DNA of 48,708 nucleotides, from positions 1 to 48,708 of IMG/VR virus record IMGVR_UViG_3300010354_000140. One strand, 5' to 3'. This document shows positions 1-48,708 of the stretch, one piece after another. Position 1 is the stretch's first letter, and each line of letters begins with the position of its first letter. Source of the stretch: a virus. The translations under genes were made by a program, and so were the position numbers. The notes beneath the pieces are model-generated. The model made no database searches and was not told the DNA's origin. It saw only the letters and a program-made list of their open reading frames with translations.

Positions 1-363
1 AAACCATGCGGAAGCTTCAACAGGAGCATCAGCCAATTGGGTCCAGTCGGAAGCGGCCAATAATTGATTTCGCTGCGCTCTCACTTCAAAAGCTTTATTT
101 GTGGCACGCAGTTCTATGAATTCTGCAGGCGCGTCAACAATCTTCCATGTCATTTGCCATTGACCATTGCAAAATTTTGGCAAATCTTCTTGTACATCTT
201 GAAGATGGTTAATTTCTGGCGGTGCCGTATATTGTACTGCCACGTAATCACCAAAAGGCGTGAATGGAATGGCAAAGCTAGTGCTTGGAAACCGCTTCTT
301 AATGGCAGTTTCGCTTACTGGATACTCAACCACGGCGCCATTTTTGATCAATGCATAAGTCAT
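1..363 (-). CDS. Tail assembly chaperone-like protein (partial, runs off left edge)
   Basis: The frame starts at an ATG (363) and is open for 121 codons to the window edge without a stop, so the C-terminus is missing. It begins MTYALIKNGAVVEYPVSE and carries, near residues 95-112, the motif RAQRNQLLAASDWTQLADAP. An arginine-rich turn followed by LL-x-x-SDWTQ-x-x-D is typical of the phage tail (fibre) assembly chaperone family (Pfam Phage_tail_APC). Such proteins fold or trimerise fibres, which fits its place directly downstream of two fibre-region genes. Family assignment is by motif; the role in fibre assembly is inferred from context. Confidence 0.72.
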   Translation of the reverse strand, partial: MTYALIKNGAVVEYPVSETAIKKRFPSTSFAIPFTPFGDYVAVQYTAPPEINHLQDVQEDLPKFCNGQWQMTWKIVDAPAEFIELRATNKAFEVRAQRNQLLAASDWTQLADAPVEASAWF

Positions 364-397
364 GATTAATTAAAGCGAATAATTAATGAATTCAATA

Positions 398-988
398 CTA
401 GAACAACCCTCCGCCGCCTTCATAGACGGCGCCATTATTCAAGATAGTAGCTTCAGGCAATGGATAACCGCCTTGCGGGAGCATCATTAGGCGCATTGTT
501 CCGCTTGGAACATCAATAGGGCCACGAACCAAGCCACTTTGCTTCTGAAAGTAAATCTTAGGCGTGCCAGACTCGCTTCGCATTGCAAGACGATAAGTTG
601 AAGCAGTTAGAGTTGTCGCATTGGTAGAGCTGGTTCCACCTGGATACCAAATAGCTCCACTCCAATACCATCCAGTGTAAGGCTGTGGGCTAGTCCCATA
701 CGAGAAAGAAGATGTGGTGTTACATACGCCTAGCCATGCCACTCTTGTGGGACTACTATCGCTTCCTTGCAATAATTGCACGTCTACATACCATCCCGTT
801 GTCGTGACAGTTGGCAAGTTTCCTGAGTAGGTCTGATAACCAGTTGCGTTGCCGCTAGTAGTGTACGTGGTAGAACCAACTGTCAACGTGACGGAAGGTT
901 CGTTAGTGCCCTGCCACGAGATCGTTGTCAGCTGCACAGGAGCAGCAGCCCCAGCGCTGCTCATTAAAGCCATTGTTTTAGGATCCAT
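398..988 (-). CDS. Hypothetical fibre-region virion protein, 196 aa
   Basis: ATG start at 988, two bases after the stop of the long fibre gene, so it is almost certainly co-transcribed with it. The product is rich in Ser, Thr, Gly and aromatic residues, with few charges and no membrane segment, giving it a beta-rich, extracellular character. A glycine run (EGGGGLF) ends the protein. I do not recognise a family. Position between the 1777-residue fibre and a tail-assembly-chaperone-like gene suggests a tip or receptor-binding component, but that is inference. Confidence 0.7.
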   Translation of the reverse strand: MDPKTMALMSSAGAAAPVQLTTISWQGTNEPSVTLTVGSTTYTTSGNATGYQTYSGNLPTVTTTGWYVDVQLLQGSDSSPTRVAWLGVCNTTSSFSYGTSPQPYTGWYWSGAIWYPGGTSSTNATTLTASTYRLAMRSESGTPKIYFQKQSGLVRGPIDVPSGTMRLMMLPQGGYPLPEATILNNGAVYEGGGGLF

Positions 989-990
989 GG

Positions 991-3900
991 TCAGTTTGTA
1001 TAATTAACAAGAGAGCTGGCACGCCAGCGAGTGCCACCATCATCAGTAACAAAGAAAAAGAGATGTGTTTTGCCAGTGGTTAGCGAAGGTGCTGTATCTG
1101 CAGGCCATTTCACTGTCGTTGGCCAAGTAATTGTACCGCTCGTGTGAGTCAGCTCCAGCGTAAACGCAACGGCACGGCTTGTAGCAACATTGGAAAAGGT
1201 GAATGTACTATTTCCATTAATAGTTTTTGTGAAATAATTTCCAGCGCTGCAGTCAATATCCAAAGCTGAGACAGCCACCACTGTTTGCGCATAAGTGCCA
1301 GCCACGTCAAGTTTAGTATTTGCTGCAGCGCTGGACTGACCCACTGCAATTGAACTGGTCGTGGCAATGCTTCCACTTGTACTAATATTGCCACTTGTAA
1401 TTGCAGCGCCACTAACTTTGCCTGCAGTGCTAATAGTAGCAAGCTTAGTATCAGCAATAGCAGCAGAAGCACTAATGTCAGCATCAACAATGACGCCGGA
1501 CGTAATTGCAGCTGTTCCCGCAGACGAAATAGTGATGTCGCCGGACACCTTGCCAAAAGCATAGTCAGTAATACGGCTGGCAGCTGCTTTACGATTAGTT
1601 CCGGCCCCGCCATCGTCAACAATGAATAGATCAGCGTCAGCTAATGCGCTACCAATATCAGTGCCGCCATCAATATCTAACGCCGCTAAAGATACTTTAT
1701 TTGCCGTAGAAATTGCATTTAACTTCGTATCAGCAATAGACCCTGCAAGCATGGCATTGGTGACCGTGCCTGTGTCGCCATCAGTGATAACAGTACCAGT
1801 TACGTCTGGCAACGTAAGAGTTCTGCTGGAAGACAATGTCCCAGGGATCAACGTAACGCGAAGGTTCGTTGTACCTCCTGCACGCCCCCTTACTACGATG
1901 CCGTCTTGTGAGCTTGTTGCCGTCCCAAACGTTTGACCAGAAGCACTATGGAAGGTATTATTTCCAGTGAAAGCATTGTTATTAGCGGCGATAACATCAC
2001 CAGCTCCAGCAGTTGCCCAAGAAAGCACTCCATTTCCATCAGTACGCAGCACTTGGTTAGATGAACCATCACTACTTGGTAATGTCCACGTAACATTAGA
2101 AGCAACAACACTTGGAGCTTGGAACGCCACCCAATTACTGCTGTCAGCATCGGCAAATCGAAGCCCAGCTTGATTGTTCAACGTAACAGTGCCACTCGCA
2201 ACAACACCACTTCCCAGCGTTGTTATGCCAGCAACATTAAGAGTGCCTGGAAGCGCAAGATTGCTTGTCCATTCAGCAGCATTACCCGCTGCATTTGTCT
2301 GTAGCAATTGCCTGGCAGTGCCAAAGGCTAATTTACTTGCTGCAATTCCAGCGGCAGCATTGATATCGGCATTTACAATAACACCAGAACTAATGGCTAA
2401 AACACCACTTGCAGTGATAGTAGCATCACCACTTACTTTGCCAAAAATATAATCACCAATGCGGCTAATGGCCGATTTTCTATTTGTTCCATTTGCTCCA
2501 TCATCAACAACGAATAGATCAGTATCAGCAAGAGCCATGCCGATATCTGTGCCACCATCAATATCAAGAGCGGAAATTCCCACTTTATTTGCAGTGGAAA
2601 TTGTCGCAAGTTTTGTGTCAACGATGGCAGCAGATGCATTGATATCAGCGTTAGCGATTGCTCCTGAAAGAACCAAAGTGCCATCTCCGTCTGGCAGCGA
2701 GATAGCCCTGTCTGCACTTGGCCCAGTTGCAGTTAAAGTGGTTTCAAATCCATCGTCTGTAGTGCCCTCAAAGATAATACCAAAATTTGTATCTAAACTT
2801 AAATTACCAGTTAGCAAGCCCCCCGCTTTAGGAAGGGCAGCATTGGCTAAATCGTAAGCAGTTTTAACGGCGGTAGCAGTGGCAGCAAGAGTGCTACTCG
2901 TCGTGGAAATACTATCAGTTAGTTGAACAATGCCATCAACACTTGTAGTGGCGCTACGAATGGCAAGAGCTGGTGTGGTAGTTCCCCCTGAAACAGTTAA
3001 TGCCGCAGTGTTGCTTGTAACATTTGTAACAGTGCCCACATAGTCAGCACTCCATTCAAGGCCTGTAGTTGTAGAACTATTTGCCCTTAAGACATAGCCA
3101 TTTGTGCCAGCAGTGAGCTTTGCTAATCCAGTGGTCCCGCTAGCAACAATCAAATCGCCTTTGGCATAGCTTGATAAGCCAGTGCCACCGCGTGCCACTG
3201 CTAATGTGCCGCTTGACAAATTGCTGGCATTTGCAGCTTCAGCGGCTACTTCCTCAATGGCTAATTGTACATTTGTCGATCCAATTGTTCCGGCAGGAGT
3301 GAATCCAACAATAGATGCAGTTTGACTGGTATAAGTGCTGGAAACATCCACTTCAGTCCACGCGCTCCCATCGCAAAGAATGATATCGGGCGGATTTAAA
3401 GCAGTTGTTGGAGCTGGAGCAACGCCAGTACCGCCACTTGCGACAACTAAGTAGTACGAACTAAAAGTTGCCGATGCTAACGGAAGGCCACTGCCAGCAA
3501 CAAGACCAGCAGCAGTGCCTACCGTAGTAGCCGAAGCAACCACATTTAAATTAGCATTGTAAGTTCCGGCAAAAACAATTTCCCCTAAACTTACACCAAC
3601 TGGCTGCCAAACGTTACCATCCCAAAGGTAGATATTTTTATCTAATGGATTAAAGAAGAATTGGCCAATGTGGTCAGCAGTTGGTAGTGCTTCGCCAATC
3701 TTTGAAACAGAATAATTGGCAAGCTTCGCTCCAGTAATAGCGTCGTTAGCAATCAGTGCAGTGGTGAACTCCCCAGCAGTAATGACGCTTGCATTTAACG
3801 CTGGAATATCGCTAGCAGTTAATTGGCTGCCAGATGCAACATGTCCTTGATCATCAATGGTGACTTTTGTATAAATGCCACTAGCAACACTATTGCTATG

Positions 3901-6324
3901 GTTAATAATACCACTAGCCATTTGCAAACCAGTGCCTGGCTGCACAATGCCCTTTGTACTATTTGTGGCATTAGGCAGATCACTAGCGGCTAACGCCCTA
4001 AACACCGGCGCCGCATCTACCCCCGATGCAGGGCCAGCCCAAACATAAGTGGCCGGCTGCGTATCAGCGGTGACGGTAATGGCAGCGCTGAAATTATCTG
4101 GATACGATGCGGATAGCGTGATGGGGGCGCTGCTTGAGAATGTAACAGTATTAATAGCTGCTTGACGTTGCCAAGCGGTGCCATTCCAAGTGTATTCAAT
4201 GCCAGTAGTCGTATTTACGTGTTGCTGTCCAACAAAAACACCTGACCCAACTGGAATAGAGTTGTTGACAACTACAACACTGCTGTTGGCTAGTTTCGAC
4301 GCAGTAACACCTGAAGACGCAATCTTATCAGCAGTTACGGCACCATTGTTAATTTTCCCTTCCGTAATTGCATTGGAATTGATCGTAGCAGCAAGCGTCC
4401 CAGTTCCCGTGCCACTTAGATCGCCGGAGAGGACAATAGTCTGATCACCCGTGTTAATGCCAGTGCTTGTTCCGCTAAAGCTACTTCCGTCCACCCATGA
4501 ACCATTGGCAAGAGCTAGCGATCCAAGGCCCAAGGTAATCCGCTGATCGGCAGCAGAAAGATCGTCAATCAATGCGCGACCGGCTGCGGTAAGGCTAATT
4601 TCTTCGATCGGACCCGCGCCTGCACTGCTTCTTCCTAACACAACATTTGTTGCGCTAGTTTGCTGCATTTTGGTGTAAGTGACGCTATTGTTTGCTAAGG
4701 CGTTTTGGTCGACAGCCCCAGTAGCAAAACTGCTAGAAACAATAGTGCCGCTTGCAATTTTGGCGGCAGTGACGGCACCATCTGCAATCTTGGTCGTGGT
4801 TATTGCATCATTCGCTAATTGTCCGGCAGTAATTGAATTGGACAAAATCTTGGCTGCATTTACAGCCTCGTTGGCGATAGTTACAGCAAAAGAACCAGTG
4901 CCAGTACCAGATACGTCGCCAGTGAGAGTGATGGTTTGGTCGCCGGTATTGGTTCCCGTGACATAGCCAGAAACGGTGGAGCCATCCGACCATGTGCCGT
5001 TGGCAAGAGCAAGATTGCCTAGCCCTAAAGTGGTACGCTGATCAGCAGCTGTGGCGTCGTCTAACAATGCACGAGCAGCGGCAGTACAAACAATCTCTTC
5101 TACTATGCCCGGATTGGCACTGCTTCTACCAAGTAGACGATCGGTAGCGCTTACATTTTGAATTTTTGCATAAGTAACAGAGCTATCGCTAATTTTTGAT
5201 GTTGTAATTACGCCAGAAGCAATTGTGGCAGCAAAACTTCCAGTGCCACTGCCAGTAACATCGCCAGTGAGAACAATTATCTGGTCGCCAGTATTTGTAC
5301 CAGTAACACTACCATTTGACAGGGCTAAAGTTCCTAGTCCTAAAGTGGTCCTAACAGAGGCAGCATCAACTTGTCCAATAATAGACCTACCAAAAGCGGA
5401 ACAATTAATCTCTTCTACGGTTCCACTGCCGGCTGAACTTCTACCAAGAATCTTATCGGTGGCACTAATATTTTGAATCTTGGCAAATGTAATGGCTTGG
5501 TCTTGAATATTAGAAGTGGCCACGCCACTTGCCGCAATTTTTGCGCTAGTAACGACGCCATTGCCAATTGTGGCAGCAAAACTTCCCGTGCCAGTGCCTG
5601 TGACATCGCCGGTAAGCGTAATTGTTTGGTCGCCAGTATTAGTTCCCGTTACATAGCCGGAAACTGTTGACCCATTTGACCACGTACCATTGGCAACGGC
5701 AAGAGTGCCAAGTCCTAACGTAGTGCGTTGGTCTGATGCCGAAGCATCATCCAAAAGTGCTCGACCAGCAGCGGTCAGCGTAATTTCTTCAAAATTGCCT
5801 GCCCCAGCGCTTTGACGACCAAGAAGTACGTTAGTTGTTGAAGCATTTTGCAGCTTGTCATAAGTGACTGCATCATCAGCAATCTTTGCAGTGATAACTG
5901 CATTATTTGCTAGCCCTGAACTTGTAACAGAAGAAGTGCCAATACTTGTTGTAACACTACTAAATGTGCCGCCATTGTAAATCTTTAATTCACCGGTGCT
6001 TGTATTGAAAAAACCACGCCCATCAAAGTTATTGGTTATAGGCGCTATGCCACCATTGTAGATTGAAGAGTTTGCCGCTAATTTGATAGCAGTTACACCA
6101 CTGTCTGCCAATGCAGTGGTGCCAATTTTTGTGGTGCTACTTTGATTTATTTTCGCAATATCAATGGTATTACTAGGCAGCAGCGTATATCCAGCAGTTG
6201 CTAAATCTTGCGCAGTGATCTTCTTGGTCTGACTAGCGGAAATATCGGCAATAGGCAGAACATCGTTTGACGCTAAGCCCGAAGCACTAAGCGCAGGAAG
6301 TTGCGTAATCCTAGTATCCGCCAT
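991..6324 (-). CDS. Very long repetitive tail fibre protein, 1777 aa
   Basis: Starts MADTRITQLPALSASGLA, a common N-terminus of phage fibres that attaches to the virion. Four modules of roughly 115-165 residues follow, each with a GTNTGDQTI-type box (residues about 229, 344, 459 and 624). Each box is linked to an LGRSSAG...EEI segment, an AAGRALLDD segment and a TTLGLG turn. Two further copies of an ALDIDGGTDIG...SRI segment lie near the C-terminus. Short D/NAAKIA-type hinges recur throughout. The C-terminal 90 residues (from about SALDIDCSAGNYFTKTING to SLVNYTN) form a compact end domain often seen on cyanobacterial phage fibres. The composition (Ser/Thr/Ala/Gly, almost no Cys) fits an extended trimeric shaft. 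Likely role: host adsorption. Low-complexity repeats make this gene prone to recombination and to assembly error. Confidence 0.88.
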   Translation of the reverse strand: MADTRITQLPALSASGLASNDVLPIADISASQTKKITAQDLATAGYTLLPSNTIDIAKINQSSTTKIGTTALADSGVTAIKLAANSSIYNGGIAPITNNFDGRGFFNTSTGELKIYNGGTFSSVTTSIGTSSVTSSGLANNAVITAKIADDAVTYDKLQNASTTNVLLGRQSAGAGNFEEITLTAAGRALLDDASASDQRTTLGLGTLAVANGTWSNGSTVSGYVTGTNTGDQTITLTGDVTGTGTGSFAATIGNGVVTSAKIAASGVATSNIQDQAITFAKIQNISATDKILGRSSAGSGTVEEINCSAFGRSIIGQVDAASVRTTLGLGTLALSNGSVTGTNTGDQIIVLTGDVTGSGTGSFAATIASGVITTSKISDSSVTYAKIQNVSATDRLLGRSSANPGIVEEIVCTAAARALLDDATAADQRTTLGLGNLALANGTWSDGSTVSGYVTGTNTGDQTITLTGDVSGTGTGSFAVTIANEAVNAAKILSNSITAGQLANDAITTTKIADGAVTAAKIASGTIVSSSFATGAVDQNALANNSVTYTKMQQTSATNVVLGRSSAGAGPIEEISLTAAGRALIDDLSAADQRITLGLGSLALANGSWVDGSSFSGTSTGINTGDQTIVLSGDLSGTGTGTLAATINSNAITEGKINNGAVTADKIASSGVTASKLANSSVVVVNNSIPVGSGVFVGQQHVNTTTGIEYTWNGTAWQRQAAINTVTFSSSAPITLSASYPDNFSAAITVTADTQPATYVWAGPASGVDAAPVFRALAASDLPNATNSTKGIVQPGTGLQMASGIINHSNSVASGIYTKVTIDDQGHVASGSQLTASDIPALNASVITAGEFTTALIANDAITGAKLANYSVSKIGEALPTADHIGQFFFNPLDKNIYLWDGNVWQPVGVSLGEIVFAGTYNANLNVVASATTVGTAAGLVAGSGLPLASATFSSYYLVVASGGTGVAPAPTTALNPPDIILCDGSAWTEVDVSSTYTSQTASIVGFTPAGTIGSTNVQLAIEEVAAEAANASNLSSGTLAVARGGTGLSSYAKGDLIVASGTTGLAKLTAGTNGYVLRANSSTTTGLEWSADYVGTVTNVTSNTAALTVSGGTTTPALAIRSATTSVDGIVQLTDSISTTSSTLAATATAVKTAYDLANAALPKAGGLLTGNLSLDTNFGIIFEGTTDDGFETTLTATGPSADRAISLPDGDGTLVLSGAIANADINASAAIVDTKLATISTANKVGISALDIDGGTDIGMALADTDLFVVDDGANGTNRKSAISRIGDYIFGKVSGDATITASGVLAISSGVIVNADINAAAGIAASKLAFGTARQLLQTNAAGNAAEWTSNLALPGTLNVAGITTLGSGVVASGTVTLNNQAGLRFADADSSNWVAFQAPSVVASNVTWTLPSSDGSSNQVLRTDGNGVLSWATAGAGDVIAANNNAFTGNNTFHSASGQTFGTATSSQDGIVVRGRAGGTTNLRVTLIPGTLSSSRTLTLPDVTGTVITDGDTGTVTNAMLAGSIADTKLNAISTANKVSLAALDIDGGTDIGSALADADLFIVDDGGAGTNRKAAASRITDYAFGKVSGDITISSAGTAAITSGVIVDADISASAAIADTKLATISTAGKVSGAAITSGNISTSGSIATTSSIAVGQSSAAANTKLDVAGTYAQTVVAVSALDIDCSAGNYFTKTINGNSTFTFSNVATSRAVAFTLELTHTSGTITWPTTVKWPADTAPSLTTGKTHLFFFVTDDGGTRWRASSLVNYTN

Positions 6325-6354
6325 TTCCGATGAAAGCTATATTATCCTCTAAGT

Positions 6355-7221
6355 CTAATCATCAATTTCCTTCAACAGGAAGTCAAGAGAAGGCTCAATG
6401 ATTATCTTGTCATCATTTTCCTGCAGAACATAGCCAACTGGAGTGCCTACTAATAGCTTGATTTCGCCAGTTGTAACAAAATCAATGGAGCAAGAAATAA
6501 GCTGTCCAGCATCCACTTCTACGCCAGCGCGTGTAACAACTCCCGTAAATTCATAAAACACATTATCAGCCCTTGAATCTACCGTCTTATCAGTGACATA
6601 CAATGCGCAATCGAAAGCCGATCCAATGTCAACGCGCTGGATAAGTTGCAGCATTAATAATGGCGTTTCACTTATGCCGGTAGTGGCCGATGAAAAGAGG
6701 CAATCAATGCTGCCATTGCCGCTAATAAGTCCAGCGCTATACTGTTGCTGAAACTTATCTGCTAGCGAAGTGGAATCAACAGCTTCTCTACTTGTGTTTA
6801 AAGAATAAGACTCCACGTCTCCCAAGATATTGTATGACGTATCTCTTGTCCTAACCGTCACTGGAATTGGAATGCCGCTGAAGCTAGTTAAAGCATATTC
6901 ATTTGCTCTTGTATTATTAACTGCATCAGCAAAAGAAGCGAAAAACCTTAAGCCCCCCATTGCATTGACATTGACATAAGCCTGAATAGTATTTTCTACT
7001 TGATTACTCGACCATGCACTTGGATTGATAAAAAGCAATCCTCTACTGTCGCCTGTTTCAATGATGACAGAATCTCCCGTTAAAAGATTATCAAGCGAAC
7101 CATCAAAGCCAACTCTTGCAAGCACTGTATTAATATCGTCAGGAGCTATGGCGCTATCAAAAGAGGCTGCATTAGCTCTACGCAAACGAACATTGCCCGC
7201 ATGACCAGCAAAGTAAGTCAT
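6355..7221 (-). CDS. Tail-tube-like structural protein, 288 aa
   Basis: ATG start at 7221, nine bases after the stop of the preceding 145-residue gene. The second half (about residues 130-240) has the pattern of a phage tail-tube protein: a VESYSLNTSREAVDSTSLAD strand-turn, then a GNGSIDCLF strand and later a CSIDFVTTGEIKL strand. The same pattern occurs in the adjacent 145-residue protein (WSLETSVELLDISTIDN, GSATLMYY). The N-terminal 120 residues are additional. Lying downstream of the J-like tip gene, it may be a tip or distal-tube component rather than the main tube. No exact homologue recognised. Confidence 0.6.
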   Translation of the reverse strand: MTYFAGHAGNVRLRRANAASFDSAIAPDDINTVLARVGFDGSLDNLLTGDSVIIETGDSRGLLFINPSAWSSNQVENTIQAYVNVNAMGGLRFFASFADAVNNTRANEYALTSFSGIPIPVTVRTRDTSYNILGDVESYSLNTSREAVDSTSLADKFQQQYSAGLISGNGSIDCLFSSATTGISETPLLMLQLIQRVDIGSAFDCALYVTDKTVDSRADNVFYEFTGVVTRAGVEVDAGQLISCSIDFVTTGEIKLLVGTPVGYVLQENDDKIIIEPSLDFLLKEIDD

Positions 7222-7230
7222 TCTTAATAA

Positions 7231-7668
7231 TCAGGAAATGACGCCATTAGTCAGAAAATCACCATCCACTGTAAATGAAATTTGTACCTGCGTAATTTCT
7301 CCAGTACTCACGCCAACAGTGGCTTGATTAATATAAGCATAAAACTGAATATCATCACCCGCATTTGTGCCCACTTTCAAAGTGAGCAATACTTTGTCAC
7401 TTTCTGTCACATCGCCAACTTTTTGTATTTTGCTTAGCAAATCAGTGAACGGGGCATAAGTGGTTGATTCGCCAGATTCAAGACGATAGTACATTAAAGT
7501 GGCGCTACCAGTGGAGCTTTTACGCCCTGGAATAAATTTACTGGCACAATTGTCAATAGTAGAAATATCAAGCAATTCAACAGACGTCTCTAACGACCAA
7601 TCGCGAACTTTGGCAACTGGCTTGCCACCATAAACAATAGAGCCAGTGCAACCGGTATAGTAAGCCAT
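7231..7668 (-). CDS. Tail-tube-like protein, 145 aa
   Basis: Starts MAYYTGCTGSIVYGGKPVAK from the ATG at 7668; an in-frame TTG two codons upstream is less likely. A small beta-barrel pattern is visible: GSIVYGG, VRDWSLETSVELLDIS, GSATLMYYR, a charged middle, then TQVQISFTVDGDFLTNG at the end. This resembles the tail-tube (gpV/TP901 tube-like) fold, in which a W-S-L strand and an L-D-I/T-S turn precede a glycine loop. It sits between the J-like gene and the 288-residue paralogue-like gene, an unusual place for a main tube protein. The call is by pattern only. Confidence 0.6.
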   Translation of the reverse strand: MAYYTGCTGSIVYGGKPVAKVRDWSLETSVELLDISTIDNCASKFIPGRKSSTGSATLMYYRLESGESTTYAPFTDLLSKIQKVGDVTESDKVLLTLKVGTNAGDDIQFYAYINQATVGVSTGEITQVQISFTVDGDFLTNGVIS

Positions 7669-7689
7669 TGCCAATCATTTATATTGCGA

Positions 7690-10600
7690 TCAGTCTAACA
7701 CTTCAAATAGTGATGCAGGACTTGTCGGTAATGACAATGACGTGCGAATAGGCTCTTTTTTTGTTATCGGCTCCGTTTGCGTGCCACTTAAATTTGTAAC
7801 ATTAGTAATTTTGCTTCTGCCATCGGCGAGAGTAGGATGTTCAATTGCTCGAACAGTCACTTCTCCCTCTTCGTCCATTTCCACTTCTGTCACCTTAAAG
7901 ACCCTCTTTTTCTTCACTTGACTTCCCAGCACGAATAGCCATCCTTCGTAAGAGCTTAATCCCGCCGCAACATTTGAAGACACATTTGTTGACAATGAAA
8001 TGGGCGCAGCATCAGGAGAATACACAAGAAAACTATACGTGCCATTGATAACTGTTTGAGAAAGGGGAAGATTCAGCGCCCCATTCTTTTCAATGCGTCC
8101 GCTATAAATGCCTTCCCAAGAGGTGTTGCCAATATCCACGTAAATATAGGCGCCGGGCCTTAACGGGGAATTGGTGGGAAATGTTTTGAACTCTACATTT
8201 CTTTTTACGTGACGCTTTTGCTGACAAAGAAACTTCGCAAACAAAATTGCCTGGTCTCTACTTGTCACGTAATCAGAAAGGTCGTAAGTTTGCCTAAATC
8301 CAGAAATATCTGTCACTCCAGCAAGTCTCACTTCAACGCTTTTATTTCTAGGGAATGTCTCATTGGTTTCTGTGCTGCGATAAATGACATTGGCAATCAA
8401 ATCTTTAGCGTCAGTGCCGTAATCAATAAGCTCTTCTTTATATGAATCTTCAAGAATGTTGCCAGCATTAAAGAGTGCAGTGACGCTTAACTGCGAATCA
8501 ACTACAATACTGCCACTGCCGTCCACGGGCATCATTGGAATGAGAGTCTCACGGCCTCCAATACGTGCCATTTCTAACAAGCTATAAGCTGCTGCTTCCA
8601 CCCAAAAATCTCGCCATCCCCTTGGATCACTGTTAATGCCATCAAAGAAGAGCTGATTAACAATGCAAAACTTTTGCGCTATGGCCAAACTTTGATAATC
8701 AATGGCAGCAGAATTTGTAAACTGACCAATGCCATCAATAGGATCCAATGCTGTGTCAAGAAAAATTTCCGGCACATAGTTTGATGCTACATTTGGCGTA
8801 GCATTTGGCAGTCCCGTTGTAGTGTTAATACTACGCACGAGCCTTCCTTGATTAACGAATACGGTGAATGAACGCAAATCTTGCACCCCTTGGCCGCTAT
8901 ATGCATTAAATCCAACCAAGCTTAAATTGTTATAAAGACCAGCGTAATTTGCCAATGATTCCACTCGCTGCTCCGTTACGGCCGCAATTGTTATCTCTGG
9001 GCCGTTTTCAAAGCTGTAGCTAATTTGCGTGTCGCTTTTCATGGAGAATAATCCCCATTCACTTACCCCCCATGGACTTTTTTCAATGGGAGGAACCATT
9101 GGCTTGTCGCTTTTCGCCGTCCTTATGATTCCAATGAAATAAACTTGAGTGCCATCGTTATTTGTAACGACATTTGATGTTCCATTGTTTTCAATGTAAG
9201 CGTATGAAATGCCACTATTAAATCCATACTTACGCAGTTCGGCTGTAACCTCGGCAATAGGTTCAAACTTGAATTCCCACTTCACTCCATTGACTGGCGC
9301 GATAAAGTTAATATCAACAAAATTATCCTGATCGGCCTTTCTTCTTATTACAAAAATATAATTTACACGCTTGTACTGAGAAGACGCGCTCTCTCTGTAC
9401 CACATCCAGAAAAAGCACTGTCGATATTTGAGGCCGTTGTCCGATAATTTATACTTGCTTTCCTTGTTCTCTCCATATTCTTCTTGGCGCCCAGATATGC
9501 GTTGAAAAACCTTAGCCTTGAGAGAAAATCTAACAATGCGGCAGTCAGTAATTGTTTGATAGCTAGCTTCTTCAGTTTTGACTAAGCACTTTGTATTGAA
9601 ATAATCAGCAACATCTCCGGGGTTGTCAATTAATTCATCCAGTTCATTAATGCGGTTGAGATTTGATTGCACTTCTGTAACTAAAGCAGCATCACGTTCT
9701 GCTTCTTTTTGTCGATTACGTCCGCCGCCAGTAGCAGCAACTTGTTGCAGTATGCCGCTATAGGCATTGCTATTTTTCTCATTGATTAACTTCCTGATAA
9801 GCTTAATCTCCGCTCTTCCCTGCTTCTTGTTATTATCTCTCGGAGAAATAACATAGCCTTCTTTTACTCCAAACTCTTCAATGGCACGAGTGAGCTGTCG
9901 TTGTAGCTTCTTGATTCGCTTTTTTACATCTTTTTTCTTCCAGCCAGCTTCAAGATCTACATATTGATCCTCAAGATCATCAATTGCTTTTGCAAGTTCA
10001 GCCACTTTTGGATCGCTTAATGCTGAATTCGCCAAAGTATCTAAATACAGTTTTTCATCAACAGCGGAAAATTCGCCCTGGGGATTTTTTAAGGTTCTTG
10101 AATAATGCGTAATCGCATCAATCCAGTCCTCTGCTTGGTCAATACTTACCTTGATATTATTTAAATCCCCATTGATAAACGAATTGAAAATAAGATCGTC
10201 GTAAATTGGCGGAGGATTCAGCTGGATAAGCTTAATTTCTGCGTTTCTGGCACGCAAAGAATTTCGCTCATCTTGCCAAACTTTAATAATATTGTTAGGG
10301 CGTTGAATGTTGTAATCAGCACTGGGACAGACTCCCGTTTCAATGCATTCAAACACAGCCAATGAGCCGCTTGTCTCTAAAGACTGATCACCAGAAAGAC
10401 TAACAAGGCGAAACTTTGCGCTCCCTAGCTTGTAAGTGCCAGCAGCATCAATGCGACTCAGATAGCTTACTCTTTCTTCTTCTGCTGCTATTTTGGTCGG
10501 GCCTTGTTTTAGTGGACCTGCTTGATCAAAGCTAAGCGCTAGCCTTGTCCCCGTGGGGATAAGAGGTCTACTTGCTCCCCAATAAGAAGTGATAAATGAT

Positions 10601-11418
10601 GAAGTGGTGCTACTAATGATAATTTTTAAATCTGCACTTTCTAGATCACCATCAGTGCCGCGCTCTTGCACCAACACCTTAATTGGCACTGGGGCAAATA
10701 CTCCGCAAGTAGTCAATGTGGTTGGAGAAAATGACTGGCTAAAGCCTTCCTCTCTGACACCGGCTCTGTTAATTTTATAAACAATGTCAGAAGCTGTATA
10801 GTTTGGATCGGTTGTACTGCCAGAAGGAAATGCAATGTTATTAAATTTAACATTGCCAGCGGGATTGAAATAGGTCCAAGTCTTTTGCGTTGCGAATTGC
10901 CGAATAGGAGTCTGACCAAATGCACTCCGCGAAAAATCAACGCTATTAATTGTTCCTGCCCCAAGGAGCATTAATGTTTCCATGTATTGGCTTGAACCGT
11001 AGCTTGTCACGGAAGACCAAATTAATGATCCGCCAACCCTCACTCCTCCAGTTGGATTGACTGTTGAATTGCAATACACTAAATTAACCGGATCTCCATA
11101 GCGACCAAGTTCTTGCGCAGAATTAAAGCCAGTGCGTGGAGCAAACCTTTCTTGTCGTGATGCGCGTTGGTTCTTTTTGTCTGGAGTTTGTGGCTTAGGA
11201 GCAAGAAGAGCCGCCGCCACTTGCGCTACTGTTCCGACAATGGTAAAAACCAGAGCAACAATGGCCCAGTCAATACCAACGGCCTGTGGAGTTGCTAGTT
11301 TATCTTCAATGGAAAGGGAGTAATCATATTGCGCCGACAAAAAATCTAAATACTCCTCTTCCGTTACGTCAAGAGCTTCAATAAGCTGGTGTTCGTAAGG
11401 AAGAAGCTTGCGTGTCAT
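7690..11418 (-). CDS. Tip attachment / host specificity protein, gpJ-like, 1242 aa
   Basis: The ATG at 11418 overlaps the upstream NlpC/P60-like gene stop as ATGA, which decides the start over an in-frame TTG 12 bases upstream. After a short charged N-terminus comes a hydrophobic stretch (about residues 50-75, DWAIVALVFTIVGTVAQVAA). Then follows an RFAPRTGFNSAQELGRYGDP-type segment, the typical entry into the J/central tail hub fold, where viral hubs carry G-x-P-V-x-x-x-Y. A lysine/glutamate-rich, probably coiled region lies at about 430-560. The C-terminal third contains the hub and fibronectin-like region seen in J proteins. Its length is close to lambda J (about 1130 aa). Gene order tape measure, M, L, K, J supports the assignment. 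It would form the central tail tip that contacts the host surface. Confidence 0.82.
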   Translation of the reverse strand: MTRKLLPYEHQLIEALDVTEEEYLDFLSAQYDYSLSIEDKLATPQAVGIDWAIVALVFTIVGTVAQVAAALLAPKPQTPDKKNQRASRQERFAPRTGFNSAQELGRYGDPVNLVYCNSTVNPTGGVRVGGSLIWSSVTSYGSSQYMETLMLLGAGTINSVDFSRSAFGQTPIRQFATQKTWTYFNPAGNVKFNNIAFPSGSTTDPNYTASDIVYKINRAGVREEGFSQSFSPTTLTTCGVFAPVPIKVLVQERGTDGDLESADLKIIISSTTSSFITSYWGASRPLIPTGTRLALSFDQAGPLKQGPTKIAAEEERVSYLSRIDAAGTYKLGSAKFRLVSLSGDQSLETSGSLAVFECIETGVCPSADYNIQRPNNIIKVWQDERNSLRARNAEIKLIQLNPPPIYDDLIFNSFINGDLNNIKVSIDQAEDWIDAITHYSRTLKNPQGEFSAVDEKLYLDTLANSALSDPKVAELAKAIDDLEDQYVDLEAGWKKKDVKKRIKKLQRQLTRAIEEFGVKEGYVISPRDNNKKQGRAEIKLIRKLINEKNSNAYSGILQQVAATGGGRNRQKEAERDAALVTEVQSNLNRINELDELIDNPGDVADYFNTKCLVKTEEASYQTITDCRIVRFSLKAKVFQRISGRQEEYGENKESKYKLSDNGLKYRQCFFWMWYRESASSQYKRVNYIFVIRRKADQDNFVDINFIAPVNGVKWEFKFEPIAEVTAELRKYGFNSGISYAYIENNGTSNVVTNNDGTQVYFIGIIRTAKSDKPMVPPIEKSPWGVSEWGLFSMKSDTQISYSFENGPEITIAAVTEQRVESLANYAGLYNNLSLVGFNAYSGQGVQDLRSFTVFVNQGRLVRSINTTTGLPNATPNVASNYVPEIFLDTALDPIDGIGQFTNSAAIDYQSLAIAQKFCIVNQLFFDGINSDPRGWRDFWVEAAAYSLLEMARIGGRETLIPMMPVDGSGSIVVDSQLSVTALFNAGNILEDSYKEELIDYGTDAKDLIANVIYRSTETNETFPRNKSVEVRLAGVTDISGFRQTYDLSDYVTSRDQAILFAKFLCQQKRHVKRNVEFKTFPTNSPLRPGAYIYVDIGNTSWEGIYSGRIEKNGALNLPLSQTVINGTYSFLVYSPDAAPISLSTNVSSNVAAGLSSYEGWLFVLGSQVKKKRVFKVTEVEMDEEGEVTVRAIEHPTLADGRSKITNVTNLSGTQTEPITKKEPIRTSLSLPTSPASLFEVLD

Positions 11419-11795
11419 TTGTTTAACCAAAAATGATAACCAATAGTATCAGGAAGGAAAGCTAGTACAACGCCTGTTGTCTTAGTGATAAAAAGCGTTT
11501 GACCATCATCCATGACAGTACCAAGCGCTCCAATGCCTCCAGACGGAAGCAGAACAACTGAATGGGGGCGCGGTTGCTTTAGTCTAACTCCGTTTTTTAA
11601 AAGCCATTTTGCAATAAATTGCTTTGGCAGTGATTCGTCTGTATATTTATCAAAAATCCATTTCAACTCTGGAGTGTAATCATAATAGCCAAGTCTCTTA
11701 TGTACTTCAGCGGCTAGCAAGCAACAATCAACTGTTCCACTTCCATCGCCAGGATATGCAGCCCATGCTCGTTGTAAGCCAATTAAATCATTCAT
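11415..11795 (-). CDS. gpK-like tail assembly protein with NlpC/P60-type N-terminus, 126 aa
   Basis: Starts MNDLIGLQRAWAAYPGDGSG and shows a G-T-V-D-C-C box (Cys at about residues 24-25) followed by AAEVHKRLGY. This is the catalytic Cys helix of NlpC/P60-like (DUF6950-type) cell wall peptidases found in phage tail tips. A short C-terminal beta region (VVLLPSGGIGALGTVM) and a final Y-H-F-W-L-N-K follow. ATGA overlaps on both sides (with the L-like and J-like genes) indicate translational coupling. In lambda, K sits exactly between L and I/J, consistent with the order here. The activity is inferred from family; a clear catalytic His is not obvious to me. Confidence 0.65.
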   Translation of the reverse strand: MNDLIGLQRAWAAYPGDGSGTVDCCLLAAEVHKRLGYYDYTPELKWIFDKYTDESLPKQFIAKWLLKNGVRLKQPRPHSVVLLPSGGIGALGTVMDDGQTLFITKTTGVVLAFLPDTIGYHFWLNK

Positions 11796-12259
11796 CTTAA
11801 ATACAGTTCACTATTCAACGGCAGTGGACCTACTAACTGTCTTGTCAGAGTACGAGCAGGAAAAGCCGTGCCGATGCTATCAACGGCAGAGCGAAATCTC
11901 AATTCAACAGTGGTCTCGCTAAATCCCGCTCCAATGCCAGTGTAAAAGTCTGTCGATGGACTACCAATGATTGAGCCGGCTGCATCTACATAGGCAGTAG
12001 TTAGTTCTAAAGTGCTTAGATGGTTATATTGGCCCGCTTCAACAAGCCTTAAAATGAGTTCAATGCTAGGAAAAAGGATTTTTAGCATTGGATTGTCGCC
12101 GTTGATAGCTGCCATTGCTCCATCAGCTCTAAACGGAACAAAGCTATAAGACAAACTATTGAAAACTTTCGCCTCATTGACAAAATAATTTTGATATAAA
12201 TGCGTTTGTCCGTTAGCCGTGCTCAGCTTAAAGAACTGAACCATTCTAATTTCAGCCAT
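11792..12259 (-). CDS. Minor tail protein, gpL-like position, 155 aa
   Basis: The start ATG at 12259 overlaps the stop of the upstream gene by one base (TAATG), so the two are coupled. The protein is beta-rich, with a VNEAKVFNSLSYSFVPF segment and a TVELRFRSAVDSIG...ARTLTR tail. It resembles DUF1833/gpL-type tail proteins that link the tape-measure end to the tip. No cysteine cluster is present, so it does not carry the iron-sulfur motif of lambda L. Position between the M-like and K-like genes is the main evidence. Confidence 0.6.
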   Translation of the reverse strand: MAEIRMVQFFKLSTANGQTHLYQNYFVNEAKVFNSLSYSFVPFRADGAMAAINGDNPMLKILFPSIELILRLVEAGQYNHLSTLELTTAYVDAAGSIIGSPSTDFYTGIGAGFSETTVELRFRSAVDSIGTAFPARTLTRQLVGPLPLNSELYLR

Positions 12260-12642
12260 TAAATCATTTCTCCCATTAATCTTACTGATACAGAATAAAA
12301 CTTACACGACTCTGACTGTAATGTTGGAGGCTCTGCATACTCCCATAAAATAGTAGTTGGCGCTTGAATTAACGCTTGCAGTGTAGTGCTCATGCCAGCA
12401 AAAAGCGATGCAGGCAGGGGAAATTTAACAAATCCAGCCCGCACATCATTGTAATGCTGCAAAATTAACGCGGCATCAGTATCACCGAGTTTAAACTCAA
12501 GGCTAAGCTCATAACTGAAAGGCTTATTTCCAAAGCTTCTTTTTGTAACAGCGCCGGAAAGTGCTCTATAAGTTTTTGTGGCATAGGCCCCCATTTTGCA
12601 CGAGCGGGCCGTTGGTTTGAGCGATGGGAAAATAATTGACAT
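12259..12642 (-). CDS. Minor tail protein, gpM-like position, 127 aa
   Basis: Begins MSIIFPSLKPTARSCKMGAY directly after the tape-measure gene (six bases between). The body has the strand pattern SYELSLEFKLGDTDAALILQ and a final SCKFYSVSVRLMGEMI, typical of small beta-sandwich tail tip proteins of the M/DUF2460 neighbourhood. It probably caps the end of the tape measure and starts the tip complex, as gpM does in lambda. Function is inferred from gene order and length (lambda M is about 109 aa). Confidence 0.6.
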   Translation of the reverse strand: MSIIFPSLKPTARSCKMGAYATKTYRALSGAVTKRSFGNKPFSYELSLEFKLGDTDAALILQHYNDVRAGFVKFPLPASLFAGMSTTLQALIQAPTTILWEYAEPPTLQSESCKFYSVSVRLMGEMI

Positions 12643-12648
12643 TGTTTA

Positions 12649-15600
12649 TCACCTCATACCCAAACGGCTGCGCGTAGATGGACTTTGCTGTAGTCTATCT
12701 AGCGTCATTCCCATGCCACGCCGAGCACCATCATTAGCAGCAAGCTTTCTGGTTTGCGCCATTGCTTGCTCTAACTGATCACGACTCACGTATTCAGTGC
12801 CTCCAATATTAGTGGTTTGGAAGCTCATATTTAATACGGGCGATGCAGCTTGAGAAGTCATTTTTTCACGGATGCTAGAAGAATTCAGTCTGACAGGAAT
12901 ACTGCGACCGTCTGGCAATGGAACAATGGCTTCGTTGTATTTGCCTTCGCCCATAAGGCCAAGAGTGGGACCTCCAACTGTACCTCCATTGGCAAACGCA
13001 CGGAATGGAACAAATCCTCCCTTTGCCACACCACCATTGGCAAACCCTTTCAAGTTAAATACATTACCAAAACCAGCAATGGCTCCACCAACGCTTAAAA
13101 GGATACTGCCAATGCCGCCAAGCACATTTGACGTGCCTCCTTCCTTGATTTGGTTGATGCCAGCAGCAATGCCCATGATTGCACCAGCTGCAATGCCAAC
13201 TGCTTGAGTGGCTTTGCCAAGACTTTCTTTAAACTTATCGCCGTTATCCTTGGCGTCTTGGGCTACCTTGCCTCCCAATTTAACTGTTTCCCAAGAGTCA
13301 ACTGTTACTGTTTTCAATTTCTCCGCATAGGCAGTAGCGCTATCGGTGAGGGTTCCCAAGCTTTCGCTGATACTGGTAAAGGCAGATAATGGAAGTTCTG
13401 AAGCAATGCTTGCTGCTCCGCCTTGTTGATACGACGCATCCTGTGGATTGGACGATGGCATGGAAGGCCCAATAGTGTTGGCGGATTGCTGAGGAGGCAC
13501 TGCGCCAGGGGCACCTCCGCCCCCTGGCTGTGTATTGTCAGCAGTTCTTTTAGTATTGCTAGCAATTTCTTGCTGCTTAGCCAATTGTTCTTCTAGTTTT
13601 TTAATCATATTTGCCCTAGTTTCTTCTTCATTTGGCACTTTAAAAATGCTACCAAGAGTCTTTTTGAAGAAATCTTCTACTGGTTTCATCGCGAAGTCAA
13701 AGAACATGGTCAAGAATTGGTCTGCTAAAGCATCTTGCGCTTTCTTTAACGCTTCCACTGAATTAGTGCCCTTGGCAATTTCTTTAAACAAGTCTTTATA
13801 AGTGCCAGTTACGCCTTCAACTGCTTGATTAATTCTTCCAGAAATCTCTTGGATGGCCTTAAGAGCATCTTGCTGCTTTAAGGTGGCAAGCGTGTTTTCA
13901 AGCTGTGCTGTCGTAAATTTCTGCAGTTGATCAGTGGCATAGTCAGAATTTTGTCCAAACAATTCAACAGCAATTGCGGCAGTTGCAAGCTCCACTCTTT
14001 GAGCCTTGGTTAGCTCTATTCCATCCTCCTGCATCTTTTTGTATTTTTCGTAGATCGGCAGTTGCTTATTGTATTGATCCCGCAATTCCTGCAGAATGCC
14101 ATTGCTTTTTTCTTCTGCTAGATACAAGCTTTCCTTAAGATCAATTACTTCCTTGGGAATGCCCTTAAGCTCTAGAGCATTGCGTGTCGCAAGCAGTTTA
14201 TTCTGTAGCGTCAACTGAGCTACAGGGAAAAGCGCATCTAGATTTTGCTTAGTAATTAATGCCACCTTTTTAATGGCTTGCTCAAGAGAGGTATTTAGGC
14301 GTAATGCCTCCACCAGTTGTGCTTGTTCTGTTTTAGCGGCGGCAACAACATCTCTTTTTTCACTGCCAGACACTGGCCGTGCAGGAGCAAGGCTTCCAAC
14401 TTGCATTCCTTCACGAATATTGGAATGTAGCCCTGCTCCAAAATCAGTAATTGGACCATAAGGCCCTTGGCCTTTGGGAGCATTGGGAGGGCGATTTCCT
14501 GGTGCTACACTTCCCGCTGCTTGAGTGACTGCCTGTCTTGCTTTAAACACTTCTTCTTCATAGCCAATCATTGCGTCAGATAGTTCCTTTGCAAACTTAA
14601 TGCGTGTTTGCTGAATTTCATCTGCACCACTTTCTTCATAGGCAAATTGCATATCAAGAAGCTTTTTCTTGTGTTCAAACAAGATATTTGCTCGCTCAAT
14701 TTCGCCTTCTGTACGCGCTTTAGCAAGTTGATCTGCCAAGCTTTCTAGGCTTTCTAGGCTTTGAGCTTTCGCCTGAGTGGCCTGTCCATCTTCTGCGATA
14801 GCAGTCGCGACACTTGGCGTGGGCTGATTAATCCCTAATTGCTTTTGCGTTTGCAAAGCTTGTTTTTGTTGTTCCTTAAGTACTAGAGTGGATTTTTTGG
14901 TTTCAGCAGAAATTTGACCGGCTTGCTGTTGAGCCTTGGCAAGTTGTGGGCGTAAAAATGCTTGTATTTGAAATCCGCCTTGAGTTAACTGATTGCCAGA
15001 AATAATACCTGCAATTTCATTTGAATATTCAGCCGCCGCTTTTAGTTGAGCCATTTCACGAACACTAATTATCGGCTTACCGCCTTGCCTCATAGTGCTT
15101 CTATTTCTGGCGTAAATATCCTCTAACGTTTTAAGTCCACGCTCAACCGCTCTATTTTTCGCTAATTCTTGATTAAGTTGGGTGGTCACTCCCATCACTT
15201 CGCCAGAAGCGGCAGCTTTAGCTCCTTCGGCAATGGCGTTTTTAGACGCATCTGCCGCTTCTTTCGCCCTATCACGCATTGTCATGAAAGCTCCAGCTAA
15301 CATGCTTACACCTGCAATGGCAAGCCCAATAACGCTTGCCGCTGTAAGCGCAAGAAGAGCACCTTTTAATCCAATTGCAGCTACCGTACCAGCTTCCATT
15401 TGCAGCCCTAAAAACTGAAAACCAGCAGCAAGAATTTTGGCTGACACGCCAGAAGCCGTCATTGCCTTTGTTAATGAGCCCATTTGAATGGCCATATTCA
15501 AGATACCTACACCGGCCAATACACCACGCAGAGCTAGCATGACTCCCGTAAAAATCAAAGCCGCTGTTCTAGCTGTTTGGAAGCCAATAAATAATGCAGT

Positions 15601-18573
15601 AAGGCCTCCAATCACAGACGTTAAATTTGTTCCTAAAACAGTTAAAACGGGAGAAAGGAACCCGCTAATTCCTTTGACCATATTCATTACAAACGTGCCA
15701 GCTTTGCCTAATTCTTCTGCAAACTTGCGAATGTCTGCTGCTTGTTTTGCGATTGCTGGATCCTGAGCCGCTTTGATTAGCGAGTTATATCTAACAGTAA
15801 GTGCCGCAACGCTTTGCTCTGCTCCACGAATTTCATCCTTACTTGCGCCTCCTGCTTTCAAAACACCAAGATTTTTCTGAGCATCTTGTAATTGCGTAAA
15901 GCTGCGTTCAATTTCCCCTGTAGCAATCTGCGCTGATTTTGAAAGCTGATTTAATGATCCTCCAAGTGGCACAAGAATTGCTTGCGCTGCCGCATTTGCT
16001 AACGGCGCAAAGCTTTCTAGCGTGCGCTGAAAATCTCCTTGTACTGTATTAAGAAGACCTTGCAACGAACGTCCAGCCGCTTGTGCGCCAGTACCAAATC
16101 GTGTCATTAGCTCGTCGCTAACATTTGCAAACACCTCTCTAAATCTTTTGCCAACAAATTCTCCATCTTCCATTGCCTTGCTAAATTCTTTCACTGACAT
16201 ACCAGCAGCTTTGGCAAAAATTGCCAAAGCACCAGGAAGTACATCGCCCAACTGCCCCTTAAGCTCTTCGCTCATGATTTGGCCTTTACTTGCCATCTGG
16301 CCAAACGCATAGATCACTCGCTCTGCCTTATCTGGCGTTAGTTGCAATGCGGCCGTCGCGGCACTAATACCAGTGAATAGTTTTTCAATGGAACCAGAAT
16401 CAAAGCCAGAAGGTCCCATTGACGCAAAAAGCCTTGTAAAGCCAGTGCGTGTTGTTTCTAGATTTAAACCAAATGCACGCTGAACATTATCCACGTAAAG
16501 AAGTTCTTTGCCATACGTGCCGGTGTCTTGAGTGGCAGTTTGAAGAGAGTTGTTATATTGCTGTTGAGACTTGGCCGCATTTAATACTCGCCCAGGTAGT
16601 CCAGTGATGAAAGCAAGTCCTCTGTATGCAGTGCCATAAAGCAACACTTGTTTTGTTGCATTGGCAAATTCTCCTCCAATTTCACGCAGTCCGCCAATTA
16701 GAGGTAACTGACTTGCTTTAAACTTATCTGCAGTTGCTTGCGCTACTTTAAGCGCTGCACTATACTTAGTGGCAAGATCAAAGTATCCTTTGGGAAGTTC
16801 AGTCATTGGCGGCTGTTTGCCACCGCCTCCTCCAATGGGAGCCGGAATACTTGGCGCTCTCATGAACTGCGGCTGACCTAGAACGGCTCCACCACTCACT
16901 GCATTGAAACGCATTTGACTTGGAGGAGTAGTTCCGCCAGCAGCAGGTAATGCGCGTTGAGGCGCCATTGTCAATGGCACCCTTGATCCCGGCCTAAATT
17001 GAGGCTCTTGAGGACGAGCAGTAATATCTTTTACACTCACTGGAATCACTGCTTGCGCTTCAGCAAGACGAAGTGCATTCGTCACTTTCTGCAACAGCGA
17101 ACTTACGGCGGCTCCCACTTGGGCTTGTTTTGCTCTTGTTTCGGCATCACGTAATGCTTGCGCTAAATATGCAAAAGCGTTCATTGCGCTCTTGATACCC
17201 ATGGATGTTTCACTAACATCCACTTCAATAACAGTAAACTGACGCTGTAAAATTTCGTCTAAATTTTTCTGCAATGCAGCGTAAATACGCTTTGTATCAA
17301 CCAATACGCCGCCAGGAGCGCCTCCTCCTGCGCTTCCCAAGAGATTGCGATAGATGCCTTCCACACCTTGCGAGATGGCTGTTCTCTGCGTCTGCGCAGG
17401 AAGTAATCGAACAGATGCAGTCGAAGGCATTTGCGCTGCCTGCATTGTTCTTGTTGCTGATTGAATGGTTGCCGCTCGTGCCTGTTTTAACGAAGCAGGA
17501 TCTATGCCGAGCATATGGAATATGCCGCGAGCAAAAGTGTCCAACACTTGACGAAGCGGTTCCCTGTTGGGATTGCGCATTACAGCCTTAATATCTAAAT
17601 ACTTGGTGATAGCTTCAATACTTGCTTCTTGTACGAGCTTGTCAATCAGCTGAGCAGCATTTTCACTTTTATATTTCGAAAATCCTTCTACTCCTACTTG
17701 ACGAGCAATGTCTTTTAACTTGGTAATACCCTGCCCGCTAATGGCGGTGCGAAACTCTTCTCTGCGTACCTTGCCAGCGATGTCCTCTAGACGAGGTAAC
17801 GCCGTTCCCTGAGTACGCATGTACTCTTCAAGGCCAGCATATCCTGTTTTGCCAGTCGCAAATTTGCTTTTGCCTGCTGCAACTCCGCCTTCAAGCTCCG
17901 CTTTAATTTTGACAGTAACACCGCCAAGTTTTGATTGAACTGCCGTCTTGAACGCAGCAATATCTTCATTGTTAATTCCAGGCTTGACGCTCACTGGAAC
18001 GCGAAGCTTTCCTCCTCCCTGCTTGATTTTCTGATTGGCTTCAATACGCCCTTGAATGGCATCTAAAACATTCTGTACTTCCTTGCCAGTGGCGCCATTT
18101 TTCAAGCCAACTACAATTTGAGCTTGTTTGCTTAAGTTCTTGACAAAAGTGGCAACATTGGGAAGATTAAGCTTTGTATCAAGCGGAATTTGGCCACCTT
18201 CGGAGAGAATGTCTCGTCTAATTTGAGCGCGAATCTTTTTGGTCTTATCACGTCCAAACTTTGGAACGCTTGCATTAATATTTACGTCAAGTTCAATCTT
18301 TTCGTCTTTAAGGGCCTTTAATTGCCCATGCAAGGTTTCAACTTTCCCTGCTAAACCTTCTAGTGTCCTGCTTGTAATCTTGACGTCAAAAGTTTTGCGT
18401 CCAAGATACGAAGATAAAAGTCTAAACTGAGAAACAATACTTTCCTTCTTAAATTGCACTTGCACGGGCACGTTGTAGCCCGCAGCCGCTTGCCCTAACC
18501 CCGTCAGTTGTTGCCTAAAGAATGCAAGATCAAGACTTACCTTTAGCTTCAGTTCGGCGTCTTGAGCTGCCAT
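12649..18573 (-). CDS. Tape measure protein, 1974 aa
   Basis: Largest gene in the window. The tape-measure N-domain signature (TIGR02675-like) lies at about residues 670-860: QQYNNSLQTATQDTGTYG, LETTRTGFTRLFASMGPSG, GQIMSEELKGQLGDVLPGAL and FGTGAQAAGRSLQGLLNTVQ. Hydrophobic, membrane-spanning-like stretches follow at about residues 965-1030 and 1060-1100, the usual place for the segments thought to enter the host membrane. Long Ala/Gln/Lys-rich helical regions flank them (for example residues 1230-1320 and 1450-1700), with a glycine-rich C-terminus that includes a GPTLGLMGEGKYNEAIVPLP segment common in tape measures. By the usual relation of about 1.5 angstrom per residue the tail would be near 300 nm, long for a siphovirus (inference). 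Confidence 0.93.
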   Translation of the reverse strand: MAAQDAELKLKVSLDLAFFRQQLTGLGQAAAGYNVPVQVQFKKESIVSQFRLLSSYLGRKTFDVKITSRTLEGLAGKVETLHGQLKALKDEKIELDVNINASVPKFGRDKTKKIRAQIRRDILSEGGQIPLDTKLNLPNVATFVKNLSKQAQIVVGLKNGATGKEVQNVLDAIQGRIEANQKIKQGGGKLRVPVSVKPGINNEDIAAFKTAVQSKLGGVTVKIKAELEGGVAAGKSKFATGKTGYAGLEEYMRTQGTALPRLEDIAGKVRREEFRTAISGQGITKLKDIARQVGVEGFSKYKSENAAQLIDKLVQEASIEAITKYLDIKAVMRNPNREPLRQVLDTFARGIFHMLGIDPASLKQARAATIQSATRTMQAAQMPSTASVRLLPAQTQRTAISQGVEGIYRNLLGSAGGGAPGGVLVDTKRIYAALQKNLDEILQRQFTVIEVDVSETSMGIKSAMNAFAYLAQALRDAETRAKQAQVGAAVSSLLQKVTNALRLAEAQAVIPVSVKDITARPQEPQFRPGSRVPLTMAPQRALPAAGGTTPPSQMRFNAVSGGAVLGQPQFMRAPSIPAPIGGGGGKQPPMTELPKGYFDLATKYSAALKVAQATADKFKASQLPLIGGLREIGGEFANATKQVLLYGTAYRGLAFITGLPGRVLNAAKSQQQYNNSLQTATQDTGTYGKELLYVDNVQRAFGLNLETTRTGFTRLFASMGPSGFDSGSIEKLFTGISAATAALQLTPDKAERVIYAFGQMASKGQIMSEELKGQLGDVLPGALAIFAKAAGMSVKEFSKAMEDGEFVGKRFREVFANVSDELMTRFGTGAQAAGRSLQGLLNTVQGDFQRTLESFAPLANAAAQAILVPLGGSLNQLSKSAQIATGEIERSFTQLQDAQKNLGVLKAGGASKDEIRGAEQSVAALTVRYNSLIKAAQDPAIAKQAADIRKFAEELGKAGTFVMNMVKGISGFLSPVLTVLGTNLTSVIGGLTALFIGFQTARTAALIFTGVMLALRGVLAGVGILNMAIQMGSLTKAMTASGVSAKILAAGFQFLGLQMEAGTVAAIGLKGALLALTAASVIGLAIAGVSMLAGAFMTMRDRAKEAADASKNAIAEGAKAAASGEVMGVTTQLNQELAKNRAVERGLKTLEDIYARNRSTMRQGGKPIISVREMAQLKAAAEYSNEIAGIISGNQLTQGGFQIQAFLRPQLAKAQQQAGQISAETKKSTLVLKEQQKQALQTQKQLGINQPTPSVATAIAEDGQATQAKAQSLESLESLADQLAKARTEGEIERANILFEHKKKLLDMQFAYEESGADEIQQTRIKFAKELSDAMIGYEEEVFKARQAVTQAAGSVAPGNRPPNAPKGQGPYGPITDFGAGLHSNIREGMQVGSLAPARPVSGSEKRDVVAAAKTEQAQLVEALRLNTSLEQAIKKVALITKQNLDALFPVAQLTLQNKLLATRNALELKGIPKEVIDLKESLYLAEEKSNGILQELRDQYNKQLPIYEKYKKMQEDGIELTKAQRVELATAAIAVELFGQNSDYATDQLQKFTTAQLENTLATLKQQDALKAIQEISGRINQAVEGVTGTYKDLFKEIAKGTNSVEALKKAQDALADQFLTMFFDFAMKPVEDFFKKTLGSIFKVPNEEETRANMIKKLEEQLAKQQEIASNTKRTADNTQPGGGGAPGAVPPQQSANTIGPSMPSSNPQDASYQQGGAASIASELPLSAFTSISESLGTLTDSATAYAEKLKTVTVDSWETVKLGGKVAQDAKDNGDKFKESLGKATQAVGIAAGAIMGIAAGINQIKEGGTSNVLGGIGSILLSVGGAIAGFGNVFNLKGFANGGVAKGGFVPFRAFANGGTVGGPTLGLMGEGKYNEAIVPLPDGRSIPVRLNSSSIREKMTSQAASPVLNMSFQTTNIGGTEYVSRDQLEQAMAQTRKLAANDGARRGMGMTLDRLQQSPSTRSRLGMR

Positions 18574-18610
18574 CTTCTTCTATGCGCTTAATAATGCCTT
18601 CATTCTATAA

Positions 18611-19078
18611 TCATTGCCCCTGATTACGTCCGGCAAATGCTTTTAGTTCATCAGCTAACAATGCAATAACACGACCATCCATCACGCGCTGTTTCATCAG
18701 CTTCTGAAGCACAACAAGACTTGCATCAGTTACGCCATCGTCTCGCTTCAATGCCTTCATATCAAACGGCAGGAAATCCTCAGGCTTCACCTTCGCCTTC
18801 TTGCCTGCCATCATTCCAGCAGCCATTGTTCCAAGCTTGGCCACTGCCACGCTCTGCACGTTGTATTTTGCAACGTCGTGCTTATCTAAATATTTCAATG
18901 CCGCCTTCACATCGTCAAGCTTTTGCAAGCCAAAGTTCTTAGCTTGCCAGCGGTCATCATGAAAATCAGACGATGCGAGGCGGAAATAGATTTCGTTCCA
19001 ATCAGCCAAAGAGGCCAGATTCTTTCTGGCCCTGGCCTCTAGCTTTTCTGCTACTGAGGAGAATTCCTCGTCTTCCGT
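18611..19078 (-). CDS. Tail assembly chaperone, frameshifted C-terminal part (gpGT-like T domain)
   Basis: This frame lacks a convincing start of its own: the only start in the well-conserved part is a TTG (19009) without a ribosome site. Reading from the slippery A-run at 19084-19078 in the -1 frame is uninterrupted. It gives TEDEEFSSVAEKLEARARKN and then runs into LADWNEIYFRLASSDFHDD. The product would thus be a fusion of 171 residues of the upstream chaperone with 155 residues from here, 326 aa in total. Gene order (directly before the tape measure) is that of lambda G/T, whose GT fusion recruits tail tube protein to the tape measure. This is an inference from the reading frames and position. 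Confidence 0.72.
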   Translation of the reverse strand, partial: TEDEEFSSVAEKLEARARKNLASLADWNEIYFRLASSDFHDDRWQAKNFGLQKLDDVKAALKYLDKHDVAKYNVQSVAVAKLGTMAAGMMAGKKAKVKPEDFLPFDMKALKRDDGVTDASLVVLQKLMKQRVMDGRVIALLADELKAFAGRNQGQ

Positions 19079-19590
19079 TTTTTTGCGGCGTCTGCTGCCT
19101 CCTCTACTTCAGCGTTTTGCTCGTCTGCAATAAATTCCACCACTTTTGCAATAATCTTACGCGGCAGATTTTTAGTGTCTTCCAGCTCCCAATCAGCAAG
19201 ATCGCGCCATTCGCCATCAATCATGCCCTGACCGCGAGAACGCATGAAGGCAGTAACCATGCGAGCGTTAGTGCTTTCCACGGAACTACCGCTGGTAATC
19301 ATGCTCAGCGTCTCTTCCGTATATTCAGACAGCAGCTCAGCTTCAGTGATGGAGCCACCGCCACCTTGCAGAAGATTAAACGCTTCGTCCAGCGGAATGT
19401 CTTTGGCAGTAGCAATGCGCTTAGCCAGTTGCACTGCACGAATGGTAGCTTGGCTTTGAAGCTTGCTAATCTCTTCTTGTTCAATAGCTTCTGCCACTAA
19501 CCAGCCGCCATATTTCTTCAGGCGAATATCCGGCAGCAGTTCGAGATAGTCTTCAGCCTTCGTCTGCAGAAGGAAGCTGTATTTGCTCAT
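19051..19590 (-). CDS. Tail assembly chaperone, gpG-like, 179 aa
   Basis: Starts MSKYSFLLQTKAEDYLELLP at the ATG 19590, overlapping the upstream 87-residue gene by 38 bases. The protein is helical and acidic, with an EEIAKRIA-like middle and a basic tail AAKKRKTRNSPQ. It lies immediately upstream of the tape measure, where siphoviruses encode their G-type chaperone. The final codons contain a run of seven A (19084-19078, read A AAA AAA), and a -1 slip there joins it to the downstream frame. The short form would be made most of the time and the fusion rarely, as in lambda. Confidence 0.72.
   Translation of the reverse strand: MSKYSFLLQTKAEDYLELLPDIRLKKYGGWLVAEAIEQEEISKLQSQATIRAVQLAKRIATAKDIPLDEAFNLLQGGGGSITEAELLSEYTEETLSMITSGSSVESTNARMVTAFMRSRGQGMIDGEWRDLADWELEDTKNLPRKIIAKVVEFIADEQNAEVEEAADAAKKRKTRNSPQ
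19056..19084 (-). promoter_or_regulatory. Programmed -1 frameshift signal (A7 slippery site plus hairpin)
   Basis: The zero-frame codons are GCA AAA AAA CGG; the heptamer A AAA AAA is a textbook -1 slip site. Eight bases further on, GAGGA-ATTC-TCCTC forms a five-base-pair hairpin with a four-base loop (19069-19056). A second, stronger hairpin lies at 19040-19010 (AGAGGCCAG pairing with CTGGCCTCT, nine pairs, 13-base loop). The two overlapping frames and the tail-chaperone position support real use. Efficiency cannot be judged from sequence. Confidence 0.7.
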
Positions 19591-19816
19591 GATCTAAAAC
19601 GTTTAGCAATGCATTGAACACCTTCACTCGCTCATGAGAAGAACGAAATTCAGGCGGCACTTCAACTAGCAAAGCATGATTTTCGTTTGCAATTCTAATA
19701 GTAGTTTCTCGGCAAGAAATAAGGCAGAGAATGCCAGCTTCTAATGCGCTGCCGTCTAGCTTGCAATTGATGGCGTGAACTGTTTTATCCTGGCTCCATA
19801 AATAGTCTATTTTCAT
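19553..19816 (-). CDS. Hypothetical protein between tail completion and chaperone genes, 87 aa
   Basis: ATG start at 19816 overlaps the stop of the upstream gene (ATGA-type, 19813-19816), and its own 3' end overlaps the chaperone gene by 38 bases, so it is part of a tightly coupled tail operon. The sequence MKIDYLWSQDKTVHAINCKL...SCRETTIRIANENH...IQLPSADEG shows a small alpha/beta protein without membrane segments. I do not recognise a family. The overlaps and the sensible composition make it a credible gene. Confidence 0.7.
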   Translation of the reverse strand: MKIDYLWSQDKTVHAINCKLDGSALEAGILCLISCRETTIRIANENHALLVEVPPEFRSSHERVKVFNALLNVLDHEQIQLPSADEG

Positions 19817-20268
19817 TGACGGAAGGCAGCTCTAATCCTTGATGATAAGGCCCTGCTCACATTGCTACTCTCAAATAGATCACGCTGCTGGAAAATATCA
19901 GTCCATTGCCTTGGTTCTAAATTAGTCGAAAGTCCTTCATGTACATACCATGCGTAGCTATCACCGGATTTGTTTTTAGCGTCCCAATTCCATGAGGCAG
20001 TGACATCTATCTTTCCTGGTTCAATTTTGAGGCTGTCTCTTCCGCTTTTGTACAAATTTCCTAAATCATAAATATCGCGCGGTTCCGGTCCCACTAACTC
20101 TCCGTTTTTTCTTTTTGTTTCGCCTGGATAGTCCCATTTAGGCTCTAAGAATTGGCCTCGAAAATAATCGTTAATGTCAAAGCGCGACCAGGTTTCAAAA
20201 GCTTTTGTCAGCTTCGCTTCTAATGCCGCTGCATTGATAATTGTTCCGCCAACAATAACGCCGCTCAT
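19813..20268 (-). CDS. Tail completion / neck protein (HK97 gp10-like), 151 aa
   Basis: Starts MSGVIVGGTIINAAALEAKL. The middle shows YDLGNLYKSGRDSLKI followed by a strand VTASWNWDAKN and SYAWYVHEG, with an arginine-rich C-terminal helix (SSRIRAAF). The order 'L-x-x-S ... strand ... Y-A-x-Y-V-H-E/G' is characteristic of HK97 gp10-like (lambda gpZ-like) neck proteins that act at the head-tail joint. It lies between the terminator-like gene and the chaperones, where such proteins occur. Its ATGA overlap with the upstream gene indicates coupling. Confidence 0.66.
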   Translation of the reverse strand: MSGVIVGGTIINAAALEAKLTKAFETWSRFDINDYFRGQFLEPKWDYPGETKRKNGELVGPEPRDIYDLGNLYKSGRDSLKIEPGKIDVTASWNWDAKNKSGDSYAWYVHEGLSTNLEPRQWTDIFQQRDLFESSNVSRALSSRIRAAFRQ

Positions 20269-20675
20269 GGTGCCATCAATGGTCGAAGGATTAAATCAGG
20301 AATCATGAAACGACAACGCTCATAAGCAATGTCATCACCAGGGAAATATCGTGGAGTGCAATCAGGAAATCGCCTAACTATTCTGTCCATTGCCTGCGCC
20401 ATCTGTCCGCCACTAGGCGTATATTGCACCAAAATAACTTCCCACACTTGGGATACTTTAACGGTGCCTCCTAATGGCGATCGTGGTGCAATCTCCGGGA
20501 ACTGGCGCATGGTCACTTCTAGCCCCTTCGCCTTCCATTCCTTAGGCACGCCTTGCTGCCCCACCACATAAACTGCAGGAATGCTCTGACCAGTAGGCAA
20601 AATATATTCGCCAATCAAATTGGGAGACGCAGAAAGAAGTTCACTGACAACTTCCCTAAGTTGAGAAATGTTCAT
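20265..20675 (-). CDS. Tail terminator-like protein, 136 aa
   Basis: I chose the ATG at 20675 rather than the one at 20693: the latter lies inside the loop and arm of a terminator-like hairpin, while the former directly follows its T-tract. GGAGG in the hairpin's second arm lies about ten bases upstream and could serve as ribosome site. The sequence (SQLREVVSELLSASPNLIGE, then VYVVGQQGVPKEWKAKGLEV, VWEVILVQYTP and AYERCRFMIPDLI) has the alpha/beta arrangement of tail-terminator (gpU-like) proteins. Placement next to the HK97 gp10-like gene agrees. The family call is moderate. Confidence 0.62.
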   Translation of the reverse strand: MNISQLREVVSELLSASPNLIGEYILPTGQSIPAVYVVGQQGVPKEWKAKGLEVTMRQFPEIAPRSPLGGTVKVSQVWEVILVQYTPSGGQMAQAMDRIVRRFPDCTPRYFPGDDIAYERCRFMIPDLILRPLMAP

Positions 20676-20703
20676 AAAAAGAAAGCCTCCCATAAGGGAG
20701 GCT
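20676..20703 (-). terminator. Rho-independent terminator directly before a start codon
   Basis: On the minus strand AGCCTCCC-TTAT-GGGAGGCT (perfect eight-pair stem, four-base loop) is followed by TTCTTTTT and then at once by the ATG of the tail-terminator gene. It lies 26 bases after the stop of the tail tube gene. It would limit read-through from the highly expressed tube gene into the downstream minor tail genes. Confidence 0.75.
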
Positions 20704-20728
20704 AGCAGAAATCCTATGCGGAATGAAA

Positions 20729-21307
20729 TTAGCTATTGGGAGCAGTGGGAATCAGGGAGCCAGTGTTAGTGGCGTTCTGATGGATGCCAATACGACCACG
20801 GCTAATAAGGTCAAACGTGCATTCCACGAGATTGTCAGCAGGATAGCTCTCGTTATAGTTCATCACGCGAGCGACATAAGCCACACGATCGTAGTAATAG
20901 GTGGTACCAGAAGCGCCGAGCTGCTTATTAATCTCAACATACACTTCCGAATTCTTGTCATAACGAGACGAGCTAATCACTTGGAAAGCTTCGTCAAAAC
21001 TGTCGGGAATAAAAGTGGTGCCATCAACGTCTTTCTGGAAATAGGACGTAATCGACGCAGTAGCCTGGCTGGTAACAATCACGCTATCAGCGTAACCACC
21101 ACCACCAAGCAGGTAGAATTCCTGATTGCCGTCGTTAAAGGCAACAGAAGCCGTCGTAGCGGCTTGAAGGGTGTAGAGCGTAGGAGCACCGCTAACAGTG
21201 AACGTAGCGCCGCTTTGAGTGATAATAGGACGGCCAGTACCGGAAATGGAGCCAACGCGAACAATCACGTCTTGGCTCTTCACCAGTTCAGTGGGATGGT
21301 AGAGCAT
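20729..21307 (-). CDS. Major tail tube protein candidate, 192 aa
   Basis: Starts MLYHPTELVKSQDVIVRVGS with GAGG about nine bases upstream. Beta-rich protein with a glycine run (YLLGGGGYADSV), a YFQKDVDGTTFIPDSFDEAF segment and a strand-rich end (YYYDRVAYVARVMNYNES, VECTFDLISRGRIG). A strong terminator immediately downstream and its place after the connectors suggest a separately controlled, abundant structural protein, fitting the main tail tube. However, it lies before, not after, the terminator-like gene, and two other tube-like genes occur at 6355-7668. The assignment is therefore an inference. Confidence 0.62.
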   Translation of the reverse strand: MLYHPTELVKSQDVIVRVGSISGTGRPIITQSGATFTVSGAPTLYTLQAATTASVAFNDGNQEFYLLGGGGYADSVIVTSQATASITSYFQKDVDGTTFIPDSFDEAFQVISSSRYDKNSEVYVEINKQLGASGTTYYYDRVAYVARVMNYNESYPADNLVECTFDLISRGRIGIHQNATNTGSLIPTAPNS

Positions 21308-21340
21308 GGGAAAATTCCTCAGCGATGGAAGAGAAAGTGA

Positions 21341-21730
21341 TTAAGCGTTGTCAACGCTTCCTTTGCCAACTAGTCTAAAAATTCCTCTAATCGGCGTGCC
21401 GAGGAATTGCCAATAATGCTCAGCAATTTCCTCGTTAGGCAGCAGCTCAAATCTCCCTTCTCTTCCATTGATGGTCGCCTGTGCAGTGTCACCAAACGTT
21501 ACGCCAGATAGCGTCAATGGTGAAGTGAGACGACCCTCCATATAGACGGCAGTTTCATCAGCTCCAAGCAATTGGTTGTATCTTGGGGAGTTTTTCCGCC
21601 GAAGCGTTGCGTAGAAAGTGACGCCGCTCGTAATGGCCACATAGTTGCCAGTCTCACTGTCAACGGCATACCCTGAAGCCACTGACCATACGAGAGTCGC
21701 ATTAGCAAGTGGCGGCAGGAAATTAGTCAC
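21341..21730 (-). CDS. Head-tail adaptor/stopper-like protein, 129 aa
   Basis: GTG start at 21730 overlapping the upstream stop as GTGA. The sequence begins MTNFLPPLANATLVWSVASG and has strands VTFYATLRRKNSPRYN and TAQATINGREGRFELLP, with a final IRGIFRLVGKGSVDNA. Small beta-barrel proteins of this size between connector and tail completion genes are usually head-tail stoppers (HK97 gp7/SPP1 gp16-like). I see no diagnostic motif, so this is positional inference. Confidence 0.55.
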   Translation of the reverse strand: MTNFLPPLANATLVWSVASGYAVDSETGNYVAITSGVTFYATLRRKNSPRYNQLLGADETAVYMEGRLTSPLTLSGVTFGDTAQATINGREGRFELLPNEEIAEHYWQFLGTPIRGIFRLVGKGSVDNA

Positions 21731-22038
21731 ACTACAAAACCAACGCCAGAATCAGGAAGAGAATTGAGCATTCGTTTGAACTCTTGCCCATATTGAGAAG
21801 CATCTAGCCCCTCACCATACACTTTGCCATCAGTGGCACCAATTTGAATGCCCATTTGTGCAAGTTGGATGGCAATGATATGAGCAGCTAGGAATTTAAC
21901 CGCCCTATCAGTTTGGCTTCCAAACACGTCTTCCGATGCATCGTAAACAGCTTCAGAAATGGCGCCGTTCACAATGCCCGATGGATGTGGCGTGAATTCA
22001 GGAAACCGTTCAAGAAAACTCGCATAAGTGACTGCCAT
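21727..22038 (-). CDS. Head-tail connector, DUF4054-like, 103 aa
   Basis: Starts MAVTYASFLERFPEFTPHPS and continues with IVNGAISEAVYDASEDVFG and DRAVKFLAAHIIAIQLAQMG. The pattern F-x-x-x-F-P-E-F, an acidic helix and a second helix with A-A-H-x-x-A is the signature of the DUF4054 (gp6/adaptor type) connector family. Gene order directly after capsid-associated genes fits. It would form the ring joined to the portal. Confidence 0.75.
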   Translation of the reverse strand: MAVTYASFLERFPEFTPHPSGIVNGAISEAVYDASEDVFGSQTDRAVKFLAAHIIAIQLAQMGIQIGATDGKVYGEGLDASQYGQEFKRMLNSLPDSGVGFVV

Positions 22039-22040
22039 AA

Positions 22041-22427
22041 TCAGGCTTTCCCAATGCGAATGTTTTCTTGACGCTTAGCAATGGCATTACGCACCCTTAC
22101 TCGCCCTTCAATCTTTTTCCAACCGGACAGTTGATCTGCATCATGGATGAGTTCAATAGTACGGATGGCTTCCACCAATGGCAGTTGAGAAAGAGTTTGC
22201 ACATCTTGGGGAATGTCTTCCACCATGATTTGCTCTCGCACTTCCTCAATAGCTCCAATGTTCATAAGGCGTTTTACTGCCCTATTCTCACGAGCCACTT
22301 TCCATTGATATTCAGGAATGTCTTGATTAAGGCCAGGAGTAAGCTGGATCATGCCAGCATCAGTGATAATGCCGAACCCACCTTCGCGAGGCGGATTTTC
22401 AAGTTCGGGACGATAAGCAATGAGCAT
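22041..22427 (-). CDS. Hypothetical head-tail region protein, 128 aa
   Basis: Begins MLIAYRPELENPPREGGFGI, two bases from the next gene and about 55 bases downstream of the capsid gene. The sequence is mixed alpha/beta with a long charged helix (YQWKVARENRAVKRLMNIGA, later EAIRTIELIHDADQLSGWKK) and a basic C-terminus. I do not recognise a family. Co-transcription with capsid and connector genes suggests a virion or assembly role. Confidence 0.68.
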   Translation of the reverse strand: MLIAYRPELENPPREGGFGIITDAGMIQLTPGLNQDIPEYQWKVARENRAVKRLMNIGAIEEVREQIMVEDIPQDVQTLSQLPLVEAIRTIELIHDADQLSGWKKIEGRVRVRNAIAKRQENIRIGKA

Positions 22428-22483
22428 TGTTCAATTAAAAACAATTGTCAATAGCTTAACGTCCCTTTCTTGATTAACTATCC

Positions 22484-23398
22484 TCAGGCCGAAGCTTGAA
22501 CGTAAATGACGCTCTTGGGATAGTACAGAGCCACGCCACCAACGCGAGCATGAGCGGGAACAATGAATTCCAGACCACGCTGTTGGGGCGGGAACAGCTC
22601 AAGCGGCTGAGGAATGTGCAGTTGCACTTTCTCGGGGTCGCGCTTATACACAACCATGCGGTTGGTATTGAGTTCGCTGTTGTCGGCATCCAGCTGGTTG
22701 ATGGGCTCAACGTTGCGGATGTAAGGGTTGGTACGCAGGAAATATTCCAGCACGGTAACGTCCGAAGAGTCAGAGTTACGAGTGGTGCTCACCTTGTTAT
22801 AGTCTTCCCAAGCCATCAGAATGGTGTCGGGAGTCTCTTTCATCTTGGAGCCGTTGATAATGGCAGTCACGCCATAGTTCAGCAGCTCAAGCATGTCCTG
22901 GGCAGTGCCAGAAGCAGTGGAGCCAGTGAACCAACGGTCAGCAGCAACAACGTCCACAGTGGCATTGTTGAAGAAACCAGCCAGGCTCACCGAAGATTCG
23001 CCAAACAGCGCAATGCTTTCGACTTTCTCTTCATAGGCACGACGCACGGCAGCAGCACGACGCTGTTCCAGAGCGATGTTGGCCATTTGAGCAGCACGCA
23101 GTTCCTGCACGGTGTAGCCAAAGCTACCACCAATGGAACGGATGTTGATGCTCTTCTCCACTTGGCTAATGTCAGCACGCGGCAGATCATCAGCGGCATC
23201 CGCGATCAGACGGAACTCGCCAGTGGAGTCCATGATGCGGTAGGTGAAGGTTTGAGCGCCAGGACCGGCTTCACTGGTCACAGGCAGAATGGTGGGGTAT
23301 TTGATGTCAGCGTAAGTGGTTTCAAATACCTGCGGACGGATGTACTCAAGCTGACGCTCAAGAAACAGGCCCGCATCGTCCATGCGAAATTCAGACAT
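22484..23398 (-). CDS. Major capsid protein, DUF2184-type, 304 aa
   Basis: Starts MSEFRMDDAGLFLERQLEYI with a strong ribosome site (GGAGG, eight bases upstream). The sequence matches the DUF2184 capsid family: RPQVFETTYADIKYPTILPV, GPGAQTFTYRIMDSTGEFRL, DLPRADISQVEKSINIRSIG, YTVQELRAAQMANIALEQRR and ALFGESSVSLAGFFNN. These proteins have the HK97 fold and form the phage shell. It is preceded by the decoration protein and protease genes and followed by connectors, the expected order. Codon use here and in the decoration gene looks more GC-rich than in the flanking small genes, consistent with high expression. Confidence 0.9.
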   Translation of the reverse strand: MSEFRMDDAGLFLERQLEYIRPQVFETTYADIKYPTILPVTSEAGPGAQTFTYRIMDSTGEFRLIADAADDLPRADISQVEKSINIRSIGGSFGYTVQELRAAQMANIALEQRRAAAVRRAYEEKVESIALFGESSVSLAGFFNNATVDVVAADRWFTGSTASGTAQDMLELLNYGVTAIINGSKMKETPDTILMAWEDYNKVSTTRNSDSSDVTVLEYFLRTNPYIRNVEPINQLDADNSELNTNRMVVYKRDPEKVQLHIPQPLELFPPQQRGLEFIVPAHARVGGVALYYPKSVIYVQASA

Positions 23399-23413
23399 TA
23401 GTAGGGCCTCCTA

Positions 23414-23971
23414 TCAGTCGCCAGTAAGAGTAAAGGAAGGGCCATTCAGTTCAAGAATGGCAAGACCAGAACCAGTGGTAGTGGTCAGATAACGAGCGTT
23501 GCCAACAGTAGCGGTTTTGCCCGAAATCGAAGTGGAAGAGAACTGACCGGCATACTTAACGCCAGTAGCAGTGTGGATGACGCGCACAGCAGTGGAAGGA
23601 TTGACTGCACCATGCACATACACGGCGACAGCGCCTTCGCTAGCCACGTTCATCAGTTGATCCACTTTCACGCCAGGACGGCTATTAGCGTCAAGGGCAG
23701 TTTCATCAACGTAGGTGAGCACGTTAACGCCAAGGAAAGTATCGCCGGAAGCGGCAATAGTCTTGGCGCCACGACCGCCAGTGCCAGAGCTGTCATACAC
23801 CACGCCATTGCCAAAAGGAATGACAACAGCAGTTTCGTTGACGCGAGAAATGATCGTGTTGTTACGAATGTCAGAAAGTTGACCTTCGAGCAGAGCGTCG
23901 TGCGTCAGGTCATAGCTCTGTTGCACGCCGCCAGCAGCAGCAGTGCCGCTTGCAGTAAAAGTTACAGCCAT
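23414..23971 (-). CDS. Capsid decoration / structural cement protein, 185 aa
   Basis: ATG at 23971 with AAGGAGG about eleven bases upstream, 15 bases before the major capsid gene. The sequence opens MAVTFTASGTAAAGGVQQSY and is beta-rich, with SRVNETAVVIPFGNGVVYDS, DTFLGVNVLTYVDETALD and EGAVAVYVHGAVNPSTAVRV. Proteins of this size and pattern (Gp24-like structural cement, DUF2190 group) bind the capsid exterior and stabilise it. Location between protease/scaffold and capsid genes supports this. Role inferred, not motif-proven. Confidence 0.72.
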   Translation of the reverse strand: MAVTFTASGTAAAGGVQQSYDLTHDALLEGQLSDIRNNTIISRVNETAVVIPFGNGVVYDSSGTGGRGAKTIAASGDTFLGVNVLTYVDETALDANSRPGVKVDQLMNVASEGAVAVYVHGAVNPSTAVRVIHTATGVKYAGQFSSTSISGKTATVGNARYLTTTTGSGLAILELNGPSFTLTGD

Positions 23972-23974
23972 GGA

Positions 23975-24595
23975 TTACTTAGCCTCCTTGGAGATGGAGA
24001 GAGGCTTCTTCCAAGCGTTTTGCAGCGCATCCATATAAGAGGAGGGGCCGCTCATGGGAGAAGCAATGGAAGCTACGGCTTTACGCAGCTCGTCAGTGGC
24101 GGCTGAATCAGCACGATCCACTTCAGACAGAGTGTCAAACATTGCTTGAACATAGTCGTCAGACTTTTCGTCCAGAGCAATGGAGTCGCCACGCACAGCT
24201 TTGATGGCATCAACCATCACTTCACGGGCGGTTTTGCCACCAAATTCATAGGCGGCATCCAGAACGGGCTTAGCTTTTTCAATCAGAGCAACACGCTCTT
24301 CAATCAGGGAATCCAGATTGATTTCCTTGGCAGTAGCCAGTTCAGTTTTCAGTTCTTCGACATGCTCAGCCAGAGCGTCAGCGCGACCTTCGGCAGAATC
24401 GCACTTGCCCTTCATTTCTTTTTCCATGGCGTCCATTTCGGACTTCATGGAATCAGCAGCGGCTTGAAGCTCGTCGTATTTCTTCTTCATGTCCTCGTAG
24501 GACATCTTGGCGTCTTCACGTTCTTTAGTGATAGCAAGAGCAACACTCTCACTCACCTCGAACTCGGCGCCATCAAATACTACCTTTGCAGGCAT
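23975..24595 (-). CDS. Internal scaffold protein from in-frame start, 206 aa (candidate)
   Basis: An ATG at 24595 within the protease gene is preceded by TAAGGAGCCCATT, a near-ideal ribosome site with six-base spacing. The product starts MPAKVVFDGAEFEVSES and holds the coiled-coil, acidic, lysine-rich part only. Nested protease/scaffold genes are known (lambda C/Nu3). Whether the internal start is used here is inference. Confidence 0.55.
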   Translation of the reverse strand: MPAKVVFDGAEFEVSESVALAITKEREDAKMSYEDMKKKYDELQAAADSMKSEMDAMEKEMKGKCDSAEGRADALAEHVEELKTELATAKEINLDSLIEERVALIEKAKPVLDAAYEFGGKTAREVMVDAIKAVRGDSIALDEKSDDYVQAMFDTLSEVDRADSAATDELRKAVASIASPMSGPSSYMDALQNAWKKPLSISKEAK

Positions 24596-25171
24596 AATGG
24601 GCTCCTTATCAATGGAGAGTAATGACGGATCGGCAGCATCTTGACTATCAAGATGAAGCCTCACTTGCGGGCCAGCGCGGCCACGACGAACAACGGCAAT
24701 ATGATTTCCGATGATTTCTTTTTGGACGCCATCGTAATGTTCGCCATTGTTTGTTACGCCAGGCGTAGGATCATAACTAACCCTGTAGCCGGCTGATACT
24801 TCACGAGCATCGCCTTTCATGATGCGCTCAATAGTGTCTTCGTCAGTAATAGTCATTACCGCTTTGACAAAACCATTGTCATACACCACTTCAGTGCCAC
24901 TAAATCCCACTTGGTAGTCTTTAGTGTTGGCTGCATCCAGCAATACTGGAGGATGCTCAGAAGTGATTGCCTTGCCCGCGAATGAGGCAAGACTTTCGGG
25001 AGACGCCACTTCTTCCTCTGGTCGATATTCACGACGAATGGAGCCATCAGCATCTGTGTAATGCTGAATGCCAGTTCGCGCAATTGACGCCCATGCACGA
25101 AGATAGCCTTCCGGCGTCACTTCGTATTTTTCAATGGGAGCAAAATCGTAGCGGCAAGAAATAGTGCTCAT
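23975..25171 (-). CDS. Prohead protease (DUF2213) fused to scaffold domain, 398 aa
   Basis: Residues 1-170 (MSTISCRYDFAPIEKYEVTP, YLRAWASIARTGIQHYTD, GKAITSEHPPVLLDAANTKD, DAREVSAGYRVSYD and IGNHIAVVRRGRAGPQVRLH) match the DUF2213 protease/head maturation family. These proteins cleave the scaffold before DNA packaging. Residues 193-398 form a separate, highly charged part with a predicted coiled coil (about 220-300: YEDMKKKYDELQAAADSMKS and following) typical of internal scaffolding proteins. A strong internal start (24595) could make the scaffold alone. The gene is the first of the leftward structural run. Confidence 0.85.
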   Translation of the reverse strand: MSTISCRYDFAPIEKYEVTPEGYLRAWASIARTGIQHYTDADGSIRREYRPEEEVASPESLASFAGKAITSEHPPVLLDAANTKDYQVGFSGTEVVYDNGFVKAVMTITDEDTIERIMKGDAREVSAGYRVSYDPTPGVTNNGEHYDGVQKEIIGNHIAVVRRGRAGPQVRLHLDSQDAADPSLLSIDKEPIMPAKVVFDGAEFEVSESVALAITKEREDAKMSYEDMKKKYDELQAAADSMKSEMDAMEKEMKGKCDSAEGRADALAEHVEELKTELATAKEINLDSLIEERVALIEKAKPVLDAAYEFGGKTAREVMVDAIKAVRGDSIALDEKSDDYVQAMFDTLSEVDRADSAATDELRKAVASIASPMSGPSSYMDALQNAWKKPLSISKEAK

Positions 25172-25233
25172 ATCCTCACTTTATCAATTGAAGATTGTTA
25201 TACTTTGTGAGATTATGCAGGACAGACTAGAAA
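25172..25233. promoter_or_regulatory. Divergent control region between structural operon and XRE gene
   Basis: This 62-base gap separates two divergently read genes. Rightward, TTGAAG and GATTAT are separated by 17 bases. Leftward, TATAAC (and CATAAT) are plausible -10 boxes but lack a good -35. CTCAC (near the left end) and GTGAG form a loose inverted pair around the rightward -10 area, and TCAATTGA is an eight-base palindrome. These are possible operator sites for the adjacent regulator. Weak evidence. Confidence 0.4.
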
Positions 25234-25263
25234 GTGATGTATTTGGTAAGGAGCAATGCGGAT

Positions 25264-25536
25264 GTGCTTAAAATGCCACATCAAGAAGCTCGTGCTCTCA
25301 TAGCTTGTCGCATAAAAGAAGCCCGCCTTAATAGCGGGCTTTCTCAAGAAGACGTGGCTAAAGCTCTTCACATTAGTCAGAGTTCCTATTCTCGAATTGA
25401 ACGTGGACTTCTCGCTCCAGATTGCGTGCAAATTCGCACTCTTAGTGGCCTCTACGGAATAAGCGTATTGTGGCTCATGGGCTACCCTTCGTTCATTCTC
25501 AATGCACGTCAGTCGTCGTCATCATCGTCATCTTGA
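25264..25536 (+). CDS. Small XRE-family DNA-binding regulator, 90 aa
   Basis: The sequence IKEARLNSGLSQEDVAKALH, ISQSSYSRIERGLLAPDCVQ and LYGISVLWLMGYPSF is a classic Cro/CI-type helix-turn-helix. I prefer the GTG at 25264, which has AAGGAG ten bases upstream. Alternatives are GTG 25234, ATG 25237 and ATG 25273. The protein ends in a run of serines encoded by the strand opposite an aspartate run of the convergent neighbour, the two genes overlapping by 28 bases. It is the only plus-strand gene amid the leftward structural genes. A likely role is control of the divergent promoter at 25172-25233 (inference). Confidence 0.75.
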   Translation: MLKMPHQEARALIACRIKEARLNSGLSQEDVAKALHISQSSYSRIERGLLAPDCVQIRTLSGLYGISVLWLMGYPSFILNARQSSSSSSS

Positions 25537-25820
25537 ATAGAGCGAATCTGCTCTTCCACTCCCTCCATAATGTATGCCTTCGCCATTGCTTCAATTTCAA
25601 ACACTAAAAACTTAGTTGGGTCAAAATGAGGATCAGGCTTGTCGTAAACGCTCATCACATAAATGTGCGTCTCGTCTAAACGACCATTCTTGAAGCATTG
25701 CTTCTCCACTAATTCCCATCGAGAAGTGTTGCGATGTTCATTGGCAGAAAGGATGGACAATGCTTGCATCACGCCGATGCCTTCATCTTCTTCCTCGATG
25801 ACGCGCACGAATTCACTCAT
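25509..25820 (-). CDS. Hypothetical acidic protein, 103 aa
   Basis: Starts MSEFVRVIEEEDEGIGVMQA and ends in seven aspartates. It contains a charged middle with a KPDPHFDPTKFLVFEIEAMA segment. No known family recognised. It is the gene immediately downstream of the sugar cassette and is convergent with the XRE regulator, sharing its last codons in antisense. It sits in the leftward run with the RfbH-like gene, 20 bases downstream of that gene's stop. Confidence 0.65.
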   Translation of the reverse strand: MSEFVRVIEEEDEGIGVMQALSILSANEHRNTSRWELVEKQCFKNGRLDETHIYVMSVYDKPDPHFDPTKFLVFEIEAMAKAYIMEGVEEQIRSIQDDDDDDD

Positions 25821-25840
25821 GATGATTGTTTTTCCTAATC

Positions 25841-27100
25841 TTACTGTCCGACCATGGAAACGGAATAGCCATCTAAAGCGCTAATTTTTTCATCCAGAAA
25901 AGCTTGAATGGTTTTTTCCATGTGAGCGAAATGCTCTTCTTGGAGACCTGGATGGTTGCCCAAGAAAAACACACGATCCAACACTTCATAAGCATTGGGA
26001 AAGCCCTTCGCATTGCCTAAATGCTTATACCCAGGATGCAGAAGCAGATTGCCAGCGAAGTAGTTCCTAGTTTGCACGCCATTGTCTTCTAAATAGCGCT
26101 GCAAACCGTGTTTGATTTCTTTGCGCTGGAATACAAGCGGCACGCCAAACCAACTTGTTTCTGCATCGGGAAGTTCATCCACCACTCTCACTTCAGGACT
26201 ATAGCCCTTAAACATGGAAGCAATGCGACGGTAATGCTTACGACGGCGCTCGTGGATGTCGTCAAACTTCTCCAACTGAACAAGGCCCACTGCACCTTGC
26301 AAATCCAGAGGTTTTAAGTTGTAACCAATGGTACTAAAGACGTATTTATGGTCAACTGGCGCATCATATCCTTCTAGCCATTTATCAAAGCGATTTCCGC
26401 AGGTTCCATTAGTAAGCAAGTTGCACTTGCCCACGCAATAGCAATCATGGCCCCACCAAGCGAAGCTACGAGCAAGTTTGTTGAATCCAGGAAGATTGGA
26501 CGAAACCATCCCTCCTTCCATCGTCGTAATGTGATGGGCGGGATAGAACGAGCAAGACGATGCGATGAAATAGTCAGAAAGCCATTCACCTTGCCATTTT
26601 GTGCCTAGCGAATCACAGCCATCCGCAATCATTTTGATACGAGCTTTCTCGCAAATATCATGCAATGCCGTAATGTTATATGGATTGCCAAGTACAGGGC
26701 TGCTAAAAATTGCCACTGTCTTCTCATTAATTGCATCTTGGACTTGCTTTAAGTCCCAATTAAGAGATTGCCATTCAATATCGACAAAACGCGGCACAAG
26801 ATTATTTTGAAGAATAGGCGCAACAGTCGTTGGAAAGCCAACAACACTCACGATAATTTCAGCGCCATCTGGCCATTCAAAATATTTTTTCAATGCAGCA
26901 ATCATTATCAAATTGGCAGAACTGCCACTATTAACCATTAAGCTTTCCGCAAAATGGAATTTCTTGGAAAAAGCTTTTTCAAACTTGGCCACGTTTGGAC
27001 CAGACGGTAACCAACCGCCTTCTTTTAAACAGGCAATAGCTGCCTCAATTTCTTGTCCGTCAAAATATGGCCCGGAGTAGAGAACCTGCGGAGTGTGCAT
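25841..27100 (-). CDS. RfbH/AscC-type CDP-4-keto-6-deoxyglucose-3-dehydratase (E1-like), 419 aa
   Basis: Aspartate-aminotransferase-fold sugar enzyme (DegT/DnrJ/EryC1 superfamily). The usual PLP-binding Lys is replaced by His: SFYPAHHITTMEGG, with H189 in the Lys position. Cysteines are spaced C162-x57-C220-x1-C222, then C226 and C234. The first three fit the [2Fe-2S] ligand pattern known for E1 (C-x57-C-x-C-x7-C), although the last spacer is 11 (to C234), with an extra Cys at 226. GWLPSGPNVAKFEKAF and HKYVFSTIGYNLKPLDLQGA complete the family picture. E1 removes the C3 hydroxyl of CDP-4-keto-6-deoxyglucose with a reductase partner, giving precursors of 3,6-dideoxyhexoses. Overlaps the SDR gene by 76 bases; the two probably act in sequence. 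Confidence 0.88.
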   Translation of the reverse strand: MHTPQVLYSGPYFDGQEIEAAIACLKEGGWLPSGPNVAKFEKAFSKKFHFAESLMVNSGSSANLIMIAALKKYFEWPDGAEIIVSVVGFPTTVAPILQNNLVPRFVDIEWQSLNWDLKQVQDAINEKTVAIFSSPVLGNPYNITALHDICEKARIKMIADGCDSLGTKWQGEWLSDYFIASSCSFYPAHHITTMEGGMVSSNLPGFNKLARSFAWWGHDCYCVGKCNLLTNGTCGNRFDKWLEGYDAPVDHKYVFSTIGYNLKPLDLQGAVGLVQLEKFDDIHERRRKHYRRIASMFKGYSPEVRVVDELPDAETSWFGVPLVFQRKEIKHGLQRYLEDNGVQTRNYFAGNLLLHPGYKHLGNAKGFPNAYEVLDRVFFLGNHPGLQEEHFAHMEKTIQAFLDEKISALDGYSVSMVGQ

Positions 27101-27882
27101 AGATCGTGCAAGCCCTGCTGGAAATCAATCATTGGACGAAATCCAGCAGCATGAAGTTTGCCGCAGTCTAGTGCCATGAAAACAGACTGCTCAGTTCCAT
27201 CGGCATGAATAGAGGAGATTTCGCTTTGAGAGCCAAGAATATCGCGAGCCTCGTAAACGATGTCCTCTAAAAATTCATACCGGCCACTGCCAATGTTAAA
27301 AACTTGACCATGCGGAGCTTTGTTGCTCAGCAAATACATGGCACGGCACACGTCCACAATGTGAATAAAATCACGACACATCTCCTTAATGACCACCACT
27401 GGCTCATTAATTGCCAGTTTGTTTATTAAAAAATGAAGAGCGTTTCGCTTCATGCTTCCATTGTCAGGCCCTCCATAAACATTCCCTAGACGGAATATCC
27501 TCCATTTCATGCCATGGCTAGCGCAATAGTCAATAACCAGTTCTTCCGCGAAGCATTTTGTCATTGAATAGATGCCATGCGGGAAGCAATTATCATCCTC
27601 TCTCATTGTCGTCTCACGACGCCCATAAACAAACCAACTGCTTACAAAATTGAATTCCTCCACTCCTGCTTGACGGCATGCGTCTAGCCGTTTCATCAAT
27701 GCAGTGAGATTGGTGTCGGTATCAATCCAAGGAGTTGATGTGCTGTTGGTCGTGGTGCTAATCAAATAGAGAACGCGCTTGCTGCGTGGTTTTAAGCGTT
27801 CGCGCCCTACAGGCAAACACGGAAATAATGCAGAAAAATAGGAGCCAATAATACCAGTGGCTCCGTAAACACTAAGAGTCAA
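27025..27882 (-). CDS. NAD-dependent sugar epimerase/reductase (extended SDR), 285 aa
   Basis: Rossmann start MTLSVYGATGIIGSYF with G7-x-x-G10-x-x-G13, then VSSWFVYGRRET and a catalytic Y104-x-x-x-K108 (YSMTK), followed by RLGNVYGGPDNGS and an FNIGSGRYEFLEDIV segment. This is the extended SDR family of NDP-sugar epimerases and dehydratases. Next to RfbH it may be the reductase that sets C4 of the 3,6-dideoxy sugar (paratose/abequose synthase-like); that specific role is inference. It begins with TTG (27882), the only start that gives an intact nucleotide-binding motif. It overlaps the RfbH start and lies just downstream of a DUF6496 gene. Confidence 0.82.
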   Translation of the reverse strand: MTLSVYGATGIIGSYFSALFPCLPVGRERLKPRSKRVLYLISTTTNSTSTPWIDTDTNLTALMKRLDACRQAGVEEFNFVSSWFVYGRRETTMREDDNCFPHGIYSMTKCFAEELVIDYCASHGMKWRIFRLGNVYGGPDNGSMKRNALHFLINKLAINEPVVVIKEMCRDFIHIVDVCRAMYLLSNKAPHGQVFNIGSGRYEFLEDIVYEARDILGSQSEISSIHADGTEQSVFMALDCGKLHAAGFRPMIDFQQGLHDLCTLRRFSTPGHILTDKKLRQLLPV

Positions 27883-27909
27883 GCAATTTTCTTTTTAACT
27901 TTGGCCATT

Positions 27910-28158
27910 TTAGTCTTCCATTTCCTCTTGGCCCATTTCTTCTTCGGGCTCCTCGACTTCCATGCACATCATGGTGTCAATATAGGCATCCCAGTATTCA
28001 TCGCTTTTGTCTTGCTTGCTCATGCCAGCTTCGGAGAGAGCAATTGCAATGGCCTGTTTCCGATTGGTTACAACTTTCTTGTCACTACCTTTTAAGGTGC
28101 CAGCTTTAAATTCCCGCATTACTTTGGCAACTTTTGCCTGTTTTTCTTTTTTAGTCAT
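27910..28158 (-). CDS. DUF6496-like small basic protein, 82 aa
   Basis: I prefer the ATG at 28158 to the TTG at 28182. The sequence contains KVMREFKAGTLKGSDKKVVT followed by NRKQAIAIALSEAGM, the core of the DUF6496 family of small lysine-rich proteins. The C-terminus is acidic and Met-rich (CMEVEEPEEEMGQEEMED). Nothing links it to sugar metabolism; it may be a small regulatory or DNA-associated protein placed inside the cassette. Function unknown. Confidence 0.75.
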   Translation of the reverse strand: MTKKEKQAKVAKVMREFKAGTLKGSDKKVVTNRKQAIAIALSEAGMSKQDKSDEYWDAYIDTMMCMEVEEPEEEMGQEEMED

Positions 28159-28165
28159 GACTCCA

Positions 28166-28876
28166 TTAACCAATAAAACCAATGTTAGCTTCTTTCACTT
28201 TTCCATGCCCAAAGAAATGATCGCGATGCAGAAGTAATGCCGTGATCATACGCTCAGCAGTGAATGCAATTGATCGACGTTGATACCCTTGAAGGCTTCG
28301 GCAAAGTTCCATATTCTCCACGTAAAACGGTTGCATTGTTTCATAAACTAATTCAGCATATTTATCAAACAAAACCTTAGGACCTCTTGCCATATTGCAT
28401 CCATGAAACAAATGCTGATTCCATGCATAGTCAACCATTTCAGGCGTCAGTGGAATGCGCTTGCGATGGGCCAGGTCCATGGAAATGGCGTAGGCGGGGA
28501 AAATGGAATGACAGTCTTCGTACTGCCGACGCACACTGCCAAACACAGCAGGAGGTGGCACGTAAAGCACATCCTCCTCACTGTTCCCCACTTCATCGTC
28601 ATTCCATGGCCTTCGATATTGGCATACGCCTAAATGGCTGTCATTCTTGTTTTTCCATGCCCAAAGAAGCACTGTTAAATCACCAAAGATATCATTAAGC
28701 GTGGAGAAATTCTGGCCTTCATCGTCAAGCTCCCAGCCCATTTTCTTGTATTTTTCTGCATCGCTGCATAAAGCCGCCCCGCCAAGCACGGGCACAATAG
28801 TGCCATTAGTGCTAGTGAAACGAGGCGGTTGATCAGCAATGCAGCAACAATAAAGCGTTGGCGAATTATTTGCCAT
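28166..28876 (-). CDS. Glycosyltransferase, DUF4422-like, 236 aa
   Basis: Start set at ATG 28876, with AGGTG just upstream; it overlaps the preceding gene by 11 bases. The protein holds a WELDDEGQNFSTLNDIFGDL segment, then NDSHLGVCQYRRPWND, the characteristic H-x-G-x-x-x-Y-R-R-x-W/F motif of DUF4422 glycosyltransferases. AYAISMDLAHRKRIPLTP and NQHLFHGCNMARGPKVLFDK follow. These are GT-A-like enzymes in capsule and O-antigen clusters. Probably adds a sugar to a polymer or virion protein, using activated sugars from host or phage. Confidence 0.75.
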   Translation of the reverse strand: MANNSPTLYCCCIADQPPRFTSTNGTIVPVLGGAALCSDAEKYKKMGWELDDEGQNFSTLNDIFGDLTVLLWAWKNKNDSHLGVCQYRRPWNDDEVGNSEEDVLYVPPPAVFGSVRRQYEDCHSIFPAYAISMDLAHRKRIPLTPEMVDYAWNQHLFHGCNMARGPKVLFDKYAELVYETMQPFYVENMELCRSLQGYQRRSIAFTAERMITALLLHRDHFFGHGKVKEANIGFIG

Positions 28877-29579
28877 ACACCTGCTTAGCGGCCCATAGCT
28901 CATTGTAATTGTTAACGCTCTTTGCGCCAAGCCCAGTTAAATCACCGCCACCGGCCGGTTTACTCCAGGCCATAATTGTGCCGTCTGGCAAGACGAATGC
29001 CCTGTTTTTCTGCTGATGCGTAGGAGTAAGCTCAAGATAATCGCCATAAACAAAATCAGCTTGACTGCCATTTTCTGCCAACGCTTGCCCTAAAAGCGTG
29101 GGGCCAGTGGGACACAATGGAGTGATGCCATAATATTTTTCTTTGCAATTTTGCACAATTTTTTGAATGGCAATTTGCAAAGCTTTATTGTCTGGCTGAG
29201 AATAAAGAACAGTAGTAGCGCATGCCCAGCTTGTATAACTAAAGCGTTGAATGTCTCGGAAGGCTAGGAATTTGATTCGATCGCCAATGTCCACAGCGTT
29301 AACAGCCCTAACGCCAATGTCAAAATACCAGCCGCCGAAGTGATTAAGGAGGCAGAAGCGCCCCAAGTCTGCCTTATAAGAGAACGGACGTAAAGAGTCG
29401 TAAGCCCATAAAACGTCAGAATCATAATTATCAGCAATGAAAGCACGGAGAGAATCATTGTTATAAATCTTGTGGTGGGCTTGGGGAAAAATTGAATCAA
29501 TGGTGCCAGTGGCATATTCCAGAAAAGGAGAAAGCTTTTCTTCTGGATTGGTAGTAAGAAAGATTTGTGAAATTTGCAT
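28866..29579 (-). CDS. Glycosyltransferase, GT32-like (OCH1-type), 237 aa
   Basis: Start at ATG 29579, five bases after the GT4 gene stop begins. The central motif KADLGRFCLLNHFGGWYFDI matches the GT32/Gly_transf_sug signature (K-A-D/S-x-x-R-x-x-x-L-x-x-x-G-G-x-Y-x-D). In most family members the last box is Y-x-D-x-D; here it reads YFDIG, so the second Asp is Gly. A PTGPTLLGQAL segment near the C-terminal third is also typical. Metal binding at the D-x-D site might be altered. Third-enzyme context within the sugar cassette. Confidence 0.78.
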   Translation of the reverse strand: MQISQIFLTTNPEEKLSPFLEYATGTIDSIFPQAHHKIYNNDSLRAFIADNYDSDVLWAYDSLRPFSYKADLGRFCLLNHFGGWYFDIGVRAVNAVDIGDRIKFLAFRDIQRFSYTSWACATTVLYSQPDNKALQIAIQKIVQNCKEKYYGITPLCPTGPTLLGQALAENGSQADFVYGDYLELTPTHQQKNRAFVLPDGTIMAWSKPAGGGDLTGLGAKSVNNYNELWAAKQVYGK

Positions 29580-29581
29580 GA

Positions 29582-30805
29582 TCAACCAATGCGAGCGGGA
29601 GTGCCAAAGCCTTTAAAAGTAGTCTTGGTTTTAGTCTCGTTTAAGACGCGATTGACAGTGCTAAGTAATTGTTTCTGAATGTAAGGCCAAGTGAAAGGCT
29701 CTTCGCGCATGCGCTTATAGCACCATTGCCCATGCTTCTTCAAGGCCTCGCGATTGTCGTAGTAGTAAGTAAGGATTTCTGCGGCTGCTTCAGGATCAGG
29801 GAGGTAGCGATCAAGGCCATAATTCCTATCGGTTTCAATGGCATTATGCGGAATGCGCGGCAATTCATCAAAGATTTCAGCCAGGCTCGTATGATCCGGC
29901 ACCACTTGCATCACGCCAACAGATCCATGTTCTGTATTAACCAAGCCCCACCCTTCGCCAATGCAAGTGTTAATGCCAATATCACAAGCGTTATAAACTT
30001 TATTTAACTGTTCAATGGGCAGGCAATTATCTGTTGAGAACGAAGGACTTGTCAAAATCAACTTGCCAGTAGCATCGTATCCTTCATCGCGAGCAATGCG
30101 CTTAAATAATGGCACGATGTCCCACCCCAAGTCTTTGCTGCCCATATTGAGCCACAAACGCGCATCGTCTTTATCTTTCGCAAATTTAATAAATGCTTTC
30201 AATGTAAGATCAATGCGCTTACGCGGTTGATTTCGATTGCCGTTGAAAACAATGAATACATCCTCCGGCACGCCAAGCTCGCGCCGACATTCCATTTTGT
30301 CCAGCGGGAAGAATTTATCAAAGTCAGTGCCGTGGCCAATAATGTCCACGGGCTTTGTATAGCCCATCGTTTTTAATTCTTTATTCGCGAATTGCGTATA
30401 AGTGGCGAGCCCATCCCATTCCATCATTGGCGCAGCGAGGTCCGGGAATAGCCCATAGGAGTCAATGGGGGTATAAACAAACCATTTGAAGCCAAATTGC
30501 TCCTTTAATGGTTTAGCTCGTTCCCATAACTGCAGCGCAATCCAGATATCATTAGTCACCCAAACTAGATCCGGCCTTTCTGCTTGAATAATTCCTGCAA
30601 TGCGATGACTCCCGAATGGATCGTGGCCATGCAGCATGGCGGGATAAACCTTGTATTGCTTCGTCTCTGGATGAGGGTCACCATGATGATTGACCGCGAG
30701 CACTACCACTTCATGCTCTTTAGCCAATGCGGGAAGTAGGTATTGAGCAACTCTTCCAAACCCGGTTTCTACAAACGCATCCCCGCAGTAAAGTATTTTT
30801 GACAT
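29582..30805 (-). CDS. Glycosyltransferase family 4-like, 407 aa
   Basis: GT-B enzyme: N-terminus MSKILYCGDAFVETGFGRVA, a linker, then NGNRNQPRKRIDLTLKAFIK (the nucleotide-binding helix region). Then follow INTCIGEGWGLVNTEHGSVG, with the E-x7-E motif in GEGWGLVNTE, and QVVPDHTSLAEIF. These features fit retaining GT4-type transferases that take NDP-sugars. It is the first gene of the sugar cassette, separated from the Mu-F-like gene by only 37 bases. Acceptor and sugar are unknown; 3,6-dideoxyhexose transfer is one possibility given the neighbours. Confidence 0.85.
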   Translation of the reverse strand: MSKILYCGDAFVETGFGRVAQYLLPALAKEHEVVVLAVNHHGDPHPETKQYKVYPAMLHGHDPFGSHRIAGIIQAERPDLVWVTNDIWIALQLWERAKPLKEQFGFKWFVYTPIDSYGLFPDLAAPMMEWDGLATYTQFANKELKTMGYTKPVDIIGHGTDFDKFFPLDKMECRRELGVPEDVFIVFNGNRNQPRKRIDLTLKAFIKFAKDKDDARLWLNMGSKDLGWDIVPLFKRIARDEGYDATGKLILTSPSFSTDNCLPIEQLNKVYNACDIGINTCIGEGWGLVNTEHGSVGVMQVVPDHTSLAEIFDELPRIPHNAIETDRNYGLDRYLPDPEAAAEILTYYYDNREALKKHGQWCYKRMREEPFTWPYIQKQLLSTVNRVLNETKTKTTFKGFGTPARIG

Positions 30806-30842
30806 AGAGGCAAATAAGCTTGCCCAATACTAATGGTGGTTT

Positions 30843-31523
30843 TTACACTTGCACAGTCGGCATTTGTTGGCGGAAATATTTCACACTACACCTGCAATTG
30901 CTACGACATGCACAACGTTGTCCGGGAAGTGGCAAACTGCCCATTGGAACCACGCCTCGTGCTGCATAGTCCAAGCAATCCTGACAATGCTTGGCTTGGC
31001 TATCGAGAATCCTTCTCATTAAGCTATATCCTTGCTTCCCTTGCCGAATTGTGGCACCTTCCCAATAAGAGCCTCGCACAGCTTGAGCATATAAGCTGAT
31101 GCGAGCAAGAGCCATGGCAGGAGAAACGCGGCCATCCAAAAGATCGCGAGCAAAACCCTGTAAGTAAGCATATTCCACGCGGAGACGCTGCCCAATCCTC
31201 CCCCAGTCCGCTTGAACCATAGTGTCCTTTCCGCCATTACCAATAATTGCTGCTTGAACATGCGTCAGCTTAAGAGCTTCTCTTACAGATGATTGCCACT
31301 GATCCAGCGTGATATCGCCGCGACTAAGCATGTCTGTATAACGACGTAAAGCAGCAGCAAGCTTGTTAATTCGACCATCCACCAATGCCTCCACAGCACG
31401 TTGACTGAGGAAACGTCCATTAGCACCGCGATACCTACCACTGATAGGGTCGTAGCGCCAGGATGATTGATCAAAGCGGACAATGGCATCAGCGAATTGG
31501 GAAAGATCATTGAGGCTGGTCAT
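30843..31523 (-). CDS. Mu gpF-like minor head protein, 226 aa
   Basis: Starts MTSLNDLSQFADAIVRFDQS, overlapping the portal gene end by 17 bases. The C-terminus has the cysteine cluster HCQDCLDYAARGVVPMGSLP followed by GQRCACRSNCRCS. This is the head-morphogenesis (Mu F/SPP1 gp7) signature 'C-x-x-C ... G-x-x-P-x-x-x-x-P-x-P-G ... C-x-C-x-x-x-C-x-C'. These proteins are internal head components associated with the portal. Position directly after the portal is the norm. Confidence 0.82.
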   Translation of the reverse strand: MTSLNDLSQFADAIVRFDQSSWRYDPISGRYRGANGRFLSQRAVEALVDGRINKLAAALRRYTDMLSRGDITLDQWQSSVREALKLTHVQAAIIGNGGKDTMVQADWGRIGQRLRVEYAYLQGFARDLLDGRVSPAMALARISLYAQAVRGSYWEGATIRQGKQGYSLMRRILDSQAKHCQDCLDYAARGVVPMGSLPLPGQRCACRSNCRCSVKYFRQQMPTVQV

Positions 31524-33393
31524 CCTCTGCCTCCAGGATATCCTTAAAGCGCTCAGGCGCTTCTTGCTTCCATTGATTCAATGCAGCAGAAATGTCTTCT
31601 TCATCAATTAACGAAGCTTCGTCAATGTCAGCAAGAATGAGGCCACTGGTTTTTAATGGCTCAGCGTCTTTCTTGAAATATTCGGCCGTCTTTTTCTTTC
31701 CCTTGAAGGCCCCTTCCATTGAACCATGCTTACGCTTGTACAAATCTTTATATTTCTGCGTAACATAAGCGCCAGCAACTGCACTTGGCCAAGTTTTAAA
31801 TTTTGCTTTTGCTGCAGCCACTGCTTGTTTGTGAAGCTCTTTATCAGTGAATTCCACGTCTCCCCTAATTTCTTCTAAATCACGAGGCAGATAAAGGCCG
31901 GCAGCATCTTGAACTTCCCGACTGCCGTCCATTGGCAACGTGCCATTTTGCTGGTCCATTGGATCGCGACCGCCAGGAGGCACTGCTAAACCACTCTTCC
32001 CTTGAGTGGAACCACCCCCAGCTTGAGCAGGAAGTTCCCGCACTACGGACGGATCCAGAGTCAGCTCCATTGACCATTCGCTGCCCCCATAACGAGCGTC
32101 TGCCACTTCCTTGGGACTCAACACGCCAAGTTGGATGTAACGCCCATCTACGGCCGCTACACGCGCACGCACATCTGCCATTTCGCGCTCATTAAGCTCG
32201 AACAATGGATTAAAGGCGATGCGCCAAGAATCGGGCAGCTGTCCATTTGTTGGCCCCTCTTTGCTCAGCATGATCAGTTCCATCAGCTTTTTAATGTGAC
32301 GCTTGAAATGGACGCTCTGATAGTCAGCAAGCGTTTTGGCGAAATCTCGCTCTTCACTACGACCAGTAGCGCCAAGCCCACTAGGACTTTCGCCAAATAA
32401 AACAGTGTGAGGAATTTTGCTCGCGCCAATAATATCCACGCGCAGCTTTTCTAACACTTCCCCAATGCCGCCAAAATTACGACTAATAAATTCAAGCTCT
32501 TCTTTTTCCGCATCAATTGCATAGCCGCGATAAATGCTCTTGCTCATATCGTTCACTTGTAAACGATCGCGAATGGAGCTTTCTTTACCAGCAGCAAGCA
32601 TTGCAGCCAAGCCCCTCACTTTATGCACGAAAATGTCAAATTCAGTGAGAAGCGTGGCGGCAGAATTAAGGCCAGTCCAATAATGCCGGAAACTGTCATA
32701 GACAGTTTGTAAGCAGCTCATGCCCCAGCCATAATTCCGTTGACGAATGCGATAGGGAAGCCAATCCCCATCAAACCGCAAAATTCTGTCCTTATGAATG
32801 TAGGTGAGAGTGGGCTCGTTAATTAAGTCGCCAGAAATAATTTGATAGTAAGTTGCCTTGGAATAGTCGTATAAATTCTCTTCGTTAATAACAGGCGCAA
32901 TCTGCCAACGGTCTAAACATTCAATTTCTTCAATGCGACGAATGTTCTTTTTATCTACGGGCATATAAGCAGGACGCCCATCATCAATAAATAGCAGCAA
33001 ACAAGCGCCGCCATAAAGACGAGAATTCTTTGCAGCCAAGTTTAAATGCTCAAGAATGTAAAGATCTTCAATAATTTGCTCTACGCCTTGCACTTCTTCT
33101 GCATTAACACCATCGCCGCCAAACAACACTTTGAAGCCTTTCCTCGTGGCTTGGTCTGCATAAATGTCAACAATGCGACGGGGAAGCCATTCTCCATATA
33201 AATTCTCCAGCTCCTCTTGAGCCAGGAAAACAGTGGCCGTTGTCTTGGTGTATTGAGCCTTATCACGGCCCGTTCCCATGCCAATCAGCACATTTTGAAG
33301 CCCATCAGCACGAATGCCTCCTTCACTAACATGCCCTAAATCCACGCCTTCTTTTTCCATTGATACTTTCAGGCCACCATGTATTGTTCCCAT
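31507..33393 (-). CDS. Portal protein (DUF1073-type) with C-terminal DUF5872-like tail, 628 aa
   Basis: The core matches the DUF1073 portal family: GEWLPRRIVDIYADQATRKG, AAKNSRLYGGACLLLFIDDG, WGMSCLQTVYDSFRHYWTGL, IIGASKIPHTVLFGESPSGL and GATGRSEERDFAKTLADYQS. Start placed at ATG 33393; an in-frame TTG at 33456 would add 21 residues and run through a palindrome. The last ~110 residues (from DKELHKQAVAAAKAKFKTWP, SAVAGAYVTQKYKDLYKRKH) resemble the small DUF5872 family rather than a portal, suggesting a fusion. The portal is the dodecameric ring through which DNA enters. It is divergent from the terminase. Confidence 0.86.
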   Translation of the reverse strand: MGTIHGGLKVSMEKEGVDLGHVSEGGIRADGLQNVLIGMGTGRDKAQYTKTTATVFLAQEELENLYGEWLPRRIVDIYADQATRKGFKVLFGGDGVNAEEVQGVEQIIEDLYILEHLNLAAKNSRLYGGACLLLFIDDGRPAYMPVDKKNIRRIEEIECLDRWQIAPVINEENLYDYSKATYYQIISGDLINEPTLTYIHKDRILRFDGDWLPYRIRQRNYGWGMSCLQTVYDSFRHYWTGLNSAATLLTEFDIFVHKVRGLAAMLAAGKESSIRDRLQVNDMSKSIYRGYAIDAEKEELEFISRNFGGIGEVLEKLRVDIIGASKIPHTVLFGESPSGLGATGRSEERDFAKTLADYQSVHFKRHIKKLMELIMLSKEGPTNGQLPDSWRIAFNPLFELNEREMADVRARVAAVDGRYIQLGVLSPKEVADARYGGSEWSMELTLDPSVVRELPAQAGGGSTQGKSGLAVPPGGRDPMDQQNGTLPMDGSREVQDAAGLYLPRDLEEIRGDVEFTDKELHKQAVAAAKAKFKTWPSAVAGAYVTQKYKDLYKRKHGSMEGAFKGKKKTAEYFKKDAEPLKTSGLILADIDEASLIDEEDISAALNQWKQEAPERFKDILEAEDDQPQ

Positions 33394-33423
33394 TCTAAAA
33401 GCTGGATAGATTGGCTTGTATTC

Positions 33424-33440
33424 ATGCACATGCTGTGCAT
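33424..33440. promoter_or_regulatory. 17-bp perfect palindrome in portal/terminase divergent gap
   Basis: ATGCACATGCTGTGCAT is a perfect palindrome with seven-base arms and a three-base centre. It lies in the 62-base gap between the portal (leftward) and terminase (rightward) starts, where a shared operator or promoter would sit. If the portal started at 33456 this would be coding; I consider the later start likelier. No clean sigma-70 boxes flank it. Confidence 0.45.
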
Positions 33441-33455
33441 CTTCTAGAAAATACA

Positions 33456-34823
33456 ATGCTTAAATGCTCAGACTTTGCTAAACACGCTCTTCAACTCACT
33501 CTCTACCCCAAGCAAGCTGAAATTCTTGATGAATTTTTCCAGCCGGGTATGTCCCATGCAGTATGGGCTCTCGGACGACGCTCTGGCAAAACGCTCATGG
33601 CAGCTATTGCCTGCATCTATATGTGCTTCGTCCTAGAAGAAGAATTTCGTAGACGCGTCAGAAAAGGAGAGCGATGGTACGTGGTAACAATTGCAAACTC
33701 TCAAGATCAAGCTCGCATTGCTCTCAACAACATCCGTCAGCTCATTATTGAAAGTCCCTTCGCTCAAGAAATTGTTCGCGAAACTGCTGACATCATTGAA
33801 ATTAGCAACAATTGCGTGTTTAAAGCCATTCCCACTTCCGGCCGCGCTGCTCGTGGCTTGGCTTGTGCCGGAGCAGTATTTGACGAGCTTGCTTTTGCCA
33901 ATGAAGGCGATGCCAACAATGGTGGTCGCGGCATTTACGACGCACTTTCTCCAGCCATTGCCCAGTTCGGAGGCAAAGGACGCATCCTTGAACTATCCTC
34001 TCCATGGCTAACTGACGGCATCTTCTACCAACATTTCAAAGAAGCATCATCAGGACGTTTCCCTTTTATGCAGGCCGTGAACCTGCCCACTTGGGAAATG
34101 AATCCAAGCATTTCGCAAGAGTTTCTTGACACAGAGCGTCAAAGAGACCCAGAGAAATTTAAAGTCGAATATGGGGCGCAGTTCGCCAGCAATCTTTCGG
34201 CTCTCGTAGCTAGTGATGTTATTGACGCTTGCATCGACGATCGTAGAGCCGTCCTACCTCCACGCCCACAGTTCCAAGGTGCTTATGTCTTGGCCCTTGA
34301 CCCTGCCAGGGGCGGCGTTGGCCGTGATGATTACACTGCTTGTATTGTTCATTTTGAAAACGGCACGTTAGTTGTTGATAAGTTCCATTCTTTTGTTGCT
34401 GATTTTGAAATCAATGGAAGGATGGAAGTAAATATCAATGCAGTGGAAGATTGGATTAAGGAGCAACATCGCCTCTATATCTTTGACACTATTGTGATGG
34501 ACCAGTTCAACAGCGCTGGCACCATTCAAACACTTGCAACTGATCTTCCCATCACTGAACTTACTTGGACTGTTAGTTCCAAGATGAAAGCTTTTAGCAA
34601 AATGCGAGAGCTGTTTAATGCAGGGCAAATCAATCTTTATCGCCACGAAAAAGCAATTATGCAGCTTAAAAACCTCACTGTTATCTACAAACCTAGTGGG
34701 CAATGGACTGTTACCGGCGGCAAAGCTACTGGCATTGACGACTTAGCTTTTGCCATGGCTGGTGCTATTCTCGCCGCAAGCAAAGACGATGATATTGCGT
34801 GGATCGAAAGTCTTATCTCCTAG
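33456..34823 (+). CDS. Terminase large subunit, 455 aa
   Basis: Starts MLKCSDFAKHALQLTLYPKQ at ATG 33456. Walker A is VWALGRRSGKTLMAA (K45), Walker B AVFDELAFANEG (D143, E144). The nuclease RNase-H fold shows D282 (LALDPARGGVGRDD), D349 (TIVMDQFNSAG) and a third acidic cluster D428-D429 (GIDDLAFAMAG). The length is typical of large terminase subunits. It cuts and pumps DNA into the prohead. Unusually it lies on the opposite strand from the portal and all other structural genes. No small terminase subunit was recognised nearby. Confidence 0.92.
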   Translation: MLKCSDFAKHALQLTLYPKQAEILDEFFQPGMSHAVWALGRRSGKTLMAAIACIYMCFVLEEEFRRRVRKGERWYVVTIANSQDQARIALNNIRQLIIESPFAQEIVRETADIIEISNNCVFKAIPTSGRAARGLACAGAVFDELAFANEGDANNGGRGIYDALSPAIAQFGGKGRILELSSPWLTDGIFYQHFKEASSGRFPFMQAVNLPTWEMNPSISQEFLDTERQRDPEKFKVEYGAQFASNLSALVASDVIDACIDDRRAVLPPRPQFQGAYVLALDPARGGVGRDDYTACIVHFENGTLVVDKFHSFVADFEINGRMEVNINAVEDWIKEQHRLYIFDTIVMDQFNSAGTIQTLATDLPITELTWTVSSKMKAFSKMRELFNAGQINLYRHEKAIMQLKNLTVIYKPSGQWTVTGGKATGIDDLAFAMAGAILAASKDDDIAWIESLIS

Positions 34824-34875
34824 TATGATTTTCGAATATTAGTTCCGTCATGATGTGACTTATTGCGAATTAACT

Positions 34876-35118
34876 ATGCAGGAAACTAAGTTTCTTGTTC
34901 TTCTTCTTGAAAATGGCGTGTCAAGACAAACAGCTCTTCAGCTTCTTGCCGCCGAGCATTTATACATGCCCACTCTCCTTCCTAAACTCCGCCTGCATTT
35001 GAAGTGTCTTAAGACTACGGAAGGTCTTGAGCGATGCCTTCAGGAAAGCGAAAGCTCGTTTGAAGAATATTGCCAAAAGCATCCCGACGCTCAAGATTGT
35101 CGCGAATACGACGTTTAA
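34876..35118 (+). CDS. Small protein with CP12-like C-terminus, 80 aa
   Basis: The C-terminus SFEEYCQKHPDAQDCREYDV closely resembles the last segment of CP12: C-x8-C with E-x-x-P-x-A/E-x-x-C-R-x-Y-D at the very end. In CP12 this disulfide loop binds GAPDH in the Calvin-cycle GAPDH-CP12-PRK complex. The first 55 residues (MQETKFLVLLLENGVSRQTA and following) do not match CP12 and lack its N-terminal cysteine pair and AWD-VEEL core. They look like a separate helical domain. It follows the terminase by 52 bases, on the same strand. GAPDH binding is inference; alternative: chance resemblance of a short cysteine motif. Confidence 0.55.
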   Translation: MQETKFLVLLLENGVSRQTALQLLAAEHLYMPTLLPKLRLHLKCLKTTEGLERCLQESESSFEEYCQKHPDAQDCREYDV

Positions 35119-35125
35119 CCCTGCT

Positions 35126-35212
35126 ATGCTCTTAGAGCTTTCGCGAAGCACGCTGGCCAGCGTTAACAATGGGCTTCTTGGGGAAGAAGTCCTACAGACC
35201 ATCCAGAACTAA
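35126..35212 (+). CDS. Possible tiny frame (28 aa) between CP12-like gene and tRNA
   Basis: ATG 35126 starts MLLELSRSTLASVNNGLLGE and stops at 35212. The same frame is open upstream to a TTG at 35027 within the CP12-like gene, which would make 61 residues. No ribosome site is visible for either start. The rest of the interval to the tRNA (35213-35289) holds only a 13-codon frame starting at an ATG. Weak evidence; listed because nothing else occupies this stretch. Confidence 0.25.
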   Translation: MLLELSRSTLASVNNGLLGEEVLQTIQN

Positions 35213-35289
35213 GGCCATGGGCCGACCTATGGTTAAATGGCGTATAAAGGCGGATTGAAGCCCCGCTCTCGCCTCCTTAGTTCTCTTGA

Positions 35290-35374
35290 GCCTTCGTAGC
35301 AGAACTGGTTTATGCAACGGATTTAAAATCCGTAGGGAATTTCTCCCATGCGGGTTCGAATCCCGCCGAAGGCA
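35290..35374 (+). tRNA. tRNA-Leu (anticodon UAA)
   Basis: Acceptor stem GCCTTCG (35290-35296) pairs with CGAAGGC (35367-35373), discriminator A, no encoded CCA. The anticodon stem is ACGGA/TCCGT with loop TTTAAAA, giving anticodon TAA (35324-35326). A class II long variable arm (AGGGAATTTCTCCC) and the T arm GCGGGTTCGAATCCCGC complete it. It reads UUA codons, which an AT-leaning phage in a higher-GC host would use often. It closes the plus-strand terminase transcript, immediately before a terminator. Confidence 0.95.
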
Positions 35375-35383
35375 TGATGAAAG

Positions 35384-35405
35384 AGGGAGCGAAAGCTCCT
35401 TTTTT
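35384..35405 (+). terminator. Rho-independent terminator after tRNA-Leu
   Basis: GGAGC-GAAA-GCTCC (35386-35399), extended by weak outer pairs, has a GNRA tetraloop and is followed by six T. It ends the terminase, CP12-like, tRNA transcript. The leftward gene at 35412 converges on it. Confidence 0.85.
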
Positions 35406-35411
35406 GTTGTC

Positions 35412-35624
35412 TTATGGTTCCTTATGACTCTCCCGTGTAGCCTCAAGGCTACATTTCCCATCGTCCCAATGGCGCATAACGCCAGCAACAATAAAGCAAT
35501 TAGTAATTAAATACGATGCAAAGATGAAAGTGCGCAATAAGGCAATCCTGTCTGCCTCCTTGTTACAAGACGTTTCTTTGCTCCCCAATGCTTTCGCCCA
35601 TATCCGCCACACTTTCCTTTGCAT
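35412..35624 (-). CDS. Possible small membrane protein (up to 70 aa)
   Basis: The C-terminal part has one clear membrane segment (ALLRTFIFASYLITNCFIVAG) followed by a charged tail MRHWDDGKCSLEATRESHKE. The ATG at 35624 has no ribosome site and overlaps the upstream gene by 62 bases. A perfect AAGGAGG lies inside, eight bases before an ATT codon at 35546, which could start a 44-residue form. A seven-pair hairpin (TGTAGCC...GGCTACA, 35440-35457 region) falls in the coding 3' end. Unknown function; an inhibitor of superinfection or a lysis protein are possibilities only. Confidence 0.4.
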   Translation of the reverse strand: MQRKVWRIWAKALGSKETSCNKEADRIALLRTFIFASYLITNCFIVAGVMRHWDDGKCSLEATRESHKEP

Positions 35625-35802
35625 GAATGTAAGTTTTTAGTTCATGAAGATAAGCCCTGAGCATAGCCGCCTTTTCTAAATGCCACGGATCGTGATGAGC
35701 AAAATACAAGGCCATATGACTATCAATGGCTTTAAGAATATTATGAATGGGCGCGTTCCATGGCTCTCTAATAGGCGTGTTAAACGTGCGCCTGTTTTCC
35801 AT
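35563..35802 (-). CDS. Hypothetical helical protein, 79 aa
   Basis: Starts MENRRTFNTPIREPWNAPIH, overlapping the phosphoesterase gene by 23 bases. The body HNILKAIDSHMALYFAHHDP, then WHLEKAAMLRAYLHELKTYI, is a rich His/Trp helical hairpin without membrane segments. The tight overlap indicates co-translation with the phosphoesterase. Family unknown. Confidence 0.7.
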   Translation of the reverse strand: MENRRTFNTPIREPWNAPIHNILKAIDSHMALYFAHHDPWHLEKAAMLRAYLHELKTYIHAKESVADMGESIGEQRNVL

Positions 35803-36316
35803 GGCGGAAATATTCTTTAATGTCTTCCAATGCTACTGGCGCAAAGCTATTCACTTCTAAACAAGCGCTAAAGTAACGCCCATCTATTTGCTTGTTGTCG
35901 TCCAAAATACGATGACAATGCAAATGGCCATGCACGTTGCCAATGTATCGCCCCTGTAGATTGTCTGTATGTACGGGGATGTGTGTATAAATAAGTCCAT
36001 CACGGAAAAAGGCTCCGCGAATATCATGAAAATACGGAAGATAATCCTGTAGGCGAAAGATATCGTGATTTCCCCTGATTAGCACTTTACTGCCATTAAA
36101 CCTATCTAGCAGTTTCAATACAGAACGAGGAATGGCTACGTCGCCAAGAATATACACTCTATCTTTCTTGTTGACCACCTTATTATGACGCTCAATAAGT
36201 GTTTCGTGCATTTCTTCAATGCAAGAAAAAGGCCTTAGACGACTGCCGTCAGGCCTTAAAAATTCAAGCATCTTCGCATGACCCAAATGCCAATCAGAAG
36301 AAACGAAAGCGCTCAT
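35780..36316 (-). CDS. Calcineurin-like metallophosphoesterase, 178 aa
   Basis: Contains the ordered metal motifs of the family: FVSSDWHLGHAKM (D-x-H), VYILGDVAIP (GD), VLIRGNHDIFR (GNHD), IYTHIPVHTD (H) and NVHGHLHCHR (GHLH). Such two-metal enzymes cleave phosphomonoesters or phosphodiesters. The compact size matches stand-alone phage and bacterial phosphoesterases. It overlaps its upstream gene as ATGA (36316-36313), so both are coupled. The substrate is unknown. Confidence 0.88.
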   Translation of the reverse strand: MSAFVSSDWHLGHAKMLEFLRPDGSRLRPFSCIEEMHETLIERHNKVVNKKDRVYILGDVAIPRSVLKLLDRFNGSKVLIRGNHDIFRLQDYLPYFHDIRGAFFRDGLIYTHIPVHTDNLQGRYIGNVHGHLHCHRILDDNKQIDGRYFSACLEVNSFAPVALEDIKEYFRHGKQAHV

Positions 36317-36519
36317 GATTTGTATTCACTTACTACGCAGGTTTTAACAAAAGGCCTGTCAAGGCTTTCCAATGCATTAATAATCCATTCCTCTGCGTTT
36401 TTCACATCATGGAACACGTTTCGATAGCACCACCACAACAGCTCCTTCTCTTGCACTTCATACATGGCCTTACGAGGGTCAACAATTGATGGCTTCTGAA
36501 CAATGCGGAATTGAGCCAT
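36313..36519 (-). CDS. Hypothetical protein coupled to phosphoesterase, 68 aa
   Basis: Starts MAQFRIVQKPSIVDPRKAMY and continues with EVQEKELLWWCYRNVFHDVK and a helical NAEEWIINALESL. Ends in an ATGA overlap with the phosphoesterase start. The small alpha/beta pattern (beta strand, W-rich helix) resembles short phage proteins with a 'Y-x-V-Q-x-x-x' core, but I cannot name a family. Confidence 0.68.
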   Translation of the reverse strand: MAQFRIVQKPSIVDPRKAMYEVQEKELLWWCYRNVFHDVKNAEEWIINALESLDRPFVKTCVVSEYKS

Positions 36520-36548
36520 TTGCCAATGGAGAAGAAGATCATCATAAA

Positions 36549-36624
36549 GCGCCTAGGCAGGATTCGAACCTGCATCGCTCTGCAGCAGCAGTAGCCGTAC
36601 TTTCCAATTGTCTCGGACTAGGCG
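36549..36624 (-). tRNA. tRNA-like element with degenerate anticodon arm
   Basis: Acceptor strands CGCCTAG and CTAGGCG pair perfectly (seven pairs) and the T arm GCAGGTTCGAATCCTGC is canonical. T8, A14 and the D-loop GG are present. The middle (ACTGCTGCTGCAG) contains a CTG triplet run and does not form a clean five-pair anticodon stem with a seven-base loop, so I cannot read an anticodon. At 76 bases without CCA it is three longer than a simple tRNA. It may be a tRNA pseudogene, an expanded or atypical tRNA, or a tRNA-derived attachment remnant. Confidence 0.6.
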
Positions 36625-36673
36625 AAAGTTCTAAAGAGCCAGTGACCCCCAGGTTTGAGCATCGTGGAGAGGC

Positions 36674-36847
36674 TTAGGGGGTGTTAGATGGAGCAAGCGT
36701 GACTGGCCTACCGACAATCGGGCTGTGAGTTAACCAGGCGTATCCAAACAGAGGCTTACCCCAGGCCTTCGCGCTTGCCGAATGGGTCCCCGGCGCATCA
36801 GCGGCCAACTGAGCCCGATCAAAAGAGAGCGGGAACTCAACAAGCAT
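36674..36847 (-). CDS. Small unknown protein, 57 aa
   Basis: ATG at 36847, nine bases after the stop of the HU-like gene, suggests translational coupling. The reading gives MLVEFPLSFDRAQLAADAPG, THSASAKAWGKPLFGYAWLT and HSPIVGRPVTLAPSNTP. Higher GC than its neighbours. The eight-base inverted pair ATCGGGCT/AGCCCGAT (36717-36724, 36812-36819) lies within it. No family recognised. Evidence is the open frame and the position only. Confidence 0.45.
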   Translation of the reverse strand: MLVEFPLSFDRAQLAADAPGTHSASAKAWGKPLFGYAWLTHSPIVGRPVTLAPSNTP

Positions 36848-36856
36848 AGCGTCAAT

Positions 36857-37150
36857 TCATTCAACAGATTCTTCAATTGACAGCATCTTCCTTTTAAATT
36901 CTTGAGCAGGATCAAATCGAGCCACTTTTTTTTCTGGCACTGGAATACGTTGCTGTGTAGAGGGATTCATTCCTAAACGTGCTTTATGTACACGAGGCTC
37001 AAAGGTGCCAAATTTCTTGAATTTCACAGAGCGACCTTCTGCTACTGCCTCCATTACTACTTCCATGAAAACATCAATCATTCGACTAATATCTTTTTGG
37101 TAGAAATCAGTTTGAGCGGCAATGCGATTTACAACGTCAACCTTGTTCAT
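36857..37150 (-). CDS. HU/IHF-family DNA-binding protein, 97 aa
   Basis: ATG 37150 preferred to TTG 37156. The sequence MNKVDVVNRIAAQTDFYQKD, RSVKFKKFGTFEPRVHKARL and GMNPSTQQRIPVPEKKVARF is classic HU/IHF: helical dimer base, G-T-F strand and the R-x-G-x-N-P beta arm with the arm-tip proline. It would bend DNA in replication, transcription or packaging. It is followed in coupling distance by the 57-residue frame. Length close to host HU (about 90 aa). Confidence 0.9.
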   Translation of the reverse strand: MNKVDVVNRIAAQTDFYQKDISRMIDVFMEVVMEAVAEGRSVKFKKFGTFEPRVHKARLGMNPSTQQRIPVPEKKVARFDPAQEFKRKMLSIEESVE

Positions 37151-37180
37151 GAGCAATTAGCAATGATTTGAACTATAGCG

Positions 37181-37921
37181 TCAAGAACGACCATAACTTG
37201 GAAGATCATTATTTGCCGCCTCGAAAAAGGCAGGCATCCGGCTCCGCTGCGTATCATTCAGCTCCTCTGCTTTCCCTTTCTCAAACAAATTGTCGCTTTG
37301 ACGCAGCCAGAAATCTTTATCCAGCCATTTATCATTGCTTCCCTTAAGTCCGTCAAATGCCCATAATGCAGTGGCACGACGCAATTTGTTCAAGCTTTCG
37401 CCAGCCTTTTCTTCAAGCTCCGTAGCAACAAGACTATGCACTCCCACATGCGTAATCTCATCACGACTAATGTCAGCAGCTACTGTGCGAATACCAATGT
37501 CTCCGTTAAAACGAAAAAATGGCAATGCAACAAAGAAAATACTCCGTTCCAAAATGGCAGCTTTCAAAATAGGGTGGGCAGGATGCTCTTGCCAAGCTTT
37601 CAAAATATTTTTAATTTCCTTCTCTGCTTTGTCATTAGTGCCATGCGCAGCAGTTACATAGTTCAGTGCTTCATCATGCCGCTGCTCGTCTTCCTGATTG
37701 TGACGAAGAGCTTCAACAACGCCAGGCGTAGAAGGCAAATCACGAGCTAGCCCCTGCTCCAGAAAGTCCTTCACGGGCAGCTCCAAATGACGCAATGCAA
37801 GAAGAGAATAAATAGTATCCTCGCCGCCTTCCTTAAGCTTGCCTTTGCTAACGGGCACAGCTTGCCACGGACGCTTCTTGGCGATCATCTGCAAATAGGG
37901 GCTCTTCGTTGCGACAGTCAT
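37181..37921 (-). CDS. nrdB: Ribonucleotide reductase beta subunit, cyanophage type, 246 aa
   Basis: Ferritin-like metal motifs: E79-x-x-H82 (EDEQRHDEAL), E125 (ILERSIFF) and E155-x-x-H158 (ISRDEITHVG). Shorter than cellular NrdB (about 375 aa). The residue four after the first motif's His, where standard class I beta carries the radical tyrosine, is Leu (L86), so a classical tyrosyl radical is unlikely at that position. Located 68 bases downstream of nrdA; a terminator-like hairpin lies between. It should assemble with the short alpha subunit to reduce ribonucleotides for phage DNA synthesis. Type assigned from size and motifs. Confidence 0.86.
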   Translation of the reverse strand: MTVATKSPYLQMIAKKRPWQAVPVSKGKLKEGGEDTIYSLLALRHLELPVKDFLEQGLARDLPSTPGVVEALRHNQEDEQRHDEALNYVTAAHGTNDKAEKEIKNILKAWQEHPAHPILKAAILERSIFFVALPFFRFNGDIGIRTVAADISRDEITHVGVHSLVATELEEKAGESLNKLRRATALWAFDGLKGSNDKWLDKDFWLRQSDNLFEKGKAEELNDTQRSRMPAFFEAANNDLPSYGRS

Positions 37922-37960
37922 TTTCGTAATACGCGCTAAAATTCGGAAGTGAGGAAAGCA

Positions 37961-37990
37961 AAGGGGGCCTTTGAGCCCCCTTCTTTTTTT
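37961..37990. terminator. Bidirectional-type terminator between nrdA and nrdB
   Basis: AAGGGGGC-CTTTGA-GCCCCCTT forms an eight-pair stem (37961-37982). Rightward it is followed by TTCTTTTTTT, a strong T-tract; leftward the tract is TTTGCTTT, weaker. It sits directly after the nrdA stop. In the leftward direction it could reduce nrdB expression relative to nrdA. Confidence 0.65.
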
Positions 37991-39441
37991 TATTCTGCGC
38001 AGCTGCTACAGAATCCAGCCTCTAGATTACAAGACATTGAAGGGCCTTCAGCTTCAGACTCGTCGTCTAAGCCAAACATGCTCTTAAAGTCGTCATCCAA
38101 TGCAGCGTATGCATCATCCTTCCGTTGAGTGTCCGGAAGAACTTGCAAGCTGTAGTACAGGCTCGTCTGAGGAGATTCTAGCCAATCACGAAGAAACTCT
38201 TCGTCGTAAATAACCATATCTGACCAACTGTTATACGAATAGCCATGGAAAAGACCAGTGCGCTGATATAACTGAACAATGCCATTTGCTACGCGCTTGT
38301 AATTAGTCCAGCCCACTTCTGCAGCCGTTTCCACTTCGCCATAGTCAAAACTTTCCACGCCAAACGTGCCAGAGTCTCGATCAACATGACGCGCAATAGG
38401 CGGAGCAATTTCAGGAGCCGTAGTAAAGCCCCGAGTGTCAAGATAACGATAAGAACACGATGCAGTGGGAGCAATGCAAAAGGCACGTTCCATCTGATGC
38501 TTCCTAGCAATCACTGCTGCGCCCATAATTCCCCTATGCAAAGCATATACCGCCTTGCCAGCCGTCGTATTCATCCAGAATTCCCGCCAATTTGTCGCAT
38601 CATCAATTAAATAAGCATCCAGCGCATGGCCAAATTCTTCATAACTAATGTCATGAATGGCAAGGAAATTAGCTAGGCCAAGCACGCCAAGTCCCACTTG
38701 CCTGTCAATGGAAGGAGGAAGATATTCGCCCGTATCACCCACGCCAGTTGTAGGATGCAGCTCGCACAATTGCTTCATGCCTTCCATAAAGGCACCTTCA
38801 ACATTGTCAATTGAGCAGGCGCCAAGATTAATATGTTGCAGCAGGCAAGTGCCACGATGCGGAAGATAAACTTCCAGGCAAACATTTGCACGAATGCGCT
38901 CACCTTGCGCATTAAAGCGAATCTTATTCAGCCAAATATCTCCACTACCAATTCCCTTTAACAATGCAGCACGGAAATCAGCAGTGGTTTTAGCCAGAAA
39001 ATCTTGATCCACGTTAATACAACGCTTCACCCAAGGCAGTTCATTTCGCGAAGCTTCAACAAATTCCAGAGCATCAGGATGGTCATAGTCAATATGCAAA
39101 ACTACGGCCCCGTTCTTATAGATGCCTCCTCGGCGCAAAATTTCATTAAGCGTGGAATAAATCTTGCCGAAGCTTACTGGCCCGCTTGCAACCAAGCCTT
39201 TGCCATTTTCAGCATTCCTTTCACGGAGAGAAGACAAATGAACAGCGACGCCCGCACCATTGCGCAGCCCGTGACTAACAAACCGCCAAGATGCTTCAAT
39301 ACCATCTGGCCCCTCCATTGAATCCTCTACGTTAAAAACAGTGCAGCTAACGGGCAGGCGACTATCAGGATTATTCAGCCAGTCTTCTACGCGTCCAGTT
39401 CGTGCAATTGCTTCGCAGCGTGCTTTTTCTTTGAGAGCCAT
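37990..39441 (-). CDS. nrdA: Ribonucleotide reductase alpha subunit, compact cyanophage type, 483 aa
   Basis: ATG 39441 is preferred to TTG 39450. Active-site parts are visible in order: SCTVFNVEDS (first redox Cys), a ten-strand barrel, RANVCLEVYLP (the N-x-C-x-E thiyl centre), CLLQHINLGAC (second redox Cys), APTASCSYRYL (substrate phosphate loop), TSLYYSLQVLP (the Tyr-Tyr relay pair of class I) and a C-terminal CSSCAE. The protein lacks an N-terminal ATP cone. The tyrosine pair and adjacent beta gene indicate a class I enzyme even though the size resembles class II proteins. This compact group in marine cyanophages was first called class II and later reassigned to class I (established knowledge). 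Confidence 0.87.
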   Translation of the reverse strand: MALKEKARCEAIARTGRVEDWLNNPDSRLPVSCTVFNVEDSMEGPDGIEASWRFVSHGLRNGAGVAVHLSSLRERNAENGKGLVASGPVSFGKIYSTLNEILRRGGIYKNGAVVLHIDYDHPDALEFVEASRNELPWVKRCINVDQDFLAKTTADFRAALLKGIGSGDIWLNKIRFNAQGERIRANVCLEVYLPHRGTCLLQHINLGACSIDNVEGAFMEGMKQLCELHPTTGVGDTGEYLPPSIDRQVGLGVLGLANFLAIHDISYEEFGHALDAYLIDDATNWREFWMNTTAGKAVYALHRGIMGAAVIARKHQMERAFCIAPTASCSYRYLDTRGFTTAPEIAPPIARHVDRDSGTFGVESFDYGEVETAAEVGWTNYKRVANGIVQLYQRTGLFHGYSYNSWSDMVIYDEEFLRDWLESPQTSLYYSLQVLPDTQRKDDAYAALDDDFKSMFGLDDESEAEGPSMSCNLEAGFCSSCAE

Positions 39442-39468
39442 AGACAACAAAAGAGGCCTTCCGGCCTC
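39442..39468 (-). terminator. Terminator-like hairpin just upstream of nrdA start
   Basis: GAGGCC-GGAA-GGCCTC (GNRA-type loop) followed by TTTTGTTGTCT, then ATG of nrdA. The same arrangement (hairpin, T-rich stretch, start codon) occurs at 20676-20703 and 46105-46143. It could end transcription from the right or act as an attenuator in the nrdA leader. Confidence 0.55.
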
Positions 39469-39535
39469 CGAAAAACCAACTGCATAAAGCTAACGCAATT
39501 AGTCCATGCAAAAGCAGAAAATTCCCTTACGCTTC

Positions 39536-39727
39536 CTAGTCACAAAGATTCTCCTCATCCTCATTTGAGACTAAATCTGCGACAAACAATCGCGCATCAT
39601 TTAACGAGCGGAAATAACAAGGCTTGCCATCTATTGCCGCAAACCATTGAAACTCTGGCTTACTAAAACATGGCCATAGTTTGTACTGGCCAATCATCAT
39701 TGGCTGACGCTCGGGAAGACTAAACAT
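39536..39727 (-). CDS. Hypothetical protein, 63 aa
   Basis: ATG 39727 preferred over TTG 39733. The sequence MFSLPERQPMMIGQYKLWPC, then FSKPEFQWFAAIDGKPCYFR and SLNDARLFVADLV, reads like a real small alpha/beta protein with a Y/F-rich sheet and one C-terminal helix. It lies 95 bases upstream of nrdA in the same direction. Family unknown. Confidence 0.6.
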   Translation of the reverse strand: MFSLPERQPMMIGQYKLWPCFSKPEFQWFAAIDGKPCYFRSLNDARLFVADLVSNEDEENLCD

Positions 39728-39803
39728 GGCCAATTCCGTATAGTCTCTCTAAGCTAATTGTTTCATTGGCCGCGAGAAGCAATTATTTATACAAACTTCT
39801 GTT

Positions 39804-40469
39804 TCACACGCGCAAGCTTTTCCTCCTTTTGTTTTGCTTCAATTCCCAGACTCTCTTTAGTCCATCAATTTCCTCCTGAGCTGCATCGCTAAGTTCCAGC
39901 CTCCTAGATTCTGTCTTCACAATTCTCCCTTCTTCAGCCAGAAGATTAATGCTGTTATAAATTGTCTTTGGCTTATAAAAACGATTAGCGGGATGCTTAA
40001 TCAATAATCCTGGATAGCAAACTTCGCCAGATTGGGCTAAGTCATCAATGGCCCACAAAATAAATCGTTCTGCATTTTTCACAAAACCAGGAAGCTCATT
40101 GTCCATGCAGGCCTCTATAAGCATTTGCTGCTTATTTGGTTCGGCTGGAGACCAACGCAAACGACGATGCTCAAAAGAACAATTTCGCTTCAAAAGCAAC
40201 GTTTCGCAAAGTGCTTCACTCTCCAAAAATCGCTTCAGCTTAGGACGCAGCACATACCAATTATCAAACTTATGACAATCGGCAAATTTCTCCGCCAGCT
40301 CCTTCTCTTTCCTGCCTGCTGCCTGAAAAGCTTTCACGACTACCAGCGGATCGTGATGAGCACGCAACAGTCCTTCCAACAATGCAGCAGGATCGTCCGT
40401 GCAATCAAGCCGCAGCATCGTATCGCTCGAAGCCCAATGGGAAAAAATCAGCCATTTGGCACTGTTCAT
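39804..40469 (-). CDS. Unknown protein with winged-helix-like C-terminus, 221 aa
   Basis: Start placed at ATG 40469; an ATG at 40502 inside a palindrome would add 11 residues. The N-terminal half is charged and helical (LEGLLRAHHDPLVVVKAFQA, AGRKEKELAEKFADCHKFDN). The C-terminal part NAERFILWAIDDLAQSGEV and YNSINLLAEEGRIVKTESRR looks like a winged-helix DNA-binding domain: helix, T-I-Y-N-S-I-N-x-L recognition-helix-like, then wing. As the first gene leftward of a 600-bp control region it may bind that region; replication initiation or transcription control are both possible. Confidence 0.55.
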   Translation of the reverse strand: MNSAKWLIFSHWASSDTMLRLDCTDDPAALLEGLLRAHHDPLVVVKAFQAAGRKEKELAEKFADCHKFDNWYVLRPKLKRFLESEALCETLLLKRNCSFEHRRLRWSPAEPNKQQMLIEACMDNELPGFVKNAERFILWAIDDLAQSGEVCYPGLLIKHPANRFYKPKTIYNSINLLAEEGRIVKTESRRLELSDAAQEEIDGLKRVWELKQNKRRKSLRV

Positions 40470-40493
40470 CCTGATACAAGAAAAACCCACATG

Positions 40494-40514
40494 CCCGATC
40501 ATAGCAGGATCGGG
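40494..40514. promoter_or_regulatory. Inverted repeat overlapping a leftward -10-like box
   Basis: CCCGATC and GATCGGG flank a seven-base centre that holds, on the minus strand, TATGAT, a good -10 box. The -35 region is poor. It sits just upstream of the winged-helix-like gene. The geometry (operator over -10) suggests a repressor site, perhaps autoregulation; inferred. Confidence 0.45.
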
Positions 40515-40859
40515 AACACTGGGAAAAACAGCAGCCCAACGGCGAGTGTTATGATAGCCATAAGCGGAGCAGCGTCTAGCATTCTTCTAGTAACGCTGCT
40601 AAGCCAGTGCCGCTAGATCAGTCACGTTCTCGACAAGTGAAGTCCCTAAAGGACGGAACGATGCCCAGGAAAGTGACGATGCACTAAAAACTAGACTAGC
40701 CGCGTTACTTGACTAGCCCCCCAAGGGCGATGCACCAAAAAGCGGCGGAAAACAAAAAAGCTAGTAAAACAAAAGATCTAGCGAAACAAAAAAAGGCTGC
40801 ACTAGACCCTATGTAATAGTGCGCTGAAATTGTGCGTACCAGCGGGACAGGTTTAAAAA

Positions 40860-40869
40860 CAGGAGGTGA
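40860..40869 (+). other. Perfect Shine-Dalgarno sequence without a gene
   Basis: AGGAGGTGA, a nine-base complement to the 16S tail, lies after a purine-rich stretch, but no start codon with an open frame follows within 30 bases; the nearest (GTG inside the motif) yields only six codons before a stop. It may be a leftover leader, or have another role. Confidence 0.35.
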
Positions 40870-40921
40870 CAATATTTAGAAAGTAGGAACGGCGGCTTTA
40901 GGGCCGCCTTTAGCTAGACCA

Positions 40922-40971
40922 AGAACAATGAAAAGGGAATGCTGATAATTGTTTTTTCTAATAATTGTTCT
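40922..40971. repeat. Direct and inverted repeat cluster upstream of plus-strand HNH gene
   Basis: ATAATTGTT occurs at 40945-40953 and 40961-40969 (period 16). AGAACAAT (40922-40929) is the inverse of ATTGTTCT (40964-40971). The arrangement resembles a set of operator half-sites in the control region before the HNH gene at 41103. No clear sigma-70 promoter was recognised in the gap to 41102. Confidence 0.4.
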
Positions 40972-41102
40972 CCACTCCGCCTTTGGGGCTACGTTCGCTA
41001 GATAGCAGGAAACGCTTCATCTGCGCTCTCTGCGAGAGCTTGATTCAGCGTATAAACACTACGTTTTGCTCGCTATAGTCTCGACAGTATTTCCCTCGCA
41101 TC

Positions 41103-41582
41103 GTGATTGAAGGCCAAATCTGCTCTAAATGCTTGCTTTATAAAAGCATTGATCGGTTTCCAAGGAGCAAGAACGCTCCCAATGGCATTCACACGGAATG
41201 TAAACAATGCCAATGGCAATACAAACAACAAAACCCCGTGCTGACAATGACATGTAAAATGATTGCTCGCGCTCGCCAGCGGGCTCTCGATAAAAATCTT
41301 CCCTTCAACATAGATCATAAATACATTCGCTCTCTTGTTCCGTCCCATTGTCCAATATTTGGCACAAAATTAGAATGGTCGTGTTGTCGCGGTAATACTG
41401 GTGGCGGCCTCCCTAATAGCCCCTCCCTCGATCGCATTGACCCCTCTAAAGGCTACGTTAAAGGCAATGTGTGGATAATTAGTCATCGCGCTAATACCAT
41501 CAAAAATGATGCCTCTCACGAAGAACTAAAACTAATAACAAAAGCAGTGGGAGAAGCCCTCGTAAATAGTCTGGATTTTTGA
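41103..41582 (+). CDS. HNH-type endonuclease with N-terminal zinc ribbon, 159 aa
   Basis: GTG start at 41103. Residues 6-40 hold ICSKCLLYKSIDRF and HTECKQCQWQY, two C-x-x-C pairs forming a zinc ribbon. The C-terminal half has SHCPIFGTKLEW, then LPNSPSLDRIDPSKGYVKGN followed by VWIISHRANTIKNDAS, the conserved core of a phage HNH/endonuclease VII-like nuclease group. These often act as mobile or packaging-related nucleases. It lies on the plus strand between the CTAG-rich region and a GC-rich island, an isolated placement typical of free-standing endonucleases. No ribosome site is obvious. Confidence 0.78.
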   Translation: MIEGQICSKCLLYKSIDRFPRSKNAPNGIHTECKQCQWQYKQQNPVLTMTCKMIARARQRALDKNLPFNIDHKYIRSLVPSHCPIFGTKLEWSCCRGNTGGGLPNSPSLDRIDPSKGYVKGNVWIISHRANTIKNDASHEELKLITKAVGEALVNSLDF

Positions 41583-41964
41583 CTAGGTATTTATACTTAG
41601 AGGCAAAAAATCGGATGAAAAATGGCGCCACTTTTCGGAGGGGTAGCCCCGAGCCTCTCGCGCTCAACCCGGCCGCTACCGCGCTGTGGCTTTGCTCCAT
41701 CCTCGCATGGCACCGGGCCCGGCATCAAGGCCTGAACCATCAGAAATCCTGATGGCGCAAGGGGGTTGACAGGATGCCGCCTTTATGATCCACGCGGTAG
41801 AACGCCTGTACCATCGTTGCTGATCCCCTAACCGCTCACCCTGTCAGCAGTAGCAAGGCCGCCAGGGGCCCCTAGGATCGCCAGCCTGACACGATAAAGC
41901 CCGGCAGGATAGGAGCATGCCGGGCGCTGATCAGGGGCCCTGTAGGGGCTGCTAGGGGCCGCTG
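41583..41964. other. GC-rich intergenic island with hairpins and repeats
   Basis: No gene longer than about 25 codons. From about 41640 the GC content rises visibly. Hairpins: CCATCAG-AAATC-CTGATGG (41738-41756) and GCCCGGCA...TGCCGGGC (41899-41925). AGGGGCCC and CTAGGGGCC-like words recur between 41870 and 41965. ATAGGAGCAT and, on the minus strand, ATGGTACAGGCGT also occur in the repeat region at 43750-43960. A perfect TTGACA at 41766 has no -10 at a usable distance. Confidence 0.5.
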
Positions 41965-42261
41965 CTATTCTTCACATTCAAGGGCGAAAATGTGGCTGTT
42001 AATTTGCTCTTCAAGCTCAGAGATTGCACAGCGGATGGAGTAGCCGGAACCCCGGCAATCTTCTAGCGCATCGTATAACCTACTGAGCGCATCTTGTGCA
42101 TCTTCTAGGGTGGCAAATTCTGCGACGGTATCAGTGTGACCGCATTCTTCGGCGGTAAGGTAAAACATTTGTGGGATGGTGAGAGGGTAAACAATGCGGC
42201 CGCAATTGCGGCCGTTTTGATCACATGCAAAACGCTGATTTTTCGGCGTCAGTGTAGGCAA
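41965..42261 (-). CDS. Hypothetical protein, up to 98 aa
   Basis: From TTG 42261 the frame overlaps the Gp88-like gene end by 41 bases and runs through an 18-base palindrome. An ATG at 42168 would give 67 residues starting MFYLTAEECGHTDTVAEFAT. The body (LEDAQDALSRLYDALEDCRG, ISELEEQINSHIFALECEE) is acidic and helical with several cysteines. Family unknown; the start is uncertain. Confidence 0.5.
   Translation of the reverse strand: MPTLTPKNQRFACDQNGRNCGRIVYPLTIPQMFYLTAEECGHTDTVAEFATLEDAQDALSRLYDALEDCRGSGYSIRCAISELEEQINSHIFALECEE
42197..42214. terminator. 18-base perfect palindrome after the Gp88-like gene
   Basis: CGGCCGCAATTGCGGCCG lies six bases after the Gp88-like stop codon. It could fold into a strong stem. 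In the rightward direction it is followed by TTTT, in the leftward direction by a poor tract. May serve as a terminator or processing hairpin. Confidence 0.45.
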
Positions 42262-43114
42262 TGCCGTGGGGCAGTTTAAAGCGCAGCCCGATGATATGGC
42301 CGCCCATAGGATCAGCGGGGCGAAAATCAGTCAAATCACCATCACAAACAGGCAAAAAGGTTAAGTTATCACCGCCAACAATGCTTGTCACTTCCGCCAA
42401 TGTTGGCAGCGTTTTTCCCTTTTTCACCATAAAGGCGGCCGCAATGTTAACGCCATTTTTCAATGCATCGGCGGCAATCTTAAGATTGGCAGCATTCTGC
42501 CAACCGTCAAACGAGAACGTTAGGTGATAGCCTAAGCGGCGGCATTCTTGCCAATTGCGGCGGATTTTTGTGTAATCATAGAAAATTACACTCCGGCCAC
42601 TATCTCTAGAGATAATGTTGAAAATCTCGAAAATGTTACGCTGACCAATTGGCAGATCGTAACCGAACTTGCGGCGGCAAAATGTAGAAAATTCTGCCGT
42701 AACGTAAAAATCTACATTCTCCCACGCAATATCTGAGGTGCCATTCAAGCGTACGGCAATATCACCGTCATTTTTGTTTAGTTTGTCTAGAATCGCGCAA
42801 ACGAGAATCATAGAAAAACGCTTAGGGTCAGCAGCATAGGCTAAGGTGCGGCGAATTCTTGCGGCTTGTTTGTTTGTCATATAGACAGGATTCCCGGCAA
42901 AATGCAGGCAGATTTTTTTGCAATTGCCGGCGCCGGGGCAAACGTTAACGCCTGAAATATCGGCGGGCGCCAAATGTAGGATGTAGGTTTGGATGGCGCT
43001 TTTTTCTGTTTTAGGGTTGGTTGAGAGGATATCACGGTGGCTGATCTTATACTGTTTGGCCATGCTTGCCAAATCGGCAGGCATTTTTGCGCGAGAATTC
43101 AGAACTGCAGGCAT
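42221..43114 (-). CDS. Gp88-family phage protein, 297 aa
   Basis: The ATG at 43114 (MPAVLNSRAKMPADLASMAK) is preferred to an upstream frame extension. The region ILSTNPKTEKSAIQTYILHL, APADISGVNVCPGAGNCKKI and CLHFAGNPVYM matches the 'gene product 88' (GP88) family of mycobacteriophages and other phages. Its conserved C-P-x-A-x-x-C-K-x-x-C-L cysteine box (about residues 58-70) may bind metal. The rest is an alpha/beta domain with a VCDGDLTDFRPADPMG segment near the end. Function unknown in any phage I know of. Confidence 0.75.
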   Translation of the reverse strand: MPAVLNSRAKMPADLASMAKQYKISHRDILSTNPKTEKSAIQTYILHLAPADISGVNVCPGAGNCKKICLHFAGNPVYMTNKQAARIRRTLAYAADPKRFSMILVCAILDKLNKNDGDIAVRLNGTSDIAWENVDFYVTAEFSTFCRRKFGYDLPIGQRNIFEIFNIISRDSGRSVIFYDYTKIRRNWQECRRLGYHLTFSFDGWQNAANLKIAADALKNGVNIAAAFMVKKGKTLPTLAEVTSIVGGDNLTFLPVCDGDLTDFRPADPMGGHIIGLRFKLPHGIAYTDAEKSAFCM

Positions 43115-43154
43115 TTTTCTGTGGTGAAAATGTTTGTTTTGAATGTTTAGAAAA

Positions 43155-43319
43155 TCAGCGGCCGCTGATCTGCAGCAGACAAGCATCGGCGCTAGCGCCC
43201 GTGGCGCGGCAGGCTACAAAATGGCGCTGATCCTCCGATGCCAGACTGACAGCAAACAGGGCCAGCAGTGAACCGGCAAACAGGCCGGCGAGCTTGGCTG
43301 TGATGGCGGCGGCGTGCAT
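43155..43319 (-). CDS. Small protein with signal-peptide-like N-terminus, 54 aa
   Basis: From ATG 43319: MHAAAITAKLAGLFAGSLLA followed by LFAVSLAS and a short tail EDQRHFVACRATGASADACL with two cysteines. The hydrophobic N-terminus looks like a signal peptide or single membrane anchor. A longer in-frame extension upstream exists but looks non-coding. No ribosome site. It precedes the Gp88-like gene by 41 bases. Unknown; a periplasmic or membrane role is possible. Confidence 0.45.
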   Translation of the reverse strand: MHAAAITAKLAGLFAGSLLALFAVSLASEDQRHFVACRATGASADACLLQISGR

Positions 43320-43569
43320 GGTGGGGATGGTTTGAAAGGGGCCAGCGGATCGCTCCGCCGATGCCATAAACCATACAGGCCAAAATCGCGCAACGTATCG
43401 GCTCAGTGTGCGGAGATGATTCTGTCCACCATTGGCGGCCGTTGCCTTGACGGCAGGGGGGCCCATACGGTACGGGCACCCGCTTGCCTCCCATGGTCGC
43501 CACGACCCTTAGAACGATCGCGCCCGCGCGTACCATGGCGCCCACCATTGCGTCAAGCGTTGCAACATT

Positions 43570-43702
43570 CCGTCACACGGCCACAGCGCACAACGGTATC
43601 GTGATATCGCAGAACCGAGCGCAAGCTACTGTCACATTTTGTAACACGGCAGCAGGTATCACAGAATCGCCCAGAATCGCGAGATTGTCACAATCCGTCA
43701 CA
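43570..43702. repeat. GTCACA iteron-like repeats
   Basis: TGTCACATTTTGTAACA (43630-43646) and TGTCACAATCCGTCACA (43686-43702) share a 17-base plan: TGTCACA, four bases, GT[A/C]ACA, with the copies 56 bases apart. CCGTCACACGG (43570-43580) is a palindromic relative. They lie in a gene-free stretch (43320-44077) whose left part, to about 43560, is GC-rich and shows nothing else I can support. Confidence 0.45.
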
Positions 43703-43760
43703 GAGGCCGATACTACGGTTTGGCGATCGGGAATCAGGAGAATCGGGCAGGGTAGTGCAT

Positions 43761-43975
43761 GCGTACTATCAGCGCAGCTTATGGGAGCCATAGGCTCAGC
43801 TTATGGTACAAACGTACTGTGTGACAGTGGCGGACTGGCACAAGTGCAGGCGTACTATCAGCGGAGCTTATGTTACAGATAGGCAGGGCTTATGGTACAG
43901 GCGTACTAGTGAGCCTATCACGCTATCGTTATACGCGCATAGGAGCATAGGAGCATACTACGGTAGCGTTATACG
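43761..43975. repeat. 89-base tandem repeat array with GTAC-containing motifs
   Basis: GCGTACTATCAGCG[C/G]AGCTTATG occurs at 43761 and 43850. GCTTATGGTACA[AA/GG]CGTACT occurs at 43799 and 43888. All are offset by exactly 89 bases, so a ~58-base block is duplicated. CGTACT therefore appears four times with spacings 51, 38 and 51. Further on, GCATAGGA repeats in tandem (43938-43956) and [T/G]CGTTATACG at 43926 and 43966. No coding frame explains this. Confidence 0.6.
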
Positions 43976-44004
43976 ATTTTATGGGAATAGTGGGAAATTG
44001 CCTG

Positions 44005-44041
44005 ATACACCGCTGGCCAGGACATAAATACACCGCTGGCC
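44005..44041. repeat. ATACACCGCTGGCC direct repeat
   Basis: Two exact 14-base copies (44005-44018, 44028-44041), 23 bases apart, lie directly before the 3' end of the NUMOD4/HNH gene. They continue the repeat-rich region to its right edge. Confidence 0.55.
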
Positions 44042-44077
44042 GGGTCTTTTAGGCAGCTAGCCGGATCCGAAACGCCT

Positions 44078-44686
44078 TCAAACAATACATTTTCCATCCG
44101 GATCCAGCAATACTTTTTTCATCCGGACCCTTCCATTTAGATTGTGATCTTGATGACGCCAACTCTCAAAACGACACATTTTCTTAACTGCATTATGGGA
44201 AACTTTTAATTCTTTTGCAATGGAATAAGCGCTTTCTCCGTATTTAACGCGTAAGCGAATTGCTGTCACTTGCAGTGAGGTAAATTTAGCGTTTTTCTTT
44301 GCTTCGCCGCATGCTTGTAAGCCATTTTCCCATGCGTGTCTTATATTGTCACTGTTGGTTGTCCATTCAAGATTAGAAATGTGGCTATTGAGCTTGTTTC
44401 CGTCTTTATGGTTTACGCACCATTTGCTTCCGCCTATCCCAACTTCTCCAGGGGCGGGAGGCATCCAAGTAAGGCGCATCAAGTAATAGATAGTACGAGG
44501 TTTAGCTTTGTTATTTTCTCTCAATAACACCCATGGATAGGAATGAGTGGCGTCTGTTTGCGGACTCATGAGCCTTGATTTGGCTACGCTCCAAACCTCG
44601 CCTTTCTCATTGATGAAATAGCGTCCATCGTACCCAGGGATCTCCTTGAATCCTTCAGGCACACTGTTATGCTTATATTCAGCCAT
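44078..44686 (-). CDS. NUMOD4/HNH homing-type endonuclease, 202 aa
   Basis: ATG 44686 (MAEYKHNSVPEGFKEIPGYD) chosen over upstream frame extensions. NUMOD4 motif: EGFKEIPGYDGRYFINEKGE ending in VWSV. HNH: WCVNHKDGNKLNSHISNLEW and TTNSDNIRHAWENGLQ. A C-terminal part ASYSIAKELKVSH-like (SAYSIAKELKVSHNAVKK) is a helix-turn-helix. This is the standard architecture of free-standing phage HNH homing endonucleases. It adjoins the repeat-rich region, as mobile nucleases often lie in intergenic zones. Confidence 0.87.
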   Translation of the reverse strand: MAEYKHNSVPEGFKEIPGYDGRYFINEKGEVWSVAKSRLMSPQTDATHSYPWVLLRENNKAKPRTIYYLMRLTWMPPAPGEVGIGGSKWCVNHKDGNKLNSHISNLEWTTNSDNIRHAWENGLQACGEAKKNAKFTSLQVTAIRLRVKYGESAYSIAKELKVSHNAVKKMCRFESWRHQDHNLNGRVRMKKVLLDPDGKCIV

Positions 44687-44766
44687 GGCCAAACTGCTTC
44701 TTTGGTAGTGGTTAGAAACGATACGGGACTGGCATCTCGCATCGTTTCGCCATGCTAACAATTATT

Positions 44767-44925
44767 TCACCAGCTTTCTTTATTGTGCGCGGCCTCGATG
44801 GCCGCTTTTTCATGAGGATATGGCCCACCAACAATGCTTTCATTATCATCGTCGTAGAAATACCAACCTTCCACTAGTTCAGTGCCCTTACAGCAGTCTT
44901 CCGAGAAGAAATCAATGAGAAGCAT
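44767..44925 (-). CDS. Small protein, 52 aa
   Basis: Below 60 codons but clear: MLLIDFFSEDCCKGTELVEG, WYFYDDDNESIVGGPYPHEK, AAIEAAHNKESW. W-Y-F-Y-D-x-D...G-G-P-Y...E-K-A-A-I-E-A is a common pattern of short phage proteins. A hairpin GCGGCC/GGCCGC with T5 at 44789-44810 lies in its coding 3' part and is not taken as a terminator. Starts three bases downstream of the 101-residue gene's stop region. Confidence 0.65.
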   Translation of the reverse strand: MLLIDFFSEDCCKGTELVEGWYFYDDDNESIVGGPYPHEKAAIEAAHNKESW

Positions 44926-44927
44926 GA

Positions 44928-45233
44928 TCAAACTCTCTTAAATTTGGACAAAGACAGGTTCCAGAGTCCTGCGCTCATATCACCAGGACGATAAAGCACA
45001 TAAGAAGCCTTTTCTAGCACCATTCCACCTTCACCATCGGGAATAGCTTGTGCGTCATCTTGCCAAATGCCTTTGCATTGGCCATTATCGTCAAACACGC
45101 CTATTTCCCATTCATTGTCTTCCATGCATTGTCTCACGTGGAAGATGAGGTCTTTGAGAGAGGCTGCTTGGTAGCAGCCTTGCGTGGGAGGGAAATAGGG
45201 GCCATTGCCAGAGAAGCAGCGAACAGTGTGCAT
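44928..45233 (-). CDS. Hypothetical protein, 101 aa
   Basis: Starts MHTVRCFSGNGPYFPPTQGC and continues with YQAASLKDLIFHVRQCMEDN and WEIGVFDDNGQCKGIWQDD. Trp, Cys and acidic residues mix in a small alpha/beta protein. No family recognised. It belongs to the short leftward row with the genes at 45248 and 44767. Confidence 0.65.
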   Translation of the reverse strand: MHTVRCFSGNGPYFPPTQGCYQAASLKDLIFHVRQCMEDNEWEIGVFDDNGQCKGIWQDDAQAIPDGEGGMVLEKASYVLYRPGDMSAGLWNLSLSKFKRV

Positions 45234-45247
45234 GATGGTTTCAAAGA

Positions 45248-45436
45248 TTAGTCTTCGTGAATGATGCGAAAATCAGGATCGTTGTCTTTTTTGATCCACC
45301 GGCATTGATTGAGCTGAGGCAGCACAATAAAAAGCTTATCGTGATGGTTTTGTTCAACAATGGCAGTGGTGATAGTGGAGCCAATGCGGCTACGACCTCT
45401 GTTTGAGACGGCGATGATGTGGACGATGTCTTGCAT
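45248..45436 (-). CDS. Hypothetical protein, 62 aa
   Basis: From ATG 45436: MQDIVHIIAVSNRGRSRIGS, TITTAIVEQNHHDKLFIVLP and QLNQCRWIKKDNDPDFRIIH. A compact beta/alpha sequence with good coding character; a second frame on the same stretch (45241-45663) is low-complexity and rejected. Upstream lies a hairpin GGGCCGC...GCGGCCC (45452-45470). Family unknown. Confidence 0.6.
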   Translation of the reverse strand: MQDIVHIIAVSNRGRSRIGSTITTAIVEQNHHDKLFIVLPQLNQCRWIKKDNDPDFRIIHED

Positions 45437-45478
45437 GGTTCTAGGGGAGAAGGGCCGCTGATGGCGGCCCCAGGAGGA

Positions 45479-45763
45479 TCAGGAGGCTTGTTGGAGTTGC
45501 CATTGCTTGTCCATCCAGCGCTGGCGGTCCTCAGCGCTTTCAAACAAGGCCACGGGCTCTTCGCTGTTGGGGCGAGTGCAGAAGAACTTGCTGGTGAGCA
45601 GCTTGCTGGTGCGAGCATCGCGGAAGTCTGCAGTCCAGAGCCAGAAGCCCATGCAGGAGGCAACGAGCTTCACGCGACGCTCAGTGCCAGCAGGAGCGCA
45701 AGCACGCCACCACTGACCTTCTGTGGGGCGGAAGCAATCCATGGTGAAGACGAGGTGGTTCAT
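45479..45763 (-). CDS. Hypothetical protein downstream of promoter module 1, 94 aa
   Basis: ATG 45763 (MNHLVFTMDCFRPTEGQWWR), AGGA just upstream. Body ACAPAGTERRVKLVASCMGF, WLWTADFRDARTSKLLTSKF and a helical end EDRQRWMDKQWQLQQAS. Unusually rich in Trp and Arg. It is the first gene after conserved promoter module 1 and could be an early phage protein. Family unknown. Confidence 0.65.
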   Translation of the reverse strand: MNHLVFTMDCFRPTEGQWWRACAPAGTERRVKLVASCMGFWLWTADFRDARTSKLLTSKFFCTRPNSEEPVALFESAEDRQRWMDKQWQLQQAS

Positions 45764-45780
45764 GATCCTGGAGAGAAGAG

Positions 45781-45835
45781 GGGCATCGCTGCCCTGTACG
45801 AAAAGAAATTTAGACGGAAACGGGCCTGGTGTCAA
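45781..45835 (-). promoter_or_regulatory. Promoter-leader module 1
   Basis: On the minus strand: TTGACA (45835-45830), exactly 17 bases, TAAATT (45812-45807), then 12 bases containing TTCTTTTCG, then the hairpin GGGCA-GCGA-TGCCC (45794-45781), a GNRA loop. The -35 overlaps the stop of the upstream gene. See modules at 46438, 47304 and 48421. Confidence 0.75.
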
Positions 45836-46104
45836 GTGGTGACCAGGATGTAGCGGCAAGGGACCATGGTTTCCGGCAGCTCAGGCCCGTCATCACCGAC
45901 CATGTGCCAATTGTCTTCATCATCCTGCCAGTCCAAGCATTCTGTTATTCCATCGTTAATTAAATCAATAAGCTCTTGCTTTAACAGCACAAAATGCAAA
46001 TAAACGGCATTGTCGGAAGCATTAAGCCATAAGCCATTGTCTCGGTCAAGGCCAAGATAATTAATTGCTTGATCAATGTCGTGCAGATCAAAAGAAACAG
46101 TCAT
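45832..46104 (-). CDS. Hypothetical acidic protein, 90 aa
   Basis: ATG 46104 (MTVSFDLHDIDQAINYLGLD) directly follows the T-rich stretch of a terminator-like hairpin. The body holds DGITECLDWQDDEDNWHMVG and ends PETMVPCRYILVTT. Very acidic in the middle, helical start. Upstream frame extension through the hairpin (to 46287) looks non-coding. Family unknown. Confidence 0.62.
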   Translation of the reverse strand: MTVSFDLHDIDQAINYLGLDRDNGLWLNASDNAVYLHFVLLKQELIDLINDGITECLDWQDDEDNWHMVGDDGPELPETMVPCRYILVTT

Positions 46105-46143
46105 GAGAAAAAAGAAGAAGAAAAGAAGGCCGCTGTAGCGGCC
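46105..46143 (-). terminator. Terminator-like hairpin followed by T/C tract and start codon
   Basis: GGCCGC-TACA-GCGGCC (46143-46128) followed by TTCTTTTCTTCTTCTTTTTT and then the ATG at 46104. Third example of a hairpin-tract-ATG arrangement in this window. It ends the transcript from promoter module 2. Confidence 0.65.
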
Positions 46144-46159
46144 ATTAAGAAAACAGCCT

Positions 46160-46417
46160 TTAGAAGCCCCATTCTGCACGAGGCTTGTAGCCAAGCTGGC
46201 GCAGTTCTTGCCAAATGGCGCGAGCTTTTTCAACGGAAGGATAGGAAGCACGCTCGCTACGATCAGGCATGTGCCAGGAGCGACCACCTTCGATTTTCAG
46301 GGTGTATTTTTCAATACGGACAAATTCACGATCGCGATAAGTGGTGAATTCTACGAGATCAAGATTGGGAGCCATGAGAGCGAAGCTCTGGCTTTCGGGA
46401 GTGCGTTGGAAGGCCAT
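46160..46417 (-). CDS. Hypothetical protein downstream of promoter module 2, 85 aa
   Basis: ATG 46417 has AGGAG six bases upstream, an ideal ribosome site. Sequence: MAFQRTPESQSFALMAPNLD, EFTTYRDREFVRIEKYTLKI, SWHMPDRSERASYPSVEKAR and WQELRQLGYKPR. The pattern of a small alpha/beta protein with a final W-x-E-L-x-x-x-G-Y helix is seen in many phage accessory genes, but no family is named. It is flanked by promoter module 2 and a terminator, forming a one-gene unit. Confidence 0.7.
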   Translation of the reverse strand: MAFQRTPESQSFALMAPNLDLVEFTTYRDREFVRIEKYTLKIEGGRSWHMPDRSERASYPSVEKARAIWQELRQLGYKPRAEWGF

Positions 46418-46437
46418 GGTTGTCTCCTGAGGATGGT

Positions 46438-46492
46438 GGGCATCTCTGCCCCGTTCGAAAAGAAATTTAGTCCATTTGGGCGGGCCTGTCAA
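46438..46492 (-). promoter_or_regulatory. Promoter-leader module 2
   Basis: Minus strand: TTGACA (46492-46487), 17 bases, TAAATT (46469-46464), 12 bases with TTCTTTTCG, then GGGCA-GAGA-TGCCC (46451-46438). It starts at the stop codon of the upstream gene and drives the 85-residue gene. Confidence 0.78.
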
Positions 46493-46495
46493 GCC

Positions 46496-46771
46496 CTAGC
46501 CCCATTGAGGATCACGAGCAATGGACTGAGGCAGGTCGATAATCCAAGAGGTGTAGACAGGTGCTGAGCGATCCACCTTGATCAGGCCACGCTCCTCAAG
46601 AGCTTCAATGGCACGGAGGTATTCTGGAAGGCGGGAATTTTGCATGGGCATGCGCGGCACAAAGCATGGTGCATGGCGATGTTTTCTTTTGTGATAGAGC
46701 ACGTAAGTGTAAAGATTGCGTTGGTTGATGGGGAGAGCTTCTTGCTTGTAAGGGGCGCGTTTTTTTGTCAT
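46496..46771 (-). CDS. Hypothetical basic protein with winged-helix-like end, 91 aa
   Basis: Starts MTKKRAPYKQEALPINQRNL and has YTYVLYHKRKHRHAPCFVPR followed by RLPEYLRAIEALEERGLIKV DRSAPVY-type winged-helix-like tail (helix, E-R-G-L-I-x-V wing). It resembles small DNA-binding proteins. It lies two bases after the upstream gene and ends at promoter module 2. Function unknown; a regulator of early genes is possible. Confidence 0.65.
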   Translation of the reverse strand: MTKKRAPYKQEALPINQRNLYTYVLYHKRKHRHAPCFVPRMPMQNSRLPEYLRAIEALEERGLIKVDRSAPVYTSWIIDLPQSIARDPQWG

Positions 46772-46773
46772 TG

Positions 46774-47052
46774 TCAGAAAGGAGCCTGGTCGTTAATGCC
46801 TTCAACAATCTTCCCTGCATAGTCACGAGCGGCGTACAAGCAGGAGAAGGCTTCTTTGCGTTGATCGCGAGCTTCGTAGAAAGCGCTGTCGCCTTGAGGG
46901 TAGAAATCGCGGCCGTTAAGCGTGGCTTCGCTTAGTGCATCAATGGCTGCCTGAATGGCATAGTATGCTTTTTCGTATTCTTCACGGAGAGTGTTGGCTC
47001 CAGTGCCATTGAGGTGGATGGTGGGAACGAGAGGGTTGATGCAATTGGCCAT
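46774..47052 (-). CDS. Hypothetical helical protein, 92 aa
   Basis: ATG 47052, two bases after the stop of the upstream gene; the TTG at 47058 is rejected. Sequence MANCINPLVPTIHLNGTGAN, REEYEKAYYAIQAAIDALSE and YEARDQRKEAFSCLYAARDY suggest an all-helical protein with heptad-like spacing. Family unknown. Confidence 0.68.
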   Translation of the reverse strand: MANCINPLVPTIHLNGTGANTLREEYEKAYYAIQAAIDALSEATLNGRDFYPQGDSAFYEARDQRKEAFSCLYAARDYAGKIVEGINDQAPF

Positions 47053-47054
47053 GA

Positions 47055-47285
47055 TCAAGAAATGCGCTGATAGGAGAAGGAAACGTTACTGATGGAAGGG
47101 TTAATGTCCTGCCAGCTCTGCAGATAGTGGGAAGAGGCAAAGACGATGGAAGGAGTGGCAAGCAAGGCTGGGCGTGTTTTGGTGCAGTGCTCAGCAACAG
47201 TGCCATCTGCGAAATGGAGCAGTTCCGTCACGCGAAACAAGCCAGAAGGGTCACTGTGCTGGCTGTAGCAAACGGGATAAGCCAT
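47055..47285 (-). CDS. Hypothetical protein downstream of promoter module 3, 76 aa
   Basis: ATG 47285 with GGAGG about five bases upstream (GGAGGCAACCATG). Sequence MAYPVCYSQHSDPSGLFRVT, HFADGTVAEHCTKTRPALLA and TPSIVFASSHYLQSWQDINP, beta-rich with several Cys and His. First gene of the unit begun by module 3. Family unknown. Confidence 0.68.
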   Translation of the reverse strand: MAYPVCYSQHSDPSGLFRVTELLHFADGTVAEHCTKTRPALLATPSIVFASSHYLQSWQDINPSISNVSFSYQRIS

Positions 47286-47303
47286 GGTTGCCTCCGGAAA
47301 AGC

Positions 47304-47359
47304 GGACGTCTCCGTCCCTCAACGAAATTAAAGTTAGTTCAAAACGAGGAGCCTGTAAA
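47304..47359 (-). promoter_or_regulatory. Promoter-leader module 3
   Basis: Minus strand: TTTACA (47359-47354), 17 bases, TAACTT (47336-47331), 13 bases, then GGACG-GAGA-CGTCC (47317-47304). The stem differs from modules 1 and 2 at two positions, with matching changes on the opposite arm, and keeps the GNRA loop. The spacer shares CTCGTTTTGAACTAA with module 4. Confidence 0.72.
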
Positions 47360-47384
47360 GCCCCTCGTTGATTAGCGCTGCTTA

Positions 47385-48392
47385 TCAGGCGGCCAGAGCC
47401 AGCTGGTGAGCCTTGGTGAGCGTATTGGCGGCATTGCCCCACCAGATGCTTTCTAGGCGCTGGCGGGCGCTTTCAATGGCATCCTTGCTGCGGCCAGCAT
47501 CATGCGTGAGGTATTCGCTGACGGCTTGGTAAGCGCCCCAATAGGTGCCTTGCACGCCTTTAATATCGAAGCCAATGCCTTCTCCATTGAATTTATTGGC
47601 AATGCTGTCCCAACAGGCAAGGTCTTCCAGCTTCTTGGGGCGCTGCGTGGTTTTGTCTCCGCGCTTGTCATTAGTTGTGCCTGCCAATTGATCAGCAAAC
47701 ACGTTTTCGCAATATTTGCGGAAATCAGCAGCCAGGCATGGTTTGGTGGCCATGATTTTCAGCTCTTCAATGCCAGCAGTGAATTGTTGACGCTTAAAGC
47801 AAATGATTTCAGGCAGTTTCTCAATGATTGCATTGGCATTAGTTGTGTGGCGCACGCTCATGCGTCGTTTTGCCATGCGCTTGTTTTCTGCATGGCCCAA
47901 TGCAGCAGAGAGCGTGTTTTGACATACCACGCGAATGGGCGAGAACATTGTCTGGAACGATACTGTTCCATCGTGAGAAGTGCAGCCAATAAGATATTGA
48001 TAGACGCTATCGCCTGGCAACACGTCAGCTTCGCTTTGATTGACTAGGGCAGTAAATGCCACTCTCTTGCCACCATCGAGCACGACCACGGCATCCATGG
48101 TGATATCTTCGCGAACTGCTACTGCAATGCGAATGAGCTGTTCGTTTTGAACAATGGTGTAGGAATCAGCTTTGACGCTAAGAGTGGCGTCAGTGTCAGC
48201 GCGAGCAATGCGCTGCCATCCTTCAATGGGCGTGCCAGTGGGGTCGAAGATGGGAGTGCTGATCACTTGCCAATCAGCATCGGCCAGGCGGAATGCTTCG
48301 CGAGCAGGCATGGTACCATCGACAACAGTGCCGAGACCGTGCCATGCGGCTTGGCCATGGAAAAAGGCGCCGCTTTGGAATTGATGAGCCAT
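47385..48392 (-). CDS. DUF932 phage/plasmid-like protein, 335 aa
   Basis: ATG 48392 (MAHQFQSGAFFHGQAAWHGL) chosen; upstream residues are leader. The motifs AWHGLGTVVDGTMPAREAFR, ADADWQVISTPIFD, DSVYQYLIGCTSHDGTVSFQ, RVVCQNTLSAALGHAENKRM and QLESIWWGN-type end (ARQRLESIWWGNAANTLTKA) match the DUF932/TIGR03299 family common in phages and plasmids. The function is not established; links to DNA replication or recombination have been suggested. It is under promoter module 4, the rightmost. Confidence 0.86.
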   Translation of the reverse strand: MAHQFQSGAFFHGQAAWHGLGTVVDGTMPAREAFRLADADWQVISTPIFDPTGTPIEGWQRIARADTDATLSVKADSYTIVQNEQLIRIAVAVREDITMDAVVVLDGGKRVAFTALVNQSEADVLPGDSVYQYLIGCTSHDGTVSFQTMFSPIRVVCQNTLSAALGHAENKRMAKRRMSVRHTTNANAIIEKLPEIICFKRQQFTAGIEELKIMATKPCLAADFRKYCENVFADQLAGTTNDKRGDKTTQRPKKLEDLACWDSIANKFNGEGIGFDIKGVQGTYWGAYQAVSEYLTHDAGRSKDAIESARQRLESIWWGNAANTLTKAHQLALAA

Positions 48393-48420
48393 GGTTGAGA
48401 AAAGCAGGAGGAGGAGGACA

Positions 48421-48475
48421 GGCATCGAGCTGCCCTCACGAAAAGAAAATTAGTTCAAAACGAGGGGCGCGTCAA
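48421..48475 (-). promoter_or_regulatory. Promoter-leader module 4
   Basis: Minus strand: TTGACG (48475-48470), 17 bases, TAATTT (48452-48447), 12 bases with TTCTTTTCG, then a stem GGCA...TGCC (48434-48421) with a six-base loop GCTCGA. Less perfect hairpin than the others, same spacing. Drives the DUF932 gene. Confidence 0.72.
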
Positions 48476-48515
48476 GCCCTGTTGCAAAGCTTCACAATGG
48501 GCACTGAGGACAGGG

Positions 48516-48708
48516 CTATGAGCTAAGGAGAAGGCGCTTAATCACAGACTTTATGTTTAGCAAATAATGCTTATCCAAAGAGCTTTTGCTGCAAGTGAGC
48601 AATGCGCCAGAAGAATGCTTGAAGATATAGTGTTTTTTCTCTCTATAAAGTACAAAACCATATCTTTTTACGAGCGCGAATAGCTCGCGCCTATTGTCTT
48701 TATGGGCC
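48516..48708 (-). CDS. HicA-like small protein (partial, runs off right edge)
   Basis: The frame has 63 codons before a stop at 48516 and no start inside the window. The sequence RELFALVKRYGFVLYREKKH, YIFKHSSGALLTCSKSS and NIKSVIKRLLLSS resembles HicA/YcfA toxins: G-F-x-x-x-R-x-K-x-H-x-x-F-x-H, then a final I-K-x-x-I-K-x-L helix. The His in KKHYIF corresponds to the catalytic His of HicA mRNA interferases. In phages such proteins may be paired with HicB-like antitoxins or act alone; neither is visible here. Confidence 0.5.
   Translation of the reverse strand, partial: AHKDNRRELFALVKRYGFVLYREKKHYIFKHSSGALLTCSKSSLDKHYLLNIKSVIKRLLLSS

Follow-up and report, generated by a model that had tools for sequence, protein, structure and literature searches.

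We analyzed a 48,708-nt window of viral DNA (IMG/VR record IMGVR_UViG_3300010354_000140, positions 1 to 48,708), in which a small gene follows the terminase large subunit gene, terL, on the same strand. terL lies at 33456..34823 (+) and matches the PHROG terminase large subunit with an E-value of 1.8e-32; its open frame runs from TTG 33411, and ATG 33456 is the likely start. The small gene had been annotated as an 80-aa frame at 34876-35118 (+), and this frame exists, with ATG at 34876, a stop ending at 35118 and the C-terminal end SSFEEYCQKHPDAQDCREYDV. In a comparison of start codons, however, among 169 fused homologues, nine carry ATA at the position of ATG 34876, and 162 have ATG or GTG seven codons 5' of it. 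Translation therefore probably starts at GTG 34855, giving a full coding sequence of 87 aa (MTYCELTMQETKF...CREYDV, 34855..35118, +), with ATG 34876 as the alternative. Residue numbers below refer to the 80-aa frame.

The gap from the end of terL is 52 nt to ATG 34876 and about 31 nt to GTG 34855, and a transcript common to both genes, as the initial annotation had it, is possible. The small gene may also have its own promoter, because the terL stop is followed immediately, in this and other lineages, by a putative −10-like element (TATGATTTTC..., 34824..34839, +). Its variants include TATGATTTTCAAACAAT, TATGTTCAAGAATTT, TAGAATTTTCA and TACAATTTTCA; in nearly all lineages the spelling is TATGAT, TATGTT, TAGAAT or TACAAT, then TTTTCA or TTCAAG. 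A sigma-70 consensus scan called no promoter in this region. Just 3' of the gene is a tRNA-Leu (taa) at 35290-35374 (+), and two relatives (L010, L024) have, by eye, a different-tRNA-like sequence at that place. A small open reading frame (ORF) at 35412-35624 (−) encodes a membrane-like stretch, FIFASYLITNCFIVAGVMRHW. DNA at about 35433-35504 matches the unrelated cyanophages S-RIP2, KBS-P-1A, S-SSM7 and S-H34.

The protein has two parts. Residues 1-48 (34876..35019, +) form an N-terminal domain that our searches found only in phages and that is a separate gene in S-CBS4-type phages. A linker, residues 49-56 (35020..35043, +), is of variable length and sequence among the aligned homologues. 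Residues 57-80 (ESESSFEEYCQKHPDAQDCREYDV, 35044..35115, +) form a CP12-type C-terminal module. The HMM comparison proposed in the initial annotation bears out this assignment: Pfam CP12 (PF02672) matches residues 56-79 with an E-value of 8.9e-7 and 30.0 bits, above the curated cut-off of 22.7 bits. The match covers profile positions 47-70 of 70, the C-terminal third alone, so for the window protein it is correct that only the GAPDH-binding end is present.

Read directly, the cysteine codons of the module are TGC for Cys66 (35071..35073, +) and TGT for Cys75 (35098..35100, +). The claimed C-x8-C is thus literally present at the extreme C-terminus, as the canonical CP12 pair CxxxPxxxxC (EYCQKHPDAQDCREYDV). 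A longer motif had been claimed as well, E-x-x-P-x-A-x-x-C-R-x-Y-D; its portion P-x-A-x-x-C-R-x-Y-D is there, but the protein lacks the leading glutamate, having glutamine three residues ahead of the proline. Every CP12 end position is kept except the last residue. The tail ends in YDV, and most cellular CP12 proteins end in YDD, YDN or YED. Four cellular CP12 proteins (L310, L312, L264 and L308) end in YDV or YDL rather than YDD or YDN, and since such ends exist, we do not hold the YDV end against a CP12 assignment.

Independent comparisons agree with the profile. A phmmer search of PDB sequences has a CP12 polypeptide (3zdf, E 0.003) as its top match, and seven of the eight best matches are CP12 or CBS-CP12 chains, the remaining one being a designed repeat protein. 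The CP12 and CBS-CP12 matches on the tail include 3zdf, 6gfo, 5nmu, 3b1j, 3qv1 and 6kez, several of them from GAPDH complexes. When an AF2 model of the window protein was searched with Foldseek, the top four PDB chains were all CP12 (E 0.57-2.9), and 6gfq_C superposed at 1.4 A across 20 alignment columns, with 55% identity. These rankings support the profile-based homology and would not prove it by themselves. NCBIfam gave no match to the window protein, and a search of a plasmid collection gave none. Among the 34 aligned homologues, 21 match CP12 at E<=0.01, as many as there are tails with cysteines in that alignment. Cysteine invariance in alignment A4 was not used as evidence because its tailed sequences were chosen by that motif. 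On these sequence comparisons, the CP12-type module of the tail is genuine.

The N-domain is predicted to be helical (residues 2-12, 17-30 and the start of a helix at 34-68). The AF2 model has three helices with a pLDDT of 78.5 and a pTM of 0.40, a low global confidence. Pfam and PHROG searches, which bear on a possible terminase small subunit or other described phage family, gave no match for the N-domain, in agreement with its initial description as unrelated. The fold search with the whole model was dominated by the CP12 tail: for the N-domain, Foldseek returned just CP12 chains and two unrelated long chains, and the sole VIA-align listing, 6kez_M (Z 3.0), was too weak for use. In public phage records, tblastn found N-terminal similarity solely to gp009 of Synechococcus phage S-CBS4, which has the same post-terL position. 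A scan of genome contigs found the N-domain at one locus, and of 291 cyanobacterial genomes searched, the one with that locus was the sole match. This is a Dolichospermum sp. metagenome-assembled genome (MAG), whose contig JAKOGY010000249.1 (L262; very low coverage according to its title) carries terL-like, portal-like and N-domain frames. Because of the terL-like and portal-like frames, we count it as probably a phage contig binned with its host.

IMG/VR scans gave 94 distinct N-domain proteins, which fall into four states. In state A (28 distinct proteins), the N-domain stands alone (45-65 aa) and is followed by a separate small CP12-tailed gene, as in S-CBS4 gp009 and gp008. State B (23, including the window) has the N-domain fused to a tail with both cysteines, and a separate tail gene was not found. 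State C (25) is fused with both cysteines gone, and its tails are of two types, DDYMPDxxGxESLREYDA and DANDGFFPENASLREYDV. State N (18) has the N-domain alone with no tail gene detected, in some cases with a shortened or altered neighbor. Membership of states B and C was decided by matching sequence patterns, on which their counts therefore depend. Among relatives, the fused and the split architecture never occur together.

The two S-CBS4 genes are both hypothetical proteins in the phage record. gp009 is the N-domain, and gp008 matches Pfam CP12 with an E-value of 1.8e-6 over profile positions 16-70 of 70. Its AF2 model is a helical hairpin plus tail (pLDDT 84, pTM 0.61). The top three Foldseek matches to this model, 6gfo_F, 6gfo_E and 6ghl_F, are CP12 chains of GAPDH complexes, with probabilities of 0.87-0.99 but weak E-values of 0.09-0.55 for the CP12 matches. 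VIA-align listed generic helical hairpins such as Rop, with CP12 absent from the top 50 rows, and for that reason we used the Foldseek ranking alone for the gp008 fold. Ancestrally, the tail probably belonged to a more complete CP12-like gene adjacent to that of the N-domain.

The initial annotation had treated C-terminal cysteines that are not conserved in homologues as counting against its claim, and this objection applies in part. Of 48 distinct fused homologues, 23 retain both and 25 lack both; none has a single one. The cysteines are thus lost together, in two tail types, and cysteine-bearing tails are constrained like the N-domain, while split outgroups carry the neighboring tail gene. 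Loss of a real function fits this pattern better than a chance motif does.

A terL tree (72 rows, midpoint root) places the fused states B and C in one clade (94/96), except for one discordant row. The fused clade has as its sister a clade of split-gene phages that includes S-CBS4, and deeper lineages with split genes occur too. Because the fused state is a single clade adjoining split-gene phages, it likely arose from the split state by one fusion, which is the simplest reading of the tree. B and C rows are intermixed, so the cysteines were lost more than once or the gene has recombined. The discordant row, L089, has a cysteine-less fused gene and a terL that groups with tail-less state N phages, so gene exchange between lineages is likely.

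We estimated dN/dS by pairwise counts, with the two cysteine-less tail types kept apart; the ratios are rough because synonymous sites are near saturation in distant pairs. In state B the tail gives 0.08-0.09 and the N-domain 0.11. Of the two state C groups, the larger has 0.12-0.13 (tail) and 0.03 (N-domain), the smaller 0.10 (tail) and 0.07 (N-domain). Purifying selection on the tail is about equal to that on the N-domain while the cysteines remain, and is relaxed relative to the N-domain in the larger cysteine-less group.

Ribonucleotide reductase (RNR), an NADPH- and thioredoxin-dependent enzyme of dNTP synthesis, is encoded in the window at 37990..39450 (−; Pfam 8.2e-19, PHROG 2.7e-43) and in all 19 long records (49-107 kb) of the phage group. 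The usual companions of phage CP12, transaldolase (talC), 6PGDH (gnd), G6PDH (zwf) and D1 (psbA), had no family match in these 19 records; some of the records may be fragments, so the absence of pentose-phosphate pathway (PPP) genes and psbA there does not amount to proof.

Canonical CP12 of cyanobacteria and plants binds GAPDH when oxidized and recruits PRK. The window protein shares with it the CxxxPxxxxC at the extreme C-terminus, an acidic residue before the second cysteine and the Y-D end. Canonical CP12 differs in having an AWD_VEEL core, a motif outside the matched profile positions and absent from N-domain alignments. It also has an N-terminal cysteine pair spaced by 7-8; the window protein has no conserved pair, its Cys44 and Cys54 being spaced by 9 and not conserved among homologues. 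The last residue is D or N in canonical CP12 and V here, and the window N-domain is unrelated and of phage type.

The CP12 proteins of cyanomyoviruses (phrog_2603 or phrog_627 type; S-SSM5, Syn33 and others; PMC3906501) are likewise phage-encoded, with similarity to CP12 that is mainly C-terminal. Their N-terminal parts are not matched by the window protein in tblastn, and phrog_2603 matches it at residues 59-79 only (E 0.007). They belong to T4-like myoviruses, often with PPP genes alongside; the S-CBS4 group has the gene beside terL and none of those genes found in its 19 records. The marine virus AG-345-O18 has an 87-aa CP12-tailed protein (L035:3815-4078; Pfam 5.8e-7) that falls in phrog_2603, a family listed as of unknown function. 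Its gene is directly 5' of a 972-aa ORF and has close matches in P-SSM2 and P-SSM5.

In architecture, the protein resembles the GapB extension, Chlamydomonas adenylate kinase 3 (ADK3) and CBS-CP12, in which a CP12 C-terminus is fused to an unrelated domain; here the N-domain is a separate, tail-less gene in S-CBS4-type phages. Those proteins are cellular enzymes or sensors, in contrast to a partner domain that is viral and small. Argininosuccinate lyase and ADK3 are further carriers of CP12 tails (PMC9406205). The S-CBS4 pair occupies the same post-terL locus and differs in being two genes rather than one fused gene, and in the helical hairpin that precedes the tail of gp008.

We consider the best explanation, with a probability of roughly 0.58, to be that the protein is a redox-gated inhibitor of the host Calvin-cycle GAPDH (Gap2) that spares NADPH for phage dNTP synthesis. 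The host would be a cyanobacterium, the phage a siphovirus and the gene product a CP12-tail effector. On oxidation, the last ~20 residues would form the CP12 disulfide loop, and the C-tail would enter the active-site cleft of Gap2. Occupancy of Gap2 would slow NADPH use in carbon fixation, and the spared reducing power could go to the phage RNR encoded ~2.9 kb away. The helical N-domain would stand in for the PRK-binding half of CP12 and probably supplies oligomerization or a second partner. Because the PRK-binding half is absent, PRK binding, and with it the canonical GAPDH-CP12-PRK complex, would not be expected. The gene would have arisen by a single fusion of the N-domain gene to the C-terminal part of an adjacent CP12-like gene, the two being still separate in S-CBS4 and similar relatives.

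Computation supports this reading through the tail's homology to CP12, the existence of split and fused states, the paired loss of cysteines, purifying selection, and RNR without PPP genes found. From the tail sequence we infer GAPDH binding, and we further infer the redox gating, the NADPH benefit and all function of the N-domain. The CxxxPxxxxC extremity binds or acts on GAPDH in CP12, GapB and ADK3 (PMC9406205), the C-terminal cysteine pair is the GapDH2 docking site of CP12 (PMC9623430), and the GAPDH active site can be fully occupied by the CP12 C-tail (PMC10253348). Cyanophage CP12 has been proposed to conserve NADPH for making nucleotides, and in the light the NADPH/NADP+ ratio doubles in infected cells (PMC5082946).

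Several points weigh against a Gap2 inhibitor. The gene adjoins terL, not RNR, and the tail ends in YDV rather than the common YDD, YDN or YED, though YDV and YDL are known in cellular CP12. Any function of the CP12 tail is dispensable, since about half of the distinct fused proteins lost the cysteines and a search for a second CP12 in the cysteine-less records found none. A CP12 tail also need not mean GAPDH inhibition: CBS-CP12 forms no GAPDH/PRK ternary complex (PMC9406205). Overall, the initial observation of a CP12-like tail on this protein is confirmed, and the interpretation placed on it is partly supported.

Less probably, but still a reading to take seriously, the tail is a thioredoxin-dependent redox switch on some activity of the N-domain, perhaps its contacts with DNA, with terminase or within an oligomer, and GAPDH binding is secondary or absent. 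What stays constant at the locus is the N-domain (dN/dS 0.03-0.11); it adjoins terL in almost all lineages, many phages have it with no tail, and a switch has been proposed likewise for CBS-CP12, whose tail acts without a ternary complex (PMC9406205). In the split state, however, the tail belongs to another protein, which has a helical hairpin of its own, so the tail was not originally a switch for the N-domain. Tentatively, one can also imagine a bifunctional fusion effector, with the tail on Gap2 and the N-domain carrying a second partner or building a new GAPDH complex, that would couple the light-dark redox state of the host to a terminase-side phage process without the usual PPP genes.

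We think it unlikely that the protein is a bifunctional adaptor whose tail docks Gap2 while the N-domain brings another factor or sequesters GAPDH into phage assemblies, with the fusion mirroring an existing partnership. Gene fusion is a classical hint of physical or functional partnership, and the two genes are adjacent in the split lineages found and fused in one clade. Adjacency alone, however, makes fusion by deletion likely without any partnership, no partner is known for the N-domain, and the AF2 model of the fusion is globally of low confidence (pTM 0.40). That the window tail is a functionless, decaying remnant of a lost CP12 gene appears very improbable: many relatives did lose both cysteines or the whole tail, but cysteine-bearing tails are under strong purifying selection (tail/N-domain dN/dS ratio 0.7-0.8) and the window tail retains the CP12 end positions bar the last. 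Chance resemblance we discount almost entirely: although the match spans only ~24 residues, its E-value is 9e-7, homologues and the neighboring S-CBS4 gene support it independently, and the end C-x3-P-x4-C-x2-[YF]-[DE] occurred in 1 of 307,647 ORFs from 300 shuffled windows, so that ~0.003 such ORFs are expected per window against 1 among the 863 ORFs of the real one.

Fusions of CP12 tails (GapB, ADK3, CBS-CP12) and phage CP12 were already known. Our literature searches did not find a description of the CP12-tail locus of S-CBS4-group siphoviruses, of the fusion to a phage-only domain or of the paired cysteine loss; within the portions of the sources available to a search for both CP12 and S-CBS4, no link between the two was found. 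Control of the Calvin cycle by phages has been described mainly for T4-like myoviruses, in which CP12 and pentose-phosphate genes often occur together. In the widespread siphovirus group described here, the one gene of this sort found encodes a CP12-tail protein; it lies beside terminase and is labeled hypothetical in the S-CBS4 record. Close relatives with split, fused and cysteine-less versions provide a natural experiment on Gap2 binding and carbon fixation, with S-CBS4 and its host Synechococcus sp. CB0101 as a named pair for direct comparison, and the gene fusion offers a handle on the function of the N-domain.

Follow-up and report, generated by a model that had tools for sequence, protein, structure and literature searches.

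What is the function of a compact repeat-rich block, at 43560 to 44060, in the genome of an uncultured phage? The window analyzed here is the whole 48.7-kb IMG/VR stretch in which this block lies. Its ribonucleotide reductase beta is 66.5% identical to that of Synechococcus phage S-CBS4, and the portal and terminase homologues of the two are 72–75% identical. Because the window is akin to S-CBS4, we infer that its host was among Synechococcus/Cyanobium. From the sequence alone, different repeat families lying side by side without a gene had been taken to resemble a replication origin, a partition site, or a packaging site. Our own answer, which is tentative and to which we give a little less than an even chance, is that the array is a control region linked to an origin and gated by host LexA. 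Second in rank comes a region that controls transcription only, and third an array of decoy sites.

Position of the array and its conservation in relatives

The genes flanking the block on either side all point leftward (Table 1). On the left, the 54-aa ORF was kept in 16 relatives with 52–81% identity (tblastn). On the right, the HNH endonuclease gene was found in some relatives only and looks like an optional insert. Querying with the GP88 gene gave 39 loci of relatives; 9 were obtained with the 101-aa gene. Conservation of the block among relatives had been proposed as a check in the sequence-only reading, and it was found: in dozens of uncultured S-CBS4 relatives the block kept the same place between the GP88 gene and the 52-aa and 101-aa genes. 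One contig (L002 plus L041) was identical to the window across 2301 bp; in the counts L002 stands for the window and is not an independent relative. Dropping six arrays that were near-duplicates or too short reduced 42 arrays to 36 non-redundant ones. Each array segment comprised up to 1800 bp before the signature of the 52-aa gene, and some segments take in parts of neighboring genes. Two pattern scans of viral contigs gave six contigs each; four of these 12 were new and were kept outside the counts.

Among cultured phages only S-CBS4 (two records) matched, and only at the 101-aa gene. S-CBS4 (NC_016766) is the closest isolated relative, and the same genes flank the locus on both sides; however, its record breaks at this locus and contains neither GP88 nor the array. 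At the join of this "complete genome" (69420/1) the record ends inside the 101-aa homologue and restarts before ribonucleotide reductase. Because GP88 and the array are missing and the end falls mid-gene, the S-CBS4 record is probably not closed.

Table 1. Features of the repeat block and its surroundings (positions in the window)
Feature	Position	Strand	Remarks
GP88-family gene (Pfam PF17338)	42221..43186	−	Profile match 1.8e-21; left border of block
54-aa ORF, hydrophobic N-terminus	43158..43319	−	Overlaps 5' end of longest GP88 reading frame
Inferred rightward promoter-like element TTGACG-N17-GTACGG	43447..43475	+	21-sequence alignment
Inferred leftward promoter-like element TTGACG-N17-GTACGC, facing the rightward one	43528..43556	−	21-sequence alignment
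Three pairs of 10-bp-spaced direct repeats (GCAACATTCCGTCACA, GTCACATTTTGTAACA, GTCACAATCCGTCACA)	43562..43702	+	
Duplication, 89-bp offset	43754–43818 and 43843–43907 (span 43754..43907)	+	65-nt form, 53/65 matching
LexA-like box AGTACGCATGCACT	43754..43767	−	One mismatch to RGTACNNNDGTWCB
Four (A)GCTTATG elements	43776..43894	+	Palindrome ATAAGCTNAGCTTAT in relatives
LexA box AGTACGTTTGTACC	43805..43818	−	Exact match to RGTACNNNDGTWCB
Dyad TGTGACA-N9-TGGCACA	43820..43842	+	Between the two duplicated blocks
LexA-like box AGTACGCCTGCACT	43843..43856	−	One mismatch to RGTACNNNDGTWCB
LexA box AGTACGCCTGTACC	43894..43907	−	Exact match to RGTACNNNDGTWCB
TCGTTATACG / GCGTTATACG pair, GCATAGGA tandem in between	43926..43975	+	
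Degenerate terminal repeats, ~20 bp: two ATACACCGCTGGCC units, then three weaker	44005..44127	+	
HNH endonuclease gene	44078..44761	−	3' end enters terminal repeats
52-aa ORF	44767..44925	−	Kept in relatives; right border of block
101-aa gene	44928..45233	−	Conserved; S-CBS4 record stops within its homologue

Organization of the repeats

The block was as repeat-rich as had been claimed: its repeat density of 66 was the highest of all 500-bp segments (median 6), and 1000 dinucleotide shuffles of 43560 to 44060 gave densities of at most 22. In the related genomes G002 and G003 repeat density also peaked at the array. In G001 the density was highest at the array and had its next peak near 40.3 kb; the repeat-dense stretch there (~39950–40850) lies inside a long reading frame (36487–41487). 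Within the block TRF detected no more than two arrays, both short and weak, and a reading as a tandem-repeat array was rejected.

Most of the individual repeats reported from the sequence alone were present. The duplication at an 89-base offset is real: 47 of 58 bases agree in its best pair of 58-mers, and all other self-matches of that length in the window at offsets of 58–300 stayed at or below 37 of 58. CGTACT occurs four times (43762, 43813, 43851, and 43902; spacings 51/38/51), GTCACA occurs at 43572, 43631, 43687, and 43697, the GCATAGGA tandem occupies 43937–43957, and the 14-base ATACACCGCTGGCC is found exactly at 44005 and 44028. The TCGTTATACG copy at 43926 is exact, but the other, at 43966, has one mismatch. 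The division into separate, unrelated iterons did not hold, as the CGTACT, AGCTTATG, and TGTGACA elements are mostly half-sites of palindromes. Three units each contain two related 6-mers exactly 10 bp apart.

Alignment of 11 window-type arrays gave the order GCAACATTCCGCAACA, ATAACG/CGTGATA units, GTAACATT pair, AGCT palindromes, SOS box, TGTGACA/TGGCACA dyad, SOS boxes, GCATATGCGCATA, and terminal repeats. The arrays of relatives end in a related terminal-repeat set: a regular expression for these repeats gave 91 matches in the 36 arrays, compared to 29 in mononucleotide shuffles (maximum 42). It found none in seven arrays; part of the cause is that the end segment searched had a fixed length of 330 nt and misses repeats past an intervening gene. 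Array content is modular and changes fast, with quite different repeat families at the same locus in other relatives; examples are TAGCACGAGATGCTA, AATTGTTGATTATT, and GATAGCTAACCCTGTCGCAAGTAGG among L004, L018, L011, L017, L045, and L031. A search of four records for the array repeats elsewhere in the genome gave only short matches at chance level, leaving a single place per genome.

Coding capacity and RNA structure

The earlier description of the block as gene-free agreed with a gapless comparison of the window and L003 (83% identity across 364 bp). For the three ORFs inside the block, differences were spread evenly over the codon positions (21/22/19, 15/13/12, and 7/8/10), which ruled out a coding stretch; the neighboring GP88 gene had the pattern of a coding sequence (21/15/69). 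At the level of DNA sequence, the array is non-coding, fixed in position, and exceptionally dense in repeats.

That the array is a structured non-coding RNA is hardly credible. Its + strand does fold better than shuffled sequences (z −4.0), but both strands were alike in stability over 16 arrays (mean z −3.6 and −2.9). Such stability of both strands is expected of DNA palindromes and therefore counts against an RNA. The covariation term was +0.29, double changes were found in 7 of 74 pairs, and no Rfam match fell within the repeat region.

LexA boxes in the array

A 14-bp cyanobacterial LexA box, RGTACNNNDGTWCB, was reported for Nostoc in PMC3091678, and table 1 there gives CGTACGCCTGTACT as the recA box of Synechococcus WH8102. 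The four CGTACT sequences are halves of four 14-bp sites of this type, two exact and two with one mismatch, and the 51/38/51 spacing is therefore that of four SOS-type boxes. The box at 43894 has 12 of 14 bases in common with the WH8102 recA box as listed in that table. One further exact match in the window is far off, at 17812.

Exact boxes numbered 47 in the 51.6 kb of the 36 arrays and 2 in 274 kb of flanking DNA; the number expected in the arrays from 200 shuffles was 0.19 (maximum 2). At least one exact box was present in 22 of the 36 arrays, with a maximum of seven; the absence of any in the other 14 counts against an origin-linked region gated by LexA. GTAC-N4-GTAC was found 56 times in the arrays, and all other spacings from 0 to 14 gave 0 or 1, except for 12, which is the tandem period. 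Eight of 11 longer phage records had matches to RGTACNNNDGTWCB. For the seven relatives among these eight, every site but one was inside the array; S-CBS4, whose record is without the array, had two scattered sites. By motif, these sites are LexA boxes, and they are enriched in the arrays. The richest arrays are that of L042 (reverse complement of 6300–8157), with seven exact LexA boxes partly in tandem at 16 bp, and that of L043, with four LexA boxes and two FUR-family-like boxes.

In 31 genomes of the genus Cyanobium the host pattern RGTACNNNTGTACT had 105 matches, compared to 18 for the reversed control (both totals are sums over a per-genome table), and 26 of the 31 genomes were positive. 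Among 20 host loci that were read, umuD-like (4), dprA-like (2), and Hli-like (3) genes lay just downstream of the box. When one of each was checked against Pfam, S24 and DprA scored above the cutoff and Hli just below it. In the Cyanobium-genus loci L149, L152, and L156, LexA-type boxes such as GGTACACCTGTACT lie upstream of a high-light-inducible-like protein, and a link between SOS and photoprotection may exist in these genomes.

Host LexA is the likely binder of the array boxes, because no LexA DNA-binding domain scored above the cutoff in five phage records (the window, three relatives, and S-CBS4). Operators of a phage-encoded protein that acquired a LexA-like specificity by convergence are distinctly improbable. 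The other palindromes do look phage-specific, and many small phage genes are without assignment; nevertheless, agreement with the host box extends over the full 14 bp, with overlapping middle triplets, and the same five records argue against a phage protein with a LexA-type domain. A weak, below-cutoff match to the LexA domain in G002 (E 0.0135) counts against gating by host LexA. A tyrosine integrase was present in two of the five records (G001 and G002), and SOS-controlled lysogeny is therefore possible in part of the clade; that searches of G003, S-CBS4, and the partial window gave no integrase also counts against the LexA-gated reading.

Evidence for a replication origin

Of the three functions suggested from the sequence alone, an origin fits the array, which has a fixed place, a single locus, and a skew minimum; packaging and partition were unsupported. 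GC skew had also been proposed as a check, and its outcome was mixed. Four related genomes had the detrended circular cumulative G−C minimum at a distance of 0–3.4 kb from the array, actual or expected: in G001 it fell at 4019 (array at 5740), in G002 at 43609 (array at 41375), in G003 at 16860 (array at 13430), and in S-CBS4 at 69293, where the array would be expected at the join of the record. The raw curves were less clean, with one switch of sign near the array and another ~6–12 kb away rather than half a genome apart. The skew maxima were roughly opposite the minimum in G001 and G003 and far from opposite in G002 and S-CBS4. The four genomes share ancestry and are not independent, and the skew evidence is therefore suggestive only; on this basis, it suggests a replication origin near the array.

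A scan of the G001 proteins gave a RecA-like AAA_25 protein, a Sak annealing protein, and an exonuclease; no initiator protein was identified among them, and no classic DnaA-box cluster was identified. The raw skew switches, the non-opposite maxima, and the lack of an initiator among the proteins scanned count against an origin-linked array. In L047 (reverse complement of 3900–6500), TTTTCCACAGGCCTGTGGAAAA near position 250 forms an inverted pair reminiscent of DnaA boxes.

Iteron-type origins of plasmids and phages combine short direct repeats with palindromes in a block devoid of genes, near a GC-skew minimum. The array resembles them as a non-coding repeat cluster at a single locus, but its repeat families vary widely among close relatives and include host-type SOS operators.

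A packaging (pac/cos) or partition site is very unlikely. Either could appear as a repeat cluster at a single locus, and the S-CBS4 record ends at this one; yet that end falls mid-gene and has the look of a join left unfinished, the two ends of the G001 contig overlap by 127 bp so that no fixed end is seen, terL is ~9 kb off, and no partition gene was found among the proteins scanned.

Promoter-like elements

Alignment of the left part of the locus in 21 sequences revealed TTGAC-N17-GTACGG and its mirror image, the rightward −35 being absent in 5 of the 21. These elements bear on a second reading, rather unlikely in our view, in which the array is a plain transcriptional control region and the origin is elsewhere. 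It would lie upstream of a leftward promoter that serves the 54-aa ORF and GP88, and possibly of a rightward one as well, and would contain multiple operators at which LexA and phage regulators act on transcription. The TTGAC-N17 elements are conserved on both strands, the first 10-bp-spaced pair abuts the leftward −35-like box, and LexA-controlled phage promoters are known, such as P1 and P3 of GIL01. However, the −10-like hexamers GTACGG and GTACGC are poor, a simple promoter scan picked up neither of the facing elements, and arrays are present in L042–L048 although GP88 is absent or only distantly similar there. The scan was itself near chance (4 found, compared to 2.2 ± 1.5 in shuffles). 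This result, together with the distance of ~200–480 bp between the LexA boxes and the conserved promoter-like elements, also counts against the LexA-gated reading.

Other repeat families and host regulator sites

FUR-family sites resembling TTGAGAATNNTTCTCA were found in 7 of the 36 arrays; the window has none. A strict FUR-like pattern matched in 1 of 31 host genomes, and a relaxed pattern (≤3 mismatches) in 21 of 31, with 35 matches compared to 3 for the reversed pattern (both summed). Several of the relaxed matches lie upstream of znuA-like genes and one upstream of a cobW-like gene; PMC9337993 describes a Zur box between znuC and znuA in marine Synechococcus. On this evidence the FUR-family-like motif is a host-type metal-regulator site, although less securely so than the LexA motif is an SOS site.

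Other families were rejected as host regulator sites: ATAAGCTNAGCTTAT matched in 0 of 15 host genomes, and the dyad TGTGMCA-N9-TGKCACA and the TTTAGCA-N5-TGCTAAA of other arrays each in 0 of 31. An RpaB/HLR1-type site as an account of the 10-bp-spaced repeats was rejected as well (GTMACATTNCGTMACA, 0 of 31).

These counts bear on a third reading, a replication-amplified DNA decoy, which we consider improbable. In a decoy, a fast-evolving operator array would titrate host repressors as phage copies multiply (LexA and, for the arrays of some relatives, a member of the FUR family such as Zur), and host recA, repair, or metal-uptake genes would be released with no phage protein needed. The boxes, up to seven exact ones per array and partly tandem, are mostly away from any obvious promoter, and the relaxed FUR-like pattern is a real host motif. 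Against a decoy, most repeat families tested are no host operators, and many arrays have only one to three boxes. If this reading were true, each replication round would add sites and reprogram the host SOS and metal regulons without any protein.

Proposed control region and known systems

In the origin-linked, LexA-gated reading that we prefer, the array would act in cis as the control region of a cyanosiphophage akin to S-CBS4, and would most likely lie near the replication origin or belong to it. What we infer about LexA binding, its direction of action, and the other repeats is as follows. Phage-encoded proteins, initiators or regulators, would recognize the 10-bp-spaced GTNACA pairs, the AGCTTAT palindromes, and the ~20-bp terminal repeats. 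The host LexA repressor would occupy the 14-bp SOS boxes interspersed among these repeats, and phage replication or transcription from the array would be held back or modulated until DNA damage inactivates host LexA.

In CTXphi and SOS-controlled prophages, phage functions are repressed by host LexA; to our knowledge no such multi-family repeat array occurs in them. In GIL01, host LexA keeps the phage lysogenic by way of boxes in P1 and a tandem set in P3 (PMC4551915, PMC6182141). As described there, GIL01 shares with the array the use of host LexA boxes, in tandem in one promoter, as phage control sites. The GIL01 boxes, however, lie within the promoters P1 and P3, and LexA is aided by phage gp7, whereas here, in an unrelated cyanophage, a hypervariable array holds as many as seven, near a skew minimum and at a distance from promoter-like elements. 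A search of a limited body of literature, PMC6157547 included, found no such array described in cyanophages, which is not proof of absence. LexA-controlled phages are already known; the multi-box hypervariable form appears to be new.

If host LexA binds, uncultured cyanosiphophages would tie their life cycle to host DNA damage, such as that from solar UV, through DNA sites alone. Lysogeny control in cyanophages is poorly known, and the locus is short enough to be tested as a fragment in work on the origin and on the lysis/latency decision.

RNA genes elsewhere in the window

The window also contains a tRNA-Leu(TAA) gene (35290–35374, + strand) and a match to the Rfam abiF RNA (RF03085) at 36645–36681 on the − strand (52.9 bits, gathering 37), possibly a phage copy of the abortive-infection RNA. 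Beside this match is a small gene (36857–37156) whose product, by eye, looks HU-like.

Follow-up and report, generated by a model that had tools for sequence, protein, structure and literature searches.

Organisation of the locus

The window analysed here is the whole 48,708-nucleotide stretch of IMG/VR virus record IMGVR_UViG_3300010354_000140. Judged by its capsid and portal proteins, it belongs to a relative of Synechococcus phage S-CBS4, with a capsid protein 87.5% identical to the S-CBS4 counterpart. A search with the right-hand 8.7 kb found no near DNA relatives among phage isolates. We regard it as a virus of aquatic cyanobacteria.

On the minus strand, four modules each place a promoter and a hairpin-bearing leader in front of a gene (Table 1). 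All four lie where a preliminary description of the sequence had put them. Their −35 and −10 boxes read as given there, with a spacer of 17 nt in 4/4 modules. The same is true of the TTCTTTTCG stretch common to modules 1, 2 and 4, of the GNRA-loop hairpins of modules 1–3, and of the sequence common to three gene starts, CAACCATG, which stands ahead of the start in each of modules 2, 3 and 4. When two mismatches were allowed, the composite promoter pattern found nothing in the window beyond the four modules, and its reversed control gave 0 matches.

Table 1. Promoters, leader hairpins and genes of the modules in the window.
Feature	Position	Strand	Basis or remark
Module 1 promoter, TTGACA - 17 nt - TAAATT	45807..45835	-	Sequence and pattern search
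Module 1 hairpin, GGGCA-GCGA-TGCCC	45781..45794	-	Loop census and covariance model
Small gene of 94 aa downstream of module 1	45479..45763	-	Followed by 45248-45436 and 44928-45233
Module 2 promoter, TTGACA - 17 nt - TAAATT	46464..46492	-	Sequence and pattern search
Module 2 hairpin, GGGCA-GAGA-TGCCC	46438..46451	-	Loop census and covariance model
Small gene of 85 aa downstream of module 2	46160..46417	-	Followed by 45832-46104
Module 3 promoter, TTTACA - 17 nt - TAACTT	47331..47359	-	Pattern search
Module 3 hairpin, GGACG-GAGA-CGTCC	47304..47317	-	Loop census and covariance model
Small gene of 76 aa downstream of module 3	47055..47285	-	Followed by 46774-47052 and 46496-46771
Module 3 terminator-like hairpin, CGAGGGGC..GGCTCCTCG, then TTTT	47345..47367	-	Loop region contains -35 TTTACA
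Module 4 promoter, TTGACG - 17 nt - TAATTT	48447..48475	-	Pattern search and DUF932 relatives
Module 4 leader hairpin	48414..48437	-	GGGCA-GCTCGA-TGCCT (48420-48435) or longer GAGGGCAG/CTGTCCTC
Module 4 upstream tandem box, TTGTGA-AGCT-TTGCAACA	48480..48497	-	Read from sequence
DUF932 gene (phrog_1221) behind module 4	47385..48392	-	Pfam PF06067 E 2.4e-38; PHROG 1221 E 3.6e-45
Possible further module, low confidence	43320..43380	-	TATGGT, CGGCGGA-GCGA-TCCGCTG, ATG of 54-codon frame

A short GGGC/GCCC repeat surrounds the −35 box of module 2. The loop of module 4 is not a GNRA tetraloop, and the predicted best fold of this leader is the longer of its two pairings. Boxes of the TTGTNA/TTGTNACA type, such as the one upstream of module 4, accompany 21/59 modules compared with 4.7% of random stretches. 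The possible further module matches the descriptor only: it has no clear −35 box and was missed by the covariance model.

A family of modules in related phages

Many further modules are present in S-CBS4 and in related IMG/VR contigs. They follow one plan: after the −10 box come 4–12 nt, then a stem of 4–8 bp capped by a G(C/A)GA tetraloop, then a stretch of usually 15–18 nt up to the ATG. The outermost hairpin pair most often lies 9 nt past the −10 box, and the range of 4–12 nt predicts a hairpin at about +1 to +6. The preliminary description gave a single position of about +6, which this predicted range replaces. The distance from hairpin to ATG is constrained, being 15–18 nt in 36/64 cases, and a Shine-Dalgarno sequence is missing in 69/72 leaders. 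The promoter is more variable than the hairpin across relatives, and most of their modules have TATTGT or TATAGT as the −10 box without a clear −35. Terminator-like hairpins are found upstream of 23/58 modules and overlap or abut many promoters; in one class the terminator loop is itself the −35 box.

The modules precede many unrelated small genes, so it is the element and not the gene that is kept. Relatives of the DUF932 gene, picked by protein rather than by motif and counted where upstream DNA was present, have a promoter in 27/27 upstream regions and a 5′ hairpin in 23/27. The remaining 4/27 leaders have no hairpin, and others carry differing hairpins at the place of module 4.

Outside this group, a descriptor search turned up no G(C/A)GA modules in cyanophages S-CBS1, S-CBS2, S-CBS3, KBS2A and Syn5, and none in 400 kb of the Synechococcus genome SynAce01. 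Covariance model R1, applied to 16 cyanobacterial genomes with at most 150 candidates scored in each, gave weak matches, and those inspected were without promoter or ATG context. Rfam 15 at gathering score returned nothing at the modules, only tRNA and abiF RNA elsewhere in the window. We found no description of the element in the literature on cyanophage leader hairpins, GNRA leaders, phiC31 terminators and terminator-loop promoters. A DNA pattern for the hairpin alone was discarded as a search tool: it matched 31 IMG/VR contigs, most of them without promoter context and hence by chance. The earlier proposal of a dispersed, phage-specific promoter-plus-leader family is supported, and among the sequences searched the family is restricted to one phage lineage.

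Conservation of the hairpin as RNA

Taken singly, the hairpins of the window have folding energies no better than chance (z −0.2 to −1.75), as short hairpins are indistinguishable from GC-rich chance in this way. The comparison between copies is more telling. A census of all 256 tetraloops at the module position gave GCGA 55 times and GAGA 14 times, with every other loop at 3 or fewer, and its repeat in other contigs gave GCGA 16 and GAGA 10 times out of 48. Together, the census and its repeat rule out a chance origin. UUCG and GAAA loops are unused in the leaders, though the adjoining terminators use TTCG, and the G(C/A)GA loop occurs in 0/19 neighbouring terminator-like hairpins. The limitation to G(C/A)GA points to recognition rather than to stability alone.

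For the alignment of the leaders a right-justified set was used, as MAFFT had misplaced some hairpins. Double-sided changes in the stems number 64, where shuffles gave 17.3 ± 5.1; the rows were selected for pairing. G-U pairs outnumber A-C mismatches by 29 to 5, and once redundancy is removed the counts are 26 and 1. Between orthologous genes the hairpin persists on differing stems: for module 1, homologues have GAGGC-GCGA-GCCTC and GGGCC-GCGA-GGCCC; for module 2, GGGCC-GCGA-GGCCC and GGGC-GCGA-GCCC; and for module 3, the homologous gene in L097 has GGGCC-GCGA-GGTCC. The compensation, the G-U excess and the orthologous stem changes show this to be an RNA element and not a DNA dyad. The earlier claim that RNA structure is kept by compensation is upheld; a lack of covariation in relatives, named beforehand as a refutation, was tested for, and covariation is present. 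On this comparative evidence, what is conserved is an RNA hairpin with a fixed loop.

Discussion

The reading that we tentatively place first is that the hairpin serves as a 5′-terminal mRNA shield within a gene-boundary cassette, its loop probably being read by a factor. In the S-CBS4-related cyanophage lineage, the module would form a compact boundary between genes. In many copies, an intrinsic terminator would close the upstream transcript and overlap or abut the next promoter, its loop in one class carrying the −35 box. Transcription would start anew about 7 nt past the −10 box, which would leave the G(C/A)GA hairpin of 4–8 bp at the 5′ end or within about 5 nt of it. The hairpin would be joined to the ATG by a short stretch rich in pyrimidines, in which a Shine-Dalgarno sequence is usually absent. 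We infer that the hairpin acts in cis and post-transcriptionally, in the manner of the ompA and papA stem-loops, so that RNase E and RppH-type enzymes find no free 5′ end. Given the fixed loop, this shield is probably strengthened or regulated by a bound factor of phage or host. In favour of this reading are the hairpin's distance from the −10 box, the structure kept on changing stems and the occurrence before many unrelated small genes.

In E. coli, 5′-terminal stem-loops stabilise mRNA, and pyrophosphohydrolases require unpaired 5′ nucleotides (PMC3997798). Short hairpins at or near the mRNA 5′ end, upstream of the start codon, as predicted for the modules, are present in ompA and papA mRNA of E. 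coli and in the aprE leader of B. subtilis. These are single leaders of host genes, whereas here there are many copies per phage with a fixed loop and free stems, and stabilisation is proposed; what the modules do share with stabilising stem-loops is that the RNA structure of the hairpin is conserved. When P-SSP7 infects Prochlorococcus, RNase E is induced, so that shielding would pay, and P-SSP7 transcripts are shielded from this enzyme by antisense RNA (PMC9692554; PMC10989914; Stazic et al., as cited in PMC9692554). There the protection is described as an antisense duplex, whereas the modules would use a 5′ hairpin; as a shared goal we propose the survival of phage mRNA during the breakdown of host mRNA in a picocyanobacterium. 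Three points tell against a shield. A plain shield requires no particular loop, yet the loop is fixed, and it has no need of a constrained distance from hairpin to ATG. In addition, the TAAWTT class, window copies included, would leave about 5 unpaired 5′ nucleotides, which is the limit for ompA-type protection.

In a second reading, an RNA-binding protein, encoded by the phage or the host, has its site on the hairpin, recognises the G(C/A)GA loop and governs how the module-led genes are translated. The modules would then form a true RNA-level regulon, with stability secondary. We consider this a serious possibility of lesser weight. A fixed loop on a free stem, the lack of this loop in the neighbouring terminator-like hairpins and the confinement to one phage lineage all fit such a protein, as do the leaders without Shine-Dalgarno sequences and the position of the hairpin end beside the expected ribosome footprint. 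Against it, no candidate binding protein was identified, and GNRA-type loops are stable in themselves. To the same degree, it is conceivable that this cyanophage lineage runs a regulon at the RNA level. A phage-encoded factor would read the G(C/A)GA 5′ hairpins of many non-structural transcripts, act as a protein-bound cap and control their stability or their Shine-Dalgarno-less translation, and terminators, whose loop may at the same time be the −35 box, would insulate each unit.

The SAS/ESAS elements of Cluster K mycobacteriophages likewise occur in many lineage-specific copies near the start codons of siphovirus non-structural genes (PMC3203893). SAS has a constant sequence of 13 bp, GGGATAGGAGCCC, which lies 3–7 bp before the start and contains a Shine-Dalgarno sequence, and for ESAS RNA hairpins received little support from the authors (PMC3203893). 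No such fixed sequence at that distance is found in the modules. In contrast to SAS/ESAS, the leader hairpin varies in sequence and ends mostly 15–18 nt before the ATG, its RNA pairing is supported, and the Shine-Dalgarno sequence is usually missing. In actinophage phiC31, early promoters lie beside or inside terminator stem-loops between early genes, and we liken these overlaps to the module boundaries; we know of no fixed-loop 5′ leader hairpin family in phiC31.

It is unlikely that the hairpin is an antitermination signal like lambda or P22 boxB or HK022 put, which would let RNA polymerase pass the terminators before the next modules. The boxB of lambdoid phages, the site of N protein, is also a small hairpin with a GNRA-like loop and a variable stem near the phage transcript start, and the terminator-like hairpins upstream of the modules would give such a signal something to act on. 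However, there is no boxA 5′ of the hairpin, and a hairpin 4–12 nt past the −10 box leaves no transcribed room for one at the RNA 5′ end. The modules also differ from boxB in having a true tetraloop rather than a pentaloop, at the very 5′ end and in front of almost all small genes. Since a separate promoter serves nearly every unit, read-through is unnecessary, and no N-like protein was identified.

That the inverted repeat is an operator in the DNA, bound near the transcription start by a repressor or an activator, is very improbable. The dyad does lie directly downstream of the promoter, and there are phage regulators that bind downstream of a start site, for example pMarR (PMC9692554). Yet the half-site sequences are not conserved, even inside one genome, the loop is strand-specific, and the excess of G-U over A-C is unexpected of a DNA site. 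Scarcely any credence is left for recent duplicates or functionless GC-rich chance: the TAAATT/TCTTTTCG likeness among the window copies could reflect recent copying and the single-sequence folding energies are unremarkable, but the wobble asymmetry, the orthologous changes and the lack of matches in 400 kb of a Synechococcus genome and in the five cyanophages speak against it, and as a full account it is refuted by the loop census and its repeat. No argument is drawn from S-CBS4 gp086, annotated as 'Rnase E', as Pfam found a GerE-type helix-turn-helix only.

Taken together, shape and loop are kept while the letters change in dozens of related viruses, which shows that the hairpin RNA itself has a function, most likely in protecting or tagging viral messages. 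Through comparison, the modules document clearly how one phage lineage reuses a structured 5′ leader many times, and they do so in phages of picocyanobacteria, a setting in which the turnover of mRNA in infected cells is already known to be contested. From the fixed loop we predict a binding partner, which could be fished for directly, and with both S-CBS4 and its host Synechococcus CB0101 isolated, the system is open to experiment. The leaders may also serve as compact, insulated expression parts in cyanobacteria.

Comparison of the leader modules

The four modules of the preliminary description, each comprising a promoter and a 5' leader hairpin, were confirmed in the window (see table). Module 4 is structurally exceptional, with a hexaloop or, alternatively, a longer stem. 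The folding energy of each window hairpin alone is unremarkable, and comparison therefore has to decide the matter.

Relatives of the DUF932 gene behind module 4 were taken from IMG/VR by protein, blind to the motif. This gave 28 loci, one encoding a protein identical to that of the window and the others 63-69% identical. A TTGAC - 17 or 18 nt - TAA[ACT]TT promoter precedes the ATG in 27/27 relatives retaining upstream DNA. It is followed by a hairpin in 23 of these, while four have none behind the promoter. The hairpins are of several unrelated sequence kinds (e.g. AAGGGCAGCGACTGCCCC, AAGCGGCTCGACCCCGCT, GCGGCACTTCCGTCGC). A hairpin-blind promoter matrix, run over whole relatives, detected many more modules ahead of other genes.

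In related records L091, L092, L072 and others, the DUF932 gene has a second leader class, AAGCGG-CTCGAC(C/A)-CCGCT(T), which begins ~2 nt nearer the -10 and has a compensated variant, AACGG-CTCGACA-CCGTT.

A census of any tetraloop hairpin with at least 4 pairs, lying after a TANNNT box and before an ATG, in the window, its relatives and S-CBS4 yielded 145 matches (GCGA 55, GAGA 14, and no further one of the 256 loops above 3); such counts rest on a rule of our own and, as the relatives are mutually non-independent, are not numbers of events. Repeated on 15 further contigs, most fetched by module-specific DNA patterns, and with bait matches removed, it gave 16 GCGA, 10 GAGA and 2 of the next commonest loop (n=48). 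The GC-rich hairpins directly upstream of the same promoters have diverse loops, with G(C/A)GA in 0/19. By the strict rule, the isolate S-CBS4 carries four G(C/A)GA modules, and visual inspection adds a few. Its stems differ again, as in GGAGCCG-GAGA-CGGTTCC ahead of a 120-124 aa family that has GGGGC-GCGA-GCCCC in relatives. Likewise, the gene that follows module 1 in the window has homologues with GGGCA-GCGA-TGCCC, GAGGC-GCGA-GCCTC or GGGCC-GCGA-GGCCC.

With one irregular pair allowed, 72 modules contain 29 G-U/U-G against 5 A-C/C-A pairs (26 against 1 in a non-redundant set). A DNA dyad would treat both alike, and the asymmetry therefore argues for RNA. In 40 aligned sequences, double-sided changes occur at all five pairs, in 64 cells against 17.3 +/- 5.1 when shuffled and at most 11 when slid; these rows were picked for pairing, so that the 64-cell figure on its own is biased, more so than the census or the wobble asymmetry. 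Together with the different stems of orthologous genes, these observations bear out the earlier proposal that RNA structure is kept via compensating changes. Rfam returned nothing matching the modules. Comparison thus shows that many small genes have, between promoter and start codon, an RNA hairpin with a fixed loop.

Anatomy of the modules

The commonest -10 is TATTGT, followed by TAATTT and TATAGT. From there it is 4-12 nt (mode 9) to the outermost hairpin pair; in 36/64 modules, 15-18 nt separate the end of the hairpin from the ATG. Shine-Dalgarno-like sequences are present in 3/72 modules, window modules 2 and 3 being among the few, against 99/615 control frames. Within 60 nt upstream of the -10, 23/58 modules have a terminator-like hairpin (random stretches: 6%). 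For the TTTACA class, to which module 3 belongs, the loop of this hairpin holds the -35 box (AGGGGGCT-TTAC-AGCCCCCT-TTTG), and in many of the TATTGT class the hairpin takes the -35 position. Farther upstream, 21/59 modules have a TTGTNA/TTGTNACA-type box (4.7% of random stretches). Often the box is doubled as TTGTNA-N4-TTGTNACA, with one helical turn between the copies, close upstream of the terminator or promoter; it looks like a site for a putative regulator. A second upstream motif, ATAAGCAnCGCTnATGG, was seen ahead of the TTTACA class.

Features in the window and in related records (L numbers; L105 is S-CBS4)
Feature	Location	Strand	Remarks
Module 1	window 45781-45835	minus	
Module 2	window 46438-46492	minus	
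Module 3	window 47304-47359	minus	
Module 4	window 48421-48475	minus	
Tandem box, variant TTGTGAAGCTTTGCAACA	window 48480-48497		upstream of module 4
DUF932 gene, phrog_1221	window 47385-48392		right end
abiF RNA, RF03085	window 36645-36681	minus	52.9 bits
tRNA-like stretch, ends GGTTCGAATCCTGCCTAGGCG	window ~36552-36625	minus	adjoins abiF RNA
Repeated CGTACTATCAGCG(C/G)AGCTTATG-like segments	window ~43740-44030		few genes
Module-led family, ~120 aa, repeated CxxCxGxG motifs	L105:31709-32074		homologues e.g. L065:7675-8049
Candidate module GGCCA-GCGA-TGGCT	L102:14114-14590	minus	behind strong terminator, before 146 aa frame

Possible roles of the hairpin

Transcription would start ~7 nt after the -10, placing the hairpin at the 5' end of the transcript, where it could act as a 5' shield of phage mRNA. 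According to papers cited in PMC3997798, 5'-terminal stem-loops stabilise E. coli mRNA, and RNase E is a known contested point in cyanophage infection (PMC9692554, PMC10989914). A 5' shield would thus be the best single explanation, at a little under an even chance. That a factor reads the hairpin is a separate, quite conceivable explanation, hinted at by the restriction of the loop, the hairpin-ATG spacing and the confinement to one lineage. Antitermination by the hairpin is unlikely, as there is no boxA. A DNA operator, at odds with the wobble asymmetry, and a chance origin of the modules are both disfavoured.

Other elements and genes

In those frames around the abiF RNA that were scanned with Pfam, no Abi-type gene was found; the element may be an orphan RNA of antitoxin-like or decoy type. 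Similar DNA (92-94%) adjoins tRNA annotations in the Synechococcus CB0101 phages S-SZBM1 and S-CREM1. Neither ARAGORN nor Rfam called the tRNA-like stretch. The CxxCxGxG family resembles a DnaJ-type zinc ribbon, with a sub-threshold Pfam match only. S-CBS4 gp086 (L105:26648-27379) is annotated as 'Rnase E', which looks wrong, Pfam giving a GerE-type helix-turn-helix only.

Distribution of the modules

The 48,708-base window is a complete IMG/VR record. Its major capsid protein and portal are 87.5% and 72% identical to those of Synechococcus phage S-CBS4, whose host is Synechococcus CB0101. Judged by these identities, it is therefore an S-CBS4-related phage, very probably of picocyanobacteria. 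Besides DUF932, its right end holds a row of small genes without family matches. The related record L102 (IMGVR_UViG_3300010370_000398), whose DUF932 protein is identical, extends beyond this end.

On visual comparison, the second gene in the unit led by module 3 (46774-47052) resembles L076:4825-5082 in a related record, a type of gene with its own module, GTTGG-GCGA-CCAAC, in relatives. Modules therefore appear to come and go between genes.

By the rule applied to S-CBS4, no module is present in S-CBS1, S-CBS2, S-CBS3, KBS2A or Syn5, or in 400 kb of Synechococcus SynAce01. When 16 cyanobacterial genomes were searched with a covariance model, the matches were all weak, and those inspected were without module context. 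The module therefore looks like a property of one lineage, with S-CBS4 and many metagenomic relatives among its members, and the proposed dispersed, phage-specific promoter and leader family is supported.
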